In this document: positions 1 through 64,000 of the stretch, one piece after another
How the letters are laid out: the number at the start of each line of letters is the position of its first letter
How positions within the stretch are numbered: the stretch's first letter is position 1
DNA from: an uncultured Verrucomicrobia subdivision 3 bacterium
GTDB lineage: Bacteria > Verrucomicrobiota > Verrucomicrobiia > Limisphaerales > UBA11358
Direction of reading: 5' to 3'
NCBI GenBank assembly: GCA_903858275.1
Contig: CAIOIC010000100.1
Coordinates: 1-64,000 of the forward strand
DNA: 64,000 nucleotides
Program-made: the position numbers and the translations under genes
The notes under the pieces: generated by a model
What the model saw: the letters and a program-made list of their open reading frames with translations, nothing else
The model's database searches: none
What the model was told of the DNA's origin: nothing

Positions 1-16
1 CAACTTGACCAAAAAT

Positions 17-1162
17 ATGCGCAAGAAAAAAGTCTTTGTCAGCGGCTGCTTCGACATGTTGCACAGCGGCCATGTGCGGTTTCTCGAAGAGGCCGCGACT
101 TACGGCGAAGTCCATATCGGCCTCGGCTCCGACCAGACGGTAATCGATCTGAAGGGGCGGGCGCCGGTGAACACCCAGGCCGAGCGCCATTATATGCTGG
201 CGGCGTTGCGCCATGTGCAGTCCTGCCGGATCAATAGCGGCTCCGGCATCATGGATTTTCTGGCGGAATTGAAGCGCGTCGGCCCGGATATTTTCATCGT
301 CAACGAGGACGGCAATACTCCCGACAAAGCGGCATTGTGCCGCAAGCTGGGCATCAAATATGTGGTCCTAAAACGGCTCCCGCAAACGAACCTGCCCGTG
401 CGCTCCACGACCAGTCTGCGCAAGGAATGCCGGATTCCCTACCGGCTCGACCTGGCGGGCGGCTGGCTGGATCAGCCCTATGTATCCAAATATGGCGACG
501 GGCCGGTGCTGACCATTTCGCTGGAGCCGGTGATCGAGTTCAACGAGCGCAGCGGCATGTCTTCCAGCTCCCGCCGGCGGGCGATTGATCTCTGGCAGAC
601 GGATATTCCCACCGGCGACCGCGAGAAGCTGGCCAAAATGCTGTTCGCCTTTGAGAATCCGCCGGGCACGGAAATCTTCGCCGGATCGCAGGATTCCATC
701 GGCATCGTGTTTCCGGGGTTGAACCGGCTGGATTACGCCGGCAATTACTGGCCGAAGAAAATCACCCCGCAGCCGGATGAAAAAATCCTGGGCTGGCTGG
801 AGCGGCATCTTTACCTGATTCCCCTTGGCCCGCGCCATGCCAGCTTTGACGTGTTCAAGGGCAAAAGCATCACGCCGCCCAAGGTCCGGGCCCTGGCGCG
901 CGCCGCTGATGGCTGCTGGAACGCGATCCACAAGCTGGATCTGGTGGAATTTGGCCGGCAGTTCCGCGCCTCGTTCGAGGCGCAGCTCGCCCTGTTTCCG
1001 GCCATGAGCAATCCGGCCATCCGCAAAATGATCCGGCAATACTCCGGGAAATCCCTCGGCTGGAAATTATCCGGCGCGGGCGGCGGCGGCTACCTGGTGC
1101 TGGTCAGCGCCGCCCCGGTGCCTGGCGCGCTGCAGTTAAAGATTCGGCGCCAGAATGGGTGA
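17..1162 (+). CDS. Cytidylyltransferase / GHMP-kinase fusion protein
   Basis: Two-domain cytoplasmic enzyme. The N-terminal ~120 residues are a nucleotidyltransferase of the RfaE2/TagD type: VFVSGCFDMLHSGH carries the HxGH nucleotide-binding motif. From about residue 140 a GHMP-kinase fold follows, with PYRLDLAGGW as motif 1, a Ser-rich SSSSRR stretch as motif 2 and LSGAGGGG near the C-terminus as motif 3. The pair suggests phosphorylation of a sugar followed by activation to a nucleotide sugar, as in heptose or fucose salvage; the substrate is not readable. I prefer ATG 17; an in-frame TTG at 5 would add four residues. The upstream region is outside the window. A glycosyltransferase lies downstream. 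Confidence 0.8.
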   Translation: MRKKKVFVSGCFDMLHSGHVRFLEEAATYGEVHIGLGSDQTVIDLKGRAPVNTQAERHYMLAALRHVQSCRINSGSGIMDFLAELKRVGPDIFIVNEDGNTPDKAALCRKLGIKYVVLKRLPQTNLPVRSTTSLRKECRIPYRLDLAGGWLDQPYVSKYGDGPVLTISLEPVIEFNERSGMSSSSRRRAIDLWQTDIPTGDREKLAKMLFAFENPPGTEIFAGSQDSIGIVFPGLNRLDYAGNYWPKKITPQPDEKILGWLERHLYLIPLGPRHASFDVFKGKSITPPKVRALARAADGCWNAIHKLDLVEFGRQFRASFEAQLALFPAMSNPAIRKMIRQYSGKSLGWKLSGAGGGGYLVLVSAAPVPGALQLKIRRQNG

Positions 1163-1166
1163 CCAG

Positions 1167-1278
1167 ACCACGGACAACGGACCACGGACAACGGACCACG
1201 GACAACGGACAACGGACCACGGACAACGGACCACGGACCACGGACTGCGGACCACGGACTGCGGACTACGGACTACGG
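1167..1278. repeat. Tandem heptamer array, 16 units of acNacgg type
   Basis: Sixteen contiguous 7-bp units (accacgg, acaacgg, actgcgg, actacgg variants) fill the space between the fusion gene and the next ATG. The units grade from accacgg/acaacgg on the left to actacgg on the right. The last unit ends 3 bp before the start codon at 1282. It is open in the downstream reading frame but is unlikely to be translated. Confidence 0.95.
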
Positions 1279-1281
1279 ACC

Positions 1282-1647
1282 ATGAGAGATTATGCCAAGA
1301 TCCAGGCTTGGAAATTGGCGGATGATTTGGCCGTGGCGATTTATCAAGCCACCAAATCATTTCCGCGCGAGGAAATTTACGGACTGACCAGCCAGTTGCG
1401 GCGCGCTTCGTATTCCGTGCCGGCGAATATCGTTGAAGGCTCAGCACGCGGAAGCAAAAAAGATTATCTGCATTTTCTGCACATTTCACGGGGATCGTTG
1501 AGCGAAACGCAATACTTTGTCCACCTGTCTTGCCGGTTGGGCTATCTACTGGATGCAGATGCCGAACGTTTGAATGCTCAAATCCATCAGGCTTTTGCCT
1601 GTCTCCACGGCTTGATCAAAGCCGTGGAACGCGAAACAAGTCCGTAG
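1282..1647 (+). CDS. Four-helix bundle protein (23S rRNA intervening-sequence / S23 family)
   Basis: A 121-residue protein with the family hallmarks: RDYAKIQAWKLADDLA at the N-terminus, then YGLTSQLRRASYSVPANIVEG and a SLSETQYF segment, predicting four helices. The family is encoded within 23S rRNA intervening sequences in some bacteria and free-standing elsewhere; it is related to the Avd accessory protein of diversity-generating retroelements. Its function is unknown. I chose ATG 1282 rather than the in-frame start at 1159, which would translate the heptamer array. The stop codon TAG lies inside an inverted copy of the heptamer, so the gene is bracketed by oppositely oriented repeats. Confidence 0.85.
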   Translation: MRDYAKIQAWKLADDLAVAIYQATKSFPREEIYGLTSQLRRASYSVPANIVEGSARGSKKDYLHFLHISRGSLSETQYFVHLSCRLGYLLDADAERLNAQIHQAFACLHGLIKAVERETSP

Positions 1648-1655
1648 TCCGTAGT
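1642..1655. repeat. Inverted heptamer pair at 3' end of the four-helix gene
   Basis: Two ccgtagt units, the reverse complement of the actacgg units at 1265-1278. The first supplies the stop codon of the four-helix-bundle gene. Confidence 0.85.
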
Positions 1656-1671
1656 CTCGTTGTCTTTTTCA

Positions 1672-2916
1672 ATGAAAATCCTCCTGCTCAACCAGGTTTT
1701 TTATCCGGACGTCGTTGCCACCGCCCAATACCTGAGCGATCTGGCGGCGGAGCTGTCCGCGCGCGGCCACGAGGTCACCGTGGTCAGCAGCCGCCGGGCT
1801 TACGAACATCCGGAGACCCGCTACCCGGCGCAGGAGACCTGGCGGGGCGTGAAGATTCTCCGCATTTTTTCCACCCGCTTCGGCAAAGGGGCCAAATGGC
1901 GGCGCGCGGCGGATTTTGCCAGCTTCCTGTTTTTCTGCTGCGCCCGGCTGCTGTTTCTGCCCCGGCACGACGTGGTGCTGGCGCTCACCACGCCCCCGCT
2001 CATTTCTTTCATCGGCGCCTGGCGGGCAAAACTCTGGCGGGCGCGGTTCTGCTACTGGGTCATGGATTTCAACCCGGACGAGGCCATCGCCGCCGGGTGG
2101 CTGCGGGCGGATTCCATCGCGGCCAAGTTTCTGGAGCGGCTCTCGCGGTTCAGCCTGCGCCGGGCGGACGGCATCATCGCGCTGGACCGGTTCATGCGCG
2201 ACCGCATCACCGCCAAGGGCATCGCGCCGGGAAAAATCGCCGTCATCCCGCCGTGGTCGCAGGACGGGGAAGTGCGCTTTGACGCCGCCGGGCGCGCGGC
2301 GTTCCGCAAATTGCACCGGCTGGAAGGCAAATTTGTGGTCATGCATTCCGGCAACCACACCCCGGTGCATCCGCTGGACACCTTGATGCAGGCGGCGGAC
2401 AAATTACGCGGCGAACCGGACGTGGTCTTCTGTTTTGTGGGCGGCGGCAGCGAGTTCCAGCGGATCAAAAAGTGGGCGGAAGAGCAGGGAAAAGCGGAAA
2501 GCGGAAAGCGGAAAGCGGAAATCATATGCCTGCCGTATCAGCCGCTGGATCAATTGTCCACATCCCTGTCGGCTGCGGATGCGCACGTCGTGGTGGTTGG
2601 CGACGCCATGCTCGGGTTGGTGCATCCCTGCAAAATTTACAACATGCTGACGGTCGTCGCGCCGGTGATCTACATCGGCCCGGAAACCAGCCATGTCACG
2701 GAAATCCTGGAAAATTTGCAGCCGCAACATCCGTGGATCGGGGTGCGGCACGGAGCCGCAGACGAACTGGCCCGCCAGATCCAGCAATTGCGCCGGACGA
2801 CAACCGGGCAGGAGCGGCGGTCGTTGGCGGAAGTGACCGAGCGTTACTCGGCGGCGACTTTGCTGCCCCGCTTGGTGGCCGTGCTGGAACAGAATGCGGC
2901 AAAGCCGGCGAACTGA
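1672..2916 (+). CDS. GT4-family glycosyltransferase (WbuB/WcaI-like)
   Basis: A 414-residue GT-B glycosyltransferase. The N-terminal Rossmann domain opens with MKILLLNQVFYPD and a GHEVTVVSSRR strand; the C-terminal nucleotide-sugar domain includes VVMHSGNHTPVHPLDTL and VVFCFVGGGSEF. It probably transfers a sugar to a lipid carrier or growing exopolysaccharide at the inner membrane; donor and acceptor cannot be read. ATG 1672 is preferred to an in-frame TTG at 1660. A tandem heptamer array sits inside the coding sequence around residues 274-284 and reads as a Lys/Glu-rich insert in a loop. Confidence 0.85.
   Translation: MKILLLNQVFYPDVVATAQYLSDLAAELSARGHEVTVVSSRRAYEHPETRYPAQETWRGVKILRIFSTRFGKGAKWRRAADFASFLFFCCARLLFLPRHDVVLALTTPPLISFIGAWRAKLWRARFCYWVMDFNPDEAIAAGWLRADSIAAKFLERLSRFSLRRADGIIALDRFMRDRITAKGIAPGKIAVIPPWSQDGEVRFDAAGRAAFRKLHRLEGKFVVMHSGNHTPVHPLDTLMQAADKLRGEPDVVFCFVGGGSEFQRIKKWAEEQGKAESGKRKAEIICLPYQPLDQLSTSLSAADAHVVVVGDAMLGLVHPCKIYNMLTVVAPVIYIGPETSHVTEILENLQPQHPWIGVRHGAADELARQIQQLRRTTTGQERRSLAEVTERYSAATLLPRLVAVLEQNAAKPAN
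2493..2520. repeat. Tandem heptamer, 4 x agcggaa, inside glycosyltransferase gene
   Basis: Four perfect agcggaa units within the coding frame of the GT4 glycosyltransferase. Flanking residues stay in frame, so the array was tolerated as a short charged insert. Confidence 0.9.
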
Positions 2917-3402
2917 TTTTTTCAAACCAATCTTTCCAAACAAAACATCTCCTCTGGCTGCGGCCGGCGGGGATGTTTGCCTTTCCGGCATGGAGCAATC
3001 GACTTCAACTGATTGCTTAACGCAGGAGGTGGAGAAGCGCGTCGGGGGAAGCAGCTGGCAGCGCACCGCCGTTTACCGGCCGGCGACTTCATTCCCGGCA
3101 ACGCCTCAGCCGCTTCCTCGTCTGCTTCAGACTGACTAGTGCGCGCGGTCATCCCAATTGCTCTTTTTACCGGATTACCAACCGGGCAGAGATTTACCAC
3201 CGAAACCTGCCCCAGCTAAAACGCCGGGCTGGTTGTGGCGCGCGGCAATCCAGGGTCCCCACCACGACGAGGCCGCCGGCGTGGACGGCCGATTCCAGCT
3301 TGCTCGTTTGAGGCTGTTTATCCGCGACTTGCCCCGTGCGAAGTCCAGAGCTGTTTATTTTTGCGGGGCGATTACTAATCCGTGAAATTCGCGGCAGCCG
3401 CT
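2917..3402. other. Intergenic region without recognised gene
   Basis: About 490 bp between the convergent GT4 and uracil-DNA glycosylase genes. I see no protein with family features and no tRNA. A small hairpin (AGCAATC/GATTGCT arms near 2995-3018) is the only clear structure. Confidence 0.5.
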
Positions 3403-4359
3403 TTACGCCGGCAAAAAGAAATTCCGCTGCTTCTCGCTGACGGGCAATTCCAGTTTTTCCATCACCTTCAAGATGTCTTCCCAGACCTTGCGCTTCTCGC
3501 TCAACGACTGGTTGCGCAGCAGATACGCCGGATGATAGGTCGGCATGAGCGGAATGCCGCGATACGTCTGCCAGTGGCCGCGCAGCCGGGTGATGCCGAG
3601 CGTCTTGCCAAGCAGCCCGTCCACGGCCGTCGCGCCGAGCGCCACAATGGCCCGGGGCTTGATCAAATCAATCTGCTCCTGCAAATACGGAAGGCAGGCG
3701 GCGCGCTCTTCCGGCGTGGGCGGACGGTTGCCGGCGGCCTGGCCGGGTGTGTCGGGCCGGCATTTCAGAATATTGGCGATGTAAACGTCGCCGCGCTTCA
3801 GGCCGGCGGTCTCGATGATTTTCGTGAGCAATTGTCCGGCGCGGCCCACGAACGGCTCGCCCTGCTCGTCTTCATCCGCGCCCGGCGCCTCGCCGACGAA
3901 CACCAGTTGCGCGTCTATGCTGCCCACCCCGAACACCACCGAGGTGCGGGACGCCGCGAGGTGCGGACATTTCACGCACGCCAAGACGTTTCCGCGCAAG
4001 GCGGCATAGGCGGCGGCTTTTTCCGGCGAGGCGCTGGTTATGGGGGGCCGGGGGCCGGGGTCTGGCGTCCGGGGCTTGAGGGCGGGGGCTGCGGTTTTCC
4101 CGGGCGGCAGGGAAAGGGTTGGCTCAATTTTGGGCGGCGGCGTCGCAAAAATCCTTTCATTCTGGATTCTGGATTCTGGATTCTGGATACGCACCGGCGG
4201 CTGCGCGAGCGCGCGGAGCGTTTCCGGCGCAACGGCGACATGGCGCACGCCGCGCGATTTCAAACCTTCGAGGTGCTGAATCGTCGCGTCGAGGAGCTGC
4301 CGGTAACCGTCGGACATGGCGTCATCGTAGCGGCTGCGGGCGGAAGCGCAATCCGGCAT
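3403..4359 (-). CDS. Family 4 uracil-DNA glycosylase
   Basis: A 318-residue DNA-repair enzyme that removes uracil from DNA. The C-terminal ~200 residues carry the family 4 signature: CVKCPHL and further Cys (KCRPDTPG, ERAACLPYL) as likely 4Fe-4S ligands, motif A GEAPGADEDEQGEPFVGRAG near residue 158, and motif B PTYHPAYLLR near the C-terminus. The N-terminal ~100 residues are a variable Pro-rich linker, within which a 4-unit heptamer array is translated as a RIQNPESRIQNE segment. The gene is convergent with the upstream glycosyltransferase and divergent from speA. Confidence 0.92.
   Translation of the reverse strand: MPDCASARSRYDDAMSDGYRQLLDATIQHLEGLKSRGVRHVAVAPETLRALAQPPVRIQNPESRIQNERIFATPPPKIEPTLSLPPGKTAAPALKPRTPDPGPRPPITSASPEKAAAYAALRGNVLACVKCPHLAASRTSVVFGVGSIDAQLVFVGEAPGADEDEQGEPFVGRAGQLLTKIIETAGLKRGDVYIANILKCRPDTPGQAAGNRPPTPEERAACLPYLQEQIDLIKPRAIVALGATAVDGLLGKTLGITRLRGHWQTYRGIPLMPTYHPAYLLRNQSLSEKRKVWEDILKVMEKLELPVSEKQRNFFLPA
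4159..4186. repeat. Tandem heptamer, 4 x attctgg, inside the UDG linker
   Basis: Four perfect attctgg units in frame within the variable linker of the glycosylase gene. The identical four-unit array recurs at 15831-15858 in an unrelated gene. Confidence 0.95.
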
Positions 4360-4402
4360 CGGAGCCGGCCGCCGCGCCCGGAAATTTTTTTGAAGGTGCT
4401 TG

Positions 4403-4430
4403 TTGATTTCTGCGCGGGGCTTTTTATAGT
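4403..4430 (+). promoter_or_regulatory. Candidate sigma-70 promoter for speA
   Basis: TTGATT and TATAGT hexamers separated by 16 bp, about 20 bp before the speA start codon. A reasonable match only; no mapped start site. Confidence 0.4.
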
Positions 4431-4451
4431 GCGCTGGTCTGAATCATTGAG

Positions 4452-6392
4452 ATGAACAACCCGACCGCCGCCGCGGAGCCATGGAACATTGAATCGGCCC
4501 GCGCGCTTTACAACATCCAGCGCTGGGGCGCGAAATATTTTGACATCAGCGACGCCGGTCGCGTGGTGGCGCGGCCGTTGCAGGAGGCCGGCGCGGCGGT
4601 GGAGATCGCGGATGTGATCGAGGAGGCAAAAAGTCGCGGGCTGAAATTTCCGCTGCTCATCCGGTTCCAGGATATTCTGCGGCACCGCGTCGAGGCGATC
4701 AACAAATCGTTCCAAAGCTCCATCGCCGAATTTAATTATCAGGGCAGATATCGCGGCGTGTTTCCGATCAAGGTCAACCAGCTGCGCGAGGTCGTGGAGG
4801 AAATCCTGGACGCGGGCAAGCCGTTTGATTTCGGGCTGGAAGTCGGCAGCAAGCCGGAGCTGTTTGCCGGGCTGGCGCTGCAAAACCACCAGGGCTGCCT
4901 CATCATCTGCAATGGCTACAAGGACCCGGAGTTCATCAAGATGGCGCTGCTCGGCATCAAGCTCGGCAAGCGCGTCATCCTGGTGGTCGAAAAACTGGAG
5001 GAGCTGCGGCAGATCATCTCCATTTCCAAATCGCTCGGCGTGGAGCCGCTGGTCGGCATCCGCGCGCGACTGCTGAGCAAGGGCGCCGGGCGCTGGGCGG
5101 AGAGCGGGGGCGAAAACGCCAAGTTCGGCCTGAGCACGGCGGAAATCCTGGCGGCGACGGAAATGCTCAAGGCGGAAAACCTCGGCCACTGCCTGAAGCT
5201 GCTGCATTTCCACATCGGCTCGCAGGTGCCGGACATCATCACCGTGAAAAAAGCCGTGCAGGAGGCGGCCCGGCTTTACGCGAAGATTTTCAAGATGGGC
5301 TTCGCGATTGAATTTCTCGACGTGGGCGGCGGGCTCGGCGTGGATTACGACGGCAGCCGCACGGCGTTCGACAGCTCGACGAACTACACGCTGCAGGAAT
5401 ACACGAACGACGTGGTGTATTACATCGCCGAGGTCTGCAACGCGGAGGGGGTGCCGCATCCCGCCATCGTCAGCGAGAGCGGCCGCGCCATCGTCGCGCA
5501 CCACAGCGTTTTGATTGTGGAAGTGTTCGGCGCGATTGAAAAAATCCGGCCCGGCGAATTTCTGCAATACGGCGACCAGGAGCATCCGCTCGTCCGCGAA
5601 CTGCTCGACATCCGCAAAAATCTTTGCAAGCTCAACAAGCTGGAGGCCTACCACGACGCGCTGGAACGCCGCGAGGACGCGCAGCAGATGTTCACACTCG
5701 GCATGCTGGATCTGCCGGACAAGGCGAAGATCGAGGATTTATACTGGCAGATCAGCCGCGACGTGGTGGAGACTTTCAAGGGCCAGCCTTACACGCCGGA
5801 AGAAATCCGCAAGCTCGAGGACACGCTGGCCGATCAATACCTGTGCAATTTCTCCGTGTTCCAGTCGCTGCTGGACCACTGGGCGCTCGGCCAGCTTTTT
5901 CCCATCATGCCCATCGCCCGGCTGAACGAACGGCCCACGCGCGAGGCCACGCTGGTGGACATCACCTGCGATTCCGACGGGCAGGTGAACAAGTTCATCG
6001 ACCTGCGCGACGTGCGCGACACGCTGCCGCTGCACCAGCTCAACACGAACGGCAGCGGCCAGCTGGAGCCGTATCATCTCGGCTTTTTCCTGATGGGCGC
6101 GTATCAGGACATCATGGGCGACCTGCACAATCTCTTCGGCCGCGTGAACGAGGTTCATGTCTTCCTCGAACCCGACGAGCCGGCCGGATATTACATCGAG
6201 GAAATCATCGAGGGGGCGACCATCGTCCAGTCGCTGGCCGACGTGCAATACGATGAAAACGAACTCAAGCGCCGCATGAAGGCGCAGATGGACGAGGCCA
6301 TCAAATCCGACCGCATGAAACCGAACGAAGCCATGCGCCTGCTGGACGAATACGAGCGCGGCCTGAAGGGCTACACCTATCTGAATTTCTGA
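4452..6392 (+). CDS. speA: Biosynthetic arginine decarboxylase
   Basis: A 646-residue PLP enzyme converting arginine to agmatine, the first step of putrescine and spermidine synthesis by the agmatine route. Its length and order match SpeA: MNNPTAAAEPWNIESARALY leader, PLP lysine in YRGVFPIKVNQ, the barrel segments FDFGLEVGSKPEL and LLHFHIGSQVPD, the glycine-rich LDVGGGLGVDYDGS, VSESGRAIVAHHS, and the C-terminal domain with DITCDSDGQV and FFLMGAYQDIMGDLHNLFG. The gene is transcribed alone, divergent from the glycosylase gene. No agmatinase or agmatine deiminase gene lies in the window. Confidence 0.96.
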   Translation: MNNPTAAAEPWNIESARALYNIQRWGAKYFDISDAGRVVARPLQEAGAAVEIADVIEEAKSRGLKFPLLIRFQDILRHRVEAINKSFQSSIAEFNYQGRYRGVFPIKVNQLREVVEEILDAGKPFDFGLEVGSKPELFAGLALQNHQGCLIICNGYKDPEFIKMALLGIKLGKRVILVVEKLEELRQIISISKSLGVEPLVGIRARLLSKGAGRWAESGGENAKFGLSTAEILAATEMLKAENLGHCLKLLHFHIGSQVPDIITVKKAVQEAARLYAKIFKMGFAIEFLDVGGGLGVDYDGSRTAFDSSTNYTLQEYTNDVVYYIAEVCNAEGVPHPAIVSESGRAIVAHHSVLIVEVFGAIEKIRPGEFLQYGDQEHPLVRELLDIRKNLCKLNKLEAYHDALERREDAQQMFTLGMLDLPDKAKIEDLYWQISRDVVETFKGQPYTPEEIRKLEDTLADQYLCNFSVFQSLLDHWALGQLFPIMPIARLNERPTREATLVDITCDSDGQVNKFIDLRDVRDTLPLHQLNTNGSGQLEPYHLGFFLMGAYQDIMGDLHNLFGRVNEVHVFLEPDEPAGYYIEEIIEGATIVQSLADVQYDENELKRRMKAQMDEAIKSDRMKPNEAMRLLDEYERGLKGYTYLNF

Positions 6393-6450
6393 CATTCCGG
6401 ATTGCAAATTTCAATCGACAATCGAAATCCGTGATTCAAGATTTCCCCCG

Positions 6451-7128
6451 ATGACTCCGCCCCATCCGCCACTGCTCCGCTCGCTCGGCAAACTGGCGCG
6501 CGGATTGTCGGCGCTGTTCTGGGGTCTGCCCGCCACCCTGCTCATTTGCGCCGAAACCGCGCGGGCGGACTGGCTCAAGCCGCTCGGCTTCATCCCGGCG
6601 GCGGCGGTGTGCGCGCTGCTGGTCTACGGCCTCTGGCAGATGGCGGATTTTCAAAAGCAGGAGCGCCCGTGGCGGCACGCGCTGGACCGCGCCCAGATGC
6701 TCGCCCTGGTTTTGCTCGGCTTGTGCCCGTTCATCTACTGGCACAACCGGGTGCCGGAACAGGATTTCTTTGCCGCCGCCGTGTGGGTGATGGAACTGAC
6801 CGGGGTGATTTTCCTGTTCAACCTGAATCTCGTGCTCACGCGGCTGGGCGCGATGCTGCCGGATGAAACACTGCGGCACGAGACCCGCCAGTTCACCGCG
6901 CTCAACCGCTGGCTGCTGGTGGTGCTCCTGTTTTTTTCCATCGCCTTCATCTGCCTGGTGCCAGCGGGCCAGCCGGCGTCGCGCCTGGGCAGCGCGCTGA
7001 TCTGGCTGAGCCGGTTCAGCGATCTGCTGCTGATATTTTTCATGCTGCTGCCGCTGGCCATGACGATGGCGCTCATCTGGAAAACGAAGGAAGTCATCCT
7101 CGACGCGGTGTTTGGTTCGCGCCAGTAA
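6451..7128 (+). CDS. Hypothetical multi-pass membrane protein
   Basis: A 225-residue protein of unrecognised family. It has about five hydrophobic spans (around residues 20-35, 46-62, 83-97, 108-130, 150-168 and 188-208), short loops and basic patches on the cytoplasmic side, with no catalytic motif I can name. It follows speA by 58 bp, and that spacer contains short heptamer-like runs. It is convergent with the HIT gene. Confidence 0.7.
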   Translation: MTPPHPPLLRSLGKLARGLSALFWGLPATLLICAETARADWLKPLGFIPAAAVCALLVYGLWQMADFQKQERPWRHALDRAQMLALVLLGLCPFIYWHNRVPEQDFFAAAVWVMELTGVIFLFNLNLVLTRLGAMLPDETLRHETRQFTALNRWLLVVLLFFSIAFICLVPAGQPASRLGSALIWLSRFSDLLLIFFMLLPLAMTMALIWKTKEVILDAVFGSRQ

Positions 7129-7142
7129 TTTTGAACCGCCCA

Positions 7143-7487
7143 TCAACCCGGCGGCCAGGCCAGGTGGCGGCCGCCGAGGACGTGGCAATGCAAGTGCGGC
7201 ACGGTTTCACCACCATCGGCGCCGTTGTTGATGACCAGCCGGTAGCCGCCTTTTTTCAAACCAACCCGGTCCGCGACTTCAGCGGCTTTGAGCAGGAGAT
7301 GGCCGAGCAGTTTGTGGTCTTCCGGCACGGCCCCGGCAATGCGCGGAATCATCCGCTTGGGGAAAATCAGAACGTGCACCGGGGCCTGCGGGTTGACGTC
7401 GCGGATGGCGAGGACGAGGTCGTCTTCAAAAACAATTTGCGCCGGGATTTCCCGCGCGACGATTTTTTCAAAAAGGGTTTTGCTCAT
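7143..7487 (-). CDS. HIT-family (HINT-type) nucleotide hydrolase
   Basis: A 114-residue histidine-triad protein. HLHCHVLGG at residues 98-106 is the triad HxHxH; the N-terminal SKTLFEKIVAREIPAQIVFEDD is typical of bacterial HinT-like enzymes that hydrolyse AMP-linked phosphoramidates. It is the last gene of a minus-strand run nrdR - hypothetical - HIT, 90 bp downstream of the hypothetical gene. Confidence 0.93.
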   Translation of the reverse strand: MSKTLFEKIVAREIPAQIVFEDDLVLAIRDVNPQAPVHVLIFPKRMIPRIAGAVPEDHKLLGHLLLKAAEVADRVGLKKGGYRLVINNGADGGETVPHLHCHVLGGRHLAWPPG

Positions 7488-7577
7488 GGGAAACCTCAGA
7501 CACGCATCGCACTCATTCTCACCAATTAATTTCAGCCGGCGAAAACGCCCGGCCCGCCCGCGGCCATCACGGAAAAA

Positions 7578-8114
7578 TCATTCCACCACCAGCGCGCAGC
7601 GGTTTTGCTCGGTTTCGGCGGAAAGACATCCGCGAAGGTAGGCGACGATCTGGTCCTGCAACTGTTCGCAGCGGGTATTCCAGCGGCGGGCACCGGCAAT
7701 CTGCTTCACACAGCCGCGCAGGCCGCGAAAGCGGACGAGGCCGGGCGATTGACGGAGTTGGAAGCGGAGTTCATCGCGCAAGCGCGGGAAGAAGAAAAGC
7801 TCCAGATTATCGGCGGCTTCACGGGCAAGCAGGCCGAGGTCGGTGTCGCCGAGGTCGCTGGCGTGGATGGCGAAGCCGAAGTGATGGAGAACTTTTTCGA
7901 GCGCGCGGGAGAATTCGACGACGGTGACGGTTTCGCGTTCGAGCTCGACTTTGAAATAGTGGAAGACACTGGCGGCGGCGTGCCGGAGCATATCGGGATC
8001 CAGCCGGGCGGGCGCGTCGCCGGCGATTTCGACGCAAATCATTGCGGCGGAGCACGGGATGCTTTCGCCGGTGTTGAACTGGAACAAAAGGCAGTCCGAG
8101 CGAAGCGCGATCAT
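7578..8114 (-). CDS. Conserved-looking hypothetical protein co-transcribed with nrdR
   Basis: A 178-residue soluble protein I do not recognise. It overlaps the nrdR stop by 4 bp, implying translational coupling. It is rich in charged residues, with a central segment of acidic and basic helices, and has no signal peptide or membrane span. The coupling to NrdR could mean a shared role, but nothing in the sequence shows a function. Confidence 0.7.
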   Translation of the reverse strand: MIALRSDCLLFQFNTGESIPCSAAMICVEIAGDAPARLDPDMLRHAAASVFHYFKVELERETVTVVEFSRALEKVLHHFGFAIHASDLGDTDLGLLAREAADNLELFFFPRLRDELRFQLRQSPGLVRFRGLRGCVKQIAGARRWNTRCEQLQDQIVAYLRGCLSAETEQNRCALVVE

Positions 8115-8566
8115 TGGCGCGCCTCCAGATTCTGGACTTCCTGCACGAAGTCGGTGGCTTCGTTGAAGCGCCGATAGACGCTGGCAAACCGGACATACGC
8201 GACGGAATCAATCTCGCGCAAGCCGTCCATGACCATGGTGCCGATGAATTCACCGGGAACTTCGGCTTCAAATTTTGCCGTGACGGCGGCGACGATGTGA
8301 TCCACGAGGTCTTCCATGGCCTTGGGCGTGACCGGGCGTTTCTGGCAGGCTTTGCGGATGCCGGAGAGAAGTTTTTCGCGGGAAAACTCCTCATGCCGGC
8401 CGTCGCGCTTGAGCACCATGAGGCCTTCGTGCTCCAGTTCCTCGTAGGTGGTGAAGCGGTGGCGGCACTGCAGACATTCGCGGCGTCGGCGGATGGTCGC
8501 GCCTTCGCGGGAGGCACGTGAATCAATGACTTTATCTTCCTGACAACCGCACTTGGGGCAACGCAT
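8111..8566 (-). CDS. nrdR: Transcriptional repressor NrdR
   Basis: A 151-residue regulator of ribonucleotide reductase genes. The N-terminal zinc ribbon is MRCPKCGCQ...CLQCRHRF (two CxxC pairs, residues 3-6 and 31-34). It is followed by an ATP-cone domain (VLKRDGRHEEFSREKLLSGI to the C-terminus) that senses ATP/dATP. The length is normal for the family. No ribonucleotide reductase gene is in the window, and I saw no NrdR box upstream. Confidence 0.96.
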   Translation of the reverse strand: MRCPKCGCQEDKVIDSRASREGATIRRRRECLQCRHRFTTYEELEHEGLMVLKRDGRHEEFSREKLLSGIRKACQKRPVTPKAMEDLVDHIVAAVTAKFEAEVPGEFIGTMVMDGLREIDSVAYVRFASVYRRFNEATDFVQEVQNLEARQ

Positions 8567-8744
8567 AAAACCACTTCTAATGGTGGTGCGATGTTTTTAA
8601 CATACCAACCTTTGGGGTGTCAAGGAGTCCCACTTGCCGACAATCGTTCATGGTGGTAAATGCGGCTTGCCTTCGGGATGATTTTAGTTAAATTCTCCGG
8701 CTCGTTTTCAACCCGCAACTTAACGCAAATCTGATTTAGAATTT

Positions 8745-9302
8745 ATGGCAACAGCAAGTGATCTTCGCCGCGGAATGGCAATCAATTACAATGGCGACAT
8801 CTCCGTCGTCCTCGACTTTCAGCATCGCACACCCGGCAACTTGCGGGCGTTTGTGCAGGCGACGCTCCGCAGCATCCGCACCGGCAAGGCCTCCGATGTG
8901 CGCTTCAGCTCGACCGAAAAAATCGAGCCCATCCCGATGATGACCACGAAGATGGAATACAGCTACAAGGACGGCGAGGACTACGTTTTCACCGACCCGG
9001 AATCTTACGAGACCGTCACGCTCGCCGCCGATCTTGTCGGTGAAGCGAAAGATTTCATGGTGGAAAACGCGCCGGTCACCGTCACGTTCGTCGAAGAAAA
9101 GGCCGTGTCCGTGGAAATTCCGTCCAGCGTCATCCTCACCGTGACCGACGCTCCCGAAGGCGTGCGCGGCGATTCTGCCAACAACGTGCAGAAGGCCATC
9201 ACGCTCGAAACCGGCATTGTCGTTCAGGCACCGCTGTTCATCAAAACCGGCGAGAAAATCAAGATTGATACGCGCACCCGCAAATACATGGAACGCGCCT
9301 GA
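8745..9302 (+). CDS. efp: Translation elongation factor P
   Basis: A 185-residue EF-P with the three beta-barrel domains, including the conserved late segment NNVQKAITLETGIVVQAPLFI. It relieves ribosome stalling at polyproline stretches by entering the E site. The domain I tip loop reads HRTPGNLRAF, so the residue usually modified (Lys34 in E. coli, Arg32 in Pseudomonas) is Asn32 here. The gene stands alone and ends at a clear intrinsic terminator. Confidence 0.95.
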   Translation: MATASDLRRGMAINYNGDISVVLDFQHRTPGNLRAFVQATLRSIRTGKASDVRFSSTEKIEPIPMMTTKMEYSYKDGEDYVFTDPESYETVTLAADLVGEAKDFMVENAPVTVTFVEEKAVSVEIPSSVILTVTDAPEGVRGDSANNVQKAITLETGIVVQAPLFIKTGEKIKIDTRTRKYMERA

Positions 9303-9340
9303 AGCGGTTTAGCTGTTCCGGAATTCCGGTTCAGCCGCCA

Positions 9341-9366
9341 AAGCCCGCCGTTGTGCGGGCTTTTTT
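9341..9366 (+). terminator. Intrinsic terminator after efp
   Basis: An 8-bp stem AAGCCCGC/GCGGGCTT with a 6-nt loop, followed by a T run to 9366; 38 bp after the efp stop. Confidence 0.9.
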
Positions 9367-9447
9367 ATTGCCCGAGAAAAATCTGCATTTATTGAGCGGA
9401 AAGGCTTTGCAACGGAAACCGGGTGGGCTATTTGTTTTACCAAGCTT

Positions 9448-11223
9448 ATGTCAGGACAAGTGAAAGGAGAAAAAACCTACCGGGGCATCGCCGTTTCGGC
9501 GGGGGTGTGCCGCGGGAAGGTGCTTGTCCTCCACCGCACCCGCCGCGCCATCGTCCGGCGCCCGCTGGAGAATGACGCCATTGAGCCGGAGATCCGGCGC
9601 TTCGAGCACGCGCTTGTCCGCACCCGCCAGCAAATCCTCGAAGTCCAGCGGCGCGTGGCCGCCACGATGAGCTCATCCGAGGCGGACATCTTTGACGCGC
9701 ATCTGCTGATGCTGGAGGACCGGGTGCTCATTGAAGAAGTCCTGAAAATCGTCCACGAGCAAAAGGTCAACGCCGAGTTTGCCTTTCATACCGCCTCCGA
9801 ACGCTACGTCAATGTCCTGGAAAATGTGCAGGACGAATACCTCCGCGAACGCGCCGCCGATTTGCGCGACCTCACCGGCCGCGTGCTCGACAATCTGCTG
9901 GAGGTCAAAGAGGCCTTCAACCTGCGCAATTTGACCGAACCGTGCATTTTGGTCGGCCACGATTTAAGCCCGTCCACGACCGCGCAACTCGACAAAAAAT
10001 TTGTCCTGGGATTCGCCACCGACATCGGCGGCAAGACCTCGCACACGGCGATTCTCGCGCACTCACTCGACATGCCGGCGGTCGTCGGCCTGCAAACCAT
10101 CAGCGAAGAGCTGGCCTCGGGCGATTATGTGCTGCTCGACGGCTACAACGGCGTGGTCATCGTCAATCCGACCGACCAGACGCTTTTTGAATACGGCCAA
10201 CTCGCCAAGGTCAAAGCCTCGCTCGAGGAAAAACTGGCCGAGGTCCAGCATCAGCCCGCCGTCACACTCGACGGCAAGACCATTCATCTTTCGGCCAACA
10301 TCGAGGCGCTGCACGACGTTTCCGCCGTCAGGGAGCATGGCGCGGAAGGCGTCGGGCTGTTTCGCACCGAATTTTTATTCATCAACCGCGAAAACCTGCC
10401 AACCGAGGAGGAGCAGTATAAAGTTTACCGCGAAGTTGCCGCCGCGCTGAAAGCGAACACGGTCATCATCCGCACCCTCGACCTCGGCGGCGACAAATTC
10501 GCCTCGCACCTTCAGCTCGCAAAGGAGATGAATCCGTTTCTCGGCTGGCGCGCCATCCGGTTCTGCCTCGCGCAACCGGAACTGTTTCGCGCCCAGCTGC
10601 GCGCCATTCTCCGCGCCAGCGCCGAGGGCAACATCAAGATGATGTATCCGATGATTTCCGGCCTCGATGAGTTGAACCAGGCCAACGCTTTCGTTGAAAA
10701 ATGCAAGGCCGAGCTGCGGGCGGAAAAAGTTCCCTTCGATGAAAACCTGGAAATCGGCGCGATGATTGAAATACCCTCCGCCGCGCTCGTTGCCAGTGCG
10801 CTGGCGAAGCGCGTGAAGTTTTTCAGCATCGGCTCAAACGATTTGATCCAATACACGCTCGCGGCCGACCGCACGAACGAAAAGGTTTCGCACCTCTACG
10901 AGCCGACGCACCCGGCGATTTTGCGGCTCATCAAGATGACCGTGGAGGCCGCGCACGCCAATGGCATCTGGACGGGGGTCTGCGGTGAAATCGCCGGGGA
11001 CCCCGTGCTCACCCCGCTGCTCATCGGCCTGGGCGTGGATGAATTGAGCGCGGCGCCGGCAATGATTGATCAGGTGAAATACATCATCCGCCGCATCAAA
11101 CTGTCGGAGGCGCAGGCGCTCGCACAGGCGGCGCTGGAGTCCGAATCGCCGTCGGAAATTTTAGCGCGCTGCGCGGAATTCGCCCGGCAAAACGCGCCCA
11201 GCCTTTTTGAAAACCGCGCGTGA
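9448..11223 (+). CDS. ptsI: PTS enzyme I (phosphoenolpyruvate-protein phosphotransferase)
   Basis: A 591-residue cytosolic enzyme I. It transfers phosphate from PEP to its own histidine and on to HPr. The phospho-histidine lies in GGKTSHTAILAHS (His199). The PEP-binding barrel has GVGLFRTEFLF, IRTLDLGGDK, IGSNDLIQYTLAADRTN and the catalytic Cys512 in GVCGEIAGDP. Full length for the family. No HPr, EIIA or sugar permease gene flanks it, so it may serve a regulatory phosphorelay or a distant partner. A possible promoter is TTGCAA at 9407 and TATTTG at 9429, 16 bp apart. Confidence 0.96.
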   Translation: MSGQVKGEKTYRGIAVSAGVCRGKVLVLHRTRRAIVRRPLENDAIEPEIRRFEHALVRTRQQILEVQRRVAATMSSSEADIFDAHLLMLEDRVLIEEVLKIVHEQKVNAEFAFHTASERYVNVLENVQDEYLRERAADLRDLTGRVLDNLLEVKEAFNLRNLTEPCILVGHDLSPSTTAQLDKKFVLGFATDIGGKTSHTAILAHSLDMPAVVGLQTISEELASGDYVLLDGYNGVVIVNPTDQTLFEYGQLAKVKASLEEKLAEVQHQPAVTLDGKTIHLSANIEALHDVSAVREHGAEGVGLFRTEFLFINRENLPTEEEQYKVYREVAAALKANTVIIRTLDLGGDKFASHLQLAKEMNPFLGWRAIRFCLAQPELFRAQLRAILRASAEGNIKMMYPMISGLDELNQANAFVEKCKAELRAEKVPFDENLEIGAMIEIPSAALVASALAKRVKFFSIGSNDLIQYTLAADRTNEKVSHLYEPTHPAILRLIKMTVEAAHANGIWTGVCGEIAGDPVLTPLLIGLGVDELSAAPAMIDQVKYIIRRIKLSEAQALAQAALESESPSEILARCAEFARQNAPSLFENRA

Positions 11224-11235
11224 CCGATGCCCGGG

Positions 11236-11255
11236 CGGTTGCCAACAACCGTTTT
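11236..11255 (+). terminator. Short intrinsic terminator after ptsI
   Basis: A 6-bp stem CGGTTG/CAACCG with loop CCAA and four Ts, 13 bp after the ptsI stop. Weak but well placed. Confidence 0.55.
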
Positions 11256-11307
11256 GGATATTTTCTTCGTGTTCAACCGGCCGGTTCCTGATTAACTATT
11301 CGCGCCC

Positions 11308-11916
11308 ATGAACGAGTGGAACATCCAATCCCGCGCCCATGCTTGCGAAGCCTGCGCCCAGCCGTTTGCCGACCAGCAACTGTATCATACGCTGCTCCTC
11401 GACGAGAAAGCGGGGCTGCGCCGCTCCGACATCTGCGAACCGTGCCGGCAAAAGCAGTCCGCCGCCGACGCCCGCAGCCGCGCCGGCTTCATCTCGCACT
11501 GGCAGGGGATTTTCGAGGTGCCGCCGCCGGTCGTGGACGCGATCCAAAAGGAAACCGCCGAGACGGTTCTCCGTAAAGTCATAGAGCAAAACGATCCGCA
11601 ACACATGGCCGCCGCCTATATCCTGGCCGTGATGCTGGAGCGTAAACGCATTCTCAAGGTGAAGGAGCAAATCAAACGCGACGGCCGGCGGATTTTTATC
11701 TACGAACAGCCGAAGACCGGTGACATCTTTACGATTGCCGATCCAAATCTGCGCCTCGATCAACTGGAACAAGTCCAGCGCGACGTGGCGCAATTGCTGG
11801 AACACGGCCTGAACCCGGCTCCGGCCGCCGCCGCGCCCGCGCCGGCAGCGGAAACCTCCGGCGCAGAAAACGAAACCGCGCCGACGCCGGCCGAAGAACC
11901 GGCACCGGCAAATTAA
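11308..11916 (+). CDS. Hypothetical protein with CxxC pairs upstream of rnc
   Basis: A 202-residue protein I do not recognise. The N-terminus has CEACAQPF and CEPCRQK, a likely zinc-binding four-cysteine knuckle (residues ~14-51). It is followed by a helical region with ERKRILKVKEQIKRDGRRIFIYEQPKTGD and an Ala/Pro/Glu-rich disordered tail from about residue 172. The stop is 6 bp before the rnc start, so the two are probably co-transcribed. An RNA-related role is only a guess from that neighbourhood. Confidence 0.75.
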   Translation: MNEWNIQSRAHACEACAQPFADQQLYHTLLLDEKAGLRRSDICEPCRQKQSAADARSRAGFISHWQGIFEVPPPVVDAIQKETAETVLRKVIEQNDPQHMAAAYILAVMLERKRILKVKEQIKRDGRRIFIYEQPKTGDIFTIADPNLRLDQLEQVQRDVAQLLEHGLNPAPAAAAPAPAAETSGAENETAPTPAEEPAPAN

Positions 11917-11922
11917 TTTCCC

Positions 11923-12651
11923 GTGCCCGCGCTTGCCGAACTCCAAGTCCGCCTCGGCTGGAATTTTCGCGATGAAAATCTGCTCCGTCTCGCGCTCACC
12001 CACCCGTCCGTGGCGCACGAGCAGGACCATCCCGCGCCCCACAACCAGCGATTGGAATTCCTCGGCGATTCGGTGATCGGCTTGGTGATCACCCGCGAAC
12101 TTTATCATAAATTTCCCCAAGCCAATGAGGGCACGCTCACCAAATCCCGCGCCAAACTGGTGAACGCCGCTTCACTGACCGCCCACGGCCGCGCCCTCGC
12201 CCTCGGGGCCCATCTGATTTTGAGCGGCGGCGAGGAGAACACCGGCGGCCGCGAGCGGGCTTCCGCACTGGCGGATGCATTCGAGGCGTTGCTCGGGGCA
12301 ATTTTTCTCGACGGCGGATTGGATGCGGCGCGTCAATTTATCCGGCGCGAGTTTGCCGCCGACATTGAAGCACTCGCCTTGCCGGCCGGCATTGAAAACC
12401 CGAAGGGCGAATTGCAGGAACTGCTGCAATCCAAGTCGCCGAACGCGCCGGTTTACGAACTGATTTCCGCCGAAGGCCCGGATCATGACCGGAGTTTTGT
12501 CTGCGCCGTGCTGCACGAGGGGGCGGAACTGGCGCGCGGTGTCGGCAAAAGCAAAAAAAACGCCGAGAGCGACGCCGCGCTGGCGGCATTGAAAACTCTG
12601 CGAATGGATAAACCGGCTGAATGCGGCGGTCGCGGACCAGTTCCGGCTTGA
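11923..12651 (+). CDS. rnc: Ribonuclease III
   Basis: A 242-residue endonuclease cutting double-stranded RNA in rRNA maturation and RNA turnover. The catalytic domain carries the family signature NQRLEFLGDSVIGLV and the second acidic motif ALADAFEALLGAIFLDGG. A double-stranded RNA-binding domain follows from about residue 162 (NPKGELQELLQSKSP ... GVGKSKKNAESDAALAAL). The start codon is GTG at 11923. It lies 6 bp after the CxxC hypothetical gene and is convergent with the Bat locus. Confidence 0.95.
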   Translation: MPALAELQVRLGWNFRDENLLRLALTHPSVAHEQDHPAPHNQRLEFLGDSVIGLVITRELYHKFPQANEGTLTKSRAKLVNAASLTAHGRALALGAHLILSGGEENTGGRERASALADAFEALLGAIFLDGGLDAARQFIRREFAADIEALALPAGIENPKGELQELLQSKSPNAPVYELISAEGPDHDRSFVCAVLHEGAELARGVGKSKKNAESDAALAALKTLRMDKPAECGGRGPVPA

Positions 12652-12676
12652 TGCAAGCTTCCAAAACGACCCCACG

Positions 12677-13222
12677 TCACCAGTCTTTGACCGGACGCCG
12701 ATTATCGCGGGGCTTCTCTGGCGGCATCAGTTGCAACAACTGCTCATTGCCTTTCTGGGCGTCCAGCAATCGCCCGGCCTCTTCCGGCGTCATCTCGCCG
12801 GGTTTAACGGGCTGAGCTGGTTGCGGCTCCGGCTTTTCGTCCCCGGGCTGGCCGCCAGGATCTTTCTTTGGCTCCTGCGGTTTTTGTTCCTCGGCTTTTT
12901 TCTGATCGGGTTGGTCTTGTTTTTGCTCGTCTGGTTTCGGTGGCTGGGAATCTTTCTTTTGCTCCGGCGGCTGGTTTTGATCTTGTTTCTGCTGCTGCTG
13001 TTGCTGCTGCTGTTGCTTGAGGAGTTCTTCCAATTTCTTCAGTTTTTCGTCATCGGGATAAAATTTCCGACCGCTCTCCACCCGCTCCAACGCGGCCGGA
13101 ACGTTGTTGGAAATGTAAAGCTGCGCGCCGCCGTTAAAAAAACTATCGGCGGGCGCCAACTGCGCGGAAAGCTTCTGCCCCGCAAGCAGCAGGCTAAGGC
13201 TGATGAGGAGTCGCAATGTCAT
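12677..13222 (-). CDS. Exported Gln/Lys/Pro-rich protein, last gene of the Bat locus
   Basis: A 181-residue protein with a signal peptide (MTLRLLISLSLLLAGQKLSA). A short TPR-like segment follows (NGGAQLYISNNVPAALERVESGRKFYPDDEKL), then a run of nine Gln and a low-complexity tail of Gln, Lys, Pro and Asp to about residue 150. It probably lies in the periplasm. I chose ATG 13222, which has AAGGA upstream, over the in-frame start at 13255. It overlaps the 3' end of the BatB-like gene by 29 bp. It may be a BatC-like remnant. Confidence 0.7.
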   Translation of the reverse strand: MTLRLLISLSLLLAGQKLSAQLAPADSFFNGGAQLYISNNVPAALERVESGRKFYPDDEKLKKLEELLKQQQQQQQQQKQDQNQPPEQKKDSQPPKPDEQKQDQPDQKKAEEQKPQEPKKDPGGQPGDEKPEPQPAQPVKPGEMTPEEAGRLLDAQKGNEQLLQLMPPEKPRDNRRPVKDW

Positions 13223-14831
13223 CGATGTCCTTAAGTTTCTTGGTGAATTCTTCAAACTGTTTCCCGGCGATTTTATATTTCTGCGTCAACGACTGCATGA
13301 TCTCGTAAGCGCGGTGAAACTCCGTTCGCTGCACGGCCGTATCCGCGCTGGCCTTGGCCAGCCGCAAAGCCGCTTTGATCTGCCGGACCTGCTCCGCCGC
13401 GCCCCGGGCGAATTTCAAATTGAACCCGGCGTCCACGTCGTTCGTGTTCAGCATCACCGCGCGCTCGTAGATTTTCGCGGCCGCGGCAAAACCCTGTTCC
13501 AGCCCGTCCAAATCTTTCGCCCGCTTGGCTTTTTGGAACTGCACGTTGCCCAGGTTATAAAACGCCGACTGCTGCAATTTCAAATCCGGCGACACGGCGA
13601 CGCGCTGGAAAAGATTCTGCGCCAGATCAAAATTGGTCGCACGATACGCCGCCGTGCCGGCATTGAACACCAGCCGTATATCGTTCGTTCGCACCTCCGC
13701 CAGCTTGGTGTATTCCAGCAGCGCGTTCGTAAAATTCCCATTGCGATATTCGCGCAAAGCCGTCGCCGGCGAGGCGAATCCGCTGAAGCCGGAAACCAGC
13801 AGCGCCAGCAGCACCGCGGTTAAGCGAGACGTTTTCCGGCGCCCGCGTTCCGGCAGGAGAAACTCAACGACCAGCAGCACCCATGCCGCTGCCAGCGGCC
13901 AATAAAACTGCTCGTGATAGCGGCGCACAATCTTTTCCTTCCCCTCCGATTTCGGCAACGGCGCAAGGCCGCGCTCGTAAAGCGTTCCGATGGTGTCCGC
14001 CCCGCGCAACGGCAGATAAAATCCGCCCGCCGCCGCGGCGATGTCCTGCAGCAGTTTTTCGTTAAGCTTCGATTTCAGCACCTGCCCTTTCTCATCGCGG
14101 ACGTAATCGGAATTACCCTTGGCGTCCGTGATGGTTACCAGCGTTCCTTCCGTGGAACCGATACCCACGGTAAAAATCTTCAAGCCTTCCTTCGAAGCCT
14201 GCCCGGCCGCCGCCAGCGCACCTTCGTCGTTGTCCTCGCCGTCCGTGAAAATCACCAGCGCGCGGTGATTGCCCTTTTCCTTGAACGTCGCCAGCGCCGT
14301 GTTGATGGCCGCCGCCAGCGCCGTGCCGCCCTGCGGAATGGCATTCACATCCAGCGCCTGCACGCTTTGCTGGAACGCCGTGTCGTCAATCGTCAGCGGG
14401 CACGACAGAAACGCGTCGCCCGCAAACGCCACCAGCCCCAGCCGGTCGGCCTTGGCCGTCTGCATCAATTCCAGTGCGGCCAGCTTCGCCCGCGCGAGGC
14501 GGTTCGGCGCGATGTCCGCCGCGAGCATGGATTTGGACGTGTCCACCGCCACGACAATGTCCAGGCCGGTTTGTCGAACCTCCTCTTTATCATAGCCGTT
14601 TTGCGGCCGCGCGAGGGCGATGATCAGCAAGGCGGCCGCAACAATCAGCAGCGCGTGACGCCACTTACGCCGCGCGGGCGAGCGGCCGACCGTCAACGAT
14701 TCCAGCAAGCGCGCTTCAACAAACTGCCCCAGCAGCCTCTGTTTCACGCCCTCTCCCCACCACAGAAATGCCGCGAGCGCCGCCGGAATCACCAGCAGCA
14801 GCCACAGCAAATGGGGATACTCAAATCTCAT
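13194..14831 (-). CDS. BatB-like von Willebrand factor A protein with C-terminal TPR region
   Basis: A 545-residue inner-membrane protein. An N-terminal span (LLWLLLVIPAALAAFLWW) and a second near residue 60-75 precede a VWA domain with the MIDAS sequence DTSKS and the distal FTDGEDND. After a further span (~residues 315-350), a periplasmic TPR-like region (FNAGTAAYRATNFDLAQNLF, FYNLGNVQFQKAKRAKDLDG) fills the C-terminus. This combines BatB and BatC of the aerotolerance locus. It overlaps batA by 4 bp. Bat proteins are tied to stress tolerance and envelope function; the molecular role is unsettled. Confidence 0.88.
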   Translation of the reverse strand: MRFEYPHLLWLLLVIPAALAAFLWWGEGVKQRLLGQFVEARLLESLTVGRSPARRKWRHALLIVAAALLIIALARPQNGYDKEEVRQTGLDIVVAVDTSKSMLAADIAPNRLARAKLAALELMQTAKADRLGLVAFAGDAFLSCPLTIDDTAFQQSVQALDVNAIPQGGTALAAAINTALATFKEKGNHRALVIFTDGEDNDEGALAAAGQASKEGLKIFTVGIGSTEGTLVTITDAKGNSDYVRDEKGQVLKSKLNEKLLQDIAAAAGGFYLPLRGADTIGTLYERGLAPLPKSEGKEKIVRRYHEQFYWPLAAAWVLLVVEFLLPERGRRKTSRLTAVLLALLVSGFSGFASPATALREYRNGNFTNALLEYTKLAEVRTNDIRLVFNAGTAAYRATNFDLAQNLFQRVAVSPDLKLQQSAFYNLGNVQFQKAKRAKDLDGLEQGFAAAAKIYERAVMLNTNDVDAGFNLKFARGAAEQVRQIKAALRLAKASADTAVQRTEFHRAYEIMQSLTQKYKIAGKQFEEFTKKLKDIDDIATPHQP

Positions 14832-15826
14832 GGCAATTTTCTTAGAATAGTCTGGCCCAGCACAATCTCCAGCAGCAGCAGCGCCAGTCCCATCGTGATG
14901 AACCAGGGAAACAGCTCCGTGAATTGGGTGTATTTCTTCACGCTCGCCTCGGTCTTTTCCAGCTTGTCGATCTCGGCATAAATCTGCTTGAACCGCCCGG
15001 CATTATCCGCGCGATAATATTTTCCACCCGTCTTGTCCGCGATTCTTTTGAGTGTTTCCTCATCGATATCCACCGCCACATTTTGATAGCCGACCTTCTG
15101 TCCGCCCATGAAAACCGGCATCGGCGCCTGGCCGTGCATGCCGATGCCGACCGTGTAAACTTTCACGCCAATCGCCTTGGCCGCCTCCGCTGCAAGCAAC
15201 GGATCCAGCCTGCCGGAATTGTTCTGGCCGTCCGTCATCAGGATGACAATTTTGCTTTTTGCCTTCAGGTCGCGGAGCCGGTTCACCGCCGTGCCGAGGC
15301 CATCGCCAATCGCGGTGGAATTTTGATTGATCGCGCCGATCTCCAGGCGATCCAGATTTGCCTGGAGAAAATCGTGGTCGAGCGTCAGCGGTGTGCCGAT
15401 GTAAGCCTGCGAGGCGAACAGCACCATGCCGATGCGATCATTCGGACGCTTGTCGATGAAGCCTTTCAACACCAGCCGGGCCATATTGAAGCGGTTCACG
15501 CGCTCGCCGCGCACCTCGAAGTCCTCGGAAATCATGCTGCCCGACAAGTCAAGCGCCACGACGATATCCACGCCGCTCGCCTTGATCTCCGTCGTGCTCC
15601 TGGTCAAACGCGGCTGGGCCAGCGCGACGATGAACAGCGCCAGCGCCAGCCAGCGCAGCGAACCCAGAAAACCCCCGAAGCGGGAGCGGTGAATGTTTTG
15701 CATCGCCCGCACCAGCTGCACCGAGGAATAGAGGAACGCCGGCGGCGCACCGCGCCGTCCCTTCAGCCACGCCAGCACCGGCAGCAGCAGGAGCAGCAAC
15801 AACAGCCATGGATGGGCAAAGGTCAT
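14828..15826 (-). CDS. batA: BatA-like VWA membrane protein
   Basis: A 332-residue protein with two N-terminal membrane spans (WLLLLLLLLPVLAWL; LGSLRWLALALFIVALA), a VWA domain with intact MIDAS DLSGSM and MTDGQNNSG, and a C-terminal span (FPWFITMGLALLLLEIVLG). It is paired with the BatB-like protein by a 4-bp overlap. Known Bat proteins form membrane complexes with MoxR ATPases. Confidence 0.92.
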   Translation of the reverse strand: MTFAHPWLLLLLLLLPVLAWLKGRRGAPPAFLYSSVQLVRAMQNIHRSRFGGFLGSLRWLALALFIVALAQPRLTRSTTEIKASGVDIVVALDLSGSMISEDFEVRGERVNRFNMARLVLKGFIDKRPNDRIGMVLFASQAYIGTPLTLDHDFLQANLDRLEIGAINQNSTAIGDGLGTAVNRLRDLKAKSKIVILMTDGQNNSGRLDPLLAAEAAKAIGVKVYTVGIGMHGQAPMPVFMGGQKVGYQNVAVDIDEETLKRIADKTGGKYYRADNAGRFKQIYAEIDKLEKTEASVKKYTQFTELFPWFITMGLALLLLEIVLGQTILRKLP

Positions 15827-16386
15827 TCCGATTCTGGATTCTGGATTCTGGATTCTGGATTCACGGGTTGCGGCTCCGTTTCCTCGACCAGGCGCAGCGC
15901 GGAAGCATGCAACCCGCGCAGCTCATTTTCACCCGGCTCGTATTTGGCGAACTTCACCAGGTCGCAGCTGGCCAGAAATTCGCCGAGGCTTTCCTTCTGC
16001 TCCGGCAGCAGCAACTTCGTGCCGCCCAGTTCCCGCAGAAATTCTTCCGTCGTCCGTTCGGGTGCGTGGAAATTGAACCGCTCCTCCAGATACGCCCGCG
16101 CCGTGTCGGACACCGCAATCACGAATGGCTTGGGCTGCGCGATGAGCGCCAGCGCCTGCTCCAGTTTTTGCTTCGCGCGGACATGCGCCGGCACCGGCGG
16201 TGGCAGGACGATGTTCGTCCTGCGATTTCTCCACCAGCGCCAGAGCAGAAATATGGCCGTAGCAAGCGCCACCAAAATCAGCCCCCACCACAGCCAGGCC
16301 AAGCCAGAAATCTCGATTGGCGGCTTGATGTCGCGGATGTCTTCCGCAACGGCCGCCGCGCTTTGCGTTGTGACATTCGTGATCAT
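15823..16386 (-). CDS. DUF4381-type membrane protein of the Bat locus
   Basis: A 187-residue protein with one N-terminal span (ISGLAWLWWGLILVALATAIFLLW). It is followed by a basic stretch and a cytosolic helical domain with AVSDTARAYLEERFNFHAPERTTEEFL, typical of the DUF4381 proteins found between DUF58 and BatA genes. The extreme C-terminus (PVNPESRIQNPESE) is translated from a tandem heptamer array, so the original end may have been replaced. It overlaps both neighbours by 4 bp. Confidence 0.85.
   Translation of the reverse strand: MITNVTTQSAAAVAEDIRDIKPPIEISGLAWLWWGLILVALATAIFLLWRWWRNRRTNIVLPPPVPAHVRAKQKLEQALALIAQPKPFVIAVSDTARAYLEERFNFHAPERTTEEFLRELGGTKLLLPEQKESLGEFLASCDLVKFAKYEPGENELRGLHASALRLVEETEPQPVNPESRIQNPESE
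15831..15858. repeat. Tandem heptamer, 4 x attctgg, at C-terminus of DUF4381 gene
   Basis: Same unit and same copy number as the array at 4159-4186. It forms the last codons of the DUF4381 gene and lies just before the batA start. Confidence 0.95.
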
Positions 16387-17342
16387 CCGCGCAGCCTCCG
16401 TTTCTCGCGGTTCTCAAAAAACTTCGCCAGCGGCGGACCATATTCCTGATCCGTGCGCAACTGCATCGCGTCAATGCCCGCGCGCCGGAACAGCCGGGCC
16501 GTTTCCTGCTGCGCCTTCGCCTGCCGCTCCGCAAACGCGGCCCGCTTGCGCGCGTCGCCGGTATTGACCTCAACCACCTGCCCCGTTTCGGCGTCTTGAA
16601 AAATCAACCGGCCCAGATCCGGCAGCTCCAGCTCGTGCGGATCCGCAACCTGCACCGCCACCACGTCATGCTTGCGGTTCACCTGCCGCAGCATGGTGAA
16701 CGACGCCTGCGCCAGCGACTCCAGCGACATCATGTGCGGACGCGGCGCTTTTTTTTCACCCGGCCGGCGCGGGGCGACGGGCGAGCCCAGAAAATCCGAA
16801 ACGATCACCGTGATGGCCTTGTGCGATTGCACGCGCAGCATAAATTCCAGCGCCGTGTTCAAATCCGTCCCGCGCCGCTTCGGCTCGTGGAACAGCACTT
16901 CCCGGATGACGCGCAGGACGTGGCTGCGGCCTTTGCGCGGCGGGATGAATTTCTCCACCTCGTCGCTGAAGAGGATGAGGCCGACCTTGTCGTTGTTGCG
17001 AATGGCGGAAAAGGCGAGCACGGAGGCGATCTCGGCGGCGAGTTCGCGCTTGGATTGGCCGCGCGAGCCAAACAGACCCGACCCGCTCACGTCCACCACG
17101 AGCATGAGCGTGAGTTCGCGTTCCTCGACGAACTTCTTGATGAACGGATGATTCATCCGCGCGGTGACATTCCAGTCAATCGCGCGCACGTCGTCGCCGG
17201 GCTGGTATTCGCGCACCTCGTCGAAGTTCATGCCCTGGCCCTTGAAGACGGAATGGTACTGGCCCGCGAGGGTTTCGGTCACGATGCGGTTCGTGCGAAT
17301 CTCAATCTGGCGAATCTTTTTTAAAATCTCCCGCGGTATCAT
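16383..17342 (-). CDS. DUF58-domain protein of the MoxR/Bat locus
   Basis: A 319-residue soluble protein. The DUF58 core is visible as YHSVFKGQGMNFDEVREYQPGDDVRAIDW and RELTLMLVVDVSGSG, the latter a VWA-like MIDAS (DVSGS). DUF58 proteins accompany MoxR ATPases and are thought to be their substrate or adaptor. It overlaps the DUF4381 gene by 4 bp. Confidence 0.92.
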   Translation of the reverse strand: MIPREILKKIRQIEIRTNRIVTETLAGQYHSVFKGQGMNFDEVREYQPGDDVRAIDWNVTARMNHPFIKKFVEERELTLMLVVDVSGSGLFGSRGQSKRELAAEIASVLAFSAIRNNDKVGLILFSDEVEKFIPPRKGRSHVLRVIREVLFHEPKRRGTDLNTALEFMLRVQSHKAITVIVSDFLGSPVAPRRPGEKKAPRPHMMSLESLAQASFTMLRQVNRKHDVVAVQVADPHELELPDLGRLIFQDAETGQVVEVNTGDARKRAAFAERQAKAQQETARLFRRAGIDAMQLRTDQEYGPPLAKFFENREKRRLRG

Positions 17343-17345
17343 GGT

Positions 17346-17795
17346 TCAAAACGCGAAATAATAACTCTTCACCGTCGTGCCGCGGTCCACATGCCAGTCG
17401 CCAAACCCGGACTGGCGCAACAACAGATAGCGGACTTCCCGGCCATCGGGCGGCGTCTTGCCGTCCACCCGAAAATCCACCTGCGCGACCGCCCGCAACA
17501 ACGTGCCGCGCACTTTCAGCGAATTGACGGTGATGTTCTGCCCGGTCGCGCCGGCGGCGGCGAGCGGTTGCAACTCTTCCCGACTCAATTTGTTCACGCC
17601 GTTCGGAGCATATGCTTCTGTGACCCGGCGCGCTTGCTCGGCTTGCAGATAGCGCAAGACCGGCGGCCTGAACCGTTCCGCGAGGCTGTCTTGCGGCCAG
17701 TTGATGCCGTAAAGCGCCGCCGCACCAATCGCTGATACGATTGCGAGCAGCGCTTTCCAGCCAGTCAATGTCATCCTAAATGCCGCCATGTGCAT
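17346..17795 (-). CDS. Hypothetical exported or membrane-anchored protein in Bat locus
   Basis: A 149-residue protein with an N-terminal hydrophobic segment (WKALLAIVSAIGAAALYGI) and a periplasmic remainder containing VDFRVDGKTPPDGREVRYLLLRQ. I do not recognise a family. Internal ATG 17774 is an alternative start. It lies 13 bp after moxR and 3 bp before the DUF58 gene, so it belongs to the operon. Confidence 0.7.
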   Translation of the reverse strand: MHMAAFRMTLTGWKALLAIVSAIGAAALYGINWPQDSLAERFRPPVLRYLQAEQARRVTEAYAPNGVNKLSREELQPLAAAGATGQNITVNSLKVRGTLLRAVAQVDFRVDGKTPPDGREVRYLLLRQSGFGDWHVDRGTTVKSYYFAF

Positions 17796-17808
17796 TTGCC
17801 CTTATCGC

Positions 17809-18798
17809 TCACGGCACCGGCAGTTCATCAAAAATCTTCTGGATGACCGTTTCGCTGGTTTTTTCCTCAGCCTCGGCTTCGTAGGTGATGGCCACGCGGT
17901 GGCGCAACACGTCCATGCCGATGCTTTTCACGTCCTGCGGCGTCACGTAGCCGCGGCCTTTCAGGAACGCGTAAGCCTTGGCCGCCAGCGTGAGCGCGAT
18001 GGTCGCGCGCGGCGACGCGCCGAGCTGGATGAAATCCTTCACCGCGATCTTGTATGTCTCCGGCTCGCGCGTGGCGCAGACGAGGTCCACGATGTAATCC
18101 TTCACCTTGTCGTCCACGTAAATGTCGTTGATGATTTCGCGCGCCCTGAGGATTTGTTGGGGCGTGACGACGGCGCTGCACGTCGGCTGGCCGGAAGTTT
18201 TCGCCATCACTTCGAGAATCTGCCGCTCCTCGGCGCGCGTCGGGTAGCCGATCCTGAGCTTGAGCATGAAGCGGTCCACCTGCGCCTCGGGGAGCGGATA
18301 CGTGCCTTCCTGCTCGATGGGATTCTGCGTGGCAAGCACGAGAAACGGTTCGTCGAGCTTGTAAGTCTGGTCCCCGATGGTGACCTGTTTTTCCTGCATC
18401 GCTTCGAGCAACGCGCTCTGCACCTTGGCCGGCGCGCGGTTGATTTCGTCGGCGAGGATAAGGTTGGCGAAAACCGGGCCTTTGCGCGTGGTGAAGCCGC
18501 CGGATTGCGGGTTGTAAATCTGCGTGCCGATGACGTCGGCGGGCAGCATGTCCGGCGTGAATTGCAGGCGCGAGAACTTGACGTGGATACACGCGGCCAT
18601 GGATTTCACGGCGAGGGTCTTGGCGAGGCCGGGCACGCCTTCGAGGAGGACGTGGCCGTTGGCCAGCAGGCCGATAACCAGCCGCTCGGTGAGATATTGC
18701 TGGCCGACGATGACCTTGCCGAGCTCGTTAAACAGCGGGTGCGTGAACGCGCTCGCCTCCTTGACCGCTTCGTTAATGGCGTTGATTCCAGTGCTCAT
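17809..18798 (-). CDS. MoxR-family AAA+ ATPase
   Basis: A 329-residue ATPase. Walker A is in GHVLLEGVPGLAKT, Walker B and sensor parts in LILADEINRAPAKVQSALLEAMQE, and FLVLATQNPIEQEGTYPLPEAQ is the MoxR signature. It is thought to act as a chaperone for Bat/VWA complexes. It heads the block DUF58 - DUF4381 - BatA - BatB. A 157-bp gap with an inverted repeat separates it from batE upstream. Confidence 0.95.
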   Translation of the reverse strand: MSTGINAINEAVKEASAFTHPLFNELGKVIVGQQYLTERLVIGLLANGHVLLEGVPGLAKTLAVKSMAACIHVKFSRLQFTPDMLPADVIGTQIYNPQSGGFTTRKGPVFANLILADEINRAPAKVQSALLEAMQEKQVTIGDQTYKLDEPFLVLATQNPIEQEGTYPLPEAQVDRFMLKLRIGYPTRAEERQILEVMAKTSGQPTCSAVVTPQQILRAREIINDIYVDDKVKDYIVDLVCATREPETYKIAVKDFIQLGASPRATIALTLAAKAYAFLKGRGYVTPQDVKSIGMDVLRHRVAITYEAEAEEKTSETVIQKIFDELPVP

Positions 18799-18882
18799 AA
18801 TTCTCTTAACAGTTTTTCCGTGGACGTTCTTCTGACAGTAAAGTTTTCTTAGTGTTCAAATCCAGTTTGACCGGTGGAGCGA

Positions 18883-18931
18883 GCGTCCCCGCGAGCCGCG
18901 CAAACCTGCGATGTCCGGCGCGCGAGGACGC
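18883..18931. repeat. GC-rich inverted repeat between BatE-like and moxR genes
   Basis: Arms of 11 bp (18883-18893 and 18921-18931), one mismatch, with a 27-bp GC-rich spacer. No T run follows on either strand, so it is more like a REP-type or RNA-processing hairpin than a terminator. Confidence 0.6.
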
Positions 18932-18955
18932 CCGCCCCGCCAGCCATAATATTTT

Positions 18956-19696
18956 TCACGCACCGGGCAATACCGCCACCTGCCTCCGGCTTAACCAGCC
19001 GATTTTTCCGGCATGGTTGATGACCTGCACCCAATTGTCATGCCGATCCAACACTTTCAATTCTGCGCCATCGCGGGCGGTGAACACGCTCTGCGCCTCG
19101 TCAAACGGGCCGCTGCGGGCGACGGCTTCCGCGCCCGTCACCACGGCCATGGCAGCATTGAAGCGGTTTGCCGCCTGCAAAGCCAGCACGGTGCCGGAAA
19201 AAAGCGTCAGCGCCACGGCCAGCCGCGTCACGCTGCGCAACCTCGGCGCGAGCGCCGGCCGGAGCTGGCGCACGGCCAGCAAGGCGAACATCGCCCAGAA
19301 GAACCCGGCCGTGAGCAGCGCGCCTTCATTTAACGTGAGCGTGCCGACCCAGTTTTGCCAGCGGCTTTCGCGAAGCGTCGCGCCCGGAACCTGATTGCGG
19401 ACAAACGCGAGGTTGGCCCGCAGCTCCACATCGCGCGGGGTGAGCAATTCCGCCTGCCGATATGCGGCGATGGCTTTGCCGAGATGCCCCGCCTTGAACG
19501 CGGCGTTGCCCGCGTTGAAGAGCAGCGCGGGCGATTGGGCGCCGGCTTTGAGGATGGCAGCGTAGGCGGTCGTCGCTTCGGCAAACTTGCCCTCCGCGTA
19601 AAGCTTGTTCGCCGACGCGAAATCAGCGGTGACATCCGTGGCGAGAAGTTTTCCGGCGCAGACGACCGCGAGCAAAATGGCGATCCGGGATTTCAC
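18956..19696 (-). CDS. BatE-like TPR plus SH3-domain membrane protein
   Basis: A 246-residue protein with a signal peptide (SRIAILLAVVCAGKLLA), TPR repeats (ANKLYAEGKFAEATTAYAAIL, ALLFNAGNAAFKAGHLGKAI), two membrane spans (~residues 128-145 and 157-178) and a C-terminal bacterial SH3-like domain (VFTARDGAELKVLDRHDNWVQV ending GKIGWLSRRQVAVL). This order matches BatE. It overlaps batD by 4 bp. Confidence 0.85.
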   Translation of the reverse strand: MKSRIAILLAVVCAGKLLATDVTADFASANKLYAEGKFAEATTAYAAILKAGAQSPALLFNAGNAAFKAGHLGKAIAAYRQAELLTPRDVELRANLAFVRNQVPGATLRESRWQNWVGTLTLNEGALLTAGFFWAMFALLAVRQLRPALAPRLRSVTRLAVALTLFSGTVLALQAANRFNAAMAVVTGAEAVARSGPFDEAQSVFTARDGAELKVLDRHDNWVQVINHAGKIGWLSRRQVAVLPGA

Positions 19697-21459
19697 GGCT
19701 TCACCTCCCGCAATTGCGCGATGAGTTTTTCAAACTGCGCGGCGACCGAATTCAGTTCACTGGTGCCGCGCACCGGCGCATAGCGCGCCTGATTACAAAG
19801 CTGGAACTGCTCGTGGAGCGCGGCGCGCAAAGCCGCCGGAGCATTACGCAGAAGCGCATGGCCATCCGCGACATCTTCCGTGATGGCCGACGCGGGGCAA
19901 TCAAGCCGTTCGCCAAGCTGCTCCTGCAGCAGGCGAAAGAGCGTGGCGAAAAACTCATCCGGCTGGTTGGCGGCGGCATGGTTTTTCAAGTCAATCAAGC
20001 CGCTCGCGATGAGCGCCGCCACGGCCCGCCGGCGACGGAGACGCGGATTATTAGCCAGATTGTCCGCGCGCTTGCGCCAGACGAACGCGGCAAGAAAGGC
20101 CAGCACGGGCACGGCTTGCACGGCGAGAAACACCGGCCGGGCGACGAGGGGCGTTTTGCCGGCAATGAGCGAGCCGAGTTTTTCTTTAATGGGCAGGATG
20201 TCTTGCGCCGGCTTTTCCTCGTTGGAAGGCTTGGTCGCCGCCATCTGCGGCAGCGGCGTGACTCCGGCGGCGTGAACCGCGAGCGGGACGGCGGGCTGCG
20301 TGAGCGTGTGATACCGGCCGTCTTCGGGGTTGAAGTAGGTAAAACTCAGCGCGGGCAGTTCGCGGACGTCGTTGTTGAGCGGCGAGATGATCTGCTCAAA
20401 CGTCTTCGTGCCCTGAAAACCAAACTGATCCGCGTTCTCCAGCTTGGTGGTGGGCGGGTAGGTCTTGAAATTCTTCCAGGCATCCTGCGCCGGCAAGGCG
20501 ACGGAATCCAGCGCGCCGCGTCCGGAGATTTGCACCCGCACGGTGATGGGGTCGCCGACCGTCACGGCGGTCGGTCCGGCGGTCGCGGCCAGCTCGAACT
20601 GGCCGACGGCGCCGGTAAAATTCGCCGGTTGATTTTGCTTCGGTAATGTCAGCGACTCGATGCTTAAAGGCTCGGTGGCCAGCGCGACTTGTTTCTGTTC
20701 GCCCTGATTGAAAAACTGCCGGAAGAACGGGTCGCCGCCCTGAGAATGGCCGGGCAGCACGATGACGGCGCTGGCGTTGAAAGGGCCAAGGTTCAGCACG
20801 CCGGATTTGACAGCCGTGAGCGGTATCAGAACCGGGACGATGGTATAAACGCGGCTGCCAATCTGGGCGCGCCGCCGTTGTCCCTCGACGATTTTGCCCG
20901 CGCTAAAACCATCTACGTTCAGCGGCGAGAGTTGAAAGTTGCCAAAATTCTGCACGTCATCCCGCAGGCAGAGTTCGAGCTGGGCCACGACCGACTGGCC
21001 GACGTAGATTTTATTTTTCGGGAAAGTAAATTTCAGGAATGCCACTTCGCTGCCGGAATTCACGGCATTTGCCGTGGGCGCGCTGGCTTTGCTGACGACG
21101 AGTTTGAGCGGGGCGGAGGAAAGCGGCTGGCCGTTCACGTTGGCGGTCAGCGCGGGAATGGTGAATTCACCGGGACGCTGGGGCTTCACGGAAAATGACA
21201 CGGTCACAGTGGAACTCATCGCGCCGTTGACAATGTTGACGCTTTGGGAGGTGCCCGTCTGGGTGATTTGCAAACCGGCAACACTCGGCATCGGAAGGTT
21301 GTTGGGCTGGGCGCCCTCGAACGCCAGCGCCAGCGTCGCGCTTTCGCCCAGCGTGACAGCATCGCGGTCGAGCGAGGCGGTGAACGATGCGGCGGCGGCC
21401 GGTCGCACCAGCAGCGCGACCGCGAACAGCACCATCAATGTATTCAAGGCAAACCGCAT
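19693..21459 (-). CDS. batD: BatD-like protein
   Basis: A 588-residue protein with a signal peptide (LMVLFAVALLVRPAAA), then repeated Ig-like beta domains. SLDRDAVTLGESATLALAFEG at the start and VTVGDPITVRVQISGRG near residue 300 are typical of BatD. A single membrane span (FLAVQAVPVLAFLAAFVW) near residue 450 leads to a cytosolic helical tail. It probably presents a periplasmic beta-rich surface to the Bat complex. First gene of the locus, overlapping batE. Confidence 0.9.
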   Translation of the reverse strand: MRFALNTLMVLFAVALLVRPAAAASFTASLDRDAVTLGESATLALAFEGAQPNNLPMPSVAGLQITQTGTSQSVNIVNGAMSSTVTVSFSVKPQRPGEFTIPALTANVNGQPLSSAPLKLVVSKASAPTANAVNSGSEVAFLKFTFPKNKIYVGQSVVAQLELCLRDDVQNFGNFQLSPLNVDGFSAGKIVEGQRRRAQIGSRVYTIVPVLIPLTAVKSGVLNLGPFNASAVIVLPGHSQGGDPFFRQFFNQGEQKQVALATEPLSIESLTLPKQNQPANFTGAVGQFELAATAGPTAVTVGDPITVRVQISGRGALDSVALPAQDAWKNFKTYPPTTKLENADQFGFQGTKTFEQIISPLNNDVRELPALSFTYFNPEDGRYHTLTQPAVPLAVHAAGVTPLPQMAATKPSNEEKPAQDILPIKEKLGSLIAGKTPLVARPVFLAVQAVPVLAFLAAFVWRKRADNLANNPRLRRRRAVAALIASGLIDLKNHAAANQPDEFFATLFRLLQEQLGERLDCPASAITEDVADGHALLRNAPAALRAALHEQFQLCNQARYAPVRGTSELNSVAAQFEKLIAQLREVKP

Positions 21460-21532
21460 TCAATGTTTCGTCCCATCTGACAGACGGGAACGGGAAATGT
21501 TCACGAATTCTTCGACGTGCGAAAGTGCAAAA

Positions 21533-23749
21533 TCACTTGTCGCCGACGGCAGTGCGGGCCACTTGGAATACCGCCAGACAAACCTGCGCCGTCGCCGGGT
21601 CGTTCAGGCACAGCGCGCCTTCACGGATGCGCGGCGCCGGCCCGGCTTCGATCTGTAACGGGAATTCCCCTGCCAGCGAACGCGCGTAATCCGAAAAGTT
21701 TTCAAACCCTCCGGCGCGCAGTTGCGCGACGTTCACCAGCCGGAACTGTCCGAAGCTATTTTGGCTGGTCGGCCGCATCAACTCCACGAGCACGCGCCCC
21801 ATCGTATAGCGAGGGTTGATTTCCACAATGGGTTTCAGCTTCACCTTGCCGCGCACATCCTGATAGACGAAGGCGTCAATGCCGATGGGTCCGGAAAAAT
21901 CCACCCGGCGCAATTCCGCTTCGAGGGCGGCAAAAATCCCGCCGTAAAACTCCTGCAACCGGCGGGAGAGGTCCTTCGGCCCGCGTAAGAGCGACACCAC
22001 CCGCGCCGGAATCCGCTTGTGATGATGCGGCTCCGCGAAGTTTGCAATGAACTGGCCGCGCGCGTCATTGAGCAGGCCGGTGTAGCCGCAGAGCTTCAGG
22101 CCGGTCGCCGTCATTTCGAGCTGCACGGAAAAATCCAGCACCCGCTCCAGCCACGGCTCGACGACGAGCGCCCGTTTCTGCGCGAAGGCATTTTCCATCC
22201 AGCGGAGTTGCGGCGGCAAAATCTCGGGCTCAAACAAGCGCAACGCGTTGCAGCCGGCCACACCGAGCGCCGCTTTCAAGACAATCTTGTGATGGGCCCG
22301 CAATCGAATTTTGGAAATGGCCGCCCGCGCCTCGTCGAGGGAATGGACCGCGACGCCGATTTCGTTTTCGGGGCAAAGCCAATCTCCGTTACCGAAGCGG
22401 TGCGGCGGCGCCTCCTTTTCGGATTTAAGAACTTTACGCAAAAACTCCGCACTCCATGCCTTGGAATAAAGTTCCGCGAGGCCGGGATTAAATCTCTTTT
22501 CATCCGCGCGTTGTTCCCCTTTCACGCTGGCAAAGAGGGGTTTCAGGAGTTCATAGCTGTCCGGCCCCCACGCCCACGGGCGCAGGCGGCCGAGCTTGCG
22601 CGCGGAGAGTTCAGGGAGCGCGGGTCTGTGCCCCGCCGCCGCGGCGCCATCGCTAGACGTTTTAAAATCAACCCCACGCTTATTTACCGCCCGCTTGCTG
22701 CGGCTCACCGAGCCGCGCTCCGGCAACACCACAAATTCCGGCAGCGGAAAACCGGCCTGTTTGATGCCGCTCAAAAATCCCACAGACGGCTTGTGTGCCA
22801 CCAGCACAATGTCGTCCTGGCGGCAGAGAAATTGCGGCAGGTTTTCCAGGTCGCGCGCAAGCTGCGCCTGGGGCCTGGTGGGATTGAATTTTTTCCCCTC
22901 GGCGATGCGGCCTTCGGCGAACGCGTTGAAAACAAAAACGCCCGGCGTGCGGCCTTTGGACTGCGAATAGACGTTGAGCTGCGAAATAAAATCTTCATCC
23001 AGCCCGGCGGCCTTGCGTCCGGCAACGTTGAGCGAGAATCCTTTCGCGCGCTGGGGCGAGAGCGGAAATTTCAGGGTGCGGCAGAAGGCGTCCCAGTCGG
23101 ATTCGCCGGGATTTTTCCAGCGGCGGAACCATTTCAGGCCGTAGGCGACGTGGCCGATTTCGTCGCGGCAGATTTTCTCCAGCAGCTTCGCGGAGCCGGC
23201 ATCGCCGACGGCGCCGAGCGCCCGGCCGTAGTGACCGGCGAAGTCGAGATTCGCCTGCTCGAACGTGAGACAGAGGCCGGCGACGTAGTCAATCGGGTGC
23301 TCCATCGGCGCGACGCAGCGCCAGAAATAGCCGCTCACGGGGAAATCGCCCAACCCGATGCCGCAGGATTTCATGCGCTCCAGGTAGAGCCGCGTGTGCT
23401 CCTGCTCATCCTGCAACGTCTTGAGCACGCCTTGACGGAACGCGGCCGGCGCGTCGGGAAATTTCAGGAGCACGAGCGCCATCAGTTCCGTGGCGAGCAA
23501 CTCGTGATTGCCGAAAAAATGGAGCAGCTTGCCGCGCTCACGGTCCTGTTCGAGCAAATGCAGTCCGGGAAATTCGCTTTTGTCACCGGTGCCATGCGTT
23601 TTGAAAATCAAGTTCTCCGGCCGGCCCGGCGCATTGGGCGTGACGAGCGCGGGACCGGGATGTTCATCGGTCAATTCGCCGGGCGCCCGCAATTTTTCTT
23701 CGAGCGTGGCGGCAAATAAAACCTGTTCGGCAAATTCACGAAGTTCCAT
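21533..23749 (-). CDS. DUF455 ferritin-like domain fused to an ATP-grasp-like domain
   Basis: A 738-residue protein of two parts. Residues ~1-270 resemble DUF455, a ferritin-like (MiaE-like) diiron fold: LQDEQEHT and CRDEIGHV supply two ExxH-type metal-ligand pairs. The C-terminal ~450 residues look like an ATP-grasp ligase: KIVLKAALGVAG as a nucleotide-binding strand, VVEPWLERVLDFSVQLE, GPIGIDAFVY and KPIVEINPRYTMGR with the Mg-binding ExN. ATP-grasp enzymes join a carboxylate to an amine or thiol, and the diiron domain could oxidise the same substrate. Neither is shown. No signal peptide is visible. The gene stands alone, 74 bp upstream of batD. Confidence 0.75.
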   Translation of the reverse strand: MELREFAEQVLFAATLEEKLRAPGELTDEHPGPALVTPNAPGRPENLIFKTHGTGDKSEFPGLHLLEQDRERGKLLHFFGNHELLATELMALVLLKFPDAPAAFRQGVLKTLQDEQEHTRLYLERMKSCGIGLGDFPVSGYFWRCVAPMEHPIDYVAGLCLTFEQANLDFAGHYGRALGAVGDAGSAKLLEKICRDEIGHVAYGLKWFRRWKNPGESDWDAFCRTLKFPLSPQRAKGFSLNVAGRKAAGLDEDFISQLNVYSQSKGRTPGVFVFNAFAEGRIAEGKKFNPTRPQAQLARDLENLPQFLCRQDDIVLVAHKPSVGFLSGIKQAGFPLPEFVVLPERGSVSRSKRAVNKRGVDFKTSSDGAAAAGHRPALPELSARKLGRLRPWAWGPDSYELLKPLFASVKGEQRADEKRFNPGLAELYSKAWSAEFLRKVLKSEKEAPPHRFGNGDWLCPENEIGVAVHSLDEARAAISKIRLRAHHKIVLKAALGVAGCNALRLFEPEILPPQLRWMENAFAQKRALVVEPWLERVLDFSVQLEMTATGLKLCGYTGLLNDARGQFIANFAEPHHHKRIPARVVSLLRGPKDLSRRLQEFYGGIFAALEAELRRVDFSGPIGIDAFVYQDVRGKVKLKPIVEINPRYTMGRVLVELMRPTSQNSFGQFRLVNVAQLRAGGFENFSDYARSLAGEFPLQIEAGPAPRIREGALCLNDPATAQVCLAVFQVARTAVGDK

Positions 23750-23961
23750 GTGTCACCGGCAGTTCATGTTGGGGTAAATGAACCGGGAAAACCGACGCCG
23801 GCGAGGCCGGGACTGGATTGCGTAATATGTTTCGATTTTCACGATCCTGACGCTATTTCCGCCCCGCCGGCGTGTCGAGCCATATTTGGTTTCATCGAGG
23901 CCCGCCCGATTGCCGCCAAATCGGTGTTTCATCCGTGTTTCAACGCGGCTAAAATGAGGCC

Positions 23962-24147
23962 ATGCAAATTTCGCAACTGGCTCAAGTGCTCGCCGCCCTC
24001 GGCTGTCCGGCGGAGAAATCCGCCGGGATGGCCGCGCAGCTCGACAAGCGCGCCCGCCAGCTCGCCGCGGAAAAAGGCCGGAGCTACGAGGAGGCCTTGC
24101 AACATTTGCTGACGCTGATGAAACAGGGCTGGGCCGCACCGAAATAG
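23962..24147 (+). CDS. Small hypothetical protein
   Basis: A 61-residue helical protein (MQISQLAQVLAALGCPAEKS ... HLLTLMKQGWAAPK) with a GAGG sequence shortly before its ATG. No family recognised. It precedes the NUDIX gene by 79 bp, and its stop codon overlaps the first base of a heptamer/hairpin region. Confidence 0.55.
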   Translation: MQISQLAQVLAALGCPAEKSAGMAAQLDKRARQLAAEKGRSYEEALQHLLTLMKQGWAAPK

Positions 24148-24226
24148 CAGATGGAAGCTGGCAGACGGGAGTTGGGGCGTCAGTTTTTTCTGGCCTCCAT
24201 CTTTCATCTGCTATCTGCTATCTCCC
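24147..24226. repeat. Inverted heptamer repeats forming a hairpin before the NUDIX gene
   Basis: The left arm reads agcagatggaag; the right side reads atctttc atctgct atctgct atctccc, four 7-bp units ending immediately before ATG 24227. GCAGATGGAAG and CTTTCATCTGC pair with one mismatch around a loop containing TTTTTT. It could attenuate or terminate transcription into the NUDIX gene, or simply be another heptamer locus. Confidence 0.7.
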
Positions 24227-24784
24227 ATGATATTGCCCTGGAAAAAAACCGGTTCGAAGCCGGTCGGCGATTTTCGCATCTTCAAAATCCGCTCCGACAC
24301 CTGCGTTAATCCGCGCACCGGCAAGGAACATGATTTCTACGTCCTCGACAGCGTCAACTGGGTGAACGTCATCGCCCTCACGCCCGACCGGAAGCTGGTG
24401 ATGATCCACCAATACCGCCACGGCTCCGGCACGGTGGAGCTGGAGATTCCCGGCGGCATGATGGACCCGCACGAGACCAATCCAGTGGTCGCCGCCATCC
24501 GCGAATTGCGCGAGGAGACCGGCTACGAGGGCGAAAATGCGCGGGTGCTCGGGAAAATCCATTCCAACCCGGCCATCCTGAGCAACGCCACCTACACCGT
24601 GCTGATTGAGAACTGCCACCTGAAACACGGCGTGGAATTCGACCACGGCGAAGATCTGGCGACGCAACTGGTGCCGGTGGCGGAAATTCCCAAGCTTGTT
24701 GCCGATGAAAAAATCGGCCATTCGCTCGTCGTCGTCGCGCTGTATCACTTCGATCTGTGGCAGCGGGGAATCAAGAAGGCGTAG
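24227..24784 (+). CDS. NUDIX hydrolase, ADP-ribose pyrophosphatase type
   Basis: A 185-residue hydrolase. The NUDIX box GGMMDPHETNPVVAAIRELREETGYEG is nearly canonical (G, REL and EE in register, residues ~74-100). The preceding beta strand VNVIALTPDRKLVMIHQYRHG matches nucleoside-diphosphate-sugar hydrolases. It likely cleaves ADP-ribose or a related nucleotide sugar. It is followed after 13 bp by the cysteine-cluster gene. Confidence 0.88.
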   Translation: MILPWKKTGSKPVGDFRIFKIRSDTCVNPRTGKEHDFYVLDSVNWVNVIALTPDRKLVMIHQYRHGSGTVELEIPGGMMDPHETNPVVAAIRELREETGYEGENARVLGKIHSNPAILSNATYTVLIENCHLKHGVEFDHGEDLATQLVPVAEIPKLVADEKIGHSLVVVALYHFDLWQRGIKKA

Positions 24785-24797
24785 CCAGGTTTCTGCC

Positions 24798-25184
24798 ATG
24801 CCGATTTTCCTCGAATGTCAGCGCTGCACGGCTTGTTGCCGCTGGCCGGGGCAGGTGTTGTTGAGCGATGCCGAAATCACGCGGCTCGCGGCATTCAAAG
24901 GCCTGAGCGAACACGATTTCATCCAGCAGTTCGCCAGGCTGCGCCCGGACCGGCGCGGCCTCGCGCTCAAGGAACAGCCGGACGGCGCGTGCATTTTTCT
25001 GGAAGGCGAGAACTGCGCCGTCCAACCCGTCAAGCCGCAGAAGTGCAGGGAATTTCCGAATCTCTGGAATTTTCCCGGCTTTGAAAAAGTCTGCCACGCC
25101 ATCCCGCGCGAGGTCAGCATGGACGAATACGAGCGTCGCAGCGCCCTGATAAAATCCAAAGGCAACGAGCGACGGGAATCGTGA
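24798..25184 (+). CDS. YkgJ-type cysteine-cluster protein
   Basis: A 128-residue protein with the CxxCxxCC-type start (CQRCTACCRW), a later CAVQPVKPQKCREFPN segment and a further Cys near residue 98. This is the YkgJ/Fe-S or zinc cluster family (UPF0153-like), of unknown function. ATG 24798 was chosen; longer in-frame starts would run into the NUDIX gene. Probably co-transcribed with the NUDIX gene. Confidence 0.85.
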   Translation: MPIFLECQRCTACCRWPGQVLLSDAEITRLAAFKGLSEHDFIQQFARLRPDRRGLALKEQPDGACIFLEGENCAVQPVKPQKCREFPNLWNFPGFEKVCHAIPREVSMDEYERRSALIKSKGNERRES

Positions 25185-25211
25185 AGCGAAGTTTTTGAGC
25201 GCGAAGGCAGC

Positions 25212-25243
25212 CTTCGTTGCTCTCCGATGGGAGAGCAACGAAG
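25212..25243. terminator. Perfect 14-bp hairpin after the cysteine-cluster gene
   Basis: Arms 25212-25225 and 25230-25243 are perfectly complementary around a 4-base loop. No T run follows, so efficient intrinsic termination is uncertain. Confidence 0.6.
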
Positions 25244-25270
25244 TTGGTCCGTCTGCGGAGAGACCGTTAT

Positions 25271-25296
25271 CCGGCCGCCCGCCGCGGCCGGATTTT
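25271..25296 (+). terminator. GC-rich hairpin with short T run
   Basis: An 8-bp stem CCGGCCGC/GCGGCCGG, 5-nt loop, then ATTTTC. It lies between convergent transcription units, downstream of the cysteine-cluster gene. Confidence 0.6.
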
Positions 25297-25312
25297 CAGA
25301 AGGTTTTAGGGA

Positions 25313-26521
25313 TTACTTTTTACCCTTGGTAACATCCTGCCAGCCTTGCGCCTTGATGAGGGCATCAACGTCCGTCCTAGGGCCGTAGCCAGCCGGGATG
25401 AGATTCCATTTATCCAGATATTTGAAAGCTGCGCCCAGATCTTTCACTTCGTCTTTCTTGCCCGCGAGTTTGTCTTTGGGCAATTGGCTCAACTTTTGGA
25501 GATATTTGCCGGTCAGTTCCGTGGCCTGCTTGACGACGGCATCCTGTTTCTCATAAGGCAGGGATTCCAACGCGCGGAGCAATTCCGGCAGCGGATTATC
25601 CGCAGAAGCCAGCCTGGCGGCGTCCGCGCGGATGGTGGCGGCGATCTCCTTGCGCTTGGCGGCGGTTTCTTCCGCGGTCAACGGGCCGTGTGACGGCGTC
25701 ACGCCGGTGCGCGGCGGCAGTTCGCGGAGCCAGATGTTGCGAAAGCGGACCGGGTTGCCGTGGTCTTGAAGTTTGAGCACGCCTTTTTCCGGCATCGGGC
25801 CGGGCTTGCTGCGCTTCTGATGACCGCCGGTGCCATCCGGGGCGAGGCGGTCCTGAACCAGAATGCCGTTGCAATAAACCGTGACATAGCCGGGATCCAC
25901 GCACTTTTCGTTTTCGTAAATCGGGCGGCGGAACTCGATGTCAATGAACTGAAACTCGCCGGGCGACCGCAGGGCGTTGGCGGCCGGGGGATTGATGCCG
26001 TAAACCGAACAGGCAAAACCGTCGGCGTAAGTCGGGTTGTCGTAATTGTCCAGCACCTGGATTTCCAATGAGCCCATCAGAAAAATGCCACTGTTGCCGC
26101 GTCCCTGACTTTCACCCTGGGGCGGCGTCGGCGACGCCCATTCGACATGGAGCTGGCAATCGCCGAATTGCTGCTTGGTGCGGACATAGCCGGACTTGGG
26201 CACACATTCCATAGCTCCGTCGCGGATGATCCATTTTGTCGGCTCAATTTCCTTCTTGTCCGCTTCCCATTTGGCCAGCGCGGCTTCGGTGCCATCGAAT
26301 AAAATGACTGCCCCGGCGGGCGCTTTGGCCTTGGCCGCGAGTTCGCTGGCCGGCTTGGGTTCGACGCGCGGCGGCTGCGGACGGTTGCGGTCATGAATGG
26401 CCCAGGGATGGCGATCATCCGGCGGGTCGCCATAGAATGCCTTGCCCGTGTTGGCCGCCTGAATGGTGCCGCTGGCTAAAATCGCCAGCCCGATGGTCGC
26501 AATGATACGATTTGCTTTCAT
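25313..26521 (-). CDS. Secreted DUF1080 (3-keto-disaccharide hydrolase / LamG-like) protein
   Basis: A 402-residue exported protein. The signal peptide is MKANRIIATIGLAILASGTIQAA. The DUF1080 beta-sandwich spans about residues 70-260 and contains VILFDGTEAALAKW, RGNSGIFLMGSLEIQVLDNY, GEFQFIDIEFRRP and the ending PVRFRNIWLREL. A helical C-terminal region of ~130 residues follows. DUF1080 proteins are lectin-like or act on 3-keto-glycosides and are abundant in Verrucomicrobiota and Planctomycetota. I chose ATG 26521 because the longer ORF reads through noncoding sequence upstream. Confidence 0.85.
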   Translation of the reverse strand: MKANRIIATIGLAILASGTIQAANTGKAFYGDPPDDRHPWAIHDRNRPQPPRVEPKPASELAAKAKAPAGAVILFDGTEAALAKWEADKKEIEPTKWIIRDGAMECVPKSGYVRTKQQFGDCQLHVEWASPTPPQGESQGRGNSGIFLMGSLEIQVLDNYDNPTYADGFACSVYGINPPAANALRSPGEFQFIDIEFRRPIYENEKCVDPGYVTVYCNGILVQDRLAPDGTGGHQKRSKPGPMPEKGVLKLQDHGNPVRFRNIWLRELPPRTGVTPSHGPLTAEETAAKRKEIAATIRADAARLASADNPLPELLRALESLPYEKQDAVVKQATELTGKYLQKLSQLPKDKLAGKKDEVKDLGAAFKYLDKWNLIPAGYGPRTDVDALIKAQGWQDVTKGKK

Positions 26522-26558
26522 GGTTATGGGGTGAATGATATGCGCAGCCGGAAAAAAC

Positions 26559-27923
26559 TCAAAGAGTTTCAAATCCCTGCTGCCGGAGCCGCTGAAGTTT
26601 GTAAAGCAAGGCGCGCCGGCTGATGCCCAAAGCCTTGGCCGTCTCGGTCCGGTTGAAATTCTGCTGGCGGAGGGTGAGCAAAATCGCGTTCCGCTCAATC
26701 TCATCCAACGGCGCAGGGGCCGCCGCCGCCAACGGCGCCTGTCTGGCCACCTCCCGGAGTTTCGCCGGCAGATGCTCGGGCAAAATCAATTCACTTTGCG
26801 AAAGCAGGGCGGCGCGCTCCATGGCGTTGCGCAACTCCCGCACGTTGCCCGGCCAGGCATAATTTTCCAGACAGTCCGTGGTCGCCGCCGCCAGCCGGGC
26901 GCGGTTGCGGGCGAATTCGGCGACGAACAGATTGGCCAGCGGCGAAATATCTTCCCGCCGCTCGCGCAACGGCGGCAAAGGCAGCTCCACCACGTTCAAC
27001 CGGTAAAACAAGTCCTCGCGGAACCGCCCCGTCTTCACCTCGTCTTCGAGATTGCGATTGCTCGCCGCGAGAATCCGCGCGTTCGTGTGAATCTCGCGGT
27101 TCGAGCCGATGCGCTGGAATTTTCCATCCTGCATCACGCGCAGCAATTTCGCCTGCAACGGCGGGGTCATCTCCGCAATCTCATCCAGAAAAATCGTCCC
27201 GCCATCCGCCTCCTCAAACCGGCCGATCCGCTGGGCCGTTGCGCCGGTGAACGCCCCGCGCTCGTGCCCGAACAGCTCGCTCTCCAGCAAGGTCTCGGGA
27301 ATGGCCGCGCAATTCACCTTCACCAGCGGGCCGCCGACGCGCGGACTCCAGCCGTGAATCACATCCGCCACCACTTCCTTGCCCGTGCCGCTTTCGCCGG
27401 TGATGAGCACGCGCGCTTCCGACGGCGCGATGAGCGCGACCTGCTGAAACAGCGCCGCCATCAGCGGACTTTGCGCCACGATATTCGCCGGCAGCGGTTT
27501 GGCCGCGCCCAGCTTCACCGCCACAGTCGGCTCCATGCCCGTGGCCTGCCGCACCGTGGCGAGCAGCTCGTCGAGATCAATCGGCTTGGCGAGATAGTTC
27601 AGCGCCCCGTCGCGCATCGCCACCACCGCTTCGCGAATGTCGGCGTAGGCGGTGACGAGCAATACCGGCAGCGTGGGAAATTTCTGACGCACCAGCCGCA
27701 GCGTGTCGAGGCCGGACAAACCCGGCATCCGCACGTCGGAAATCATCATGGAAAAACTTTCGGCGGCGAGAACGGTAAGGGCGCGGTCGCCGGAATCGGC
27801 CAGCACGGTTTCAAAATTCTGGGTGCGCAAAAACGAGTCCAGCAGACTGCGCTGCCCCGGATCGTCATCCACGATCAGGATGCGCGGCGGCAGCGGGGTT
27901 GGTTTGCGCGGTTCAGTGGCCAC
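26559..27923 (-). CDS. NtrC-family sigma-54-dependent response regulator
   Basis: A protein of about 454 residues with three domains. The receiver has phospho-acceptor Asp in SDVRMPGLSG. The AAA+ domain has Walker A GESGTGKE, the sigma-54 contact loop GAFTGA and Walker B GGTIFLDEI. A Fis-type helix-turn-helix lies at the end (NRTETAKALGISRRALLYKLQ). It activates sigma-54 promoters when phosphorylated. The start is uncertain: GTG 27923 is given, and TTG 27956 would add 11 residues. It is the last gene of the T2SS operon, 42 bp after the kinase stop with the chosen start. Confidence 0.92.
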   Translation of the reverse strand: MATEPRKPTPLPPRILIVDDDPGQRSLLDSFLRTQNFETVLADSGDRALTVLAAESFSMMISDVRMPGLSGLDTLRLVRQKFPTLPVLLVTAYADIREAVVAMRDGALNYLAKPIDLDELLATVRQATGMEPTVAVKLGAAKPLPANIVAQSPLMAALFQQVALIAPSEARVLITGESGTGKEVVADVIHGWSPRVGGPLVKVNCAAIPETLLESELFGHERGAFTGATAQRIGRFEEADGGTIFLDEIAEMTPPLQAKLLRVMQDGKFQRIGSNREIHTNARILAASNRNLEDEVKTGRFREDLFYRLNVVELPLPPLRERREDISPLANLFVAEFARNRARLAAATTDCLENYAWPGNVRELRNAMERAALLSQSELILPEHLPAKLREVARQAPLAAAAPAPLDEIERNAILLTLRQQNFNRTETAKALGISRRALLYKLQRLRQQGFETL

Positions 27924-27965
27924 GGCAGGGAAACTAGTCCAAAACCCCGGTGGCAAAAAGCAATT

Positions 27966-29480
27966 TCACGCCGCCAGTTTCAAATGCGAGATGCGGAAGA
28001 CGGCGCCGTGCGGCTCATTGGCGAGGCATTGGATTTCCCAGCCGTGCGCGGAAACGATCTGCTGCACCACGGCCAGGCCGAGGCCGGTGCCTTTTTGGTG
28101 CGTGGTGAAGTAGGGCTTGAAAATCTCCCGGCGCTTTTCCGGCGGCACGCCGGGGCCGTCGTCGCGAACTTCTAAAACCGCTTCCTGATTTTCCATCCGC
28201 CGGATGCCGATTTGAATCGCGCCGCTTTGCCCCACGGCCTGCATCGCGTTGATGAGCAAATTAAAGAGCACCTGCCGCAGCAGTTGTTCATCCGCCTCGA
28301 TGGCCAGCGGTTCGCCGGTGACTTCCACGCGCAATTGTTTTTCCGCGATGTCGTGGCCGAGGGTGCGGAGAATCTCATTGGCGGCGGCCGTCAAAACGAG
28401 GTTCGTCCGCCGCACTTCGCGGGGTTTCGAATAGTTGATGAACTCGGTGAGCTGCGCGGTCACTTTGTCGGTCTCATCCACGATGGTCTTGGTTTTGTCG
28501 CGCACTTCGGGCGAGGCGTCCGGCAGCCGCGAAACGATCTGCGCGAGACCGCGAATGATGTTGAGCGGATTGCGCGTCTCGTGGGCGAGCCCGGCGGCCG
28601 CGAGGTTCAATTCCTTGAGGTGCGAGTTTTGTTCGCTGGCGCGGACGAGGCGGATTTGCAAGTCGGCGGTTCTCGACATGTTGCGCCAGGCCAGGCCGAT
28701 GCCGAGCGCGGAAATGCCGGCAAAAAAGCTGACAACGCCGCGCAGCCACCAGTCATCCGCGCGGACAGCGCGCAGGTTTTCCGTGGACATCGCCAGCACC
28801 AGCGCATGCAACTCGCGCTTGGCGGTGAGCGCCTTGAACTCGGCCTCCTTCATGCCATGGAGCCACGGTGGACGCCGGCCGCCGCCGCTCGCCCGCGCTT
28901 GCCCGGCGTCATTCGTGGCTGGCGGCAGCGATGATCCGGCGAGGGCGTTGGTCTCGTTTGGATTCCGTTCGGGTCGGGAAAAATCCCGGTCGCGGGAGGT
29001 CGCGTTGGTCATCTCGCGGAACGGCGGCAGAACAACGGTGGAATTGGTGGCGCCTTCCGGCCGGACGCTGGCGCCGGCCATCGGCATCACAAAGGTGACA
29101 AAACTATCCGACCAGTGTTCGCCTTCGGTGGAGAGTTCGCGCGAAAGCAGATTGGTGTCGCCGGCGGTGACCACGGGATTACCTTCGGTGTTGAGCAAGC
29201 CGACCGCCACCAGTCCGCTGGAACTGACGATGGCATTGGTGCGGCTGTTGACCAGCTCATTGAGCACCGGTTCCAGCCGCTCCTGAAAAATCGCGCCGCG
29301 AAAACGCAGGGCGCGGGTGACGGCGCCCAGGGTGCTGGCGATTTCACGGGAGCGATTGCGGAGGTCCGACTTGGCGACCTCGACCACCCGGAAATGTTCC
29401 TGGCATTGCCAGCCCGCCACAACCAGCCACATGCCGGCGAGCAGGCCGTAGACCAGTTTGCTTTGCCGTTTGAGTTCCAT
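27966..29480 (-). CDS. Membrane sensor histidine kinase
   Basis: A 504-residue kinase, presumably the partner of the NtrC-type regulator. The N-terminal span is LVYGLLAGMWLVVAGW; a periplasmic sensor region of ~220 residues is rich in Asn, Thr and Gly; a second span is near residue 250 (GVVSFFAGISALGIGLAW). The H-box is AAAGLAHETRNPLNIIRG, and the ATPase domain shows the N-box LFNLLINAMQAVG and G-boxes VRDDGPGVPP and TGLGLAVVQQI. No HAMP domain is obvious. It starts 42 bp downstream of the secretin-domain gene and so appears to be in the same operon. Confidence 0.93.
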   Translation of the reverse strand: MELKRQSKLVYGLLAGMWLVVAGWQCQEHFRVVEVAKSDLRNRSREIASTLGAVTRALRFRGAIFQERLEPVLNELVNSRTNAIVSSSGLVAVGLLNTEGNPVVTAGDTNLLSRELSTEGEHWSDSFVTFVMPMAGASVRPEGATNSTVVLPPFREMTNATSRDRDFSRPERNPNETNALAGSSLPPATNDAGQARASGGGRRPPWLHGMKEAEFKALTAKRELHALVLAMSTENLRAVRADDWWLRGVVSFFAGISALGIGLAWRNMSRTADLQIRLVRASEQNSHLKELNLAAAGLAHETRNPLNIIRGLAQIVSRLPDASPEVRDKTKTIVDETDKVTAQLTEFINYSKPREVRRTNLVLTAAANEILRTLGHDIAEKQLRVEVTGEPLAIEADEQLLRQVLFNLLINAMQAVGQSGAIQIGIRRMENQEAVLEVRDDGPGVPPEKRREIFKPYFTTHQKGTGLGLAVVQQIVSAHGWEIQCLANEPHGAVFRISHLKLAA

Positions 29481-29522
29481 CGCGGAGTCCAGTTTGTCGG
29501 GGCGGCGTGAAAAGACAAATTT

Positions 29523-30758
29523 CTAATTTCTCTTCACCGGCACGCGTTCGAGGAAACGATTCAGTTCCAGCTCGCTGACGGAATTGGTGATGGCGGAGGC
29601 CTGGCCGGTTTCGTTCACCGCCATGGCCGCCAGCATCGTCGGCGATTTGACGATGTGCGGCGTCAGAAACATCAGCAGCTCCGTCTTCGTGTCGCTCTTG
29701 GCGCTGGACTTGAACAGCATTCCCAGCAGGGGGATATCGCCCAGCAGCGGCACCTTGCTGTCGGAGGAGGATTTGGTGTTGGAAATCAAGCCGCCAATGA
29801 CCACGGTCTGCGCGTCCGGCGTCACCACCACCGTGTCCGCGGAACGGACATTGAGCGTCGGGGCATAAACCGCGCTGCCGCCGAGGATTCCGCCGCCGCT
29901 GGCAATCTGTTGACCGGGCGTGGAGGTGTCCACCACGGAGGTTTGCGGCTGGAGAATCATTTCCACGAGGTTGTTTTGCCCGATGAACGGCGTAACGTTC
30001 AGGATGATGCCGACCGAGGTGTAGGTGCCGTTGATGATGGGTGTGGTATTGTTGCCCACTGAGTTGTAAGAAACACCGCTCGGCATGTAAATGGACTGGC
30101 CGACCACGATTTTGGCGAGCTGTCCGTCCCGCGCCAGAATGGACGGACGCGAAAGCACCTGCGCCTTGCCCGCCTGGGCAATGGCCTTCAGGGTTGCCTG
30201 AAAATCCTTGCCCATGATTTGGTAAAACCCGTTCGGCCCGCCCGATCCCGGGGACAACGCCGCCAAACCAGATGAACCCATCCCGTTAAAATTCGTCACG
30301 ACCGTATTGGCACCCGCCAAGCCAAACACGTTTGCCGCACTGGCCCCAATGCCGCTGCCGAGGTTGTTTTTGACATAAGCGCCTTCGATACCGATGTCCA
30401 AGTCGTCATTGCGCTGCACCTCCATGAACACCACCTTGATCAGCACCTGCGGTTTGGGCGCGTCGAGGCTGGCGAGGATGTTGCTGATTTGCTGGCTCGT
30501 TTCCTCGTCCGCGATGACCACGATGTTATGCGTCTCCGGGTCCACGGTGATGACCGCGCTGCCGATGGAGCCGTTATTATTGTATTGGCCCGCCATTGTG
30601 GATTGGCTACCGCCGGCACGATTGGCAGTGCCCGCGCCGGCGCCCAAGCCGCCAAAGCCACCGAAGCCGCCGCGCTGCTGGGCATAAAGTTCAACAGCGG
30701 GGCAAAGGAGCAAAGCCAGCGTTACCGCGGAAACTGTTGTAAAAGTGTTGGTCTTCAT
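29523..30758 (-). CDS. T2SS secretin barrel protein (C-terminal half of a split GspD)
   Basis: A 411-residue outer-membrane protein with its own signal peptide (TVSAVTLALLLCPAVELYA). A Gly/Asn-rich linker follows, then one N3-like ring domain (AVITVDPETHNIVVIADEE ... ASLDAPKPQVLIKVVFMEV). The full secretin domain starts near residue 180, with VLSRPSILARDGQLAKIVVG and the conserved ending VPLLGDIPLLGMLFKS plus LLMFLTPHIV. It lacks the N0-N2 domains of a normal ~650-residue GspD; those are in the gene immediately upstream. The 21-bp gap and separate signal peptides rule out a simple frameshift. Confidence 0.88.
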   Translation of the reverse strand: MKTNTFTTVSAVTLALLLCPAVELYAQQRGGFGGFGGLGAGAGTANRAGGSQSTMAGQYNNNGSIGSAVITVDPETHNIVVIADEETSQQISNILASLDAPKPQVLIKVVFMEVQRNDDLDIGIEGAYVKNNLGSGIGASAANVFGLAGANTVVTNFNGMGSSGLAALSPGSGGPNGFYQIMGKDFQATLKAIAQAGKAQVLSRPSILARDGQLAKIVVGQSIYMPSGVSYNSVGNNTTPIINGTYTSVGIILNVTPFIGQNNLVEMILQPQTSVVDTSTPGQQIASGGGILGGSAVYAPTLNVRSADTVVVTPDAQTVVIGGLISNTKSSSDSKVPLLGDIPLLGMLFKSSAKSDTKTELLMFLTPHIVKSPTMLAAMAVNETGQASAITNSVSELELNRFLERVPVKRN

Positions 30759-30779
30759 AGTTATTGTTGCTTTTAAATT

Positions 30780-32219
30780 TTAGAACTGCAATCCGCCCGC
30801 GCCACTGGTGCGCCCGCGGCTGGTGGTGCCGGAACTGGATGAGCTGCCCGAGGAGGTGGCGTTGTTTTGCGCCCGCTGCATCAACGCGCTGCTCTGCGAC
30901 GAACCGCTACCGGTGCGCGTCGAGCCGCTCGATTGGAACATGCTTTGCAGCACCTGCGCCGCCTGCTGCGGATCGCCGTTCTTCATCTGGAACACAAAGA
31001 CTTTCTGGTCGCGCGTTGAAGGCACATCCAAATCGGTCATCATGTCGGCGATTTGATCCATCAAATCCTTCGGCGCGGTCACGATGACCGCCTGAATGCG
31101 AGCGTCAGGCACCACATTGACCTGCATCGCTTTTTTGACGCGGTCGTTTGCACCGCCACCGGCAGTGGCCGCGCTGGCCGCGCTCGCCATCCGTTGGAAA
31201 AAACTCGCGCCGCCGCCGCCGCCGCCGCGCCCGGAAAAACGAGTCGGGGACTGGGCGGCAGAGCCGGAAGTGCTGCTTGGGAAAATGCTCGCGAGTTCCG
31301 ACGCCACGTCGATCGGGCTGGCGTGTTTCAGACGGAACACGCGAATCTCCGTTTCCGACTGCGCGCTGCTGTCAATCGCCTTGATGATTTCCGTCAGGTG
31401 CCGGATGTTTTGCTGGGTATCGGTGATGACAATGGAATTGCCGGCTTCGTTGGCCACCACCGTTGCCTGCGGCGAAACAAACGACGTCAAATCCGAAACC
31501 AATTGCCGCGCTTCGACGAAACGGATCGGAATGATTTGCGTCACAATCTCGGCGTTCTTCGGGATTTCCTCCGGATTGTTGCCGGTCTTCACGGGAATAT
31601 CGCGCGTCTTCGCGTCGTTTTTGTCCACGATGTTCAGGGTGCGTCCGTTCCGTATGGCGGCATAGTTGTTTTTGTTCAGCACGGAATTCAGCAAGTCCAC
31701 CGCCTCATCCCGGGTCAAATGGCTGCCTTTGACCGTCACGTTGCCGCTCACGCGCGTGTCGAGCACGATGATGAGCCCCGCCGCGTCGCTCAAATAATTC
31801 AGCACCATCTCCAGCGGCGCGTTGCGGAAATTCAACTGGATGTCGTTCGGGTTGTTCGTGCCGCTGGGCTGCGCCGGCGGAATGAAACTCGTTTGAGCAA
31901 TCTCACTCGCCACCGCTTTAGATTGTCCGGGCAGGATGATCGGCGGTTCGGAAACCGCTTTCTTTCCGGGGTCATTGGTGTTGGCGGCGGCAGTGGCCTG
32001 GGCCTGAATGACTTCATTCGTCAGGGCCGCGGCGATGGCCGCGATTATTTCCGGCGATGGCTGGGGCGGCACGCTTCCCGCCTCCGGGCCACCCGGCATG
32101 TTGTCTCCGGCGATATTGGGCGGTGGTGGCGGCGGATTGTTATTGCCCGGCGGGTCTTGCGCGATTATCGGCAGTCCGGCCACGCCCAGCGTCAGTAAGG
32201 TTAAGATAATTTTTTTCAT
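30780..32219 (-). CDS. Periplasmic N-domain protein (N-terminal half of a split GspD)
   Basis: A 479-residue exported protein (signal peptide MKKIILTLLTLGVAGLPIIAQ). After a Pro/Ala linker it carries GspD N-domains. N0 is IQLNFRNAPLEMVLNYLSDAAGL; the following ring domains have TQIIPIRFVEARQLVSDL, IVITDTQQNIRHLTEIIKAID, and FRLKHASPIDVASELASIF with a Gly/Ser-rich loop, then VVPDARIQAVIVTAPKDLMDQI. It ends in a Ser/Gly-rich tail (from about residue 425) with no secretin barrel. The barrel is the next gene. It overlaps the GspC-like gene by 4 bp. Confidence 0.85.
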   Translation of the reverse strand: MKKIILTLLTLGVAGLPIIAQDPPGNNNPPPPPPNIAGDNMPGGPEAGSVPPQPSPEIIAAIAAALTNEVIQAQATAAANTNDPGKKAVSEPPIILPGQSKAVASEIAQTSFIPPAQPSGTNNPNDIQLNFRNAPLEMVLNYLSDAAGLIIVLDTRVSGNVTVKGSHLTRDEAVDLLNSVLNKNNYAAIRNGRTLNIVDKNDAKTRDIPVKTGNNPEEIPKNAEIVTQIIPIRFVEARQLVSDLTSFVSPQATVVANEAGNSIVITDTQQNIRHLTEIIKAIDSSAQSETEIRVFRLKHASPIDVASELASIFPSSTSGSAAQSPTRFSGRGGGGGGASFFQRMASAASAATAGGGANDRVKKAMQVNVVPDARIQAVIVTAPKDLMDQIADMMTDLDVPSTRDQKVFVFQMKNGDPQQAAQVLQSMFQSSGSTRTGSGSSQSSALMQRAQNNATSSGSSSSSGTTSRGRTSGAGGLQF

Positions 32220-32833
32220 TGGTTCTCCTTGGCTCTTTTTTCCATCAGTCGTTTCAAGATTTCACTTTGCGCCCCCCCGGCAACCGGCACGCTGGGCGTG
32301 CTGCTGGCGCTCGAATTCCCGGCCGTGCCCGCCGCCGCGCCCGTTTCACTTGAGGGCGCGCCGGGGGGGATTTCCGCCGAACCGGAAAACTGCCAGCCGC
32401 CGGCTTCCTGGTGCATCCCGTCGCCGACTTTAAGCTCCAGCTTTTGCTTGCCGTCGGCCGATTCAATCCGCGCGCGGCCCGCCGCAATTTCCGTCACCGT
32501 ATAGTCCGCGATTTTTTCCGACACGATCAGGACTTTTTTCAAATCCGTGTCATTGCCGCTGAAAAAGGCAAAAAATCCCTTTTCGTAAGCCATCGTGCCA
32601 ACCAGCGTGAATGCCGGCGTCGAGGCCGAGCGGGTCCGTGGCCGGGTCGCCGGCGTCCGGGTCGAGGGGTAATGCGGCTGGCGGTTCGGATCGAAAATGT
32701 TCCGGTCCGTGACGAACCGGCTGAACGCCGTGTAATCCGTCGGGCCGGGGACGTTCCGATTGGCCTGCCCAAACACATCACCCGCCAGCACGACCGCCAG
32801 CGCAAAAACAAATTGGGTTTGCATGGTTTTCAT
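32216..32833 (-). CDS. GspC/PilP-like exported protein of the T2SS operon
   Basis: A 205-residue protein with an N-terminal signal sequence (TQFVFALAVVLAGDVFG). The core (~residues 35-135) has RNIFDPNRQP followed by FTLVGTMAYEKGFFAFF and KVGDGMHQ. That pattern, a short NIF/DP motif and a small beta domain, resembles the HR domain of GspC and PilP, which contact the secretin N0 domain. The C-terminus is disordered. It overlaps both neighbours by 4 bp. Homology is weak, so the name is tentative. Confidence 0.6.
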   Translation of the reverse strand: MKTMQTQFVFALAVVLAGDVFGQANRNVPGPTDYTAFSRFVTDRNIFDPNRQPHYPSTRTPATRPRTRSASTPAFTLVGTMAYEKGFFAFFSGNDTDLKKVLIVSEKIADYTVTEIAAGRARIESADGKQKLELKVGDGMHQEAGGWQFSGSAEIPPGAPSSETGAAAGTAGNSSASSTPSVPVAGGAQSEILKRLMEKRAKENQ

Positions 32834-33366
32834 TTTTTGTCGCGGGCAACCAAAGCCAGTCCGTTGATTTCCAGACTAAGCGTCATCTGCTGGCCGATGG
32901 TGTCGCGCGAAGTCAGTTCCACCGAGTCCACCTTGAGCGCCATCGGCCCTTTTTCCAGCGCATAGAGAAACTTGCTCAACGTCGCCAGGTCGCCCGCCGA
33001 TTCCACACGGCAGGCCAGCGTCAGATAATTCGTCGAATCGCTTTTCCACTGCGGCATGATGCTCGTCAGCTCCGCGCCCGCCTCGCGCGACCAGCCGTCC
33101 AGCGCCTTCAAAAACCGCTGTTCCGCCTGCGACGGGTTGGCGGGGAGTGCGTTGGCCTGCATCCAGTTCCAGCGGCTGCGGATGCCGGTCTCGCGCTTGA
33201 TCAGCTGCTGACCTTCGCCGACCTGCTTCTGCAACGACTTGATCTGCGCCTGCCGCGACGACCACCAGCCGCCGAGCGGTTCCAGAATGAAATTCACCCC
33301 GACCAGCAGCGCGAACGCCGCGATGGTCAGCACCACGAGAAATTGCTGGCGGTTCTCTATTTTCAT
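32830..33366 (-). CDS. GspM/PilO-like inner-membrane protein
   Basis: A 178-residue protein with one N-terminal span (QFLVVLTIAAFALLVGVNFIL), a coiled-coil region (SRQAQIKSLQKQVGEGQQLI) and a small periplasmic ferredoxin-like domain (YLTLACRVESAGDLATLSKFLYALE). This is the layout of GspM/PilO. ATG 33366 follows the upstream stop by 2 bp; the longer ORF to 33531 is an out-of-frame read through the GspL gene. Confidence 0.75.
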   Translation of the reverse strand: MKIENRQQFLVVLTIAAFALLVGVNFILEPLGGWWSSRQAQIKSLQKQVGEGQQLIKRETGIRSRWNWMQANALPANPSQAEQRFLKALDGWSREAGAELTSIMPQWKSDSTNYLTLACRVESAGDLATLSKFLYALEKGPMALKVDSVELTSRDTIGQQMTLSLEINGLALVARDKK

Positions 33367-33368
33367 TT

Positions 33369-34820
33369 TCACTCCGCGCCTCCGTTGTTGAGTTTGAAGC
33401 TGAACACAAACTGGATCGGCGGCTTGTTGCCGCGGCTCTGCTCGCGATGCACGGCGGTCACGCCCGGCAGCGCGCTCAATCTCGCCTCCACCGCCAGCAG
33501 CGACGCATTGTCCCTCGCCGAACCGGCGCAAGTCACCGTGCGGCCGTTGCGGATGGTGATGTTCTTCGCCGTCACTGCGCCGTCTTCGGGAAACGCCAGC
33601 GACAACTGCCGCAACACCGCCAGATTGTTGTAGGTGCCGCTATACCATGGCCGGAATTGATGGATCTGGCTTTGAATAGTTTCGAGTCCGGCGACTTTCG
33701 TCTGCATCTTCGACCATTGCGAACGCAGGCTCCACAACTGGTATTGCTGGAACAGGAAAACTCCCGCGACCAGCGCCGCGATTCCCGCCGCCACCGCGCC
33801 GGACTTGCGCAGCCGGCCGGAAGAATATTTCGTCACGAACTGCTCGAAGATATTCGGCTTCGGCGGCAGAAATTCGAACACCGGCTTTTCGCCCGCCAGC
33901 AGCCGCGCCGCAAGGCTGAACGCGGCGGAAACCGATGCCCCCACCGGCAGCGTCATGCCAAATTCATCCGGCGCATAAGCGGAAACCACTTCCACTTTCA
34001 GATCCAGCGCCTCCAGCTTCAGCTCCAATTCATCCGCCAGCAATTGCGCCAGTTCGCGCGGGCCGTAAATACGGATGCGTTTCACCGCCGCGCGCAATTC
34101 CGCGGGCAGTTGCCCCAGCGTCACGCGCGTTTCGCGCGCCACCAGATCCGGATGCAGCGTCAACCGGCCCGCCGTGTTTTCCACCGCGCCTTCCAGAGCG
34201 CGCAAGGCCACCACGCCGCCGTTGGTGATTTGCAAGCCGACATTGGTTTCGCCGATCACCAGCGCCAGCACGCCGTTGGAGCTCTTGCTCGACGCGGGTT
34301 GCAGCGCCGTCGCGCCCAGCACCAGGCTGGCCGGTTTCAATTTGGCCGCCGCCAAAACCTTTTCCAGCGCGGTGAGCTGGGTGATGGGAATGCCGGCGAG
34401 CAGAACATATTTTTTTTCGTCCGCCAGCGGGGTGCGGGAATTCGCGATTTGCAGCGTCGCCACGTCCGCATGGAATCCTTTTTCCGCCTCGAGCTGCAAC
34501 AGGCTCGTCGCGTCCGCCTCCGGCAGCGGCGGCAGTTCCGTTTGCGCCGTCAAAACCAGTTTCAACGGCACGCCGAGCACGCAGTCGCGTTCGCGGATGC
34601 CGACGGCATCCAGGTGGTTGCGGATTTCGCGTCCGACCAGTTCCGGCGCGGCGGTCAGCGGGTCCAGCGTGAGCGCGGCGGAAAAAGTCTGGAGCGGTTG
34701 CAGTGAACCATTCGTGCGTTTCAGCACCACGCCGTCGAGCCGGCTGCCGTCGAGCGTCAGGCCGACCACCGTGGTCAGCGTTTTGCCCCGGCCGAATTTG
34801 AATTTAAAATCAGGTTTCAT
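33369..34820 (-). CDS. GspL-like (PilM-PilN fused) T2SS assembly protein
   Basis: A 483-residue protein. The N-terminal ~330 residues resemble the actin-like cytoplasmic domain of GspL/PilM (TVVGLTLDGSRLDGVVLKR; VLALVIGETNVGLQI). One membrane span follows near residue 338 (GAVAAGIAALVAGVFLF), then a coiled coil and a PilN/GspL-type periplasmic domain ending KPPIQFVFSFKLNN. It would link the GspE ATPase to the periplasmic GspM. It overlaps gspK by 4 bp. Confidence 0.8.
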   Translation of the reverse strand: MKPDFKFKFGRGKTLTTVVGLTLDGSRLDGVVLKRTNGSLQPLQTFSAALTLDPLTAAPELVGREIRNHLDAVGIRERDCVLGVPLKLVLTAQTELPPLPEADATSLLQLEAEKGFHADVATLQIANSRTPLADEKKYVLLAGIPITQLTALEKVLAAAKLKPASLVLGATALQPASSKSSNGVLALVIGETNVGLQITNGGVVALRALEGAVENTAGRLTLHPDLVARETRVTLGQLPAELRAAVKRIRIYGPRELAQLLADELELKLEALDLKVEVVSAYAPDEFGMTLPVGASVSAAFSLAARLLAGEKPVFEFLPPKPNIFEQFVTKYSSGRLRKSGAVAAGIAALVAGVFLFQQYQLWSLRSQWSKMQTKVAGLETIQSQIHQFRPWYSGTYNNLAVLRQLSLAFPEDGAVTAKNITIRNGRTVTCAGSARDNASLLAVEARLSALPGVTAVHREQSRGNKPPIQFVFSFKLNNGGAE

Positions 34821-36241
34821 TCCGTGTTCTCCGCGACCAAATTTTCCCGCACTGTTTCACCAAGCGCCCAGCCCAGCCGGCTCAAATCCTGCCGATACAA
34901 AATGATGGGCGAACCGTTGCTCACATCGAAAATGAATTTCACGCGGCGATAGCCGCGGCCGTACGGCCCGACCGCGGCGATATCCGCCGCGAACTGATAG
35001 CTGCGCGTGGTAACGTAATCGCCGCGCGCCAGCGCCGTGATCACCGGACTGGTGTTGCCCAGCGCGTCGATAATCCACGCAATGGAGCCGAGATTGCCGG
35101 GATTCTGCTGGCGATAAGTGACAAGCGTCTGCGCCGCGTTTATCGCTGTTGACTCATCCTGATTCAAGCCCATGAACAAAGCCGTCAGCACTTCAGCGTT
35201 GGCGGTATTGACGTTCACGCGGCCCCGGAAATAGGTGTTGGTGCTCGTCGTCACCTCGCTGGCGATTCTGGCAAAATCGTCCGAGCTCATGCCGATGTTT
35301 TTACAACGCAGGGCCAGTCCCAAAATTCCACGGTAGGGACGCGCGGTCGCGTTGGTCGCAATCAGTTGCGGGACATAGGAAGTGCTGATGCTGGCATTTT
35401 GCAGGAGTGAACGGACCTGGGCGCTCGTCGCCGTGTTCATGTTGGTCAGCGCCGTACTGTCGGAATGAAAATTCGGCTCGCGCGTATAAACCGTGGTGTG
35501 TTCCAGCAGGCCGGAATCCAGTTCGCCATTGCTGTTCAAGTCTTTTTCGTTTTTGTCAGCGACGCCGTTGCGGTTCAAGTCCTCGCCCGCGAGCATTTCC
35601 GCCGAGGCGCCATAAACGAGGCGCAGCTCATCCACCGTCTCGAACGGGGCATATTTCGGCGCGTAACCCAGCGACGTGTAATCGAAAGCGACCAGGCCGT
35701 TCGTGCCGCGCCAGTCCATGATCGCGTCGGCAAAATCGGAATAGATGTTCGGCAGATATTGAAAGATATTGGTGCTGACATTGTTCAAGTTGAGTTTACC
35801 GCCCTCGTCCACCAGGCTGAAATACGGATCGGTGGCATTGCCGCCCGCCGGGTCGCGGCCGATCAGCCAGAACTTCGCGTCCCCGACCGGCACGGCCTCG
35901 CAGCGGAACTGCGTGTTGTCCGGCATCGCACCGTTCGTCGCAAAATTCAGCAATGCGAGACTGACGTAACGCGCCGCGCCTTCGATGGCTTGATCTGCCA
36001 TGAGACCGCTCACGCGATTATCCGAAGCGCGCAGTTCATAAGTCATCTGGTTGGCAAAATACAGCGCGATGCTCACGAGGCCGATGCTCACCCAAAGCAC
36101 GATGATCAGCACAGAACCGGATTGCGATTTACGGCAACGCCTAATCTTCAACCTTGAACCTTCAACATACAATGAAGCACCGCACCGAACGCCGTTGGGC
36201 GTTGGGCGTTGGGCGTTGAATGTTGAATGTTGAATGTTCAT
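34817..36241 (-). CDS. gspK: General secretion pathway protein K (minor pseudopilin)
   Basis: A 474-residue minor pseudopilin. The hydrophobic pilin-like helix is GSVLIIVLWVSIGLVSIALYF. It is followed by a large periplasmic domain with LVDEGGKLNLNNVSTN, DAIMDWRGTNG and YAPFETVDELRLVYG, which are GspK hallmarks, plus a Ca-type loop DLNRNGVADKNEKDLNSNG. GspK caps the pseudopilus tip with GspI and GspJ. ATG 36241 has a GGAGG site 5 bp upstream. The first ~40 residues before the helix, much longer than a normal leader, are partly translated from heptamer repeats. Confidence 0.88.
   Translation of the reverse strand: MNIQHSTFNAQRPTPNGVRCGASLYVEGSRLKIRRCRKSQSGSVLIIVLWVSIGLVSIALYFANQMTYELRASDNRVSGLMADQAIEGAARYVSLALLNFATNGAMPDNTQFRCEAVPVGDAKFWLIGRDPAGGNATDPYFSLVDEGGKLNLNNVSTNIFQYLPNIYSDFADAIMDWRGTNGLVAFDYTSLGYAPKYAPFETVDELRLVYGASAEMLAGEDLNRNGVADKNEKDLNSNGELDSGLLEHTTVYTREPNFHSDSTALTNMNTATSAQVRSLLQNASISTSYVPQLIATNATARPYRGILGLALRCKNIGMSSDDFARIASEVTTSTNTYFRGRVNVNTANAEVLTALFMGLNQDESTAINAAQTLVTYRQQNPGNLGSIAWIIDALGNTSPVITALARGDYVTTRSYQFAADIAAVGPYGRGYRRVKFIFDVSNGSPIILYRQDLSRLGWALGETVRENLVAENTE
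36194..36235. repeat. Tandem heptamers (3 x gttgggc + 3 x gttgaat) in the gspK leader
   Basis: Six contiguous 7-bp units of two types inside the first codons of gspK. A further pair of ttcaacc/ttgaacc-type units lies nearby at about 36149-36168. Confidence 0.9.
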
Positions 36242-36243
36242 TT

Positions 36244-36942
36244 TCAGCCTCCCGTCGCGCTGGTCAAAACCATGTTCGTTCGCGCTACGCAATCAATCGG
36301 CACGACCATCTGAATCGGCTCTCTGGCGTTGCCGCCGGCCATCTGGATTTCCACGCGCACGGCGAGCGGCAGATTGGTATAAAGTGAGGTCGCATCGCTG
36401 GTATCCCAGGTTTCCTGCCAGCGCGAGCCGTCAAAGCAGGTAAATTTTACGCTCTCGACGCTGCCCAGCATCAGTTGATCCTCCACCTCGGGGGTGCCGC
36501 TGAGGGAAAGCAGATTTCGCGTCACGCTGCGAAATAAATCGCGCCGTCCGGCAACCTCCGTGGAATTCTTTAATTCGTAAGTCACCCGCTGAATGTCCGC
36601 CCACGGCGAATTGACGCTCAAGGCCCCCGTTGCAGTGAACATCTCCACCGCCACCGGTTCGCTCGCGCCCAGGCTGGTGATCGTGCCCGCCCTGAAGCTG
36701 CCGGACAAAAATTTACTGGTGCCATTGGTGGGCGGGACGACACATTGCAAATCGCGGCGCAGGAACGTCACCGCCTGATCCAGCGGCGTGGCGGCATCCA
36801 CCGCTTCGGTCGTCACCCGGCGCAAATGCAGCGCCGTGAACAGCACGGCGTTCACCGCCGCGAGCACGATGGCGGCCACGCCGATGGCGAGAATCATCTC
36901 GACCAGCGTGAACGCGCTTTGCCTGTTCGTTGCAATTTTCAC
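36244..36942 (-). CDS. gspJ: General secretion pathway protein J (minor pseudopilin)
   Basis: A 232-residue pseudopilin. The prepilin-type motif is SAFTLVEMILAIGVAAIVLAA with cleavage before F. The periplasmic part has LDQAVTFLRRDLQCVVPPTNG and VESVKFTCFDGSRW, typical of GspJ. The start is GTG 36942, overlapping the gspI stop by 4 bp; the much longer ORF to 37146 is spurious. Confidence 0.85.
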   Translation of the reverse strand: MKIATNRQSAFTLVEMILAIGVAAIVLAAVNAVLFTALHLRRVTTEAVDAATPLDQAVTFLRRDLQCVVPPTNGTSKFLSGSFRAGTITSLGASEPVAVEMFTATGALSVNSPWADIQRVTYELKNSTEVAGRRDLFRSVTRNLLSLSGTPEVEDQLMLGSVESVKFTCFDGSRWQETWDTSDATSLYTNLPLAVRVEIQMAGGNAREPIQMVVPIDCVARTNMVLTSATGG

Positions 36943-37370
36943 TTCGTCAAATTCATCGTGGTCACCCCTGCCTGGGTGGCCAGCGTTTCCAGTTTCACCG
37001 AATAATCTTTGCCTTGCGCGGTGAACTTCACTTCCGCGGTCACCATCTGCAGGGCCGAATCCTCCGCCCAGGCCTGGCTGGACAGCGTCCAGTTGAATTC
37101 CCGGCCGCCTTCCGTCACCGTGCCGCTTTGCCTGCCGGTGTTCCAATTTGTCGTCACCAGACTTTCATTCAAAACCCGGTCCGCGATGCGCGCCGCCGAG
37201 CCTTTTCGCGCGCCGACTTCGCCCGCCAGGCTCGCGATGTGCATCGCCTCGATCGCCGCCGGAATCACGATGGCGAGAAACAGCATGGCCGCCAGCACCT
37301 CGGCCAGCGTGAAGGCCCGGCAGCGGCGCGGCGCGGCGCGGCGCTTATTTCTCGGTATCGCGAATTTCAT
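36939..37370 (-). CDS. gspI: General secretion pathway protein I (minor pseudopilin)
   Basis: A 143-residue pseudopilin. The leader is basic (KRRAAPRRCR), followed by AFTLAEVLAAMLFLAIVIPAA as the processed N-terminal helix. The C-terminal domain is short, as expected for GspI. It overlaps gspH by 26 bp and gspJ by 4 bp. Confidence 0.82.
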   Translation of the reverse strand: MKFAIPRNKRRAAPRRCRAFTLAEVLAAMLFLAIVIPAAIEAMHIASLAGEVGARKGSAARIADRVLNESLVTTNWNTGRQSGTVTEGGREFNWTLSSQAWAEDSALQMVTAEVKFTAQGKDYSVKLETLATQAGVTTMNLTK

Positions 37371-37863
37371 ATCCCAACCGCGTTTTGCCGAGCACCAGCC
37401 AGCGCGAAAACCCGGCGCTATCCGTCAATTTCAAAGTCTGCGGACTGTTTTCGTCCACCGTGCCATCCGCCGTAAATTTTACCGCCGGCAAATTCTGAAA
37501 CGTCGGCGGCGTTTCCGCGCTGCCGCTCACCACGGCGATTTGCAGCGTGGAATCCAGATTCAGATTCTCCGCCTTCGCATCCCCGTCCGGCCCGCTCGTT
37601 TCGGCTTGCAGGCCGTAAGCGCCCTGTTTCTCGTCCACCCATAGCACCATCGTCGCGCCTTCCGAAACCGCGCGGCTCTGGCCCGCGTGCATCAGCGCCG
37701 CCAGCCGCCGCGCCTCAGAATCCAACGCCCGCCCGCGCACAAAATTCGACAGCGCCGGCGCCGCGAGCGACGTGACAATCACCAGCAACGCCAGCACGAG
37801 AATCAATTCGACCAGCGTGAAGGCGCGCCGGCGAAAATTATTTTGTCCAGTTGCCAACATCAT
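37345..37863 (-). CDS. gspH: General secretion pathway protein H (minor pseudopilin)
   Basis: A 172-residue pseudopilin with RAFTLVELILVLALLVIVTSL as the prepilin segment and a GspH-like globular domain (DSEARRLAALMHAGQSRAVSEG, VKFTADGTVDEN). ATG 37863 (or 37860) is preferred; it overlaps the gspG end by 26 bp. Confidence 0.82.
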   Translation of the reverse strand: MMLATGQNNFRRRAFTLVELILVLALLVIVTSLAAPALSNFVRGRALDSEARRLAALMHAGQSRAVSEGATMVLWVDEKQGAYGLQAETSGPDGDAKAENLNLDSTLQIAVVSGSAETPPTFQNLPAVKFTADGTVDENSPQTLKLTDSAGFSRWLVLGKTRLGYEIRDTEK

Positions 37864-38269
37864 CTTCCGTGCCTTCTTTGGCATCCTGGCCGATCGACAG
37901 CAAGTCAAAGGAGCTCGGGTTGTGTTTGCCGGGAAAATAATAAACGTAATTGTTTCCCCACGGATCCTGCGGAACTTTTTCCAGATACGGCCCGTGCCAG
38001 TTCTTGGCGTTGCTCGGCGCGGTCACCAGATCCTGGATACTCTTCGGGTAAAAGCCGTTGTCCACTTCGAACGCATCGAGCGCGGTCTTGATGGAGGAGA
38101 TGTCGGCGTGCGCGGCCGTGGCGCGGGCTTGTTCGCTGCGGCCGACAATTTTCGGGATCACCAGCGCCGCGAGAATGCCGATGATGGTGACGACCAGCAG
38201 CATTTCGACCAGCGTGAAGGCGCGGCGCAGTTTCGTTGTCTGGATGAGGGGTTTGATTTGGAGGTTCAT
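37838..38269 (-). CDS. gspG: General secretion pathway protein G (major pseudopilin)
   Basis: A 143-residue major pseudopilin. The prepilin motif is RAFTLVEMLLVVTIIGILAAL with Glu at +5. The GspG core follows: ISSIKTALDAFEVDNGFYP, WHGPYLEKVPQDPWGNNYVY and FDLLSIGQDAKEGTEDD (the Ca-binding end). It polymerises into the periplasmic pseudopilus. The prepilin peptidase gene is not in the window. Confidence 0.95.
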   Translation of the reverse strand: MNLQIKPLIQTTKLRRAFTLVEMLLVVTIIGILAALVIPKIVGRSEQARATAAHADISSIKTALDAFEVDNGFYPKSIQDLVTAPSNAKNWHGPYLEKVPQDPWGNNYVYYFPGKHNPSSFDLLSIGQDAKEGTEDDVGNWTK

Positions 38270-38281
38270 AAAGGTTCCGGG

Positions 38282-39535
38282 TTATTTGATGTAATCCTGC
38301 AATGAAAATACGGGCAACAGCATCGAGATGAAAATGACGCCGATGAATCCGGCGATGAGAAACAGCATCAGCGGTTCCGCAAAGGCGACGGCGGTCTTCA
38401 AATTGCGGTCCAGATCCACTTCCGTGACGCTGGCCACGCGGATCAATTCCACATCCAGTTTGCCGCTCTCTTCCGCGACGGAAATCATTTCCAGGACCGC
38501 GCCCGAAAAAAGCGCCTTGCAGTCGCCCAGACTCTGGCCGAGCCGGCCGCCCTGCTGCACGCGTTCGATGGACTGGCCGACGGCATCCACCAGAATCTGA
38601 TTGCCGATGGACCGGCGCGAGACATTCAAGCCCTGCACCAGCGGCACGCCGGCGCTGAGCAGCGTGCCCAGCATCCGGCAGAAACGGGCCATCGCGAATT
38701 GCGCGATGAGCGGGCCGACGAGCGGCGATTTCAAAACGATGCCTTCCCACGAGCGCTTGCCCTTTTCGGAGACAAACCACGCCCGCACGAGAAAAGCAAC
38801 CGCCCCAATCCCCAGGGCGACCAACACCCCATACGACCGCACGAGGTGGCTCAAGCCGATGACCAGTTGGGTGATCAGCGGCAACGAACCATGGACGCTG
38901 GCAAAAACCTTTTGAAATTTCGGGATGAAGAAAACCAGGAGCACCGTCAGCACCACCAGCGCGAGAAACAACAGGATGCACGGATAAATCATCGCCGTAA
39001 GCACCTTGGATTTAAGCTCTTTTTCCCGCGTCTGAAAATCGGCGATCTGCGCCAGCACCACGTCGAGGAAGCCGCCCGCCTCGCCCGCCTCCACCATCGC
39101 TACATAGACGCGCGGAAACGTATCCGGCGATTGCGCCATCGCGTTCGCCAGCGACATGCCGTCCACCACGAGGTCGTGGACCTGCTTCCACTTTGCCTGC
39201 GCCGCCGGCGACGAGGATTCCTTGTAAAGAATGACCAGGGCGCGGCTCAGGGGCACGCCGGCTGCGAGCAAGCTGGAAAGCAGGCGGGTGAAATTTTCCA
39301 GCTCCTTCGCCGAAACTTTTTTGGATTCAAACTTGAAAGAAACATTGCCGAGATTGCCGGGCGCGCCCGCCGAAGCGGAACCGGTTTTTCCCGCCGCCGG
39401 TTTTTCCGCAAGGTTCACCGGACGCAAACCGAGCGTTTCCATCTGCCGCATGGCGTCCGGACGACTTCCCGCCTCGAGCACGCCTTCGGCCATTTTGCCG
39501 TTGGCTTGCAATGCTTTGTAGGAAAACGTCGGCAT
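38282..39535 (-). CDS. gspF: General secretion pathway protein F (inner-membrane platform)
   Basis: A 417-residue platform protein with two GspF domains. Three membrane segments are visible: ILLFLALVVLTVLLVFFI (~residue 190), SYGVLVALGIGAVAFLVRAW (~240) and the C-terminal LMLFLIAGFIGVIFISMLLPVF. MVEAGEAGGFLDVVLAQIADF and ISVAEESGKLDVELIRVA are the paired repeats of the family. It starts 10 bp after gspE. Confidence 0.95.
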   Translation of the reverse strand: MPTFSYKALQANGKMAEGVLEAGSRPDAMRQMETLGLRPVNLAEKPAAGKTGSASAGAPGNLGNVSFKFESKKVSAKELENFTRLLSSLLAAGVPLSRALVILYKESSSPAAQAKWKQVHDLVVDGMSLANAMAQSPDTFPRVYVAMVEAGEAGGFLDVVLAQIADFQTREKELKSKVLTAMIYPCILLFLALVVLTVLLVFFIPKFQKVFASVHGSLPLITQLVIGLSHLVRSYGVLVALGIGAVAFLVRAWFVSEKGKRSWEGIVLKSPLVGPLIAQFAMARFCRMLGTLLSAGVPLVQGLNVSRRSIGNQILVDAVGQSIERVQQGGRLGQSLGDCKALFSGAVLEMISVAEESGKLDVELIRVASVTEVDLDRNLKTAVAFAEPLMLFLIAGFIGVIFISMLLPVFSLQDYIK

Positions 39536-39545
39536 GACAAATTGT

Positions 39546-41267
39546 TCAGCGCGCCACCGCGAGGCTTGCGGCGGATTCCCCGGATTCGACTTTTTGCGAG
39601 CGCTCGACTTCCTTCGCCGTCGTGACGCTCAACACTTCCTCAACCGTCGTCACCCCGGCCGCGACGAGCCGCCAGCCGTCCTCCGCGAGCGTCGTCATGC
39701 CGGCGCGGCGCGCGGCGTTCCGGATTTGGTCCGTGGAAGCGGATTTTAAAATCAACTGGCGGATTTCCTCGTCCGTGTCCATCCACTCAAAAATCGCGTG
39801 CCGGCCGAAGAATCCGGTGTTGCGGCATTCGCGACAACCCACGGATTTATAAATGACTTTGTCCACCGCGATGCCGAGCTTGGCCTTCAACGTCTGCGCT
39901 GTCGCGGAATCGTCTGCTTTTTTGCAGTGCGGGCAGAGCACGCGGACGAGGCGTTGGGCGAGCACCGCTTCGAGCGACGAAGCGACGAGATACGGTTCCA
40001 CCCCCATGTCCACCAGGCGCGTGAGCGCGCCGGGCGCGTCGTTGGTGTGCAGCGTGGAAAACACCAAATGGCCGGTGAGCGACGCCTGCACGGCAATCTG
40101 CGCGGTTTCCGCATCGCGAATTTCGCCGATGAGAATCACGTCCGGGTCGTGGCGAAGAATCGAGCGCAGTCCGCGGGCAAAAGTGAGTCCGGATTTTTCG
40201 TTGACCTGGATTTGATTGACGCCTTTGAGCTGGTATTCCACCGGGTCTTCCACGGTGATGATTTTGCGGACGGCATCGTTGATTTCGTTCAGCGCCGTGT
40301 AGAGCGTGGAAGTTTTGCCGGAGCCGGTCGGGCCGGTGACCAGAATGATTCCGTGCGGCATGCCGAGAACGTGTTGAAAATGCTCCAGCTCGCGCTGGTT
40401 CATCCCGATTTCACCTAGTCCGCGCAGGGTGGAATTCTGCCGCAGCAAACGCATCACCACGGCTTCGCCGTGCAGCATCGGAATCACGGAAACCCGGATG
40501 TCCACCTCGGCCTGCTCGATGCGCACCTTGATGCGGCCGTCTTGCGGCAGGCGTTTTTCCGCGATGTTGAGATGGCTCAGGATTTTCACGCGCGAAACAA
40601 TGGCCGGCTGAAAACGCTTGAGCTGGGCCGGCACGGGAACTTCCTGCAATTCGCCGTCAATGCGGTAGCGGATGCGGAATTCATCCTCAAACGGCTCGAG
40701 GTGGACGTCCGATGCGCGCAGCTCAATCGCGTCTTTCAAGACCTGGTTGACGAACCGGATGATGGAGGCCTCGTCCTCTTCGCCGCTGTCGAGATCGTTG
40801 CCCTCGGCATTTTCGTCCAGAACTTGCAGGCCTTTTTCCTCGTCGAGGGTGCCGATGGTGTCCGCGCCGACGCCGAGGCGCTTCTTGATTTCGCGCTGGA
40901 TGGCTTCGCTCGCGGCCAGCACCGGCCTGAGGTTCAAGCCGGTCAGGGTTTTAAGCGCATCAAATCCCTGCGTGGCAAAAAGCCGGCTGGTGGCAACCTC
41001 CACCATGCCGTTCACCCGCTGCAGCGGAAGCAATTCCTCCTTCAGCAAAATGCGCGCGGGAAAGAGCGAGAGGATCTGACGATCCGGCTCCACGTCTTCG
41101 AGCGTCGTGAAGCTGAGTCCGTATTCCTTCGCGAGCCAGCGGAGAATTTCTTCTTCGCTGCGCAGCGGCAGCTTGGCGAGCGTGTCGGCATCGAGCGACG
41201 ACAGTTGCCGGGACGCCACCATGCGTTCCAGCAACTGCCGGGAATCCTGAGCCGGTGTGGTCGCCAT
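39546..41267 (-). CDS. gspE: General secretion pathway ATPase GspE
   Basis: A 573-residue secretion ATPase. N-terminal N1E-like domains come first, then the ATPase core with Walker A GPTGSGKTSTLYTALNEI near residue 312, an Asp box ITVEDPVEYQLKGVNQIQVN, Walker B DPDVILIGEIRDAET, and the His box FSTLHTNDAPGALTRLVDMG. The zinc-binding tetracysteine CPHCKK ... GCRECRNTGF is intact. It powers pseudopilus assembly on the cytoplasmic face. 26 bp after the upstream exported protein gene. Confidence 0.96.
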   Translation of the reverse strand: MATTPAQDSRQLLERMVASRQLSSLDADTLAKLPLRSEEEILRWLAKEYGLSFTTLEDVEPDRQILSLFPARILLKEELLPLQRVNGMVEVATSRLFATQGFDALKTLTGLNLRPVLAASEAIQREIKKRLGVGADTIGTLDEEKGLQVLDENAEGNDLDSGEEDEASIIRFVNQVLKDAIELRASDVHLEPFEDEFRIRYRIDGELQEVPVPAQLKRFQPAIVSRVKILSHLNIAEKRLPQDGRIKVRIEQAEVDIRVSVIPMLHGEAVVMRLLRQNSTLRGLGEIGMNQRELEHFQHVLGMPHGIILVTGPTGSGKTSTLYTALNEINDAVRKIITVEDPVEYQLKGVNQIQVNEKSGLTFARGLRSILRHDPDVILIGEIRDAETAQIAVQASLTGHLVFSTLHTNDAPGALTRLVDMGVEPYLVASSLEAVLAQRLVRVLCPHCKKADDSATAQTLKAKLGIAVDKVIYKSVGCRECRNTGFFGRHAIFEWMDTDEEIRQLILKSASTDQIRNAARRAGMTTLAEDGWRLVAAGVTTVEEVLSVTTAKEVERSQKVESGESAASLAVAR

Positions 41268-41293
41268 GAATCGTCAGCTTTCGCTTTGAGGGT

Positions 41294-41860
41294 TTAGTTC
41301 ACCAGGCCGACCAGGACGGCTTGCGCCTCCTGTTTGGTGGTGAGCACCGTTTTTAGTTCAGCCTGCGCCGCTTCCAGCTTGTCTTGTTTGATCTTCTGCG
41401 CGGCTTTGTATTTGGCGAGCAAATCCTTTACCTGTCCGGCCGGCGCATTGTCATCCAGTGCTTTTTGCAGCGCTTCCGCCTCGGGGCTGGGCTGGCCGAA
41501 CCCGGTGCGGGAACGGGTGCTGGCTTGATCGCCATTGTTACCGCCCCGACTGCGTCCACCCATGAGGCCGCGCAACTGGCCGCTGCGCGCCGCGATCTGG
41601 GCTTCCATGACTTTCTGCACGATTGGTTTCACAGCTTCCCACTCCACGTCGTTCGTGAATCCAAGGCGGTCCCGCGTTCCCTCCAGCATGCGCTGTTGGA
41701 ACTGTGCCGGATCGAAATTGCCGCCCCCAGTGCGATTGCGCGGCTGGCCATCGGTGCCGGCGGGTTTGGGGGTGGCGGTGTCCTGTGCCAGCAGGCTGGT
41801 CGCGCTGATGGCCAGCGTGACTGCCATCGCGCACAAGGTAATAATGCGATTAAGTTTCAT
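41294..41860 (-). CDS. Exported Gly/Gln-rich protein heading the T2SS operon
   Basis: A 188-residue protein with a signal peptide (ITLCAMAVTLAISATSLLA). It has no recognised domain: a Gly/Arg/Asn-rich stretch (residues ~95-125) and a helical C-terminus (LLAKYKAAQKIKQDKLEAAQ). ATG 41860 was chosen. It lies directly behind a sigma-54-type promoter and 26 bp before gspE, so it could be a periplasmic accessory or a substrate; that is inference from position only. Confidence 0.75.
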   Translation of the reverse strand: MKLNRIITLCAMAVTLAISATSLLAQDTATPKPAGTDGQPRNRTGGGNFDPAQFQQRMLEGTRDRLGFTNDVEWEAVKPIVQKVMEAQIAARSGQLRGLMGGRSRGGNNGDQASTRSRTGFGQPSPEAEALQKALDDNAPAGQVKDLLAKYKAAQKIKQDKLEAAQAELKTVLTTKQEAQAVLVGLVN

Positions 41861-41940
41861 GGAATTATTTTTGGTTTGTGAATGTTGGTTGGTTTCAGTC
41901 CGCGCTGTCACTTTTGTGAAAGCTTGGTTTGGCACTCATA

Positions 41941-41956
41941 TGCAATATATATGCCA
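41941..41956 (-). promoter_or_regulatory. Sigma-54 (-24/-12) promoter of the T2SS operon
   Basis: On the minus strand TGGCATATATATTGCA fits the consensus TGGCAC-N5-TTGCA, with GG and GC exactly 10 bp apart. It lies about 80 bp before the first gene of the operon. An NtrC-type sigma-54 activator is encoded at the operon's far end. Confidence 0.7.
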
Positions 41957-42006
41957 CAACTAAAGATCCGGCTTTCCCAGCAAATCAGCGAAATCGCCAG
42001 CGCAAA

Positions 42007-42037
42007 ATCTGCGCACCCCGGCGCCGGCTGCGCAGAT
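42007..42037. promoter_or_regulatory. Perfect inverted repeat: ftsK-like operon terminator or activator site
   Basis: Arms ATCTGCGCA and TGCGCAGAT (9 bp, perfect) flank a 13-bp GC palindrome-rich spacer. Read on the minus strand it is a hairpin followed by a short TTTT, 16 bp after the FtsK-like stop, which fits a terminator. It also lies about 80-110 bp upstream of the predicted sigma-54 start, where NtrC-type activators bind. Both readings are possible. Confidence 0.55.
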
Positions 42038-42052
42038 ATTGCATGCGCCGGT

Positions 42053-45000
42053 TCAATTGGCTTTGCCAGCGGCTAATGCTGGCGCGTGGGCTACGGTTTC
42101 CAGCCAGCCATTGTCCGGCTGCGCGTAGGGGCGGAAAGTTTCCAGATACCCTTCGCGGTCGTTGAAATAGAGGGCGCGATGCAGACCCAGCGTGCCGGCG
42201 TCAGGTGCGTCAATCAAACTGGCCGAATCGCTCGCGCTCATCTGGAAGACGACGCGCATTTCAAATTCCGTGAGCGCTTTCCGTCCGATGAAACGGTTCA
42301 CGTTGTTGTAAGTGTCGCAGGTGGCGATGACGTGAATCCCGCGTGCCGGCCCCTCGTTGATAAGGCTCTGCAAGATGACGGCCGGGTTGGGCGCGCTGCT
42401 GCTGCTCGAAAAACTGAATTCGTCTTCCTGTCGCAGCTTCTTGAAATTCTGCAGGCTTTGAATCAGCACAAAAATCTCCGGCCCGGACGATTCGTTTTCC
42501 GCGCGCCGGTTCAACTCGTCCGCCAGGCCCGTCATGACTTCCATCAGATTGCTGTTGCCAGCCTGGGTGACTTCATGCGGCACGGTGGCGACGATGCGCT
42601 GCAAAAATTCCCGCTGCGGAAATCCCGGCGGCGTGCTGTCGAGCACGACGAAGCGCGCGGCGCTCCGGGGAAATTGCGCCGCCAGCGAAACTAGCGCCAC
42701 GGACAAAATGGTCAGCGTCCGCTCCTCGCTTTGGCCGACGACCAGCAGATTGCTGCCGCTCTGCCGCTTGAAAATCGCTTCCGTCGGACCTTTGATGGAA
42801 TTGGGCGCGCCCAGCCAGGCGCCGGCTTGGGCGGGAATCTGTTCCGCAATCTTCCCCAGCGCGGTTCGCAATGGAAAATTTTCCCGCACATCCGCCGGGG
42901 CGTTGCCCTCAAACACAATCGGCCCCGGATATTGATTGGCATTTTTATCCGCGCGTTCGCGAATTTTTTCCAGGTAGCCATCGCGGGTTTTGTCGGAGAG
43001 CCAGACGGCCTGAAACGGGCTGTTGCCTTCAATCGAGCCGGCGGCGTCATTGTAAATACCTTCACCGGGCCGCGAGAGCAGGCGCGGGGCGGGATTATCC
43101 TGGTCCATGATCAGGTAGGCGTCCGCCTCATTGCACTGGAGCGCAATGCGGATGACCATCTGTCCGATGGTCGCCCGGGCCAGCGTGTAGGCGCCGCCGA
43201 GCGTTTGCGAACCCAGGATCACATGGATGCCGAACGCACGGCCCTGCCGGACGATGCGGTCCAGCAGCACCGCCGCGCCCTGCGAGATGCGGTCTTCCTC
43301 GGTGAAAAATTCCTGAAACTCGTCAATCATCAAAAGGGCGCGCGGCATCGGTTCGCCCGCCGGCGGCACAGCGGTGGCCGTCCGCAGGGACCGCTTGTAG
43401 CCGGCCAGATCCTGCGCACCCGCTTTGCGGAACAAATCGCCGCGCCGGCGCAATTCATCGTCCACGCGTTGCAAGACGCTCAAGCCGAATTCGCGGTCGC
43501 TCTCGATGGCGACGACCCGCGCGTGCGGCAGGCGGCGGCTGCCGTAGCATTTGAACTCGACGCCCTTCTTGAAATCCACAAGGTAAAATTCCACCTGCTC
43601 CGGGCTGCACCGCAGCGCGAGGTTGGTGATGATGATGTGGAACAGCGTGGATTTGCCGGAACCGGTCTTGCCCGCGATGAGCGCGTGCTGCCGCGTGCCG
43701 CTGCCGATTTCGAGCTGCTGCAACTTCGTCGCGCCGGAACGGCCGATGGGCACGCGCAGCAGTTCCGTGGTTTCGTCCGTCCAGATTTCCGCCTCGCCGG
43801 GCGCGATGTTTTCAAACGGCACCTCCACGCGGTTGGAATTCCGGCTCAGCTCGCCCACGCGATTCAAAAAGTCCGTGGCCAAATCCGGCGGCGGTGGCGG
43901 GCTGAAAACCAGCCGCATTCCCGGTGCCGGCCAGTTGGAAAATTCAAACCCGCTATCTTTGCGAACCAGGGTGACACTGTTCTTGCGGAGTTCGTCCGGC
44001 ACAAAATCCATCGGCAGCGAATTCCGCTGATCCCAGTGGATGAGCGTGAAAACCCCGCAGCGCGCGCCGTTGGCGGCGATGTTGCGCAAGCGTCGCGCCG
44101 CCGTGTCGCTGAAATTCACCGGGAATGAGGCGATGACGAGGAAATGATATTTCTCCGCGACGCTGCCGGCCTGCGCGTTGTATTCCGCGATGGTGGCGTA
44201 TTCGTTCCGGAGATACATCTGGATGATTTTTTCCATGTGCTCGTTCAACTCCGCGAGCTTCTCTTCGAACTGCGCCGCTTGCGTCCAGATGCGGCTGTTG
44301 ATGCTGCTTTCGTCGTAATCAGTCAGATGGGTCAACGCGGCAAAATTCTGCCCGAGGCCGACCGGATCGAAAATGGTGAAGCTCAATTTGCCCGGCGGCG
44401 TCGTGGCGAGCAGCCGGAAAATGAGATTGTTGATGGCGCTGACTGCCTCCTCGCCGCCGGTTTTGCCGGTTTCAAACAAAATCGAACCTTGCGCCGGGCC
44501 GACCAGCGACAGCGGCAAGGAAACCAGGGGCGAACCCGGCCAGCGCAAGCGTGAATCTTTCGGCAATGGGCCGGCTAATTTTTCCAGCGCCACCTCCAGC
44601 CGCCCAAATTCGGCGGCATTTTGAAAACTCGCCAGCGGGCTCCAGTTTTTCCAGCTGGCCGCGTCCCACGGCGGAAAAGATTTTTCCGCGGCGTCATTGG
44701 CGGCGCGGATGCTTTCGCCGAGCGAGCGGGCATCGTTGTTCCATTTCGTTTCCAGCTCCTGCCAGCGGCGCTGATGATGGCTTTCGATCTGCGCCATCTT
44801 GGCCTGATGCGCCCCGGCGATTTGCCGGGCTTTTTCCCGATCCGCCTCTTTCAGTCGCGCCAAGGCTTCGGCGTGGCGCTCCTGAAGGCGTTCCAGTTCG
44901 GCGTTGCGCCAAAGCTCGTTTTTTTGGCTCAATCGGGCGGCTTTTTCGGCAATCACCGTTGGCTGGGAGCCGCGCACGGAGCTGATCCCTTTGACGGCCT

Positions 45001-45967
45001 GCCGCCATTCCTGGTTCAACCGCTGCCGGGTTTCCGTGAATTCAGTTTGGATTCGCTCCTGTTCCTGCTGGAGCTGCGCGGCGGATTTTTCGATGCAGGT
45101 GTCAAACCGCCGCCGGACCTTGGCCAGATCGCCGGCAATGGTTTTGGCCAGCGGCGCCGCGGCGCGACCGCCGATGAAATAAATTACCGCCACCGCCGCG
45201 AGCGTGGCGATCGCGCCTTCCAGGCCGAGGATGAAATTTATTTTTACGCCAAATCGAGCCAGGACCGGCGGCGCCGCCGCCAAGCCGGGCAAGGCCAAAG
45301 CCCACAGCCAGAGCGGGAGAAATTTGAAAAATATCGGCAGGGGCTGCTTGCGGAAGCGTTTCAGGTCGCCGGGGATTTTTGCCTGGAGCTTCTGGAGTTC
45401 GGCGAACAGTTTGTTTTCATCCGGCGCCAAGTCCGGCTCCGGCCATTTCTGGTCGGGGGCGAGCAGCCGCCGGAAGCGACGATAGCCGCCGAAGGCCGAA
45501 AGGATGGCGGCCTGAAGTTGTTCCGTGACGCCGCCGGCAGCGGCGAGGTTTTGCTGGAAACTTTCGTAAGCGGCGGCGGCCGCGGCTAACGCTTCATCGC
45601 GACGAACTTCCGCCGCCTGAACTTCCTGCCGGGTGTGGTCTTTCCATTCGCTGTCGCGTTCGCTGATTTCGCCCTGCACCCACCGGCCCATGGCGGCCTG
45701 GGTGCGCTCGATGCGCGCCTCGCGTTTTTCGAAGCGGGCCTGAAGCCGGGATTTTTCCGATTCCCACGCGTCATCGGCTTTGATTTCCAGATCGGCGCCG
45801 GCGTTTTCCCGCGCCTGATTGCGGGCGGCCAGGGCGTTTAATTCGGCATTGGTGGCGTTGCGAAATTCACCGTTCAGTTTTTCTTCGCGGGTGGCGCAGT
45901 CGTGGACGGCGCCTTTCAGCTGGTCCAGCAGCGCCAGCGTTTCGTTGACGGTAAGGTGGCTATTCAC
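42053..45967 (-). CDS. FtsK/SpoIIIE (EccC-like) ATPase with coiled coils and membrane anchor
   Basis: A 1304-residue protein. Residues 1-200 are largely coiled coil. Two membrane spans lie at about 207-262 (FKFLPLWLWALALPGLAAA; FILGLEGAIATLAAVAVIYFI), then a second coiled coil to ~410. The first FtsK domain has Walker A IAGKTGSGKSTLFHI near residue 765 and Walker B LLMIDEFQEFF near 876. A second ATPase-like domain near 1070 has a degenerate P-loop (VVGQSEERT) but keeps a strand order like EccC's later domains. EccC drives export of WXG100 proteins in type VII systems, and such a protein is encoded upstream. The start is GTG 45967, overlapping the previous gene by 8 bp. Confidence 0.85.
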   Translation of the reverse strand: MNSHLTVNETLALLDQLKGAVHDCATREEKLNGEFRNATNAELNALAARNQARENAGADLEIKADDAWESEKSRLQARFEKREARIERTQAAMGRWVQGEISERDSEWKDHTRQEVQAAEVRRDEALAAAAAAYESFQQNLAAAGGVTEQLQAAILSAFGGYRRFRRLLAPDQKWPEPDLAPDENKLFAELQKLQAKIPGDLKRFRKQPLPIFFKFLPLWLWALALPGLAAAPPVLARFGVKINFILGLEGAIATLAAVAVIYFIGGRAAAPLAKTIAGDLAKVRRRFDTCIEKSAAQLQQEQERIQTEFTETRQRLNQEWRQAVKGISSVRGSQPTVIAEKAARLSQKNELWRNAELERLQERHAEALARLKEADREKARQIAGAHQAKMAQIESHHQRRWQELETKWNNDARSLGESIRAANDAAEKSFPPWDAASWKNWSPLASFQNAAEFGRLEVALEKLAGPLPKDSRLRWPGSPLVSLPLSLVGPAQGSILFETGKTGGEEAVSAINNLIFRLLATTPPGKLSFTIFDPVGLGQNFAALTHLTDYDESSINSRIWTQAAQFEEKLAELNEHMEKIIQMYLRNEYATIAEYNAQAGSVAEKYHFLVIASFPVNFSDTAARRLRNIAANGARCGVFTLIHWDQRNSLPMDFVPDELRKNSVTLVRKDSGFEFSNWPAPGMRLVFSPPPPPDLATDFLNRVGELSRNSNRVEVPFENIAPGEAEIWTDETTELLRVPIGRSGATKLQQLEIGSGTRQHALIAGKTGSGKSTLFHIIITNLALRCSPEQVEFYLVDFKKGVEFKCYGSRRLPHARVVAIESDREFGLSVLQRVDDELRRRGDLFRKAGAQDLAGYKRSLRTATAVPPAGEPMPRALLMIDEFQEFFTEEDRISQGAAVLLDRIVRQGRAFGIHVILGSQTLGGAYTLARATIGQMVIRIALQCNEADAYLIMDQDNPAPRLLSRPGEGIYNDAAGSIEGNSPFQAVWLSDKTRDGYLEKIRERADKNANQYPGPIVFEGNAPADVRENFPLRTALGKIAEQIPAQAGAWLGAPNSIKGPTEAIFKRQSGSNLLVVGQSEERTLTILSVALVSLAAQFPRSAARFVVLDSTPPGFPQREFLQRIVATVPHEVTQAGNSNLMEVMTGLADELNRRAENESSGPEIFVLIQSLQNFKKLRQEDEFSFSSSSSAPNPAVILQSLINEGPARGIHVIATCDTYNNVNRFIGRKALTEFEMRVVFQMSASDSASLIDAPDAGTLGLHRALYFNDREGYLETFRPYAQPDNGWLETVAHAPALAAGKAN

Positions 45968-46172
45968 AGTCGCTCCTGACTTTGAGCAGCAGTTCGTCGA
46001 GCTGTTCCATGACGAGGATTGAGCGGTTGACGAGGGCGGTAAGTTCGCTCATGAACCGGCGATCAAACTCATCGCTCTTGGTGTCGCGCCAGTGGTGGCG
46101 GGTCTCGTCCCATTGGAGCGAGAGGTCGCGCGTCAGTCCGGCCAGGCGGCTTTTACTTCCGCTCATGCTCAT
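45960..46172 (-). CDS. Small helical protein with WXG-like pattern
   Basis: A 70-residue protein. ATG 46172 overlaps the upstream stop as ATGA and has GGAGG before it. It is almost fully helical; HHWRDTKSDEFDRRF resembles the W-x-x and distal F pattern of WXG100 turns, and a second helix ends LDELLLKVRSDCE. It could be a second Esx-like partner. Too short for firm assignment. Confidence 0.65.
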   Translation of the reverse strand: MSMSGSKSRLAGLTRDLSLQWDETRHHWRDTKSDEFDRRFMSELTALVNRSILVMEQLDELLLKVRSDCE

Positions 46173-46696
46173 GCTGGTTCCTCCGTTTTGGTCGGCCCGG
46201 CCGGGGTGGTTTTCTGCGCGCCCGCCGGAGCCACATCGTGATAGGCGGCCAAAGTCTTCAGCGTCTGGTCCAGGAAGGCGACGGCGCGCGTCATGTCGGT
46301 GGTCAGAAACCCGTGCAGCTGTTCCAGTTGTTTCAGCAAAGGCGTTGATCGGTTTTCCAGTTCCCGATCCCATTTTTTCAGGACCGTCATTTTGACTTCG
46401 ACGTCGCGGACCGACTGCTGTGTTCGCTGCACGGCCATGCGATGCAGCGCGATCGTTTCATGGAATTTGGAGAGCGTGGCGTTGAACAATTCCTGCTTGG
46501 CCTCCTCCAATTTGCGGGCGCGCCGGCGCAATTCCTGTTCCCAGAACATGCGCTTTTCATCCTGCAGCCAGGGCCGCATGCGCACCACCTCGTTGCTCGC
46601 TTCTTCAAGGACGTTTTTCGCTTGGGCCAGAAACACGATGAATTTCGCCCGGAACGACTCGATGGCTTCTACGGAAGTGACTTGGGCTTGGGCCAT
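46169..46696 (-). CDS. Coiled-coil protein of the WXG100/FtsK module
   Basis: A 175-residue, mostly helical protein (EAIESFRAKFIVFLAQAKNV; MFWEQELRRRARKLEEAKQE; VQRTQQSVRDVEVKMTVLKK) with a short Ala/Pro/Lys tail. No signal peptide or membrane span. It sits between the WXG100-like and the 70-residue genes with 2-bp and 4-bp junctions, so it is part of the same operon. It may be a chaperone or a long secreted helical hairpin. Confidence 0.75.
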   Translation of the reverse strand: MAQAQVTSVEAIESFRAKFIVFLAQAKNVLEEASNEVVRMRPWLQDEKRMFWEQELRRRARKLEEAKQELFNATLSKFHETIALHRMAVQRTQQSVRDVEVKMTVLKKWDRELENRSTPLLKQLEQLHGFLTTDMTRAVAFLDQTLKTLAAYHDVAPAGAQKTTPAGPTKTEEPA

Positions 46697-46698
46697 GG

Positions 46699-46971
46699 TC
46701 AGCGTTGGTTGAGATACTCCTCGATGCGCTGCGCCTTGCGCAAAAGATAAGGCGTGTGCTCCTTGGAAAGCTCGACGAATTTTTTGAGGGCTTTTATCGC
46801 CTGCTTGAACTCCTCGGAAAATTTCTCATGTTCCTGATCCGACCAGGTGTCACCGAGCGCCGCGAACCGGGCGTGCAGCAGGACCAGCCGGTTTTCGATG
46901 TCGCTGTTGAAGCGCTGCAGTTCTTCGGCGAACCGCCGCACTTTTTCCGGATCCATGATTGCCTGTGCCAT
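46699..46971 (-). CDS. WXG100-like (EsxA-type) protein
   Basis: A 90-residue, leaderless two-helix protein of the right size for WXG100. The turn carries LGDTWSDQEHEKFSEEF: W-S-D takes the WxG position and a conserved Phe follows at the usual spacing. WXG100 proteins dimerise as helical hairpins and are exported by EccC ATPases. It is first in the operon leading to the FtsK/EccC-like gene. The C-terminal YxxxD/E export signal is not obvious (YLLRKAQRIEEYLNQR). Confidence 0.8.
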   Translation of the reverse strand: MAQAIMDPEKVRRFAEELQRFNSDIENRLVLLHARFAALGDTWSDQEHEKFSEEFKQAIKALKKFVELSKEHTPYLLRKAQRIEEYLNQR

Positions 46972-47274
46972 GTTTTGCCTTGGTTAATGTTGGCGCACTA
47001 TCGCAAAACTTTTCCCCTTCCGCAAGGGAGGCGGCAAGCGAACTGGTTTTTTTGGATGTCTGATGTTCCCCGCCCGTGCCCACGCCATCATCAATCATCC
47101 ATTCTCGCCTTCCCCTCCATCCTCCACCCTCTGGCTCCCCGCTCCTCGCTCCATGCTGTTTTCAGGTCTCAAGTCTCGGCGTTTCAGCATTCCCCCTCAA
47201 AACCTCTAGTTGACAGCCATTACCCGTGTTGGCACGTTGACTTGGTAATAAAAATTGCTAAAAGCAATTCTCCC
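46972..47274. other. Intergenic region with a possible degenerate repeat copy
   Basis: About 300 bp with no convincing gene between the WXG100 operon and the cassette-like array. From roughly 47219 to 47274 the sequence (ttacccg ... taataaa ... aaaagcaattct) resembles a diverged copy of the array repeat, in the same orientation as the others. The 5' portion is C-rich low complexity. Confidence 0.45.
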
Positions 47275-47329
47275 TCACCCGCGCCGCGTCCAGTATATAA
47301 TCCCCCATGAAAAGCAATTTCCTGTCAGT
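47275..47329 (+). repeat. Array repeat copy 1
   Basis: First clear member of a ~55-bp direct repeat: it begins tcacccgcgc, has a gcgtccagta centre and atgaaaagcaatttcc near the right end. It is followed within about 12 bp by the broken end of a truncated gene. Confidence 0.93.
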
Positions 47330-47340
47330 TGAAGCTTTGG

Positions 47341-47463
47341 ACCGTGCAGTTCTGCGGCAATCTGCGTCCCTGGGACAAGGCCCGCCCGGCGGCGGAGGAC
47401 AAGTTCTTCAAGAACGCGATCGACAACTCCGGTGCCGACGCCTGCACCGGCCGCGTCAAGTAA
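47341..47463 (+). pseudogene. C-terminal gene remnant abutting repeat copy 1
   Basis: An open stretch of 40 codons ending in TAA (TVQFCGNLRPWD ... ADACTGRVK) with protein-like composition but no start codon. It begins directly after repeat copy 1. It looks like the 3' end of a gene whose 5' part was lost when the repeat junction formed. I do not recognise the parent family. Confidence 0.5.
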
Positions 47464-47506
47464 GTCCCGAAGCGGAAATCTTCGCAATAAGGAAGGAGTC
47501 GGCCCC

Positions 47507-48607
47507 ATGAATAGGCGCGAATTCGTAAAATCGGCGACGTTGTCGACCATGGCCGTCGGCCTGGGTGGCGTCGCGCTGGGAGTCGGCAAGGCATCTGTGT
47601 CCGCCGCCGCCCCCGAGGCCATCAAAGCGGTGTTGTTGCACCTCGGCCACAACATGTGGTGCGATTGGTTCCCACCGGACATCGACCTGTCCAAGTTCGA
47701 GAAGGGGTTGCCGGACACGACGCTCCGCTGCAAGGACGGCCTGTGGCGCAAAGTCACAGACCATGCCGCCGCGAAGGGGATGAACATGGTCGTTATCGAC
47801 CTCGGGGAGGGCGTCGTCTACCCCAGTCACTCCGAACTTGCCATCGCCGGGTCCTGGAGCGTGAACAAACTTCGCGCAGAGCTTGACCGGTTGCGGGGCA
47901 TGGGCCTTGAGCCAATCCCGAAGCTGAACTTCTCCACCACGCACAACGGGTGGCTGAAGCACTACCGCCGCATGCTTTCCACGCCCGTTTACTACAAAGT
48001 GTGCGAGGATGTGCTGCGCGACGCGTACGAGATTTTCGGTCACCCGCGGTTCATCCACATCGGGTGTGACGAAGAGACTGCCCGGCATCAGGACGAAAGC
48101 GGCGTATCCCATTATATCTCTGTCCGGCGCGGCGAGTTCTGGATGCACGATTTCGAGCACATCGTGCGGGCAGTGGAGGGACTCGGCGCCCGCCCGTGGG
48201 CGTGGAGCGATTACGGGTGGAGCCATCCCGAGTTCATGCAACGGTGCCCCAGGAGCGTCGTCCTTTCCAACTGGTATTATGACGAGAGCTACGGCGGTTT
48301 CGATCCGGCCGCGAACAAGACGGAAGACCATAAGCGCCTGATCAACTTCTGGGACCTTGAAAAGGCCGGTTACGACCAGGTCCCGTGCGGCACGAACTGG
48401 GTCGGTTGGAAACGCAAGCAGGTCAACGCCGGCGCGGAGGATGTGATCGGAAAGCTCGTCAAACTCGGCAGGCAGGTCGTGGCGCCTAAACACCTGTTGG
48501 GATTCCTGATGGCGCCTTGGGCCTCCACGGACGACGACGCGAACACCGCGTTCAACATCCGCGGCATCGACCTCTTCGCCGAGGCCCTGCGCCAGCCCCG
48601 CGGATAG
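47507..48607 (+). CDS. Tat-exported GH20-like TIM-barrel protein
   Basis: A 366-residue exported protein. The twin-arginine signal is NRREFVKSATLS with a hydrophobic stretch to ~residue 32. The barrel resembles GH20 hexosaminidases: GMNMVVIDLGEGVVYPSHSE, then the acid pair in HIGCDEETARHQ (~residue 185, compare GH20 HxGxDE), and RPWAWSDYGWSHPEFMQ. The substrate is unknown. A strong AAGGAAGGAG ribosome site precedes ATG 47507. First complete gene of the repeat-delimited array. Confidence 0.78.
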   Translation: MNRREFVKSATLSTMAVGLGGVALGVGKASVSAAAPEAIKAVLLHLGHNMWCDWFPPDIDLSKFEKGLPDTTLRCKDGLWRKVTDHAAAKGMNMVVIDLGEGVVYPSHSELAIAGSWSVNKLRAELDRLRGMGLEPIPKLNFSTTHNGWLKHYRRMLSTPVYYKVCEDVLRDAYEIFGHPRFIHIGCDEETARHQDESGVSHYISVRRGEFWMHDFEHIVRAVEGLGARPWAWSDYGWSHPEFMQRCPRSVVLSNWYYDESYGGFDPAANKTEDHKRLINFWDLEKAGYDQVPCGTNWVGWKRKQVNAGAEDVIGKLVKLGRQVVAPKHLLGFLMAPWASTDDDANTAFNIRGIDLFAEALRQPRG

Positions 48608-48724
48608 GACGAACACGCTGCGTTTTCAGGGAACGGTGCATAGACAAACCGGAGACGAGATGAAGAAATCTAGAGATTTATGTTCGCCGCTTAGTCTGCC
48701 AGCGATGTGAGAACACAATTGACC

Positions 48725-48779
48725 TTGCCCGCGCAGCGTCCAGTATTTGAGCCTGCATGAAAAGCAATTTCCTATCAGT
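48725..48779 (+). repeat. Array repeat copy 2
   Basis: Same repeat and orientation as copy 1; it ends 1 bp before ATG 48781 of the M55 gene. An ATG inside it (48757) is in frame with that gene. Confidence 0.93.
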
Positions 48780-48780
48780 A

Positions 48781-49608
48781 ATGAACACGCTGATGTCGAT
48801 GGGCGTCTGCTTCCTGGCCGCCACAGCCCAGGCCTATAAAGTGTATGTGTTCACTGATATGGAGGGCTGCAGCGGGGTGACCTGCAGCGAGCAGGTTTTC
48901 GGAGCCCGCGCGGAGGAGGGCAAACGTCTGATGGTGGAGGATATGAACGCCTGCGTGGCCGGCTGCTTTGCGGCCGGCGCCACCGAAGTCGTGGTGCGCG
49001 ACGGCCACAGCAGCGGGACGAACGTGGATCCAAAATTGTTGGACCCGCGCGCGAAGCTGATCCAGGGCGCGACGCCGGGGGTGCGCTGCAAAGATTTGGA
49101 CGGCTGCGAGGCGCTGATTCTTTTGGGTTACCATGCCATGGCGCTCACGACCAACGGCGTGCTGGCGCACTCGTTTTCGTCCGCGACGATCCAAGGGATG
49201 TGGTTGAACGGACGCGCGGTTGGGGAGATTGGCGTGGATATGGCCATCGCCGCAGAACATCGCGTGCCGGTGGTGATGGTTTCCGGCGACGACAAGACCG
49301 TGGCCGAGGCGAAGGCGTGGCTGCCGCAGGTTTACGTCAGCGGCACCAAGCAGGGAACCGGGTGGCAAAGCGCGGATTTGGTCCCGGTGGAACAGGCGCG
49401 AAAACTCATCCGGCAGACGACCGAAGCGGCACTCTTGCACCGCAAGGAGATTCCGCTGCTGAAAATCAGCTATCCGGCCACGCTGCGCCGGGACTACCTG
49501 CCGACAGGATCGCTCCGCACGCACAACCCCGCCTTCCAGCCAGTACCCAACCCGCGGCGGGTGGAGAAGACGGGGGACTCGGTCGAAAAACTGCTCTTGG
49601 GCAAGTGA
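48781..49608 (+). CDS. M55-family D-aminopeptidase (DppA-like), exported
   Basis: A 275-residue zinc peptidase. Metal and catalytic motifs match DppA: FTDMEGCSGV, VVRDGHSSGTN, LILLGYHAMA, LAHSFSSATIQG and GEIGVDMAIAAEH. DppA releases D-amino acids from peptides, for example peptidoglycan stem peptides. A short hydrophobic N-terminus (NTLMSMGVCFLAATAQA) suggests export. ATG 48781 is chosen; ATG 48757 inside the repeat would add MKSNFLSV. No ribosome-binding site is clear for either. Confidence 0.88.
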   Translation: MNTLMSMGVCFLAATAQAYKVYVFTDMEGCSGVTCSEQVFGARAEEGKRLMVEDMNACVAGCFAAGATEVVVRDGHSSGTNVDPKLLDPRAKLIQGATPGVRCKDLDGCEALILLGYHAMALTTNGVLAHSFSSATIQGMWLNGRAVGEIGVDMAIAAEHRVPVVMVSGDDKTVAEAKAWLPQVYVSGTKQGTGWQSADLVPVEQARKLIRQTTEAALLHRKEIPLLKISYPATLRRDYLPTGSLRTHNPAFQPVPNPRRVEKTGDSVEKLLLGK

Positions 49609-49625
49609 GCGGCGTATAACCCACG

Positions 49626-49841
49626 GATAGGAGTAGGGATGGCGGCGAACCGCCACCCTCCCTCCGAACCGGACTGGCGGGTTCCCCGCATCATATGTCA
49701 CGTTGTTACGGACGAGTCGTTCACCTCCGGCAGCTCCCCACGCCCTGTTGCCAGAACGCAGTAGCCTTCGGTCACAGGCGGGCAAACGTTCCGCCTGACG
49801 GGGACTTACACCCCGCCACGTAGTCGCCTTCACAGGCGCAC
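49626..49841 (-). mobile_element. Internally deleted group II intron remnant, no reverse transcriptase
   Basis: Read on the minus strand, it begins GTGCGCC, has the domain I-like GGGGTGTAAGTCCCCG, and ends with a domain V 3' strand (CCAGTCCGGTTCGG), a domain VI hairpin (GGTGGCGG TTCG CCGCCATCC) and the terminal CCCTACTCCTATC. The total is only ~216 bp. The 5' strand of domain V is missing, so domains I-V were fused by deletion and self-splicing is not expected. It lies 8 bp from repeat copy 3. Confidence 0.65.
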
Positions 49842-49849
49842 GAGGGTGT

Positions 49850-49904
49850 TCACCCGCGCCGCGTCCAGTAAATGAGCCCGGTGGAAAAGCGATTTCCTAT
49901 CAGT
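49850..49904 (+). repeat. Array repeat copy 3
   Basis: Same repeat; the right half has gtggaaaagcgatttcc in place of atgaaaagcaatttcc. It separates the group II intron remnant from the promoter of the next gene. Confidence 0.93.
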
Positions 49905-49942
49905 AATGCCGATTCCATTCGCGGAACGTTGAGCCAACCCAG

Positions 49943-49972
49943 TTGACAGTGCCCGTCCTCGTGGCGTAGAAT
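49943..49972 (+). promoter_or_regulatory. Candidate sigma-70 promoter of the clan GH-A gene
   Basis: A perfect TTGACA and a TAGAAT separated by 18 bp, 57 bp before ATG 50030 and outside the repeat. This argues that the repeat itself is not the promoter. Confidence 0.6.
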
Positions 49973-50029
49973 CCGTTTACCCCACTAACGCGATATTAAC
50001 CGCGATCCTCATACTCTGAAAGTGCTTCA

Positions 50030-52705
50030 ATGAAATATATCATTGGTCTGCTCGCCATGCTGTTTATGCTGGAGCTTGCTCTCGGTCACGCTGCCGAGAC
50101 CCTCCTGGAAGTCGATTTTTCAAAGCAGATGGTTGATCGGCATTTCCTGCAGAAAGGAAGCTTCGACGGCCCGCTTCCGGAAGGCTGCAATGCGAATTAC
50201 CTCGGGTGGACCGCCTCTGTCGTCAAAGCCAAAGTGCTTTCAGAAAACGGCCGGAAATTCTGGCGCCTGACTGTTGAAAAGGTGTCGCCGGAAATCCAGT
50301 TCAGTTGGGGGCCGCGATCGCTGAAAGCGCCGGGCCTCTACCGGTTGACCGTCCGATGCCGGTTGGCTTCGGATATCAGCTTCGCTATGCGCCAGTTCCC
50401 GGCGCCTTATAAAACCTTCTGGAGCGTCGGGATTTCGGCCGCCAGCTCCGGATGGGTGGACCGCACCTATTTGATTGATCTGGGCCAAAGCAGCACCGTG
50501 CCCATCGGGCTCTTTCTGTATCCGGGGCTGGGTGTTTTTGATCTGGCGGCGCTAAAGCTCGAAAGTATTTCGCTTGAGGAATTCTCCTCCTCAGTCAAGC
50601 GTCCGGCCAGGGAATGTCAAAACTTTTTCCGCAATACTCGCTTCCCGCTCGGGCTGCAAGCCGGCTGGAATATCGGTCGTGATTTTGCCTGCGGAGCTGT
50701 GGAATCCGACCCGGCCAACGCGGGTCCTTCCGGGCAGCCTTCCCTGAAGATCCAGTTCGACAAGCCAAGTGCGCTCTATTCGGAACCCTTCCAGACCTCC
50801 GACCCGGCGCAACGCAATTTTGTCTCCTTTGCTTACAAGGGCACCGGCAAATGGAAGGTGGCCGTCATTCACACCACCGACTGGCTGTCCGCCGGGGGGC
50901 GCGAAATATCCGCGTCGGACCAATGGCAGACCGCCGCTATTCCGCTGCGATTCGACAAACGCGCGGCAACCGCCCGGGCTTTTACGCTGCGGTTGACGGG
51001 CGAGGGGGTGTTGCACCTAGATTCGCTTCAGGCTTGGGTTGGCGCACCGGACCGGACCTTTAAACCGCAGGCCGCCGCCGAGGTCGCCCTCGCCCTCCCG
51101 AAAGGCAAAGCCTCGGATCAGCGCATTCAGTTTATTGATGAAACGCCTGCCATTGAATATTGCGCCATGGGAGACCTTGCCGGCGCGACGCTAAAATTCA
51201 AAGCCTTCAACCTTTACGGTGAGGAAAAGAGCTTGCCGCCGGTGAAATTCGGCCGCGAACTGGCACCCGCCAACCGGCGCGGCACGGTGCGTTACGATGT
51301 GTTCCCCGGCAAACAGCTGGGCCAAATCCGGGTCGAATCCTGGATTGAGCGGGCTGGGCAGGTTGTGTCACCCTGCAATGAAATCCTGGTGACGCGTCTT
51401 AACCGTCCGGTTTATCTGGCCAAAGACGCGCCGGATTCCCCCTTCGGATGCCACTTCAACGCCTCGCCATTGACGATCCGGCTGATGAAGATCGCCGGCG
51501 TCAACTGGGCCCGCTTCCACGACGCCTCCACCGAACTCACCGGCTGGTTCCATCTGGAATCCGAGAAAGGCAAATGGCAATTTCATGACGAGGAAATCCG
51601 GCGGTATCGCGAACAGCATATCTCGATCTTTGGCGGTCTCCAGACTGCGCCGCTCTGGGCCTCGATGTATAAGACCAGCGGCAAGAAAGAGGTCAATGGC
51701 TATTTCGATCGCTACTTTGAACCGCTGGATCTGGCTGAATGGTCCAACTACGTATACACCGTCACCGCCCGCTATCAAGGGGTCATCAGTGACTATTTCA
51801 TCTGGAACGAACCGTGGGGAGCCGGCTTCTGGCATTCCGGATACGATGCCGCCAAGAAGGAATATGTGGCATCGCCGACCGCAGCTCTGGATTATGCGAA
51901 GCTCTCGATTGCGGCGTATCAGGCCGCCAAAGCGGGGAATCCCGCCGCCAAAATTTCCGGCTTCAACAGCCTGGGCGGTGACACCGGGAAAAAATGGACC
52001 CAGGGCGTCTATGACGGCGGCGCCTATCCCTTTTGCGACTTAATTGATTACCACTTTTACACGCCCCGGAATCAGGCGCAGTCCGGCGATCAGGCCCAGG
52101 ACGAATTTGCGGCTGCAACCGGCTTCATTAAACAAAAATCCGGGGTTCCTCTTAAGCCGGTTTATATGAGTGAAGGCCAGGGGAATGCCACCGGTTCGTC
52201 CGGCAGTTCAGGTCCAGGCTTTTACCGGCATGCGCTGACTTGGGATGACGATTCGCAGCCTTTGATCGCCGGGGACAAGACCTGCCGTTTTGTTGTGGCG
52301 AACCTGGCGGCCGGGGCCGCCAAGGTTTTCCTGTATTCAGCGCATAGCTACCAGACGCTTGCGCTTCAGGCGAATTTTAATGCGCTGCTCTCCCCCGATG
52401 GATATCCGAATGCCGAACTTGCCGCCTATTCGCAAATGGCGGGCAAGCTGGAGCGGACGCAATTTGTCCGGAAAATCCAGCTCAACGCTGAGGTCGACGC
52501 CTACCTCTTCGCAAAAAAAGCCGGCGGAACGGTTGCGGCAATCTCCGGTTTTCGCAAGGCTGTTCTGGCCCTTCCGAAAAACAACGCCTTCAGGCTTGCC
52601 GATTTGTTTGGCAATCCTTCCGACGGAACCTACCGGGGGACGATGCTGTATGCGGACTCTGCCCTTGCACCCGAAAAGCTGGCGGAAGCCCTGCAGTTGA
52701 AATAA
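50030..52705 (+). CDS. Exported clan GH-A glycoside hydrolase (GH39/GH5-like)
   Basis: An 891-residue secreted enzyme (signal peptide IIGLLAMLFMLELALGHA). The N-terminal ~450 residues are two beta-sandwich, carbohydrate-binding-like domains (VDFSKQMVDRHFLQ; PSLKIQFDKPSALYSEPF). The catalytic TIM barrel starts near residue 465 (DSPFGCHFNASPLTIRLMKI) with acid/base Glu in FIWNEPWGAG (~593) and likely nucleophile Glu in VYMSEGQG (~714). This retaining NEP signature fits GH39 or GH5-type enzymes. The substrate is not readable; mannan or xylan would fit the neighbourhood. Confidence 0.8.
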   Translation: MKYIIGLLAMLFMLELALGHAAETLLEVDFSKQMVDRHFLQKGSFDGPLPEGCNANYLGWTASVVKAKVLSENGRKFWRLTVEKVSPEIQFSWGPRSLKAPGLYRLTVRCRLASDISFAMRQFPAPYKTFWSVGISAASSGWVDRTYLIDLGQSSTVPIGLFLYPGLGVFDLAALKLESISLEEFSSSVKRPARECQNFFRNTRFPLGLQAGWNIGRDFACGAVESDPANAGPSGQPSLKIQFDKPSALYSEPFQTSDPAQRNFVSFAYKGTGKWKVAVIHTTDWLSAGGREISASDQWQTAAIPLRFDKRAATARAFTLRLTGEGVLHLDSLQAWVGAPDRTFKPQAAAEVALALPKGKASDQRIQFIDETPAIEYCAMGDLAGATLKFKAFNLYGEEKSLPPVKFGRELAPANRRGTVRYDVFPGKQLGQIRVESWIERAGQVVSPCNEILVTRLNRPVYLAKDAPDSPFGCHFNASPLTIRLMKIAGVNWARFHDASTELTGWFHLESEKGKWQFHDEEIRRYREQHISIFGGLQTAPLWASMYKTSGKKEVNGYFDRYFEPLDLAEWSNYVYTVTARYQGVISDYFIWNEPWGAGFWHSGYDAAKKEYVASPTAALDYAKLSIAAYQAAKAGNPAAKISGFNSLGGDTGKKWTQGVYDGGAYPFCDLIDYHFYTPRNQAQSGDQAQDEFAAATGFIKQKSGVPLKPVYMSEGQGNATGSSGSSGPGFYRHALTWDDDSQPLIAGDKTCRFVVANLAAGAAKVFLYSAHSYQTLALQANFNALLSPDGYPNAELAAYSQMAGKLERTQFVRKIQLNAEVDAYLFAKKAGGTVAAISGFRKAVLALPKNNAFRLADLFGNPSDGTYRGTMLYADSALAPEKLAEALQLK

Positions 52706-52816
52706 CCTTCAATGCCAGAGCGGAATTGGAGTGGATCCAATGTGGTGCTCTATGGCGTGATTTGTGTTACCCGGCCTACATCCCGAATGTCGGTTAAAAT
52801 TCTTTGGGAATTAAAA

Positions 52817-52870
52817 TCACCCGCGCAACTTCTAGTAATAAGCCCGCTTGATAAGCGATTTCCCGTCCGT
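52817..52870 (+). repeat. Array repeat copy 4 (most diverged)
   Basis: It shares the tcacccgcgca start and the aagcgatttcc right part but differs in the centre (acttctagtaata). It lies between the convergent 3' ends of the GH-A and GH26 genes, its right edge touching the GH26 stop codon. Confidence 0.85.
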
Positions 52871-53896
52871 TCACCTTCCTGCCTTGCCCCATTCCGCCGG
52901 CAGGTTCTCGCGGTTCGCGATGGCCGGATCGCTGAGCATTTCCTTCGCGTTCGGATTCTGGGCGAGACTCCACTTGGCGTTCCAGCATTTGAAGAAGCAG
53001 GTCTTGGGGAAATCCTTGCGGATGCCGTCGAGGAAGCGGCGGTAGTCGAAGTCACCGGGCGGGTTCTGCGGGCCGTGCGGGCCGTATTCGGTGAACCCAA
53101 AAGGCTTGGGCAGGGCGGCGACTTCGGCGTAGCCCTTGATGTGCTGCGCGTCCACGAAGTCGGTGTAAGCGTCGAGGCCCACGAGATCGACGTAACGGTC
53201 GCCAGCGTAGTATTGGGCGGTTTTCGGGCCGTGGTTCGGCGCATAGACCCAGAGGAGATTGTCGAGGCCCTTGGTTTTCGTGAAGTAGTCGAACATGTGC
53301 CGCCAGACTTTGATGAAAGTGTCCGGGTCTTTCGCGCCCCACCAGAACCAGCCGCCGTTCATCTCGTGGAAGGGCCGCCAGAGGACGACCACACCGGCGT
53401 CCTTGAGTTCCTGCAAGCCGCCGGCCAGGAGATCAAGCTCGCGCATCCAGCGTTGGTGGGTGTCGGTGCCGGGTTGGAGGAGCGTGGCGAGATCGACGCC
53501 TTTGTCGCGCAGACCGCCGCCCTTGGGGTTGGCGGGATTGTAGAGGTGCGCGCTGACGGTGACGAGGCCGCCCTGTTTCGCGTATTCCATGCAGGCGGCG
53601 TTGGGAATTTTGAAGGTGAGGCTGCCTTTGCCGAAATCCGCATAGTCCACGCCGATGATGGCGGGCCAGTGGCCGGTCTTCTCGTGTATCTGCTCCATCA
53701 ACTGGAGTTTGGCGCCATTGCCGAATTCGGTGAACTGGCCGGAGACAATCCGTTTGTCCGCGCAGGCGGGGAGGCTCTGGAAGTATTTGAGGACGGCGCG
53801 GGTCTTGGGGCTGGCGTTGGGGTTCGCGGAATCGGTGGGAGAAGCGGCCAGGGCGGCCCAGGCCGACAGGAGCAGGAATGAGAGTGCGGTTTTCAC
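52871..53896 (-). CDS. Exported GH26 beta-mannanase-like enzyme
   Basis: A 341-residue enzyme from GTG 53896 (signal peptide KTALSFLLLSAWAALA); ATG 53926 inside repeat copy 5 is an alternative. GH26 features: GHWPAIIGVDYADFG, VVVLWRPFHEMNGGWFWWG with the acid/base Glu, and the nucleophile Glu in PFGFTEYGPHG. The family hydrolyses beta-1,4-mannan or related glucans. It is oriented against its neighbours; its stop abuts repeat copy 4 and its start abuts copy 5, so the whole unit lies exactly between two repeats. Confidence 0.88.
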   Translation of the reverse strand: MKTALSFLLLSAWAALAASPTDSANPNASPKTRAVLKYFQSLPACADKRIVSGQFTEFGNGAKLQLMEQIHEKTGHWPAIIGVDYADFGKGSLTFKIPNAACMEYAKQGGLVTVSAHLYNPANPKGGGLRDKGVDLATLLQPGTDTHQRWMRELDLLAGGLQELKDAGVVVLWRPFHEMNGGWFWWGAKDPDTFIKVWRHMFDYFTKTKGLDNLLWVYAPNHGPKTAQYYAGDRYVDLVGLDAYTDFVDAQHIKGYAEVAALPKPFGFTEYGPHGPQNPPGDFDYRRFLDGIRKDFPKTCFFKCWNAKWSLAQNPNAKEMLSDPAIANRENLPAEWGKAGR

Positions 53897-53948
53897 TCGC
53901 GCAGCGTCCAGTATATGAGCCCGCATAAAAAGCAATTTCCAATTAGTT
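53893..53948 (+). repeat. Array repeat copy 5
   Basis: Same repeat, lying between the divergent starts of the GH26 gene (minus) and the following 925-residue protein gene (plus). The left edge tcac supplies the GTG of the minus-strand gene. Confidence 0.93.
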
Positions 53949-53981
53949 ATCGGCGGCAAAATGGCTTATAGATGAAAACTT

Positions 53982-56759
53982 ATGAGACCGAAACTCTTGT
54001 TCTATTTGATGGGGATGTGTGTTGTTGCGGTCGATTGGACAAACGGCGGTGCCTTTGCCGCCGCCGCCAAGGTTTCGATGCACACCATCAACTCTACTTG
54101 GCCGGCGCCGCCGGGCGAGGAGAGTTGGGCGTTTGTAGAGGATTTGAAGAAGCCACTGCCGTTCGTGCTATTCTGGAAGGATGGAAGCTCGCCACAACCG
54201 GGACAGATCGACCTGCGCGCCGGCCTAACCGTGAAAAGGGGTTTCCCTGATGAGCAGGGTGTTCTCAAAACGGCCTATGCCGACCTCGACGGCTTTATCG
54301 CTTTTGCAAAGCTCGCCAAAGAAGGGGGCCTTCCCGTTATGGCGGAGAAGGCGGCGACAGACGTCCCCGAGGCTTACTCGATCGAGGTCTCTCCAAAGGG
54401 CATCCGGCTGTTGGCCAACGACACCGAGGGCCTCCGGCGCGCAATCTTTCACCTCGAAGAGCTGATTGCCGCTGCGGACGGCCCTTTTCTCAGCCCCGGG
54501 GTCATCACAAAAAAACCTTGGCTGAAGAACCGCATCACGCGCTGTTTCTTCGGGCCGATCAAGCGCCCGCCGCTGAACCGCGACGAGCTGATGGACGACG
54601 TGGATTACTACCCCGATGCCTATCTTAACCGCCTGGCTCACGAAGGCGTGAACGGCCTGTGGCTGAGCGTCCAGTGGAAGGACATCACGAAGACCTCCTT
54701 CCGCGAGCCGAGCCCCGACCTGGAGCGGCGGCTCACGAAACTGCGGCAGACCGTGGAGAAGTGCGCCCGGTACGGAATCAAGCTGTGGCTCTACTCGAAC
54801 GAGCCCGAGGGCTTCTACTCCGCCGACGATCCTATGCTCAAGGCGTATCCCGAGCTGGCAGGGGCGGGCAGGCCTTCCCGCCGTTACATCTGTCCGAATT
54901 CCGAAGCCGGCCAGAAATTCATCTATGAGTCGACCCGCTGGATTACCTCGCATGTTCCGGGATTGGGTGGACTGATCAATATCTCGCTGGGCGAGCACGG
55001 CTCCTCCTGTCTCGATTCGGTGGGCGTCGAGGCGGGCCGGCGCCCAGTTTGCCCGCGCTGCTCACTGGTGCCCAACTGGCAGACCCTGGCGTCGGGACAG
55101 GGCGCGTGGGCGCGTGGCATCAAGGAAGGCGATCCGAAGGCCGAGTACATTTGCTGGCTCTACATGCCGTCGTGGAAGCCGCTCGCGCCGTGGGTGTACG
55201 AACTGGGCGACCACATGCCTAAGGATGTCACGCTGCAGATCAATTTCGAGTCCGGCGCGGTCAAGTACCAGCTGGACCGGCCGCGCGTGGGCGGCGACTA
55301 CTGGCTGTCGTTCATCGGTCCGTCCGAGCGGTTCGCCCGAATCGCCGGGCAGGCGGCGGCAAACCGGACGCCGATGTCCGCGAAGCTTCAGGTGGGCTGC
55401 TCGCACGAATCGGCGACCATCCCGTTCATGCCCGTGCCTTCGCTCCTATACCGCAAATATAGAGAGATGCCCGCATTGAACGTCACCACCGTGATGCAAT
55501 GCTGGTATTTCGGGAATTATCCCGGCGTGATGAATCGCGCCGCCGGGCGGCTGGCCTTCGAGGATTTTTCGGGGACGGAAGACGACTTCCTGCGGACACT
55601 GGCGCGGCCGGAATGGGGCGGCGATGCCGACGCTGTCGTGCGGGCATGGAACCATTTCGCGGAAGGGTTCCAACATTATCCGCTCGCGACTCGCTTTCAA
55701 TATTGGGGGCCGATGCATGCCGCACCGGTCTGGCCGCTTCACCTTAAGCCCGCGCTCAAGCCGTTGCAACCCACATGGCTGGTCGGAGGTCCTGCCGGTG
55801 ATGCCATCGGCGAGGCGTTGGATAATCATTCGTTGGCCGAAGCGGTCGTTTTGTCGCGACAGATGTCGGAGGAATGGGACAAGGGTGTTGTCATCATGAA
55901 GTCGCTTGAGCCCAAGTTCAGGGAGAACCACGAACGCCTGCTCGACATCGGGCTGACGGAGGCGATCGGCATTCAATTTGCGAGCGCGCACAACATCCTG
56001 AACTTTTACTTGATGCGCAGCCGGCTGTTCGACCTGCCGCCGCCGGAGGCTTTGCGGCAACTGTCGGCTATGGAAACCATCGTCCGTCAGGAGATTCGGA
56101 ACAGTGAACGGCTGGCTGTGCTCTGTGCTGCGGATTCACGCTTGGGATTCCATTCCGAAGCCGAGCGGCACCAATACTGCGTTACGCGATTGCAGTGGCG
56201 TATCGCGGTGCTCAACGATTTGTTGGCGACAGAGTTTGCCGAATACCAAACTGCGTTTGCCGCCAGGAAGCAGGTGTCGCGATTCGCCGAGGGCCGGGCG
56301 GTTTATGCCTGCGGATCAGGCTGGACCGATTGCCAGACCTACCGATGGCAGGCGCAGCCTGGCAATGACTGCTTGGAGCTGAGCCTTGAAATGAAAAAAC
56401 AAAAAACAACGGGATCCTTTGCCATGTATCTCTCTGATCCGTATGTGACCGTGCCTGGCTGGGAGATTCGCTGCTCGACGGCGGGGACGGTGACGGATTC
56501 CCGCGAGGTTGGTTTGCGCGCCGAATCCTACAAAACGCCGCAGGGGTGTTATGGCGTGAAATTGCACATCCCATCGGAGGGGCTGCAACTTCTGGACCCG
56601 ACAACCCGCGCTTACGCTTTTAACATCTTCAACAGCAGTATGGCTGCGGACAACTGGCCCACCGACATGGACGAATCGGACCTCGGCACCTATCGGCTGG
56701 CCATAGGCCTCTTCAAGCCGCAGAAGATGGGATACCTTTGCATCTCCCCAACCAAGTGA
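53982..56759 (+). CDS. Exported glycoside hydrolase-like protein (GH20/GH67-like)
   Basis: A 925-residue secreted protein (leader RPKLLFYLMGMCVVAV). The first ~170 residues form an alpha/beta domain ending YSIEVSPKGIRLLANDTEGLRRAIFHLEE, which is the domain II pattern of GH20 and GH67 enzymes that precedes the barrel. The barrel then starts with FGPIKRPPLNRDELMDDVDYYP and includes GVNGLWLSVQWKD, YGIKLWLYSNEPEGFY and GGLINISLGEHGSS. A C-terminal beta domain (~residue 780 on) closes it. No HxGxDE pair is visible, so the catalytic residues differ. Substrate unknown. Confidence 0.72.
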   Translation: MRPKLLFYLMGMCVVAVDWTNGGAFAAAAKVSMHTINSTWPAPPGEESWAFVEDLKKPLPFVLFWKDGSSPQPGQIDLRAGLTVKRGFPDEQGVLKTAYADLDGFIAFAKLAKEGGLPVMAEKAATDVPEAYSIEVSPKGIRLLANDTEGLRRAIFHLEELIAAADGPFLSPGVITKKPWLKNRITRCFFGPIKRPPLNRDELMDDVDYYPDAYLNRLAHEGVNGLWLSVQWKDITKTSFREPSPDLERRLTKLRQTVEKCARYGIKLWLYSNEPEGFYSADDPMLKAYPELAGAGRPSRRYICPNSEAGQKFIYESTRWITSHVPGLGGLINISLGEHGSSCLDSVGVEAGRRPVCPRCSLVPNWQTLASGQGAWARGIKEGDPKAEYICWLYMPSWKPLAPWVYELGDHMPKDVTLQINFESGAVKYQLDRPRVGGDYWLSFIGPSERFARIAGQAAANRTPMSAKLQVGCSHESATIPFMPVPSLLYRKYREMPALNVTTVMQCWYFGNYPGVMNRAAGRLAFEDFSGTEDDFLRTLARPEWGGDADAVVRAWNHFAEGFQHYPLATRFQYWGPMHAAPVWPLHLKPALKPLQPTWLVGGPAGDAIGEALDNHSLAEAVVLSRQMSEEWDKGVVIMKSLEPKFRENHERLLDIGLTEAIGIQFASAHNILNFYLMRSRLFDLPPPEALRQLSAMETIVRQEIRNSERLAVLCAADSRLGFHSEAERHQYCVTRLQWRIAVLNDLLATEFAEYQTAFAARKQVSRFAEGRAVYACGSGWTDCQTYRWQAQPGNDCLELSLEMKKQKTTGSFAMYLSDPYVTVPGWEIRCSTAGTVTDSREVGLRAESYKTPQGCYGVKLHIPSEGLQLLDPTTRAYAFNIFNSSMAADNWPTDMDESDLGTYRLAIGLFKPQKMGYLCISPTK

Positions 56760-56809
56760 AGACGAAACGCGAGAGATATGCATGAACCTGGAAAAGACCG
56801 CCAATGCCG

Positions 56810-56864
56810 TCACCCGCGCCGCGTCCAGTAAATGAGCCCGCATGAAAAGCAATTCCATTTTAGT
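56810..56864 (+). repeat. Array repeat copy 6
   Basis: Close to consensus except the right end (aattccattttagt). It lies 50 bp after the preceding gene and 45 bp before the next start. Confidence 0.93.
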
Positions 56865-56909
56865 AAAGACTTCATCCTTCCAACCACCAGCGAATGCTGA
56901 AGAAACCGA

Positions 56910-57878
56910 ATGAACAATCACCTTACCCGCCGTGATTTTCTAAAAACCTCCGCTGCCGCCAGCCTCGGCCTCTGGGCCGCCGGAAGTGTTGATGCGCGCG
57001 CCGCGTTCAAAACCAAGCTCCCCAAGGCGATGATCCGCAAGAAGCCGACGGAGAGGGAATTTCAGGAACTGAAGGACGCCGGCTTTGAGGGCGTCGAGGG
57101 CGGCATCGTCACCGTGGAAGAAGCCGCCGAGTGCCGGAAGATCGCCGACAAGCTCGGCATGCGCATTCATTCGGTGCTGCGTGGCTGGGCGGAGTTCAAC
57201 AGTGAAGACCCCGCGAAAGTGGAAAGCACACTCAAGGTGACCGAGGACGCGTTGCGCGCGGCCCACGCGTTTGGCGCCGACACCATCCTGCTGGTGCCAT
57301 GCCGCATCGGCGGCAATGGCATGGCCATCCCGGAAGCGTGGGAGTTTGAGATCGAATTCGACGAGAAAACCAGCCACGTCAGGAAGGTCGCCGCTGGCGA
57401 TAACGAAAAGTACAGGGATTACATCGCCGCGCAGAACCGGGCCACCGACACTTCGCGCGCCGCGGTCAAGAAACTCATCCCGCTGGCTAGGGAACTTAAG
57501 GTCGTCATCGCGCTCGAAAACGTCTGGAACAATCTCTGGGTGAAACCGGCACTCTTCCAGAACTTCGTTGCCTCGTTCCATGACGAATGGGTGAAAGCTT
57601 ACTTCGACATCGGCAACCACGTGAAATACCAGAAGCCGGAGGACTGGATCCACTCCCTCGGCCCGCTCATCGCAAAGTGCCACATCAAGGACTTCCTGCT
57701 CAACCCCGACGGCCACGGCGGCAAGTTCGTCCATCCGCGTGACGGCAGCATCAACTGGCCCGCCGTGCACCAGGCTCTCGACGATGTGGGCTACAACGGC
57801 TGGCTTTCAATCGAAGATGGCGGCCTGCCACTGGAAGAGTTCAGCAAACGCCTGGATCTGATCATAGCCGGGAAGTAG
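56910..57878 (+). CDS. Tat-exported sugar phosphate isomerase/epimerase-like protein
   Basis: A 322-residue protein. The Tat signal is LTRRDFLKTSAAASLGLWAAG. The rest is a xylose-isomerase-like TIM barrel (AP endonuclease family 2 fold): GFEGVEGGIVTVEEAAECRK, ADTILLVPCRIGG, VVIALENVWNN, WVKAYFDIGNHVKY and CHIKDFLLN hold the conserved Glu, Asp and His metal ligands, ending YNGWLSIEDGG. It probably isomerises or epimerises a sugar released by neighbouring hydrolases. Confidence 0.88.
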   Translation: MNNHLTRRDFLKTSAAASLGLWAAGSVDARAAFKTKLPKAMIRKKPTEREFQELKDAGFEGVEGGIVTVEEAAECRKIADKLGMRIHSVLRGWAEFNSEDPAKVESTLKVTEDALRAAHAFGADTILLVPCRIGGNGMAIPEAWEFEIEFDEKTSHVRKVAAGDNEKYRDYIAAQNRATDTSRAAVKKLIPLARELKVVIALENVWNNLWVKPALFQNFVASFHDEWVKAYFDIGNHVKYQKPEDWIHSLGPLIAKCHIKDFLLNPDGHGGKFVHPRDGSINWPAVHQALDDVGYNGWLSIEDGGLPLEEFSKRLDLIIAGK

Positions 57879-57969
57879 CGGTCAACTGCGAGGCGGGCGG
57901 TCACGATGAACAGGGGTTTCCTGACGCCGAATTTGGCGGTCGGCCGCAGGTCGTGGCGAGCGTGAAGGG

Positions 57970-60111
57970 TTACGGCGCACGTGCGGCGGCGCCCAAGGCG
58001 GCGACACATTTTTCCAGGCAATCGGCGAGCGCATCGCGGTAGTCGAGCAAGGGCAACGGATCGAAATTCAAACGCAGCTTTTCGGCTTCAAATCCCGAAT
58101 TGACGAGCGCTACCGCGCGGTCGCCGAGGCGCAGAGAAAAATCATCCACGAAAACTTTTTGCAGCGGTGCGTCCGGACCGGAGGCGGGTGTGGTCGTCTG
58201 GGCCTGGATGCCGAGGTGGAGGGTGCGGGCAGCGGGGGGCGCGGGGGGCAGGGTGATTTTTAGTTCCACAAACTTCGGCATTGAACCAGTGACAGGGGCA
58301 GACTCGACGCGGTTGAGGAGGGCGCCATCGGCGCCTCGATAAGTCGCGATCAGGCGGGCCTTGCCGGCGAGATCCGCAGTCTTGATCCAAACGGAAGCCG
58401 AGCCGGATTCTCCGGCGGTGATGGGGCGGCTTTGGGTGACGGTGACGCCGGCGGAATTGGGGAGAATGCGGAGGGCGCGTTTACCGCTGCAAATGGCTTT
58501 GGGGTGCATCGTCGCGCTGCAGGCCGGTTCGTCACTGGCAGTTACCGTCCAGCCGGTGCGCCAGCCGTCACCGATTGAGGCCACTGAGTCCGGCACGGTG
58601 AGGAGGGTGCGGGCGCGAGTGGCCAGGGCCTGCCAGCCGGAGGGATGCCGAGTCTCGAGTTGGGTGGCTGCGAGCCGCAACCGGACGAGATACTCGTAGT
58701 CCTCAATGCCGTCGCGCACACGTTTCACCCGGGTGGACGGAAACAAATTTCCCGACCCGTCGGGGTAAAAAAGATTTCCGCCGCCGTTGGCATCGATCCA
58801 TTTGCCGGAGAAAATGTTGGTGTAGCCGGGGCGCCAGTCCGCCTCCGGCTGGCGGCGATCTTTCACGGCCCGGTTGCCCGGCCATTCGCGCTCGACGGCC
58901 CAATAGAGGTGGCCGCGCACCCCGGCCTTCCAGTCGGAAAGGAAGAAGCCGCGGTGCACGACGGGCGGATAGTCGAGGCGGAAGTCGGGCTCGTTTTCGA
59001 GGTCATCGTTGCCGACGGAATACCACCAGTGGCCTTTGCGCGCGGTCATCGCCGGCACGAACAGCGCGGTGGGCACGACGAAGAGGTCGACGACGTCGGC
59101 GAGCCGTTGGTCCGGCTGGCTGGTGTTGATGCGGATGATCTCCGGATGGCGGGCGTGGAAGCGCGCGTAGGCTTTGCGCATCGCCGGCATGCGCTCGGGG
59201 TGATTCACGGTCACTTCGTCGTAGCCGAAGAAAAACGTGCGATCGAGGGCGCCGACCTTGCGCAGCAGGGCGATCTTCGGCTCGAGCGCATCGAGGGACT
59301 GCTCGATCCGCGCATCGGTTACACCTTCCACGTGGAGCAGGATGACGTTGAGGCCGCGGTTGAGGCATTGGCGCAGACGCGCCTCGTCGTCAAACAATTC
59401 GTCGCCGCCGTCCCACATCGGAACCGGGCCCAAGCGGTGCTCGAGCATGGCGTCCTGCGCGGCGTGGACCTCGGGGCGCGTCAGGGGGCGGCCGTAGTAG
59501 GCTTCCATCCAGCTCGGGGTGAAGGCGAAGGCGAGCTGCAGTGAGGGGATCGCCGGCAGCGAAAAATTGCGGACGCGCAGACGAATCGGGAGGGTCTGAC
59601 TTCCGCCAGAGACAGTGATGGTGACGGCCCCGACGCGTTCGCCTGCGACAGAGTTCGGCGGCACGTTGAGGTCGATCCAGTAGGGGCGGAATCCACCGGA
59701 GGCGATCGCTTCGCCGCCGGGAGGGCGGAGGAGATCGAAAACGTGTCCCGCCTTGGCGCCACTTGAGCGGCTCGGGGTCGTTACGTGGATGGCGCTGGCC
59801 GCATAAATCTTCGGCTCAACGTCGCCGAGGCCGGAGACGGAGATGCGGATGTCGCGCAGGGCCTCGGCTGTCCGCGGGGTGAGGATGAGCTGAAAGCTCT
59901 CGGTTTCGCCGCGGGCCGCGGAGAGGCGGATGGAGTCTTGGCCGGGAGCTGGAGGATTCTCGGTCCGGAAGGTTTCGAGCGAGGAGTGCGCTGAGGCGGT
60001 AAAGGCAGGTGATTGCGCGCGGGCGTCGCCGAGGCCCAGGCACGGTAAAGCGAAGGCGGCGACAAACAGGGCGGCGGTGGCGGGGCGATTTTTACGGCGC
60101 GGGGTTTTCAT
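57970..60111 (-). CDS. Exported DUF4091 / GH123-like protein
   Basis: A 713-residue protein from ATG 60111 (KTPRRKNRPATAALFVAAF leader). An N-terminal beta domain (QLILTPRTAEALRDIRISVSG) precedes a barrel with FGYDEVTVNHPERMPAM, whose Asp-Glu pair sits where GH123 has its catalytic residues, and the DUF4091-type WWYSVGNDDLENEPDFRLDYPP. The late segment YPDGSGNLFPSTRVKRVRDGIEDYEYLVRL is a DUF4091 hallmark. The C-terminal ~130 residues are a beta-sandwich. ATG 60156 at the repeat edge is an alternative start. Confidence 0.8.
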   Translation of the reverse strand: MKTPRRKNRPATAALFVAAFALPCLGLGDARAQSPAFTASAHSSLETFRTENPPAPGQDSIRLSAARGETESFQLILTPRTAEALRDIRISVSGLGDVEPKIYAASAIHVTTPSRSSGAKAGHVFDLLRPPGGEAIASGGFRPYWIDLNVPPNSVAGERVGAVTITVSGGSQTLPIRLRVRNFSLPAIPSLQLAFAFTPSWMEAYYGRPLTRPEVHAAQDAMLEHRLGPVPMWDGGDELFDDEARLRQCLNRGLNVILLHVEGVTDARIEQSLDALEPKIALLRKVGALDRTFFFGYDEVTVNHPERMPAMRKAYARFHARHPEIIRINTSQPDQRLADVVDLFVVPTALFVPAMTARKGHWWYSVGNDDLENEPDFRLDYPPVVHRGFFLSDWKAGVRGHLYWAVEREWPGNRAVKDRRQPEADWRPGYTNIFSGKWIDANGGGNLFYPDGSGNLFPSTRVKRVRDGIEDYEYLVRLRLAATQLETRHPSGWQALATRARTLLTVPDSVASIGDGWRTGWTVTASDEPACSATMHPKAICSGKRALRILPNSAGVTVTQSRPITAGESGSASVWIKTADLAGKARLIATYRGADGALLNRVESAPVTGSMPKFVELKITLPPAPPAARTLHLGIQAQTTTPASGPDAPLQKVFVDDFSLRLGDRAVALVNSGFEAEKLRLNFDPLPLLDYRDALADCLEKCVAALGAAARAP

Positions 60112-60155
60112 GGCGGTGGCGCTGATTGCGCGTCGCCGGATAAAATCCAAAAACA

Positions 60156-60209
60156 TCACCCGCGCAGCGTCCGGTAAATGAGCCCGCATGAAAAGCAATT
60201 TCCTGTCAG
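60156..60209 (+). repeat. Array repeat copy 7
   Basis: Same repeat and orientation, between the divergent starts of the DUF4091 gene (minus) and the next plus-strand gene. I found no further copy to the right. Confidence 0.93.
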
Positions 60210-60275
60210 CCCCGAAATATTCGACTGGAGTTCTTTCAGCTTTTTCGGTGGTCAGCGGTTGATTGAAGTCGCATC

Positions 60276-61940
60276 ATGGCATCCATGAGAAAGATCTGCC
60301 GTCTCTTGTTGCTTTGCACAGTGTGCGCCGGATATGCAGCGTCAGCCAATAATTACACCAACCGCTGGGTCTGGATTTTTGGCTGGAATCTGAACACGGA
60401 TGGCGACGCGGCAGAAATCACCAAGGTGCTGGAATCGGGTGCCGCGCACGGCATCAATGGCGCGGTGATCTCCAGCGGCATGGATTCGCTGTCGGCCACG
60501 ACGGCGGCCTTTTCCCGCCGGCTTGACGAGGTGCAGCGCGCTTGTGAGCGCCTCAACATCGAATTGATTCCGGCCGGCTTCGCCGTCGGTTATGGCAGCA
60601 CGGTGTTGCGCCATAATAAAAATCTTGCTGAGGGACTGCCGGTCACAGATGCGCCGTTTCTGGTTCAGGGCCGGTCGGCTCAACTCGTCCCGGATGCCTC
60701 GGCCCGCATCATCAATGGCGGCTTCGAGGAATTTCAGGGGAAACGTTTCAATAAATTCAGTTTTCACGACCAGCCGGGGGTTATCAGCTTTGTCGATACG
60801 GTGGTGAAACACGGCGGCAAGGCGGCGCTGCGGATGGAGAACTTCACCGCCAAACCAAACGGTCTTGGGCGCGTCATGCAGGAAGTCCGCGTCCAGCCCC
60901 ACCGCTGCTACCGCGTCAGCGTATGGGTGAAGACCGAGAATCTGCAGCCCGCCGACGCCTTCGTGATTTCCGCGCTCAACCAGGATCGCTCCATCGCCTC
61001 GCTGAAACCCTCGCTGCCGCCGACCAGTGACTGGAAAAAAATCCAGTTTCTTTTCAACAGCGCCGCCTTTGACACGGTTCGCCTTTACGCCGGCATCTGG
61101 GGCGGCAAATCCGGAAAGTTCTGGCTCGACGACTGGGCGCTGGAAGAAGTGGGACCGATTAACGTCCTGCGCCGGCCCGGAACCCCGGTCACCGTCAAGA
61201 GCGCGGATGGGGCGACGACCTACGCGGAGGGCCGCGACTATGAGCCGCTCATCGATCCGGCCTACTCGCCATACAACATCGCCCGCTCCGCGCCGCCGCT
61301 GAAGCTGGCGCCGGGCAGTCGCATTCAAGATGGCGCGCGGCTGCGGGTGAGCTGGTATCATTCGCTGGCGATCAGCAAGGGGCAAATCAGCGTCTGCATG
61401 GCCGAGCCGGAATTGTATGCGATCTTTGATGCCGAGGCCAAACTGCTGGCGGAGCGGCTGCACCCGAAACATGTCCTGCTGAACATGGACGAAATCCGCA
61501 TGGGCGGCACCTGCGCGGCCTGCCGCAGCCGCAACATGGGCGAGCTGTTGGGGGAATGCATCACCAAACAGACGCAAATTCTCCGCAAATATATGCCCGG
61601 CGTTGAAGTGCTTATCTGGAGCGACATGCTCGACCCGAACCAGAATGCCCATGGCAACTACTACCTCGTTGAGGGCGACTTCACCGGCTCATGGAAACAC
61701 ATCCCGAAAGACCTGACCATTGCCGTCTGGGGTGGCGAGCCGAGGGCTGAGAGCCTGAAGTTTTTCGCGGATGAAGGTTTCGCCATGCTGGTCGCCTGCT
61801 ATTACGATGCCGACGACCTCAAAACCGTCAGCGGCTGGCTCAAGCTCGCGGAGCAGACGCCCAAGGTGCGCGGATTGATGTATACGCCTTGGCGCAAGAA
61901 ATACGGACTCCTGCCTGCGTTCGGCGACCTGCTGAAATGA
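60276..61940 (+). CDS. Exported GH20-like barrel protein with an inserted carbohydrate-binding domain
   Basis: A 554-residue secreted protein (leader KICRLLLLCTVCAGYAASA). The barrel begins NRWVWIFGWNLNTDGDAAEI, is interrupted at about residue 145 by a jelly-roll-like module (IINGGFEEFQGKRFNKFSF to DDWALEEVGP, ~145 residues) and resumes with RLRVSWYHSLAISKGQ. VLLNMDEIRMGGTCAAC holds the likely acidic pair, comparable with the DE of the GH20-like protein at 47.5 kb. Activity and substrate unknown; GH20-like is the closest fold I can suggest. Confidence 0.7.
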   Translation: MASMRKICRLLLLCTVCAGYAASANNYTNRWVWIFGWNLNTDGDAAEITKVLESGAAHGINGAVISSGMDSLSATTAAFSRRLDEVQRACERLNIELIPAGFAVGYGSTVLRHNKNLAEGLPVTDAPFLVQGRSAQLVPDASARIINGGFEEFQGKRFNKFSFHDQPGVISFVDTVVKHGGKAALRMENFTAKPNGLGRVMQEVRVQPHRCYRVSVWVKTENLQPADAFVISALNQDRSIASLKPSLPPTSDWKKIQFLFNSAAFDTVRLYAGIWGGKSGKFWLDDWALEEVGPINVLRRPGTPVTVKSADGATTYAEGRDYEPLIDPAYSPYNIARSAPPLKLAPGSRIQDGARLRVSWYHSLAISKGQISVCMAEPELYAIFDAEAKLLAERLHPKHVLLNMDEIRMGGTCAACRSRNMGELLGECITKQTQILRKYMPGVEVLIWSDMLDPNQNAHGNYYLVEGDFTGSWKHIPKDLTIAVWGGEPRAESLKFFADEGFAMLVACYYDADDLKTVSGWLKLAEQTPKVRGLMYTPWRKKYGLLPAFGDLLK

Positions 61941-62143
61941 TCGGGATGGTTTTGGCTTTCGAGTAACACTGATACTTTTAAAGAAACGGTCAAGTTTTCG
62001 ATACCCTATCAACCAGTTACAACAATTGCCCCTCCGCCGCCCCAGCATCCAGTCACGAGCATCCCGCGCTGCCCCGCGCACGCCAAAAATGAGGCGACAA
62101 AAACGCCAAAACGCGACAAATCGCGACATGGCATATGTCAGGA

Positions 62144-63877
62144 TTATTTCTTCGCCTGAAACCACCACACCCAAGGCGTGCTATCGGCCACGGCAGTGTG
62201 TTCCGCAATCGGTCGGAGGGTGGCGGTTTGCGGTTGAGCCAGATAGCCGCCGGGCAGATACGGCAGCGCGAGATGAGCCGCCGGAGCGGTGAACTGAGCG
62301 GTGTTTTTCGATGTTTCCACGATTGGCTTGAGAAGCAAATCACCATTCGCCGCCACGGCCGGCAGGAGAACGCGGTTTTTTTCCATCGGCTCGTCAAAAA
62401 ACGTCGGCTCGTTTTGCTCGTTCACGCCGAGCAGCCACGGGCCGTGCCAGATCGCCACGTGGCTGGCATCCTGCGGTTTCGGCAGCAACCGGATGCGTAA
62501 CACGTATTGGACGGTGAGTTTGTCACCTTTCTGCCAGCGACGCTGAATTTCCACCGCTCCGGTCTTGGCGACGCCAGTGATGGACTGTCGGTTGAGTTTG
62601 ATTTCCAGCGCGGAGGCCCAGACTGGTTGCCGGATAGTCAAACTGTGTTCAGCTTTGTCAGCTTTCGTCACGGTCAACGACACGGTTGCATCCTGCGCCA
62701 ACCTGGAGTCCGCCTGAACGGTCAAACCAGCGATGTTTCCCTGACCGTCCACCGGCAAATCATAGCAAAGCCGCGTCGGTTCAGCGTGAAACGCGGCGCG
62801 CGCGATGTCCGGGAACGCGCGCAATCCGTGGAAGGTGCAGCACCACCAGGCGCGGGCGCTGCGCGAGGCAACGCCGTCCGCAGTAAACGCGTGGTGGCCG
62901 TAATCGCCGGTGGAGAACTGGTTGAAGAAGAATTCGTTGAACAGGGATAATTCGGCGCTGTCGAGATAGCGCGGGTTGCGGGTCTCCGCCCAAAGGCCGA
63001 GGTTCAGCCGCACCCAGTCAGCTTCAGCGCAGCCTTCGTCGCGAGCGATCAACGGCTTGAAGATTTCCGGCAAGGCGCCTTGCGGCAGCAGGTTTCCAGA
63101 ATCAATGATGCCATCCCATTCGGACTCCACTTTCTTGAGCCATTGTTGGTCGTGGGTGACCCGGTAAAGCTCCAGGATGCCGCGCAAGGCGCACGCAAAT
63201 CCGTGGCTGTGCTGTTTGGGATGGCGATAGGTGTTCAGCGCGATTTCACTCGATAGCTTCAGATATTTCCCGTCGTGCGTGAGGCGGTTCAACTCCACCA
63301 AGCCTTCGATGATCTGCGTCCAGCAGATGTAGCCGACGGCGACCTGGTCGCCGCTGAATTTTTGCACGATGGCGGGGTCATTCAACCGCGGCCCAAGATT
63401 CACAAAGCAATCACCCAGCCGGCGGGCGCAGGTGAGCACTTCGGGCGATGGATTCAACCGGTAATATTCCAGCAACCCGATCAACAGACGACCGTTGCCC
63501 CAGAGGATGGCCATGTCGCTTTTGGTGACTTCGCTGGTGCTGAACGGATCGCCAAAATGGCCGTCTTCCTTCTGCAGCTTCACAATTTTGGCGACGACCC
63601 GGTCGAGTTCGGAAAAATTCTTTCCGGTGAATTGGGCGACCGTTGCCATCGCTCCGATGTAGCGGCCGGACACGTCGCCGCTGAATTCCGTAAAACGGCG
63701 CACGTGTTCCGGCACGGCGTCGGCCAGCACAAAATCACCAGTGTAAGACGGCGGGCCGCCGTGCCAAACGCGATTCAGGGTCAATTCCATCCGGCTGGTC
63801 AATTCACCGGCGAATGTGTTAGCGACTAGTAGTAGACAAAAGAAAGGCAGGGAGTATTTGCGGCAGAGAGTGGTCAT
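62144..63877 (-). CDS. Exported GH127-like beta-L-arabinofuranosidase
   Basis: A 577-residue enzyme (signal peptide KYSLPFFCLLLVANTFA). The alpha/alpha-barrel contains LQKEDGHFGD, NGRLLIGLLEYYR, GCAEADWVRLNLGLWAETRN and RAWWCCTFHGLRAFPD, where the paired Cys correspond to the Zn-thiolate active site of GH127. A beta-sandwich C-terminus follows (SLTIRQPVWASALEIKLN). It would release L-arabinofuranose from hemicellulose or glycoproteins. Minus strand, convergent with the previous gene; ~120 bp of upstream sequence remain in the window. Confidence 0.82.
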   Translation of the reverse strand: MTTLCRKYSLPFFCLLLVANTFAGELTSRMELTLNRVWHGGPPSYTGDFVLADAVPEHVRRFTEFSGDVSGRYIGAMATVAQFTGKNFSELDRVVAKIVKLQKEDGHFGDPFSTSEVTKSDMAILWGNGRLLIGLLEYYRLNPSPEVLTCARRLGDCFVNLGPRLNDPAIVQKFSGDQVAVGYICWTQIIEGLVELNRLTHDGKYLKLSSEIALNTYRHPKQHSHGFACALRGILELYRVTHDQQWLKKVESEWDGIIDSGNLLPQGALPEIFKPLIARDEGCAEADWVRLNLGLWAETRNPRYLDSAELSLFNEFFFNQFSTGDYGHHAFTADGVASRSARAWWCCTFHGLRAFPDIARAAFHAEPTRLCYDLPVDGQGNIAGLTVQADSRLAQDATVSLTVTKADKAEHSLTIRQPVWASALEIKLNRQSITGVAKTGAVEIQRRWQKGDKLTVQYVLRIRLLPKPQDASHVAIWHGPWLLGVNEQNEPTFFDEPMEKNRVLLPAVAANGDLLLKPIVETSKNTAQFTAPAAHLALPYLPGGYLAQPQTATLRPIAEHTAVADSTPWVWWFQAKK

Positions 63878-64000
63878 TCGGGCATTTACGCAAAATAGTG
63901 CGGGCTGGTAAATAAGTTTATGCCGGTATTTCTGTCGCGGTTCAGTAGACGGCTAATTAGTGCTAATCTTTGGCGCGATTGTTAAGGACACTCCTCGGCC

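What the first reader, a model, noticed from the sequence alone, without database searches (positions are those of the whole stretch)
29523..32219. T2SS secretin split into two exported proteins
The N0-N2/N3 ring domains (479 residues, ending in a Ser/Gly-rich tail) and the N3-secretin barrel (411 residues) are separate genes 21 bp apart, each with its own signal peptide. Standard GspD has all of these in one chain. The outer-membrane channel must therefore be assembled from two subunits, with the periplasmic rings perhaps attached non-covalently, next to a GspC-like gene.
Basis: partly seen in the sequence, partly recalled or inferred. Interest (0 to 1): 0.72.

Follow-up and report, generated by a model that had tools for sequence, protein, structure and literature searches.

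The report
Secretion channel encoded in two pieces
A large group of environmental bacteria builds the outer-membrane channel of its protein-export machine from two (in some lineages three) separately exported proteins, with the gene cut in the middle of one folding domain, so the pieces probably click back together outside the inner membrane.

Summary
Window 29523-32219 (- strand) has two genes 21 nt apart, each with a signal peptide, that together tile the GspD model (TIGR02517 positions 1-296 and 271-599). They lie in a complete gspEFGHIJKLMC-DN-DC operon. The cut is inside ring domain N3: the N chain ends with strand 1 and helix 1, and the C chain begins with the rest. It falls at a Gly/Ser loop that is unbuilt in the PulD structure. 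I found the two-gene form in 87 distinct loci, almost all Verrucomicrobiota, and in about a dozen Candidatus Sumerlaeota genomes. N and C reading frames are uncorrelated (28/27/32), arguing against read-through. All but one form a single clade; a Planctomycetota locus was probably split independently at the same loop. Two further lineages have three genes, with a second cut at the same loop of an N2 domain. AlphaFold2 on an artificially joined chain packs the N3 halves into one domain. Best explanation: a heteromeric secretin whose periplasmic rings clip onto the barrel by N3 half-domain complementation. Interaction and stoichiometry are untested. In the papers searched, the only described parallel is the split mitochondrial GspD. 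New variant of a known kind.

The parts
30780..32219 (-). gspD-N: exported N chain, N0-N1-N2-N3a plus Ser/Gly-rich tail (479 aa)
   Evidence: TIGR02517 positions 1-296
32160..32219 (-). signal peptide of the N chain (MKKIILTLLTLGVAGLPIIA|Q)
   Evidence: read from sequence; no SignalP available
31611..31841 (-). N0 domain (residues 127-203)
   Evidence: PF21305 1e-11; AF2 pLDDT 85-90; matches 4jtm N0, rmsd 2.3 over 79 residues
31362..31550 (-). N1 ring domain (residues 224-286)
   Evidence: PF03958, AF2
31026..31355 (-). N2 ring domain with its Gly-rich loop (residues 289-398)
   Evidence: PF03958, AF2
30924..31013 (-). N3a: first half of N3 (beta1-alpha1), residues 403-432 of the N chain
   Evidence: AF2 strand 406-411, helix 417-432; as conserved as N2a, 1.55 vs 1.55 bits, no gaps
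30783..30923 (-). Ser/Gly-rich C-terminal tail of the N chain, with an L..R motif conserved in the Verrucomicrobiota members
30759..30779 (-). 21-nt intergenic gap (in frame here, but the frame is not conserved)
29523..30758 (-). gspD-C: exported C chain, N3b plus secretin barrel (411 aa)
   Evidence: TIGR02517 positions 271-599
30681..30758 (-). signal peptide of the C chain (MKTNTFTTVSAVTLALLLCPAVELYA|Q)
   Evidence: read from sequence; a hydrophobic start near the N-chain stop found in 85 of 87 loci
30588..30680 (-). Gly/Phe-rich head of the mature C chain
30456..30560 (-). N3b: second half of N3 (beta2-beta3-alpha2), residues 67-101 of the C chain
   Evidence: PF03958 profile positions 25-69 only; AF2 pLDDT 88-90
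29646..30185 (-). secretin barrel domain
   Evidence: PF00263 7.7e-45
32216..32833 (-). gspC-like gene: exported protein with a PilP/GspC-HR-like domain and a conserved C-terminal helix
32830..33366 (-). gspM
   Evidence: PF10741 8.9e-5
33369..34820 (-). gspL (assigned by position and conserved synteny only)
   Evidence: no Pfam match; synteny
34817..36292 (-). gspK (ORF extent; true start probably inside)
   Evidence: PF03934 2.2e-4, PF21687
36244..36960 (-). gspJ
   Evidence: PF11612 1.2e-12
36939..37370 (-). gspI
   Evidence: PF02501 1.2e-5
37345..37851 (-). gspH
   Evidence: PF12019 9.8e-7
37838..38269 (-). gspG major pseudopilin
   Evidence: PF08334 1.3e-31
38282..39535 (-). gspF
   Evidence: PF00482 1.1e-56
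39546..41267 (-). gspE ATPase
   Evidence: PF00437 6.4e-138; TIGR02533 1.5e-181

Best explanation
The T2SS outer-membrane channel of this clade is a heteromer. SHOWN: GspD is encoded as two adjacent genes, one for N0-N1-N2-N3a and one for N3b-barrel, each with its own signal peptide, inside a conserved T2SS operon. INFERRED: both chains cross the inner membrane separately by the Sec route; in the periplasm the orphan beta1-alpha1 of the N chain and beta2-beta3-alpha2 of the C chain fold together into one N3 ring domain, so the N0-N1-N2 rings are clipped to the barrel without a covalent bond. The new chain ends lie where the normally disordered Gly-rich N3 loop lies. In the tripartite relatives the same trick is used a second time, in an N2 domain. 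The N0 end would then bind the GspC-like protein as in an ordinary T2SS. The most likely stoichiometry is 1:1 (15:15), because every N3b needs an N3a.
For: Exact tiling of TIGR02517 by the two chains. Complete operon in the window with the order (EFG)HIJ(K)LM-C-DN-DC in most relatives examined. 87 distinct split loci, including a single-contig 4.2-Mb genome given as 100% complete (G161, L164). C-chain signal-peptide-like start in 85 of 87 loci. The orphan half N3a is as conserved as the equivalent half N2a in the intact N2 (1.55 vs 1.55 bits, no gaps) and N3b is close to N2b (1.33 vs 1.20), while the tail and signal peptide drift (1.94, 2.37), as expected if the halves still make a domain. AF2 of the joined chain: N3a and N3b confident (block means 79-91 and 76-90) with the ~120 residues between them mostly below 50; the two halves together superpose on one HofQ N domain (2y3m, model 403..587, 64 residues, rmsd 2.1, Z 7.8). 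Tripartite secretins in two unrelated lineages cut at the same loop. Literature: loop 288-303 of PulD unbuilt (PMC6882859); the isolated XcpQ N0-N2 chain self-assembles into rings (PMC5646246); mitochondrial GspD is split, including half N domains, with a two-hybrid GspD-GspDN1 interaction (PMC8134430).
Against: No experiment shows that the chains associate. The structure prediction used one artificially joined chain (stop read as Gln) with 18 likewise joined rows among 64, so it could favour pairing of the halves; a true two-chain or ring prediction could not be run. Z 7.8 for the N3 match is modest and Foldseek TM-scores for the whole model are low (relative domain placement not fixed). Signal peptides were read by eye and by a hydrophobicity criterion, not by SignalP.
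Confidence: 0.83

Rival explanations
1. The split is a sequencing error, assembly artefact or pseudogene: one GspD broken by a frameshift or stop codon.
For: The window lies in a fragmented assembly (136 contigs, 94% complete), and N and C happen to be in the same frame here with one TAA between.
Against: 87 distinct loci with the same arrangement, including a single-contig genome (G161); a signal-peptide-like start at the C chain in 85 of 87; both halves conserved.
Confidence: 0.01
2. Read-through or frameshifting joins the two ORFs, so a normal fused GspD is also made.
For: In the window the two ORFs are in frame, 21 nt apart.
Against: Relative frame of N and C across 87 loci is 28/27/32, indistinguishable from random; three different stop codons are used; a signal peptide would sit in the middle of the fused chain.
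Confidence: 0.02
3. The barrel (C chain) works alone as a short channel and the N chain forms a separate periplasmic ring or adaptor that is not a structural continuation of the barrel; N3 is never rebuilt.
For: Isolated N0-N2 of XcpQ self-assembles into rings without the C module (PMC5646246); the mature ends of both chains are long and flexible.
Against: N3a is kept at full conservation although it would have no partner; the cut is in the middle of N3, not at the N2/N3 boundary, in the main clade and in the Planctomycetota case; AF2 rebuilds N3.
Confidence: 0.1
4. Uncoupled stoichiometry: 15 C chains but fewer (for example 12) N chains, so that the split resolves the known 15:12 mismatch between secretin and inner-membrane platform.
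For: The mismatch is real and debated; isolated N modules form dodecamers and a C15:N12 model was proposed for XcpQ (PMC10550240; PMC5646246). Only a non-covalent design would let the numbers differ.
Against: Rebuilding all 15 N3 domains needs 15 N3a; nothing in the sequence points to unequal numbers.
Confidence: 0.15

Closest known systems
Canonical T2SS secretin GspD (PulD, XcpQ/XcpD, EpsD; TIGR02517)
   Same: Same domain order N0-N1-N2-N3-secretin, same operon position after gspC, homology to 5wq7, 5wln, 6hcg, 6i1x over both parts.
   Different: Two separately exported chains instead of one; the cut is inside N3; each chain alone scores below the GspD cutoff; extra N domains in sister families and one fewer in the window's genus.
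Mitochondrial T2SS GspD plus GspDN1-3 of jakobids, heteroloboseans, malawimonads (PMC8134430)
   Same: Secretin part and N domains in separate polypeptides; [quoted passage not shown]
   Different: Eukaryotic, nuclear genes, N0 and GspC missing, partial barrel only. Here the full set N0-N3 and a GspC-like protein are kept in one operon. No phylogenetic link was tested; convergence is likely.
TadB/TadC inner-membrane platform, derived by gene fission (PMC6668835)
   Same: A type IV filament superfamily component that became two genes by fission.
   Different: Different component; the fission is between whole domains, not inside one; no second signal peptide is needed.

Membership tests
GspD (T2SS secretin) | GspD-type N0 domain | tested here: met
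   PF21305 1e-11 in the N chain
GspD (T2SS secretin) | N1, N2, N3 ring-building domains | tested here: met
   All present, but N3 is divided between the chains
GspD (T2SS secretin) | C-terminal secretin barrel | tested here: met
   PF00263 7.7e-45; 5w68 Z 14.8
GspD (T2SS secretin) | All domains in one polypeptide scoring above the family cutoff (351 bits) | tested here: not met
   N chain 186 bits, C chain 234 bits. So: a split GspD, not a member in the single-chain sense
GspD (T2SS secretin) | Encoded with the T2SS core genes gspE-M and gspC | tested here: met
   gspL by position only
GspD (T2SS secretin) | Forms a ~15-mer outer-membrane channel | not testable with these tools
   no multimer prediction and no experiment
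Mitochondrial split GspD/GspDN | N domains and barrel in separate polypeptides, with half-N-domain proteins | tested here: met
Mitochondrial split GspD/GspDN | Loss of N0 and GspC; eukaryotic clade | tested here: not met
   N0 present, GspC-like gene adjacent. It works like it but is not a member
GspC | HR domain | tested here: inconclusive
   Weak NCBIfam GspC match (21.9 of 150 bits); top nine fold matches are PilP, best E 0.0038, probability 1.00 for the first seven
GspC | N-terminal inner-membrane anchor | tested here: inconclusive
   N-terminus reads as a cleavable signal peptide in the window protein and several relatives; no topology predictor available

The most novel reading that the evidence does not exclude
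The split lets the ring module and the barrel module have different copy numbers or be exchanged: N chains (12, or variable) dock to 15 C chains, which would resolve the secretin/platform symmetry mismatch and let periplasmic rings be added, removed or swapped on a preassembled pore, with free Ser/Gly tails and Gly/Phe-rich heads lining the lumen at the N3 constriction.
Probability: 0.15. Interest if true: 0.88.

Novelty: new variant of a known kind. Interest (0 to 1): 0.7.

Why it matters
GspD is normally one chain, and the literature argues about how a 15-fold barrel meets a 12-copy inner platform through its flexible N module. Here nature has cut the covalent link between the two modules across much of Verrucomicrobiota and Sumerlaeota, has probably done so again in a planctomycete, and has twice cut a second ring domain at the same loop. 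This gives ready-made two- and three-part secretins in which ring assembly, ring-barrel docking and stoichiometry can be tested by mixing purified chains. It also gives a bacterial parallel to the unexplained splitting of GspD in mitochondria, and it shows that annotation rules requiring a full-length GspD will miss or mislabel these systems.

Tried and rejected
(1) Artefact or pseudogene: rejected by the survey. (2) Read-through/frameshift: rejected by random relative frame. (3) A complete GspD elsewhere in the genome: the other secretins are a 607-aa protein with one Secretin_N domain and no N0, and a 900-aa Amuc_1098-type T4P secretin; only one N0 domain in the own genome. Relatives do have further N0-bearing secretins at other loci, for example 654 aa in G161, so the statement is limited to this genome (94% complete). 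(4) Two independent origins of the primary split: best tree and bootstraps need two changes, but the AU test does not reject one origin (p 0.208); the G889 chains are nearer to a fused protein (64% and 54%) than to any split one compared (at most 51% and 45%). I call two origins likely, not shown. (5) Earlier report of a bacterial split GspD: eight library searches found none; the library lacks most subscription journals. (6) A Shine-Dalgarno site for the C gene: none evident in the window upstream region (listing); coupling to the upstream stop is possible but untested. (7) One fold search for GspC gave only PilP-like weak E-values.

Full report
OBSERVATION. On the single GspD model TIGR02517, the upstream product matches positions 1-296 and the downstream product 271-599, so together they tile one GspD. 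Pfam finds N0 and three Secretin_N stretches upstream; downstream it finds the secretin barrel and only the second half of a Secretin_N domain (positions 25-69 of 69). The break is therefore inside N3: strand 1 and helix 1 (KVFVFQMKNGDPQQAAQVLQSMF) end the N chain, and SAVITVDPETHNIVVIADEETSQQISNILASLD begins the folded part of the C chain. Aligned to solved GspD, C-chain homology starts at PulD chain residue 308 and at about residue 278 of E. coli K-12 GspD in 5wq7. The PulD cryo-EM paper lists loop 288-303 as not built (PMC6882859). I infer that the break falls at or close to this disordered Gly/Ser loop; residue numbering offsets were not checked in detail.

SURROUNDINGS. The genes sit in a full T2SS operon read right to left: gspE, F, G, H, I, J, K, L, M, C, D-N, D-C (L by position only), followed by a histidine kinase and a sigma-54 activator. 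The order holds in most relatives examined, including fused-GspD relatives. The own genome (3.66 Mb, 136 contigs, 94% complete) has a single GspD-type N0 domain, the one in this gene. Its other secretins are of other kinds.

DISTRIBUTION. Searching relatives, the class, the phylum and named genome contigs and reading the ORFs gave 87 distinct loci with the two-gene form, among them a single-contig genome given as 100% complete (G161). Named examples are Verrucomicrobia, including one MAG labelled Pedosphaera parvula, and one Candidatus Sumerlaeota. In Sumerlaeota, 15 of 40 genomes had a strong match; about a dozen of these loci are split and one is a fused 705-aa protein. In Planctomycetota 31 of 294 genomes matched strongly; nearly all loci read are fused and one (G889) is split at the same place. 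More distant bacteria in the sample are fused.

NOT READ-THROUGH. Relative frames of the N and C genes are 28/27/32 among the three possibilities; N ends in TAA, TGA or TAG; the C start lies 4-102 nt after the N stop and encodes a hydrophobic signal-like stretch in 85 of 87 loci (crude hydrophobicity criterion).

ORIGIN. In a tree of 154 secretin domains all 87 split rows are one side of a branch (SH-aLRT 97). In a denser tree of 106 rows, 54 split rows form one clade (100/100) and the planctomycete G889 sits among fused proteins, so two changes are needed in the best tree and across bootstraps. An AU test does not reject a single origin (p 0.208). G889 is 64% identical in its C chain and 54% in its N chain to the fused Sumerlaeota protein, against at most 51% and 45% to the split ones compared. 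I read this as probably two fissions at the same loop.

THREE-PART SECRETINS. In G038 and its congener G282 the N part is itself two genes, 319 + 300 aa (318 + 309 in G282), with four-base overlaps and a signal peptide on each product. The extra cut is again after strand 1-helix 1 of a ring domain, here the first N2. In the Sumerlaeota genome G570, and as far as its contig reaches in G571, there is a comparable 375 + 355 + 422 aa arrangement. The two lineages lie apart in the tree with two-gene relatives between them, so these are probably independent. Pfam confirms N0 in the first product, N domains in the middle product and the barrel in the third.

DOES N3 RE-FORM? Three indirect lines. (a) The orphan half N3a is as conserved as the matching half of intact N2 (1.55 bits each, no gaps), while the tail (1.94) and the C-chain signal peptide (2.37) are not. 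(b) AlphaFold2 on the window sequence with the TAA read as Gln, with 64 aligned sequences (alignment checked), gives confident N3a and N3b separated by about 120 residues mostly below pLDDT 50. (c) The two halves together match one N domain of HofQ (model 403..587, 64 residues, rmsd 2.1, Z 7.8), and many secretin chains align from model residue 405 on. The limitation is that the chain was joined in silico; the overall placement of rings to barrel is not reliable (pTM 0.42).

GspC. The neighbouring product has a confident beta domain (pLDDT 96-98) whose only sensible fold matches are PilP, which by established knowledge shares the GspC HR fold. Its N-terminus looks like a cleavable signal peptide rather than an anchor, and it ends in a conserved helix (E.LKRLMExR).

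MECHANISM. Shown: gene structure, conservation, operon. Inferred: separate export of two chains, rebuilding of N3 between them, N0 docking to the GspC-like protein, 1:1 copy number. The literature makes this plausible: the isolated XcpQ N0-N2 self-assembles (PMC5646246), and the C module (N3 plus barrel) and N module are regarded as separable, with an unsolved 15:12 mismatch (PMC10550240).

KNOWN OR NEW. The parts are ordinary GspD parts; the division into two or three exported polypeptides with a cut inside a ring domain was not found described for bacteria in the library searched. The parallel is the mitochondrial T2SS, where GspDN2 and GspDN3 are also half N domains (PMC8134430). I rate it a new variant of a known kind.

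Noticed in passing
window 32216-32833 (-) and relatives in alignment A4: The GspC-like protein seems exported by a cleavable signal peptide instead of anchored in the inner membrane, and carries a conserved C-terminal helix (E.LKRLMExR) across 22 relatives; its partner is unknown.
   Followed up: partly
L199:13257-16440, L193:3625-6829, L251:5249-8795, L250: Tripartite GspD: three signal-peptide-bearing genes, second cut in an N2 domain, in a Verrucomicrobiota genus and in Sumerlaeota (in L250 the first gene is off the contig end).
   Followed up: partly
L069, L070, L100, L243; also G041:C162, G196:C5, G264:C185: Very long fused secretins or open frames (about 1900-4800 codons) with many N-domain matches in those read, in planctomycetes and in some genomes of the window's order.
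   Followed up: no
window 26559-29480 (-): A histidine kinase and an NtrC-type sigma-54 activator follow gspD-C in the window and in most relatives examined, suggesting dedicated regulation or just stable linkage.
   Followed up: partly
window 41294-41935 (-): Small exported protein upstream of gspE without Pfam match, with a homologue at the same place in L199 and L200.
   Followed up: no
alignment A2, N chain of the window's genus vs sister families; L252: The number of ring domains varies: one fewer N domain in the window's genus than in sister families, more in L252 (766 aa).
   Followed up: no

Follow-up and report, generated by a model that had tools for sequence, protein, structure and literature searches.

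Solo right ends of IS91-like elements probably delimit captured single genes in a same-direction repeat array of an uncultured Verrucomicrobiota bacterium

We analyzed a 64,000-nucleotide stretch of DNA (the window, 64 kb) that contains seven copies of a ~55-bp repeat, all on the plus strand, each with sharp edges and with single genes between them. By sequence comparison, we identify this repeat as the right end (oriIS), the final ~55 bp, of rolling-circle insertion sequences of the IS91 family (Y2/HUH). It is neither of integron type nor an unknown kind of short recombination site, the latter being the element by which the first-pass annotation had the array joined. Our preferred and probable explanation of the arrays is that one-ended rolling-circle transposition distributed solo right ends of an IS91-like element and that these delimit captured single genes or operons. 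The integron-like rows of nutrient-scavenging genes thus seem to be the product of a known transposon mechanism. In what follows, G000 is the genome of the window, G with another number is the genome of a relative, and C with a number is a contig.

The array begins with copy 1 (47275..47329), a leader-type copy, and continues with copies 2 (48725..48779), 3 (49850..49904), 4 (52817..52870, one base shorter and the most divergent), 5 (53893..53947), and 6 (56810..56864) up to its last member, copy 7 (60156..60210). The positions, the plus-strand orientation, and the spacing of 1.1-3.3 kb reported by the first-pass annotation were all confirmed. A profile built from the seven copies recovered each of them at E values of 2e-16 to 4e-21 in a search of the 64-kb window, which is circular for its own seven source copies, while the additional genomic copies are independent of that circularity; no further copy appeared in the window below an E value of 0.2. 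Whole-genome scans yielded ~16 additional copies, bringing the number in G000 to ~23, and a reversed-pattern control gave 1 match versus 17 for the forward pattern. Together with the related genomes, 129 copies were read in total. No copy was found in viral contigs or plasmids with the pattern or sequence used.

The sequence blocks noted earlier as shared among the copies do occur in the same order, but they belong to one continuous, sharp-edged unit and are not only separate blocks. At the left edge, the information content is 0.88 bit at the first base versus 0.12 bit one base before (102 copies), and at the right edge it drops from 1.26 to 0.35 bit and further to about 0.05. Beyond CAGT it is at background (122 copies), which shows a fixed outer edge with variable sequence past it. 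Of the 126 anchored copies, T[CT]ACCC is the exact start of 102, and the other 24 retain upstream element DNA (leader type). The base context of the right edge is TCAGT in 59 and TCAAT in 20 of 122 copies, that of the left edge is T[CT]AC, and the two boundaries resemble each other (CAATTCTCCC followed by TCAC and CAATTTCCTA followed by TCAG). Judging from the flanking sequence, TCAGT is the putative target beside the right end; no clean empty site was obtained to provide its before-and-after sequence. Hairpins are usually described at oriIS ends. The secondary structure predicted for the 55-bp unit is weak, consisting of short GCG/CGC pairing only, with folding no stronger than that of shuffled sequences (z-scores of -0.55 to 0.08 on both strands in three lineages) and little covariation. 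A structured RNA was rejected as a candidate, given this weak consensus fold and a single sub-threshold chance match to Rfam outside the repeats. Terminal inverted repeats, the criterion for a MITE, are absent, as TCACCC at one edge is not the inverted copy of TATCAGT at the other. The sequence upstream of two copies in G283 was also considered as a left end, and it has no homology to the TCACCC edge of the repeat.

The assignment to IS91-type elements draws on the DNA next to the copies in related genomes. In at least 12 assembled relatives, the element terminates in the repeat sequence about 200-330 bp past the transposase gene, with the order after the transposase stop being ...AAAACCAATTCTCCC-TCACCCGCGCAGCG-variable-AAAAGCAATTTCCTATCAGT (or a shorter variant), followed by unrelated DNA. 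This layout was read in the IS91-type elements of L198-L206, L208, L210, L212, and L213, which come from many families across the order. In G043, the C terminus of a Y2_Tnp protein (PF04986) lies at most a few hundred base pairs upstream of leader-type copies, and tblastn places transposase C termini likewise in G015 and G002. The N-terminal half of the IS91-type transposase shows 32% identity over 98% to annotated transposases of the IS91-like/ISCR1 type. In the window itself, a remnant of the IS91-type element (47131..47274, plus strand), corresponding to the leader upstream of the right end, runs into copy 1 with ...AAAAGCAATTCTCCC. This remnant is 85-86% identical to the DNA preceding two further G000 copies on C80, and homologous DNA precedes copies in G015, G016, and G002, in some cases adjoining transposase remnants. 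G000, a draft assembly that is 94% complete, gave no match to a Y2 transposase with PF04986 or tblastn, and no complete one was detected in the other genomes of the genus that are rich in arrays, likewise draft assemblies. Neither excision nor a circle nor an insertion event was observed. Since the Y2 transposase is undetected in G000, present-day cassette movement is a candidate process only.

Many genes of the array are predicted to encode secreted polysaccharide-degrading enzymes. Gene 1 (47507..48607, plus strand) carries a Tat-type signal by eye and has no Pfam match. It is followed by gene 2 (48781..49608, plus), a predicted D-aminopeptidase (Peptidase_M55, E value of 3e-64) with an in-frame ATG within copy 2, and by gene 3 (50030..52705, plus), a large protein with a signal-like N terminus and no Pfam match, a description that also fits gene 5 (53982..56759, plus). 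Gene 4 (52871..53926, minus) belongs to glycoside hydrolase family 26 (E value of 2e-60), and gene 7 (57970..60198, minus) has a weak, below-cutoff GH123-like match (E value of 3e-4); both are antisense to the repeats, and their start codons are provisional. Gene 6 (56910..57878, plus) is a sugar isomerase-like TIM barrel (AP_endonuc_2) whose Tat-signal match is slightly below the cutoff, and gene 8 (60276..61940, plus) encodes a protein with a carbohydrate-binding domain (CBM_4_9). The earlier description of one or two genes per interval, pointing both ways, was thus correct: the last of the six intervals holds two genes and each of the others one.

Such an arrangement could also be expected if the repeat controlled a polysaccharide regulon as its common promoter, leader, or terminator, given that copies lie at gene boundaries, that several downstream genes have an in-frame start codon inside a copy, and that genes of similar function adjoin the copies. 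We consider this very improbable: about one-third of the genes are antisense to the repeat (the main open reading frame runs with the repeat in 39 cases and against it in 20, about 2:1), one copy sits between two convergent gene ends, the repeat is missing in most genomes of the genus, and conservation extends from edge to edge and equals that of a transposable-element end. The two gene directions, together with edges that match an element end, led us to set aside a promoter or any other regulator.

The order within the arrays is not limited to the window. Among neighboring copies less than 8 kb apart in G000 and its relatives, 60 of 63 have the same orientation, the intervals mostly hold one gene that often fills them, and all 10 copies of G018 fall within one 27.5-kb stretch of a 3.6-Mb genome. 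A replication-strand bias is unlikely to be behind the shared orientation, as distant copies on the same contig can be opposite while close ones agree; opposite copies lie 47 kb apart on G000:C18 and 15 kb apart on G016:C22, although there are few such long-range pairs.

Comparison with the close relative G016 shows that the array is accessory, being missing from the syntenic locus. The left flank (44447..47118) is syntenic with G016:C11 at 91% and the right flank (62768..64000, inside a GH127 gene) at 87%, continuing to 67 kb. These flanks are 15.6 kb apart in G000 versus 0.85 kb in G016, where the intervening ~0.85 kb is unrelated. At a single copy on G000:C71, synteny stops at the right edge of the repeat, and the DNA to its left is unrelated; for a second single copy, on C18, no orthologous locus was found for an empty-site test. 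Overall, 20 of 110 alignment ends fall within 60 bp of a repeat versus 2.6 expected and a maximum of 10 in 2,000 simulations, bearing in mind that the ends are partly nonindependent and that 4 of the 20 arise from shared element leaders.

These data bear on whether genes moved at all. The bare 55-bp right end could have hopped independently into intergenic DNA, never with genes, so that the arrays would simply be accessory regions tolerant of insertions. The bare unit does make up the majority of copies, the genes point both ways, and homologous genes without repeats are present in relatives, among them a 91% identical counterpart of gene 8 at a different, repeat-free locus of G016 (C20). We nevertheless regard such micro-insertions as a fairly unlikely explanation, as they leave the common orientation of close neighbors, the confinement of the G018 copies, and the gene-filled intervals unaccounted for, and homology breaks at the repeats are not expected from bare insertion.

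The one cassette common to two genomes (C136/C32) speaks to the movement of gene and repeat together. Its gene is 91.6% identical, but the flanking repeats are only 73-76% identical, which is the average of random pairs, so there is no visible sign that gene and repeat traveled together, an outcome that also fits micro-insertion. In addition, two genomes carry one homologous gene in opposite orientations with respect to the repeats. In outline, the cassette-like array of the first-pass annotation stands as regards its same-direction repeats, independent gene direction, similar arrays with other genes, absence from a syntenic locus, and breaks at the edges, while joint movement of gene and repeat finds no support. 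In the left repeat of C136/C32, the gene-side 22 bases are nearly identical and share rare variants, whereas the outer half is divergent, a pattern that a crossover within the repeat would be expected to leave. Homologous recombination among preexisting solo repeats might therefore shuffle genes between arrays, the transposase having served just to spread the repeats initially, which would agree with its being no longer detectable. We regard this explanation as unlikely, since for RecA-type exchange a 55-bp unit with an average identity of 76-81% is a short and divergent substrate, and the first formation of arrays as well as the retention of TCAGT beside right ends would be left unexplained.

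An integron-type gene-cassette array without a nearby integrase has a similar layout, and genuine IntI integrases occur elsewhere in G016 and G030, on contigs other than those of the arrays read. We consider this reading negligible and exclude it on fold, sequence, and absent IntI linkage: a strong attC-like fold is lacking (z about 0), paired RYYYAAC/GTTRRRY ends (R'/R'' boxes) are not visible on inspection of the consensus, no IntI scores above the TIGR02249 cutoff across G000, and the repeat matches an IS91-type element end. The first-pass annotation had likewise seen neither an integrase nor attC features.

For the preferred reading, solo IS91-type right ends that delimit captured genes, we propose that a Y2/HUH transposase (none was found in the G000 assembly) would nick between CTA and TCAGT at the right edge, with copying then running from the nick toward the left side of the repeat. 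In some events, copying may stop at the near target-like TCAC, depositing only the 55-bp end, while in others it may read through into adjacent DNA up to the next target-like site, carrying a gene along. Because each right end would retain an adjacent TCAGT-like target, new insertions would pile up, all facing one way, and the array would grow, its content then being shaped by selection on secreted polysaccharide-degrading genes and by recombination between repeats. More tentatively, and possible rather than probable, the system could be a Limisphaerales rolling-circle counterpart of integrons, in which the 55-bp solo oriIS is both start and stop signal and an IS91-type transposase acting in trans restacks single genes or operons between arrays with repeats in the same direction, so that a common pool of secreted polysaccharide-degrading enzymes would spread.

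Several parts of this scheme have precedents. One-ended transposition of IS801 from Pseudomonas syringae initiates at the right end, terminates at tetranucleotides resembling the target, yields right-end miniatures of 229, 360, or 679 nt in 26% of events, and can mobilize upstream DNA (PMC3189936). The IS801/IS91 system thus shares the rolling-circle family and the fixed right end and, judging here from comparative traces, probably also a left end set by a target-like tetranucleotide and right-end fragments that move without the transposase gene and may carry upstream DNA. Its 229- to 679-nt fragments lie at scattered sites, whereas we find far shorter units of 55 bp, in many copies that form same-direction runs, and nearly all intervals contain a gene. 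Helitrons also use an HUH transposase and take up flanking DNA by reading through the terminator (PMC4778049), but they are eukaryotic, far longer, and make single captures rather than arrays. REP/TnpA-REP repeats are likewise short, nonautonomous, and tied to an HUH transposase family (PMC8266576), but they are palindromic, depend on another HUH family, and form no gene arrays. Integron cassette arrays and CALINs share the layout, a series of largely single genes with one short, same-direction repeat between them; here, the site is a different one, without an IntI link or attC fold, with both gene directions and intervals of 1-4 kb. ISCR elements with adjacent resistance genes have a related transposase (the 32% match is to the ISCR1 type), an oriIS end, and, as proposed here, the mobilization of neighboring genes in common with our arrays, but ISCR arrays contain whole elements with a transposase instead of the final 55 bp, and the cargo here consists largely of predicted secreted polysaccharide-degrading enzymes.

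IS91 and ISCR elements are known chiefly as movers of antibiotic resistance genes. The evidence for gene capture by them has been called circumstantial (PMC4778049), and we found no paper in the open-access literature that treats IS91, Verrucomicrobia, and glycoside hydrolases jointly. The arrays would give uncultured Verrucomicrobiota one route to reshuffle polysaccharide-degrading enzymes outside classical gene clusters. With more than 100 natural right ends, sharp on both sides and with cargo between them, one-ended rolling-circle transposition would become accessible to study by genome comparison.

The seven copies of a repeat that the first-pass annotation placed in the window, all on the plus strand, were located in the order it gave (47275-60210). 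The repeat unit is a single uninterrupted sequence of ∼55 bp (consensus TCACCCGCGCAGCGTCCAGTATATGAGCCCGCATGAAAAGCAATTTCCTATCAGT), and five of the six intervals enclosed by the copies hold one gene, the last holding two convergent genes. In total, the genome from which the window comes (G000) carries ∼23 copies on 8 contigs: 7 form the window array, C33 has a row of three, C129 a row of three and, in the opposite orientation, two weaker copies, C80 and C136 a pair each, C18 two far apart, and C57 and C71 one each. An IS630-type transposase, split over two frames, adjoins the first copy of the C33 array (L018:12042-12891).

Some copies have additional DNA in common to the left of the repeat. In G043, a genome from another family, this DNA codes for the C terminus of a Y2_Tnp transposase (PF04986) of the IS91 family, and the same transposase remnant precedes copies in the related genomes G015 and G002. 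Related transposases were found in 32 of 320 genomes searched within the order, and in its N-terminal half, the transposase shares 32% identity with IS91-like transposases of the ISCR1 type. Elements whose end was assembled stop ∼200 to 330 bp downstream of the transposase stop codon, nearly all of them in AAAACCAATTCTCCC TCACCCGCGCAGCG, a variable middle, and AAAAGCAATTTCCTATCAGT or a shorter variant, after which unrelated sequence follows. Because a transposase C terminus lies upstream of the repeat and assembled IS91-type elements end in the same sequence, the window repeat is the right end of an IS91-type element (oriIS, the start point of rolling-circle transposition); this is our firmest result, based on many independent copies. 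The earlier reading of the region as gene cassettes joined at a short recombination site thus holds for the layout of the array but not for an integron-like site, the agent being the end of an IS91-type rolling-circle transposon. The mechanism itself is known; new is the arrangement of solo 55-bp oriIS units, many copies of which form arrays in one direction with single metabolic genes between them. We detected no Y2 transposase in G000 and no complete one in the other array-bearing members of the genus, so the arrays could be relics or could be mobilized by a transposase missing from the draft assemblies.

Leader-type copies, i.e., those keeping element DNA on their left side, share a TTGACA...TTGGCACG stretch upstream of the right end (window 47190-47275 and the leaders aligned with it), possibly an outward promoter of the kind reported for the oriIS end of ISCR1. 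Two of the elements (L198 and L203) also have in common an upstream gene, divergent to the IS91-type transposase, which by eye looks like an HTH/WYL-type regulator.

The edges of the unit are sharply defined. Anchoring was possible for 126 copies, and 102 of them start exactly at T[CT]ACCC, with an information content of 0.88 bit at the first T, 0.12 bit one base outward, and about zero further out; the remaining 24, one of which is doubtful (window copy 2), retain upstream element DNA such as AAAACCAATTCTCCC. The right edge is as sharp as the left, and the contexts of the two are alike (CAATTCTCCC followed by TCAC at one versus CAATTTCCTA followed by TCAG at the other). For IS801, a member of the IS91 family studied in its host, transposition begins at the right end and ends at a target-like tetranucleotide, right-end miniatures of 229, 360, and 679 nt make up 26% of events, and upstream DNA is occasionally carried along (PMC3189936). 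By analogy, we infer that the 55-bp unit may be a right-end fragment halted at TCAC and that TCAGT/TCAAT would be the putative target adjoining the right end.

A sequence-only model of the repeat retrieved it from 16 of 59 genomes, G000 included, in uneven copy numbers (40 in G016, 13 in G015, 11 in G002, 10 in G018, and 8 in G004), and most members of the same genus among these 59 had zero copies. The 15 copies in G043 are of a diverged form that keeps both ends and differs in the middle. Among named records, the pattern matches metagenome-assembled genomes of Limisphaerales or Verrucomicrobia subdivision 3, together with one record labelled Verrucomicrobiales and another labelled Phycisphaerae. 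L163, a contig labelled Phycisphaerae, bears a matching right end, reflecting either inter-phylum transfer or a misbinned contig.

Overall, 129 copies were read. Neighbors less than 8 kb apart on the same contig share their orientation in 60 pairs and are opposed in 3, all of which include a weak match, and all 10 copies of G018 lie inside a single 27.5-kb run. The main open reading frame points with the repeat in 39 of 59 inter-repeat intervals and against it in 20, a count in which the length rule put the window interval after copy 2 on the wrong strand (the real gene, an M55 peptidase, is on the plus strand). Typically, one gene fills the interval; some intervals hold an operon, as in G016:C3, where three genes include an apparent sigma factor. 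In G000, G002, G004, G015, G016, and G043, many copies are no more than a kilobase or two from the end of their contig, so the true arrays may exceed their assembled length.

Comparison with relatives, proposed at first pass as a check on the cassette reading, bears out that the array consists of accessory DNA. Both of its flanks (window 44447-47118 on the left, 91% to G016; 62768-67024 on the right, 87%) are found on one contig of G016, in unchanged order and separated by ∼0.85 kb of unrelated sequence. This syntenic locus lacks the 15.6-kb array, but it may itself differ from the ancestral state since the GH127 gene at the G016 junction is truncated. Gene 8 (60243-61938), which follows copy 7, has a 91% identical counterpart at another G016 locus, without repeats. 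On G000:C71, the colinearity of the two genomes runs to the right edge of the repeat and is lost beyond it, the pattern that insertion of DNA ending in a right end would leave. When different genomes were aligned with the repeats masked, 20 of the 110 ends of alignments spanning 300 bp or more lie within 60 bp of a repeat versus 2.6 expected (maximum in 2000 simulations, 10). Because of the masking and because the ends are partly redundant, this count lends support but is not a formal test.

A gene together with its repeat is at most a candidate unit of movement. The heparinase II/III cassette of G000:C136 recurs in G016:C32 with 91% identity between the repeats and unrelated flanks. Its gene is 91.6% identical (84.8% at third codon positions), but the repeats on either side reach 73% and 76%, close to the mean of 76% for random pairs from the two genomes. 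The left repeat looks mosaic, alike in its gene-proximal part and different in its outer part, which fits a crossover inside the repeat. One cassette gene of G016 and its homologue in G015 point in opposite directions relative to their respective repeats.

Many of the scanned cargo genes code for secreted carbohydrate enzymes or binding proteins. In the window, these are GH26, a weak GH123, CBM4_9, and M55. Elsewhere, G000 carries heparinase II/III, a BNR-repeat protein, and a feruloyl-esterase-like hydrolase; G018 has GH29, GH31, GH116, GH2, GH120, and DUF2961; and further arrays hold GH28, GH78, DUF4861, and pectate-lyase-like proteins. Noncarbohydrate cargo also exists (e.g., a fatty-acid desaturase/Rieske protein and an ankyrin-repeat protein), and a good share of the scanned genes had no Pfam match. 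Genomes of this kind may be rich in such enzymes anyway, whatever the arrays hold.

In several cassettes, the downstream gene starts in frame with an ATG that the repeat contains (ATGAAAAGCAATTTCCTATCAGTA, MKSNFLSV), and the repeat read in reverse encodes MRAHILDAARV, which shares its frame with some opposite genes (window 48757, L019:8767, and L066:2755; on the minus strand, L018:11894, L024:8272, and L064:4379). A repeat-gene translational fusion is possible, the chance of being in frame being one in three.

One leader-type copy, in G016:C15, has a tyrosine recombinase (Phage_integrase, E 8e-17; L076:3138-4454) ∼2 kb away, which was seen only once. Genuine IntI-type integron integrases, above the TIGR02249 cutoff, are encoded in two relatives (G030:C31:8842-9777, G030:C32:163-1407, and G016:C49:1127-2050), on contigs different from those of the arrays read. 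A further stretch, unrelated to the repeat (L058:12259-12355), matches dozens of places in each and every relative at 80 to 90%, and the open reading frame at L058:11683-12369 has a prepilin-type N terminus.
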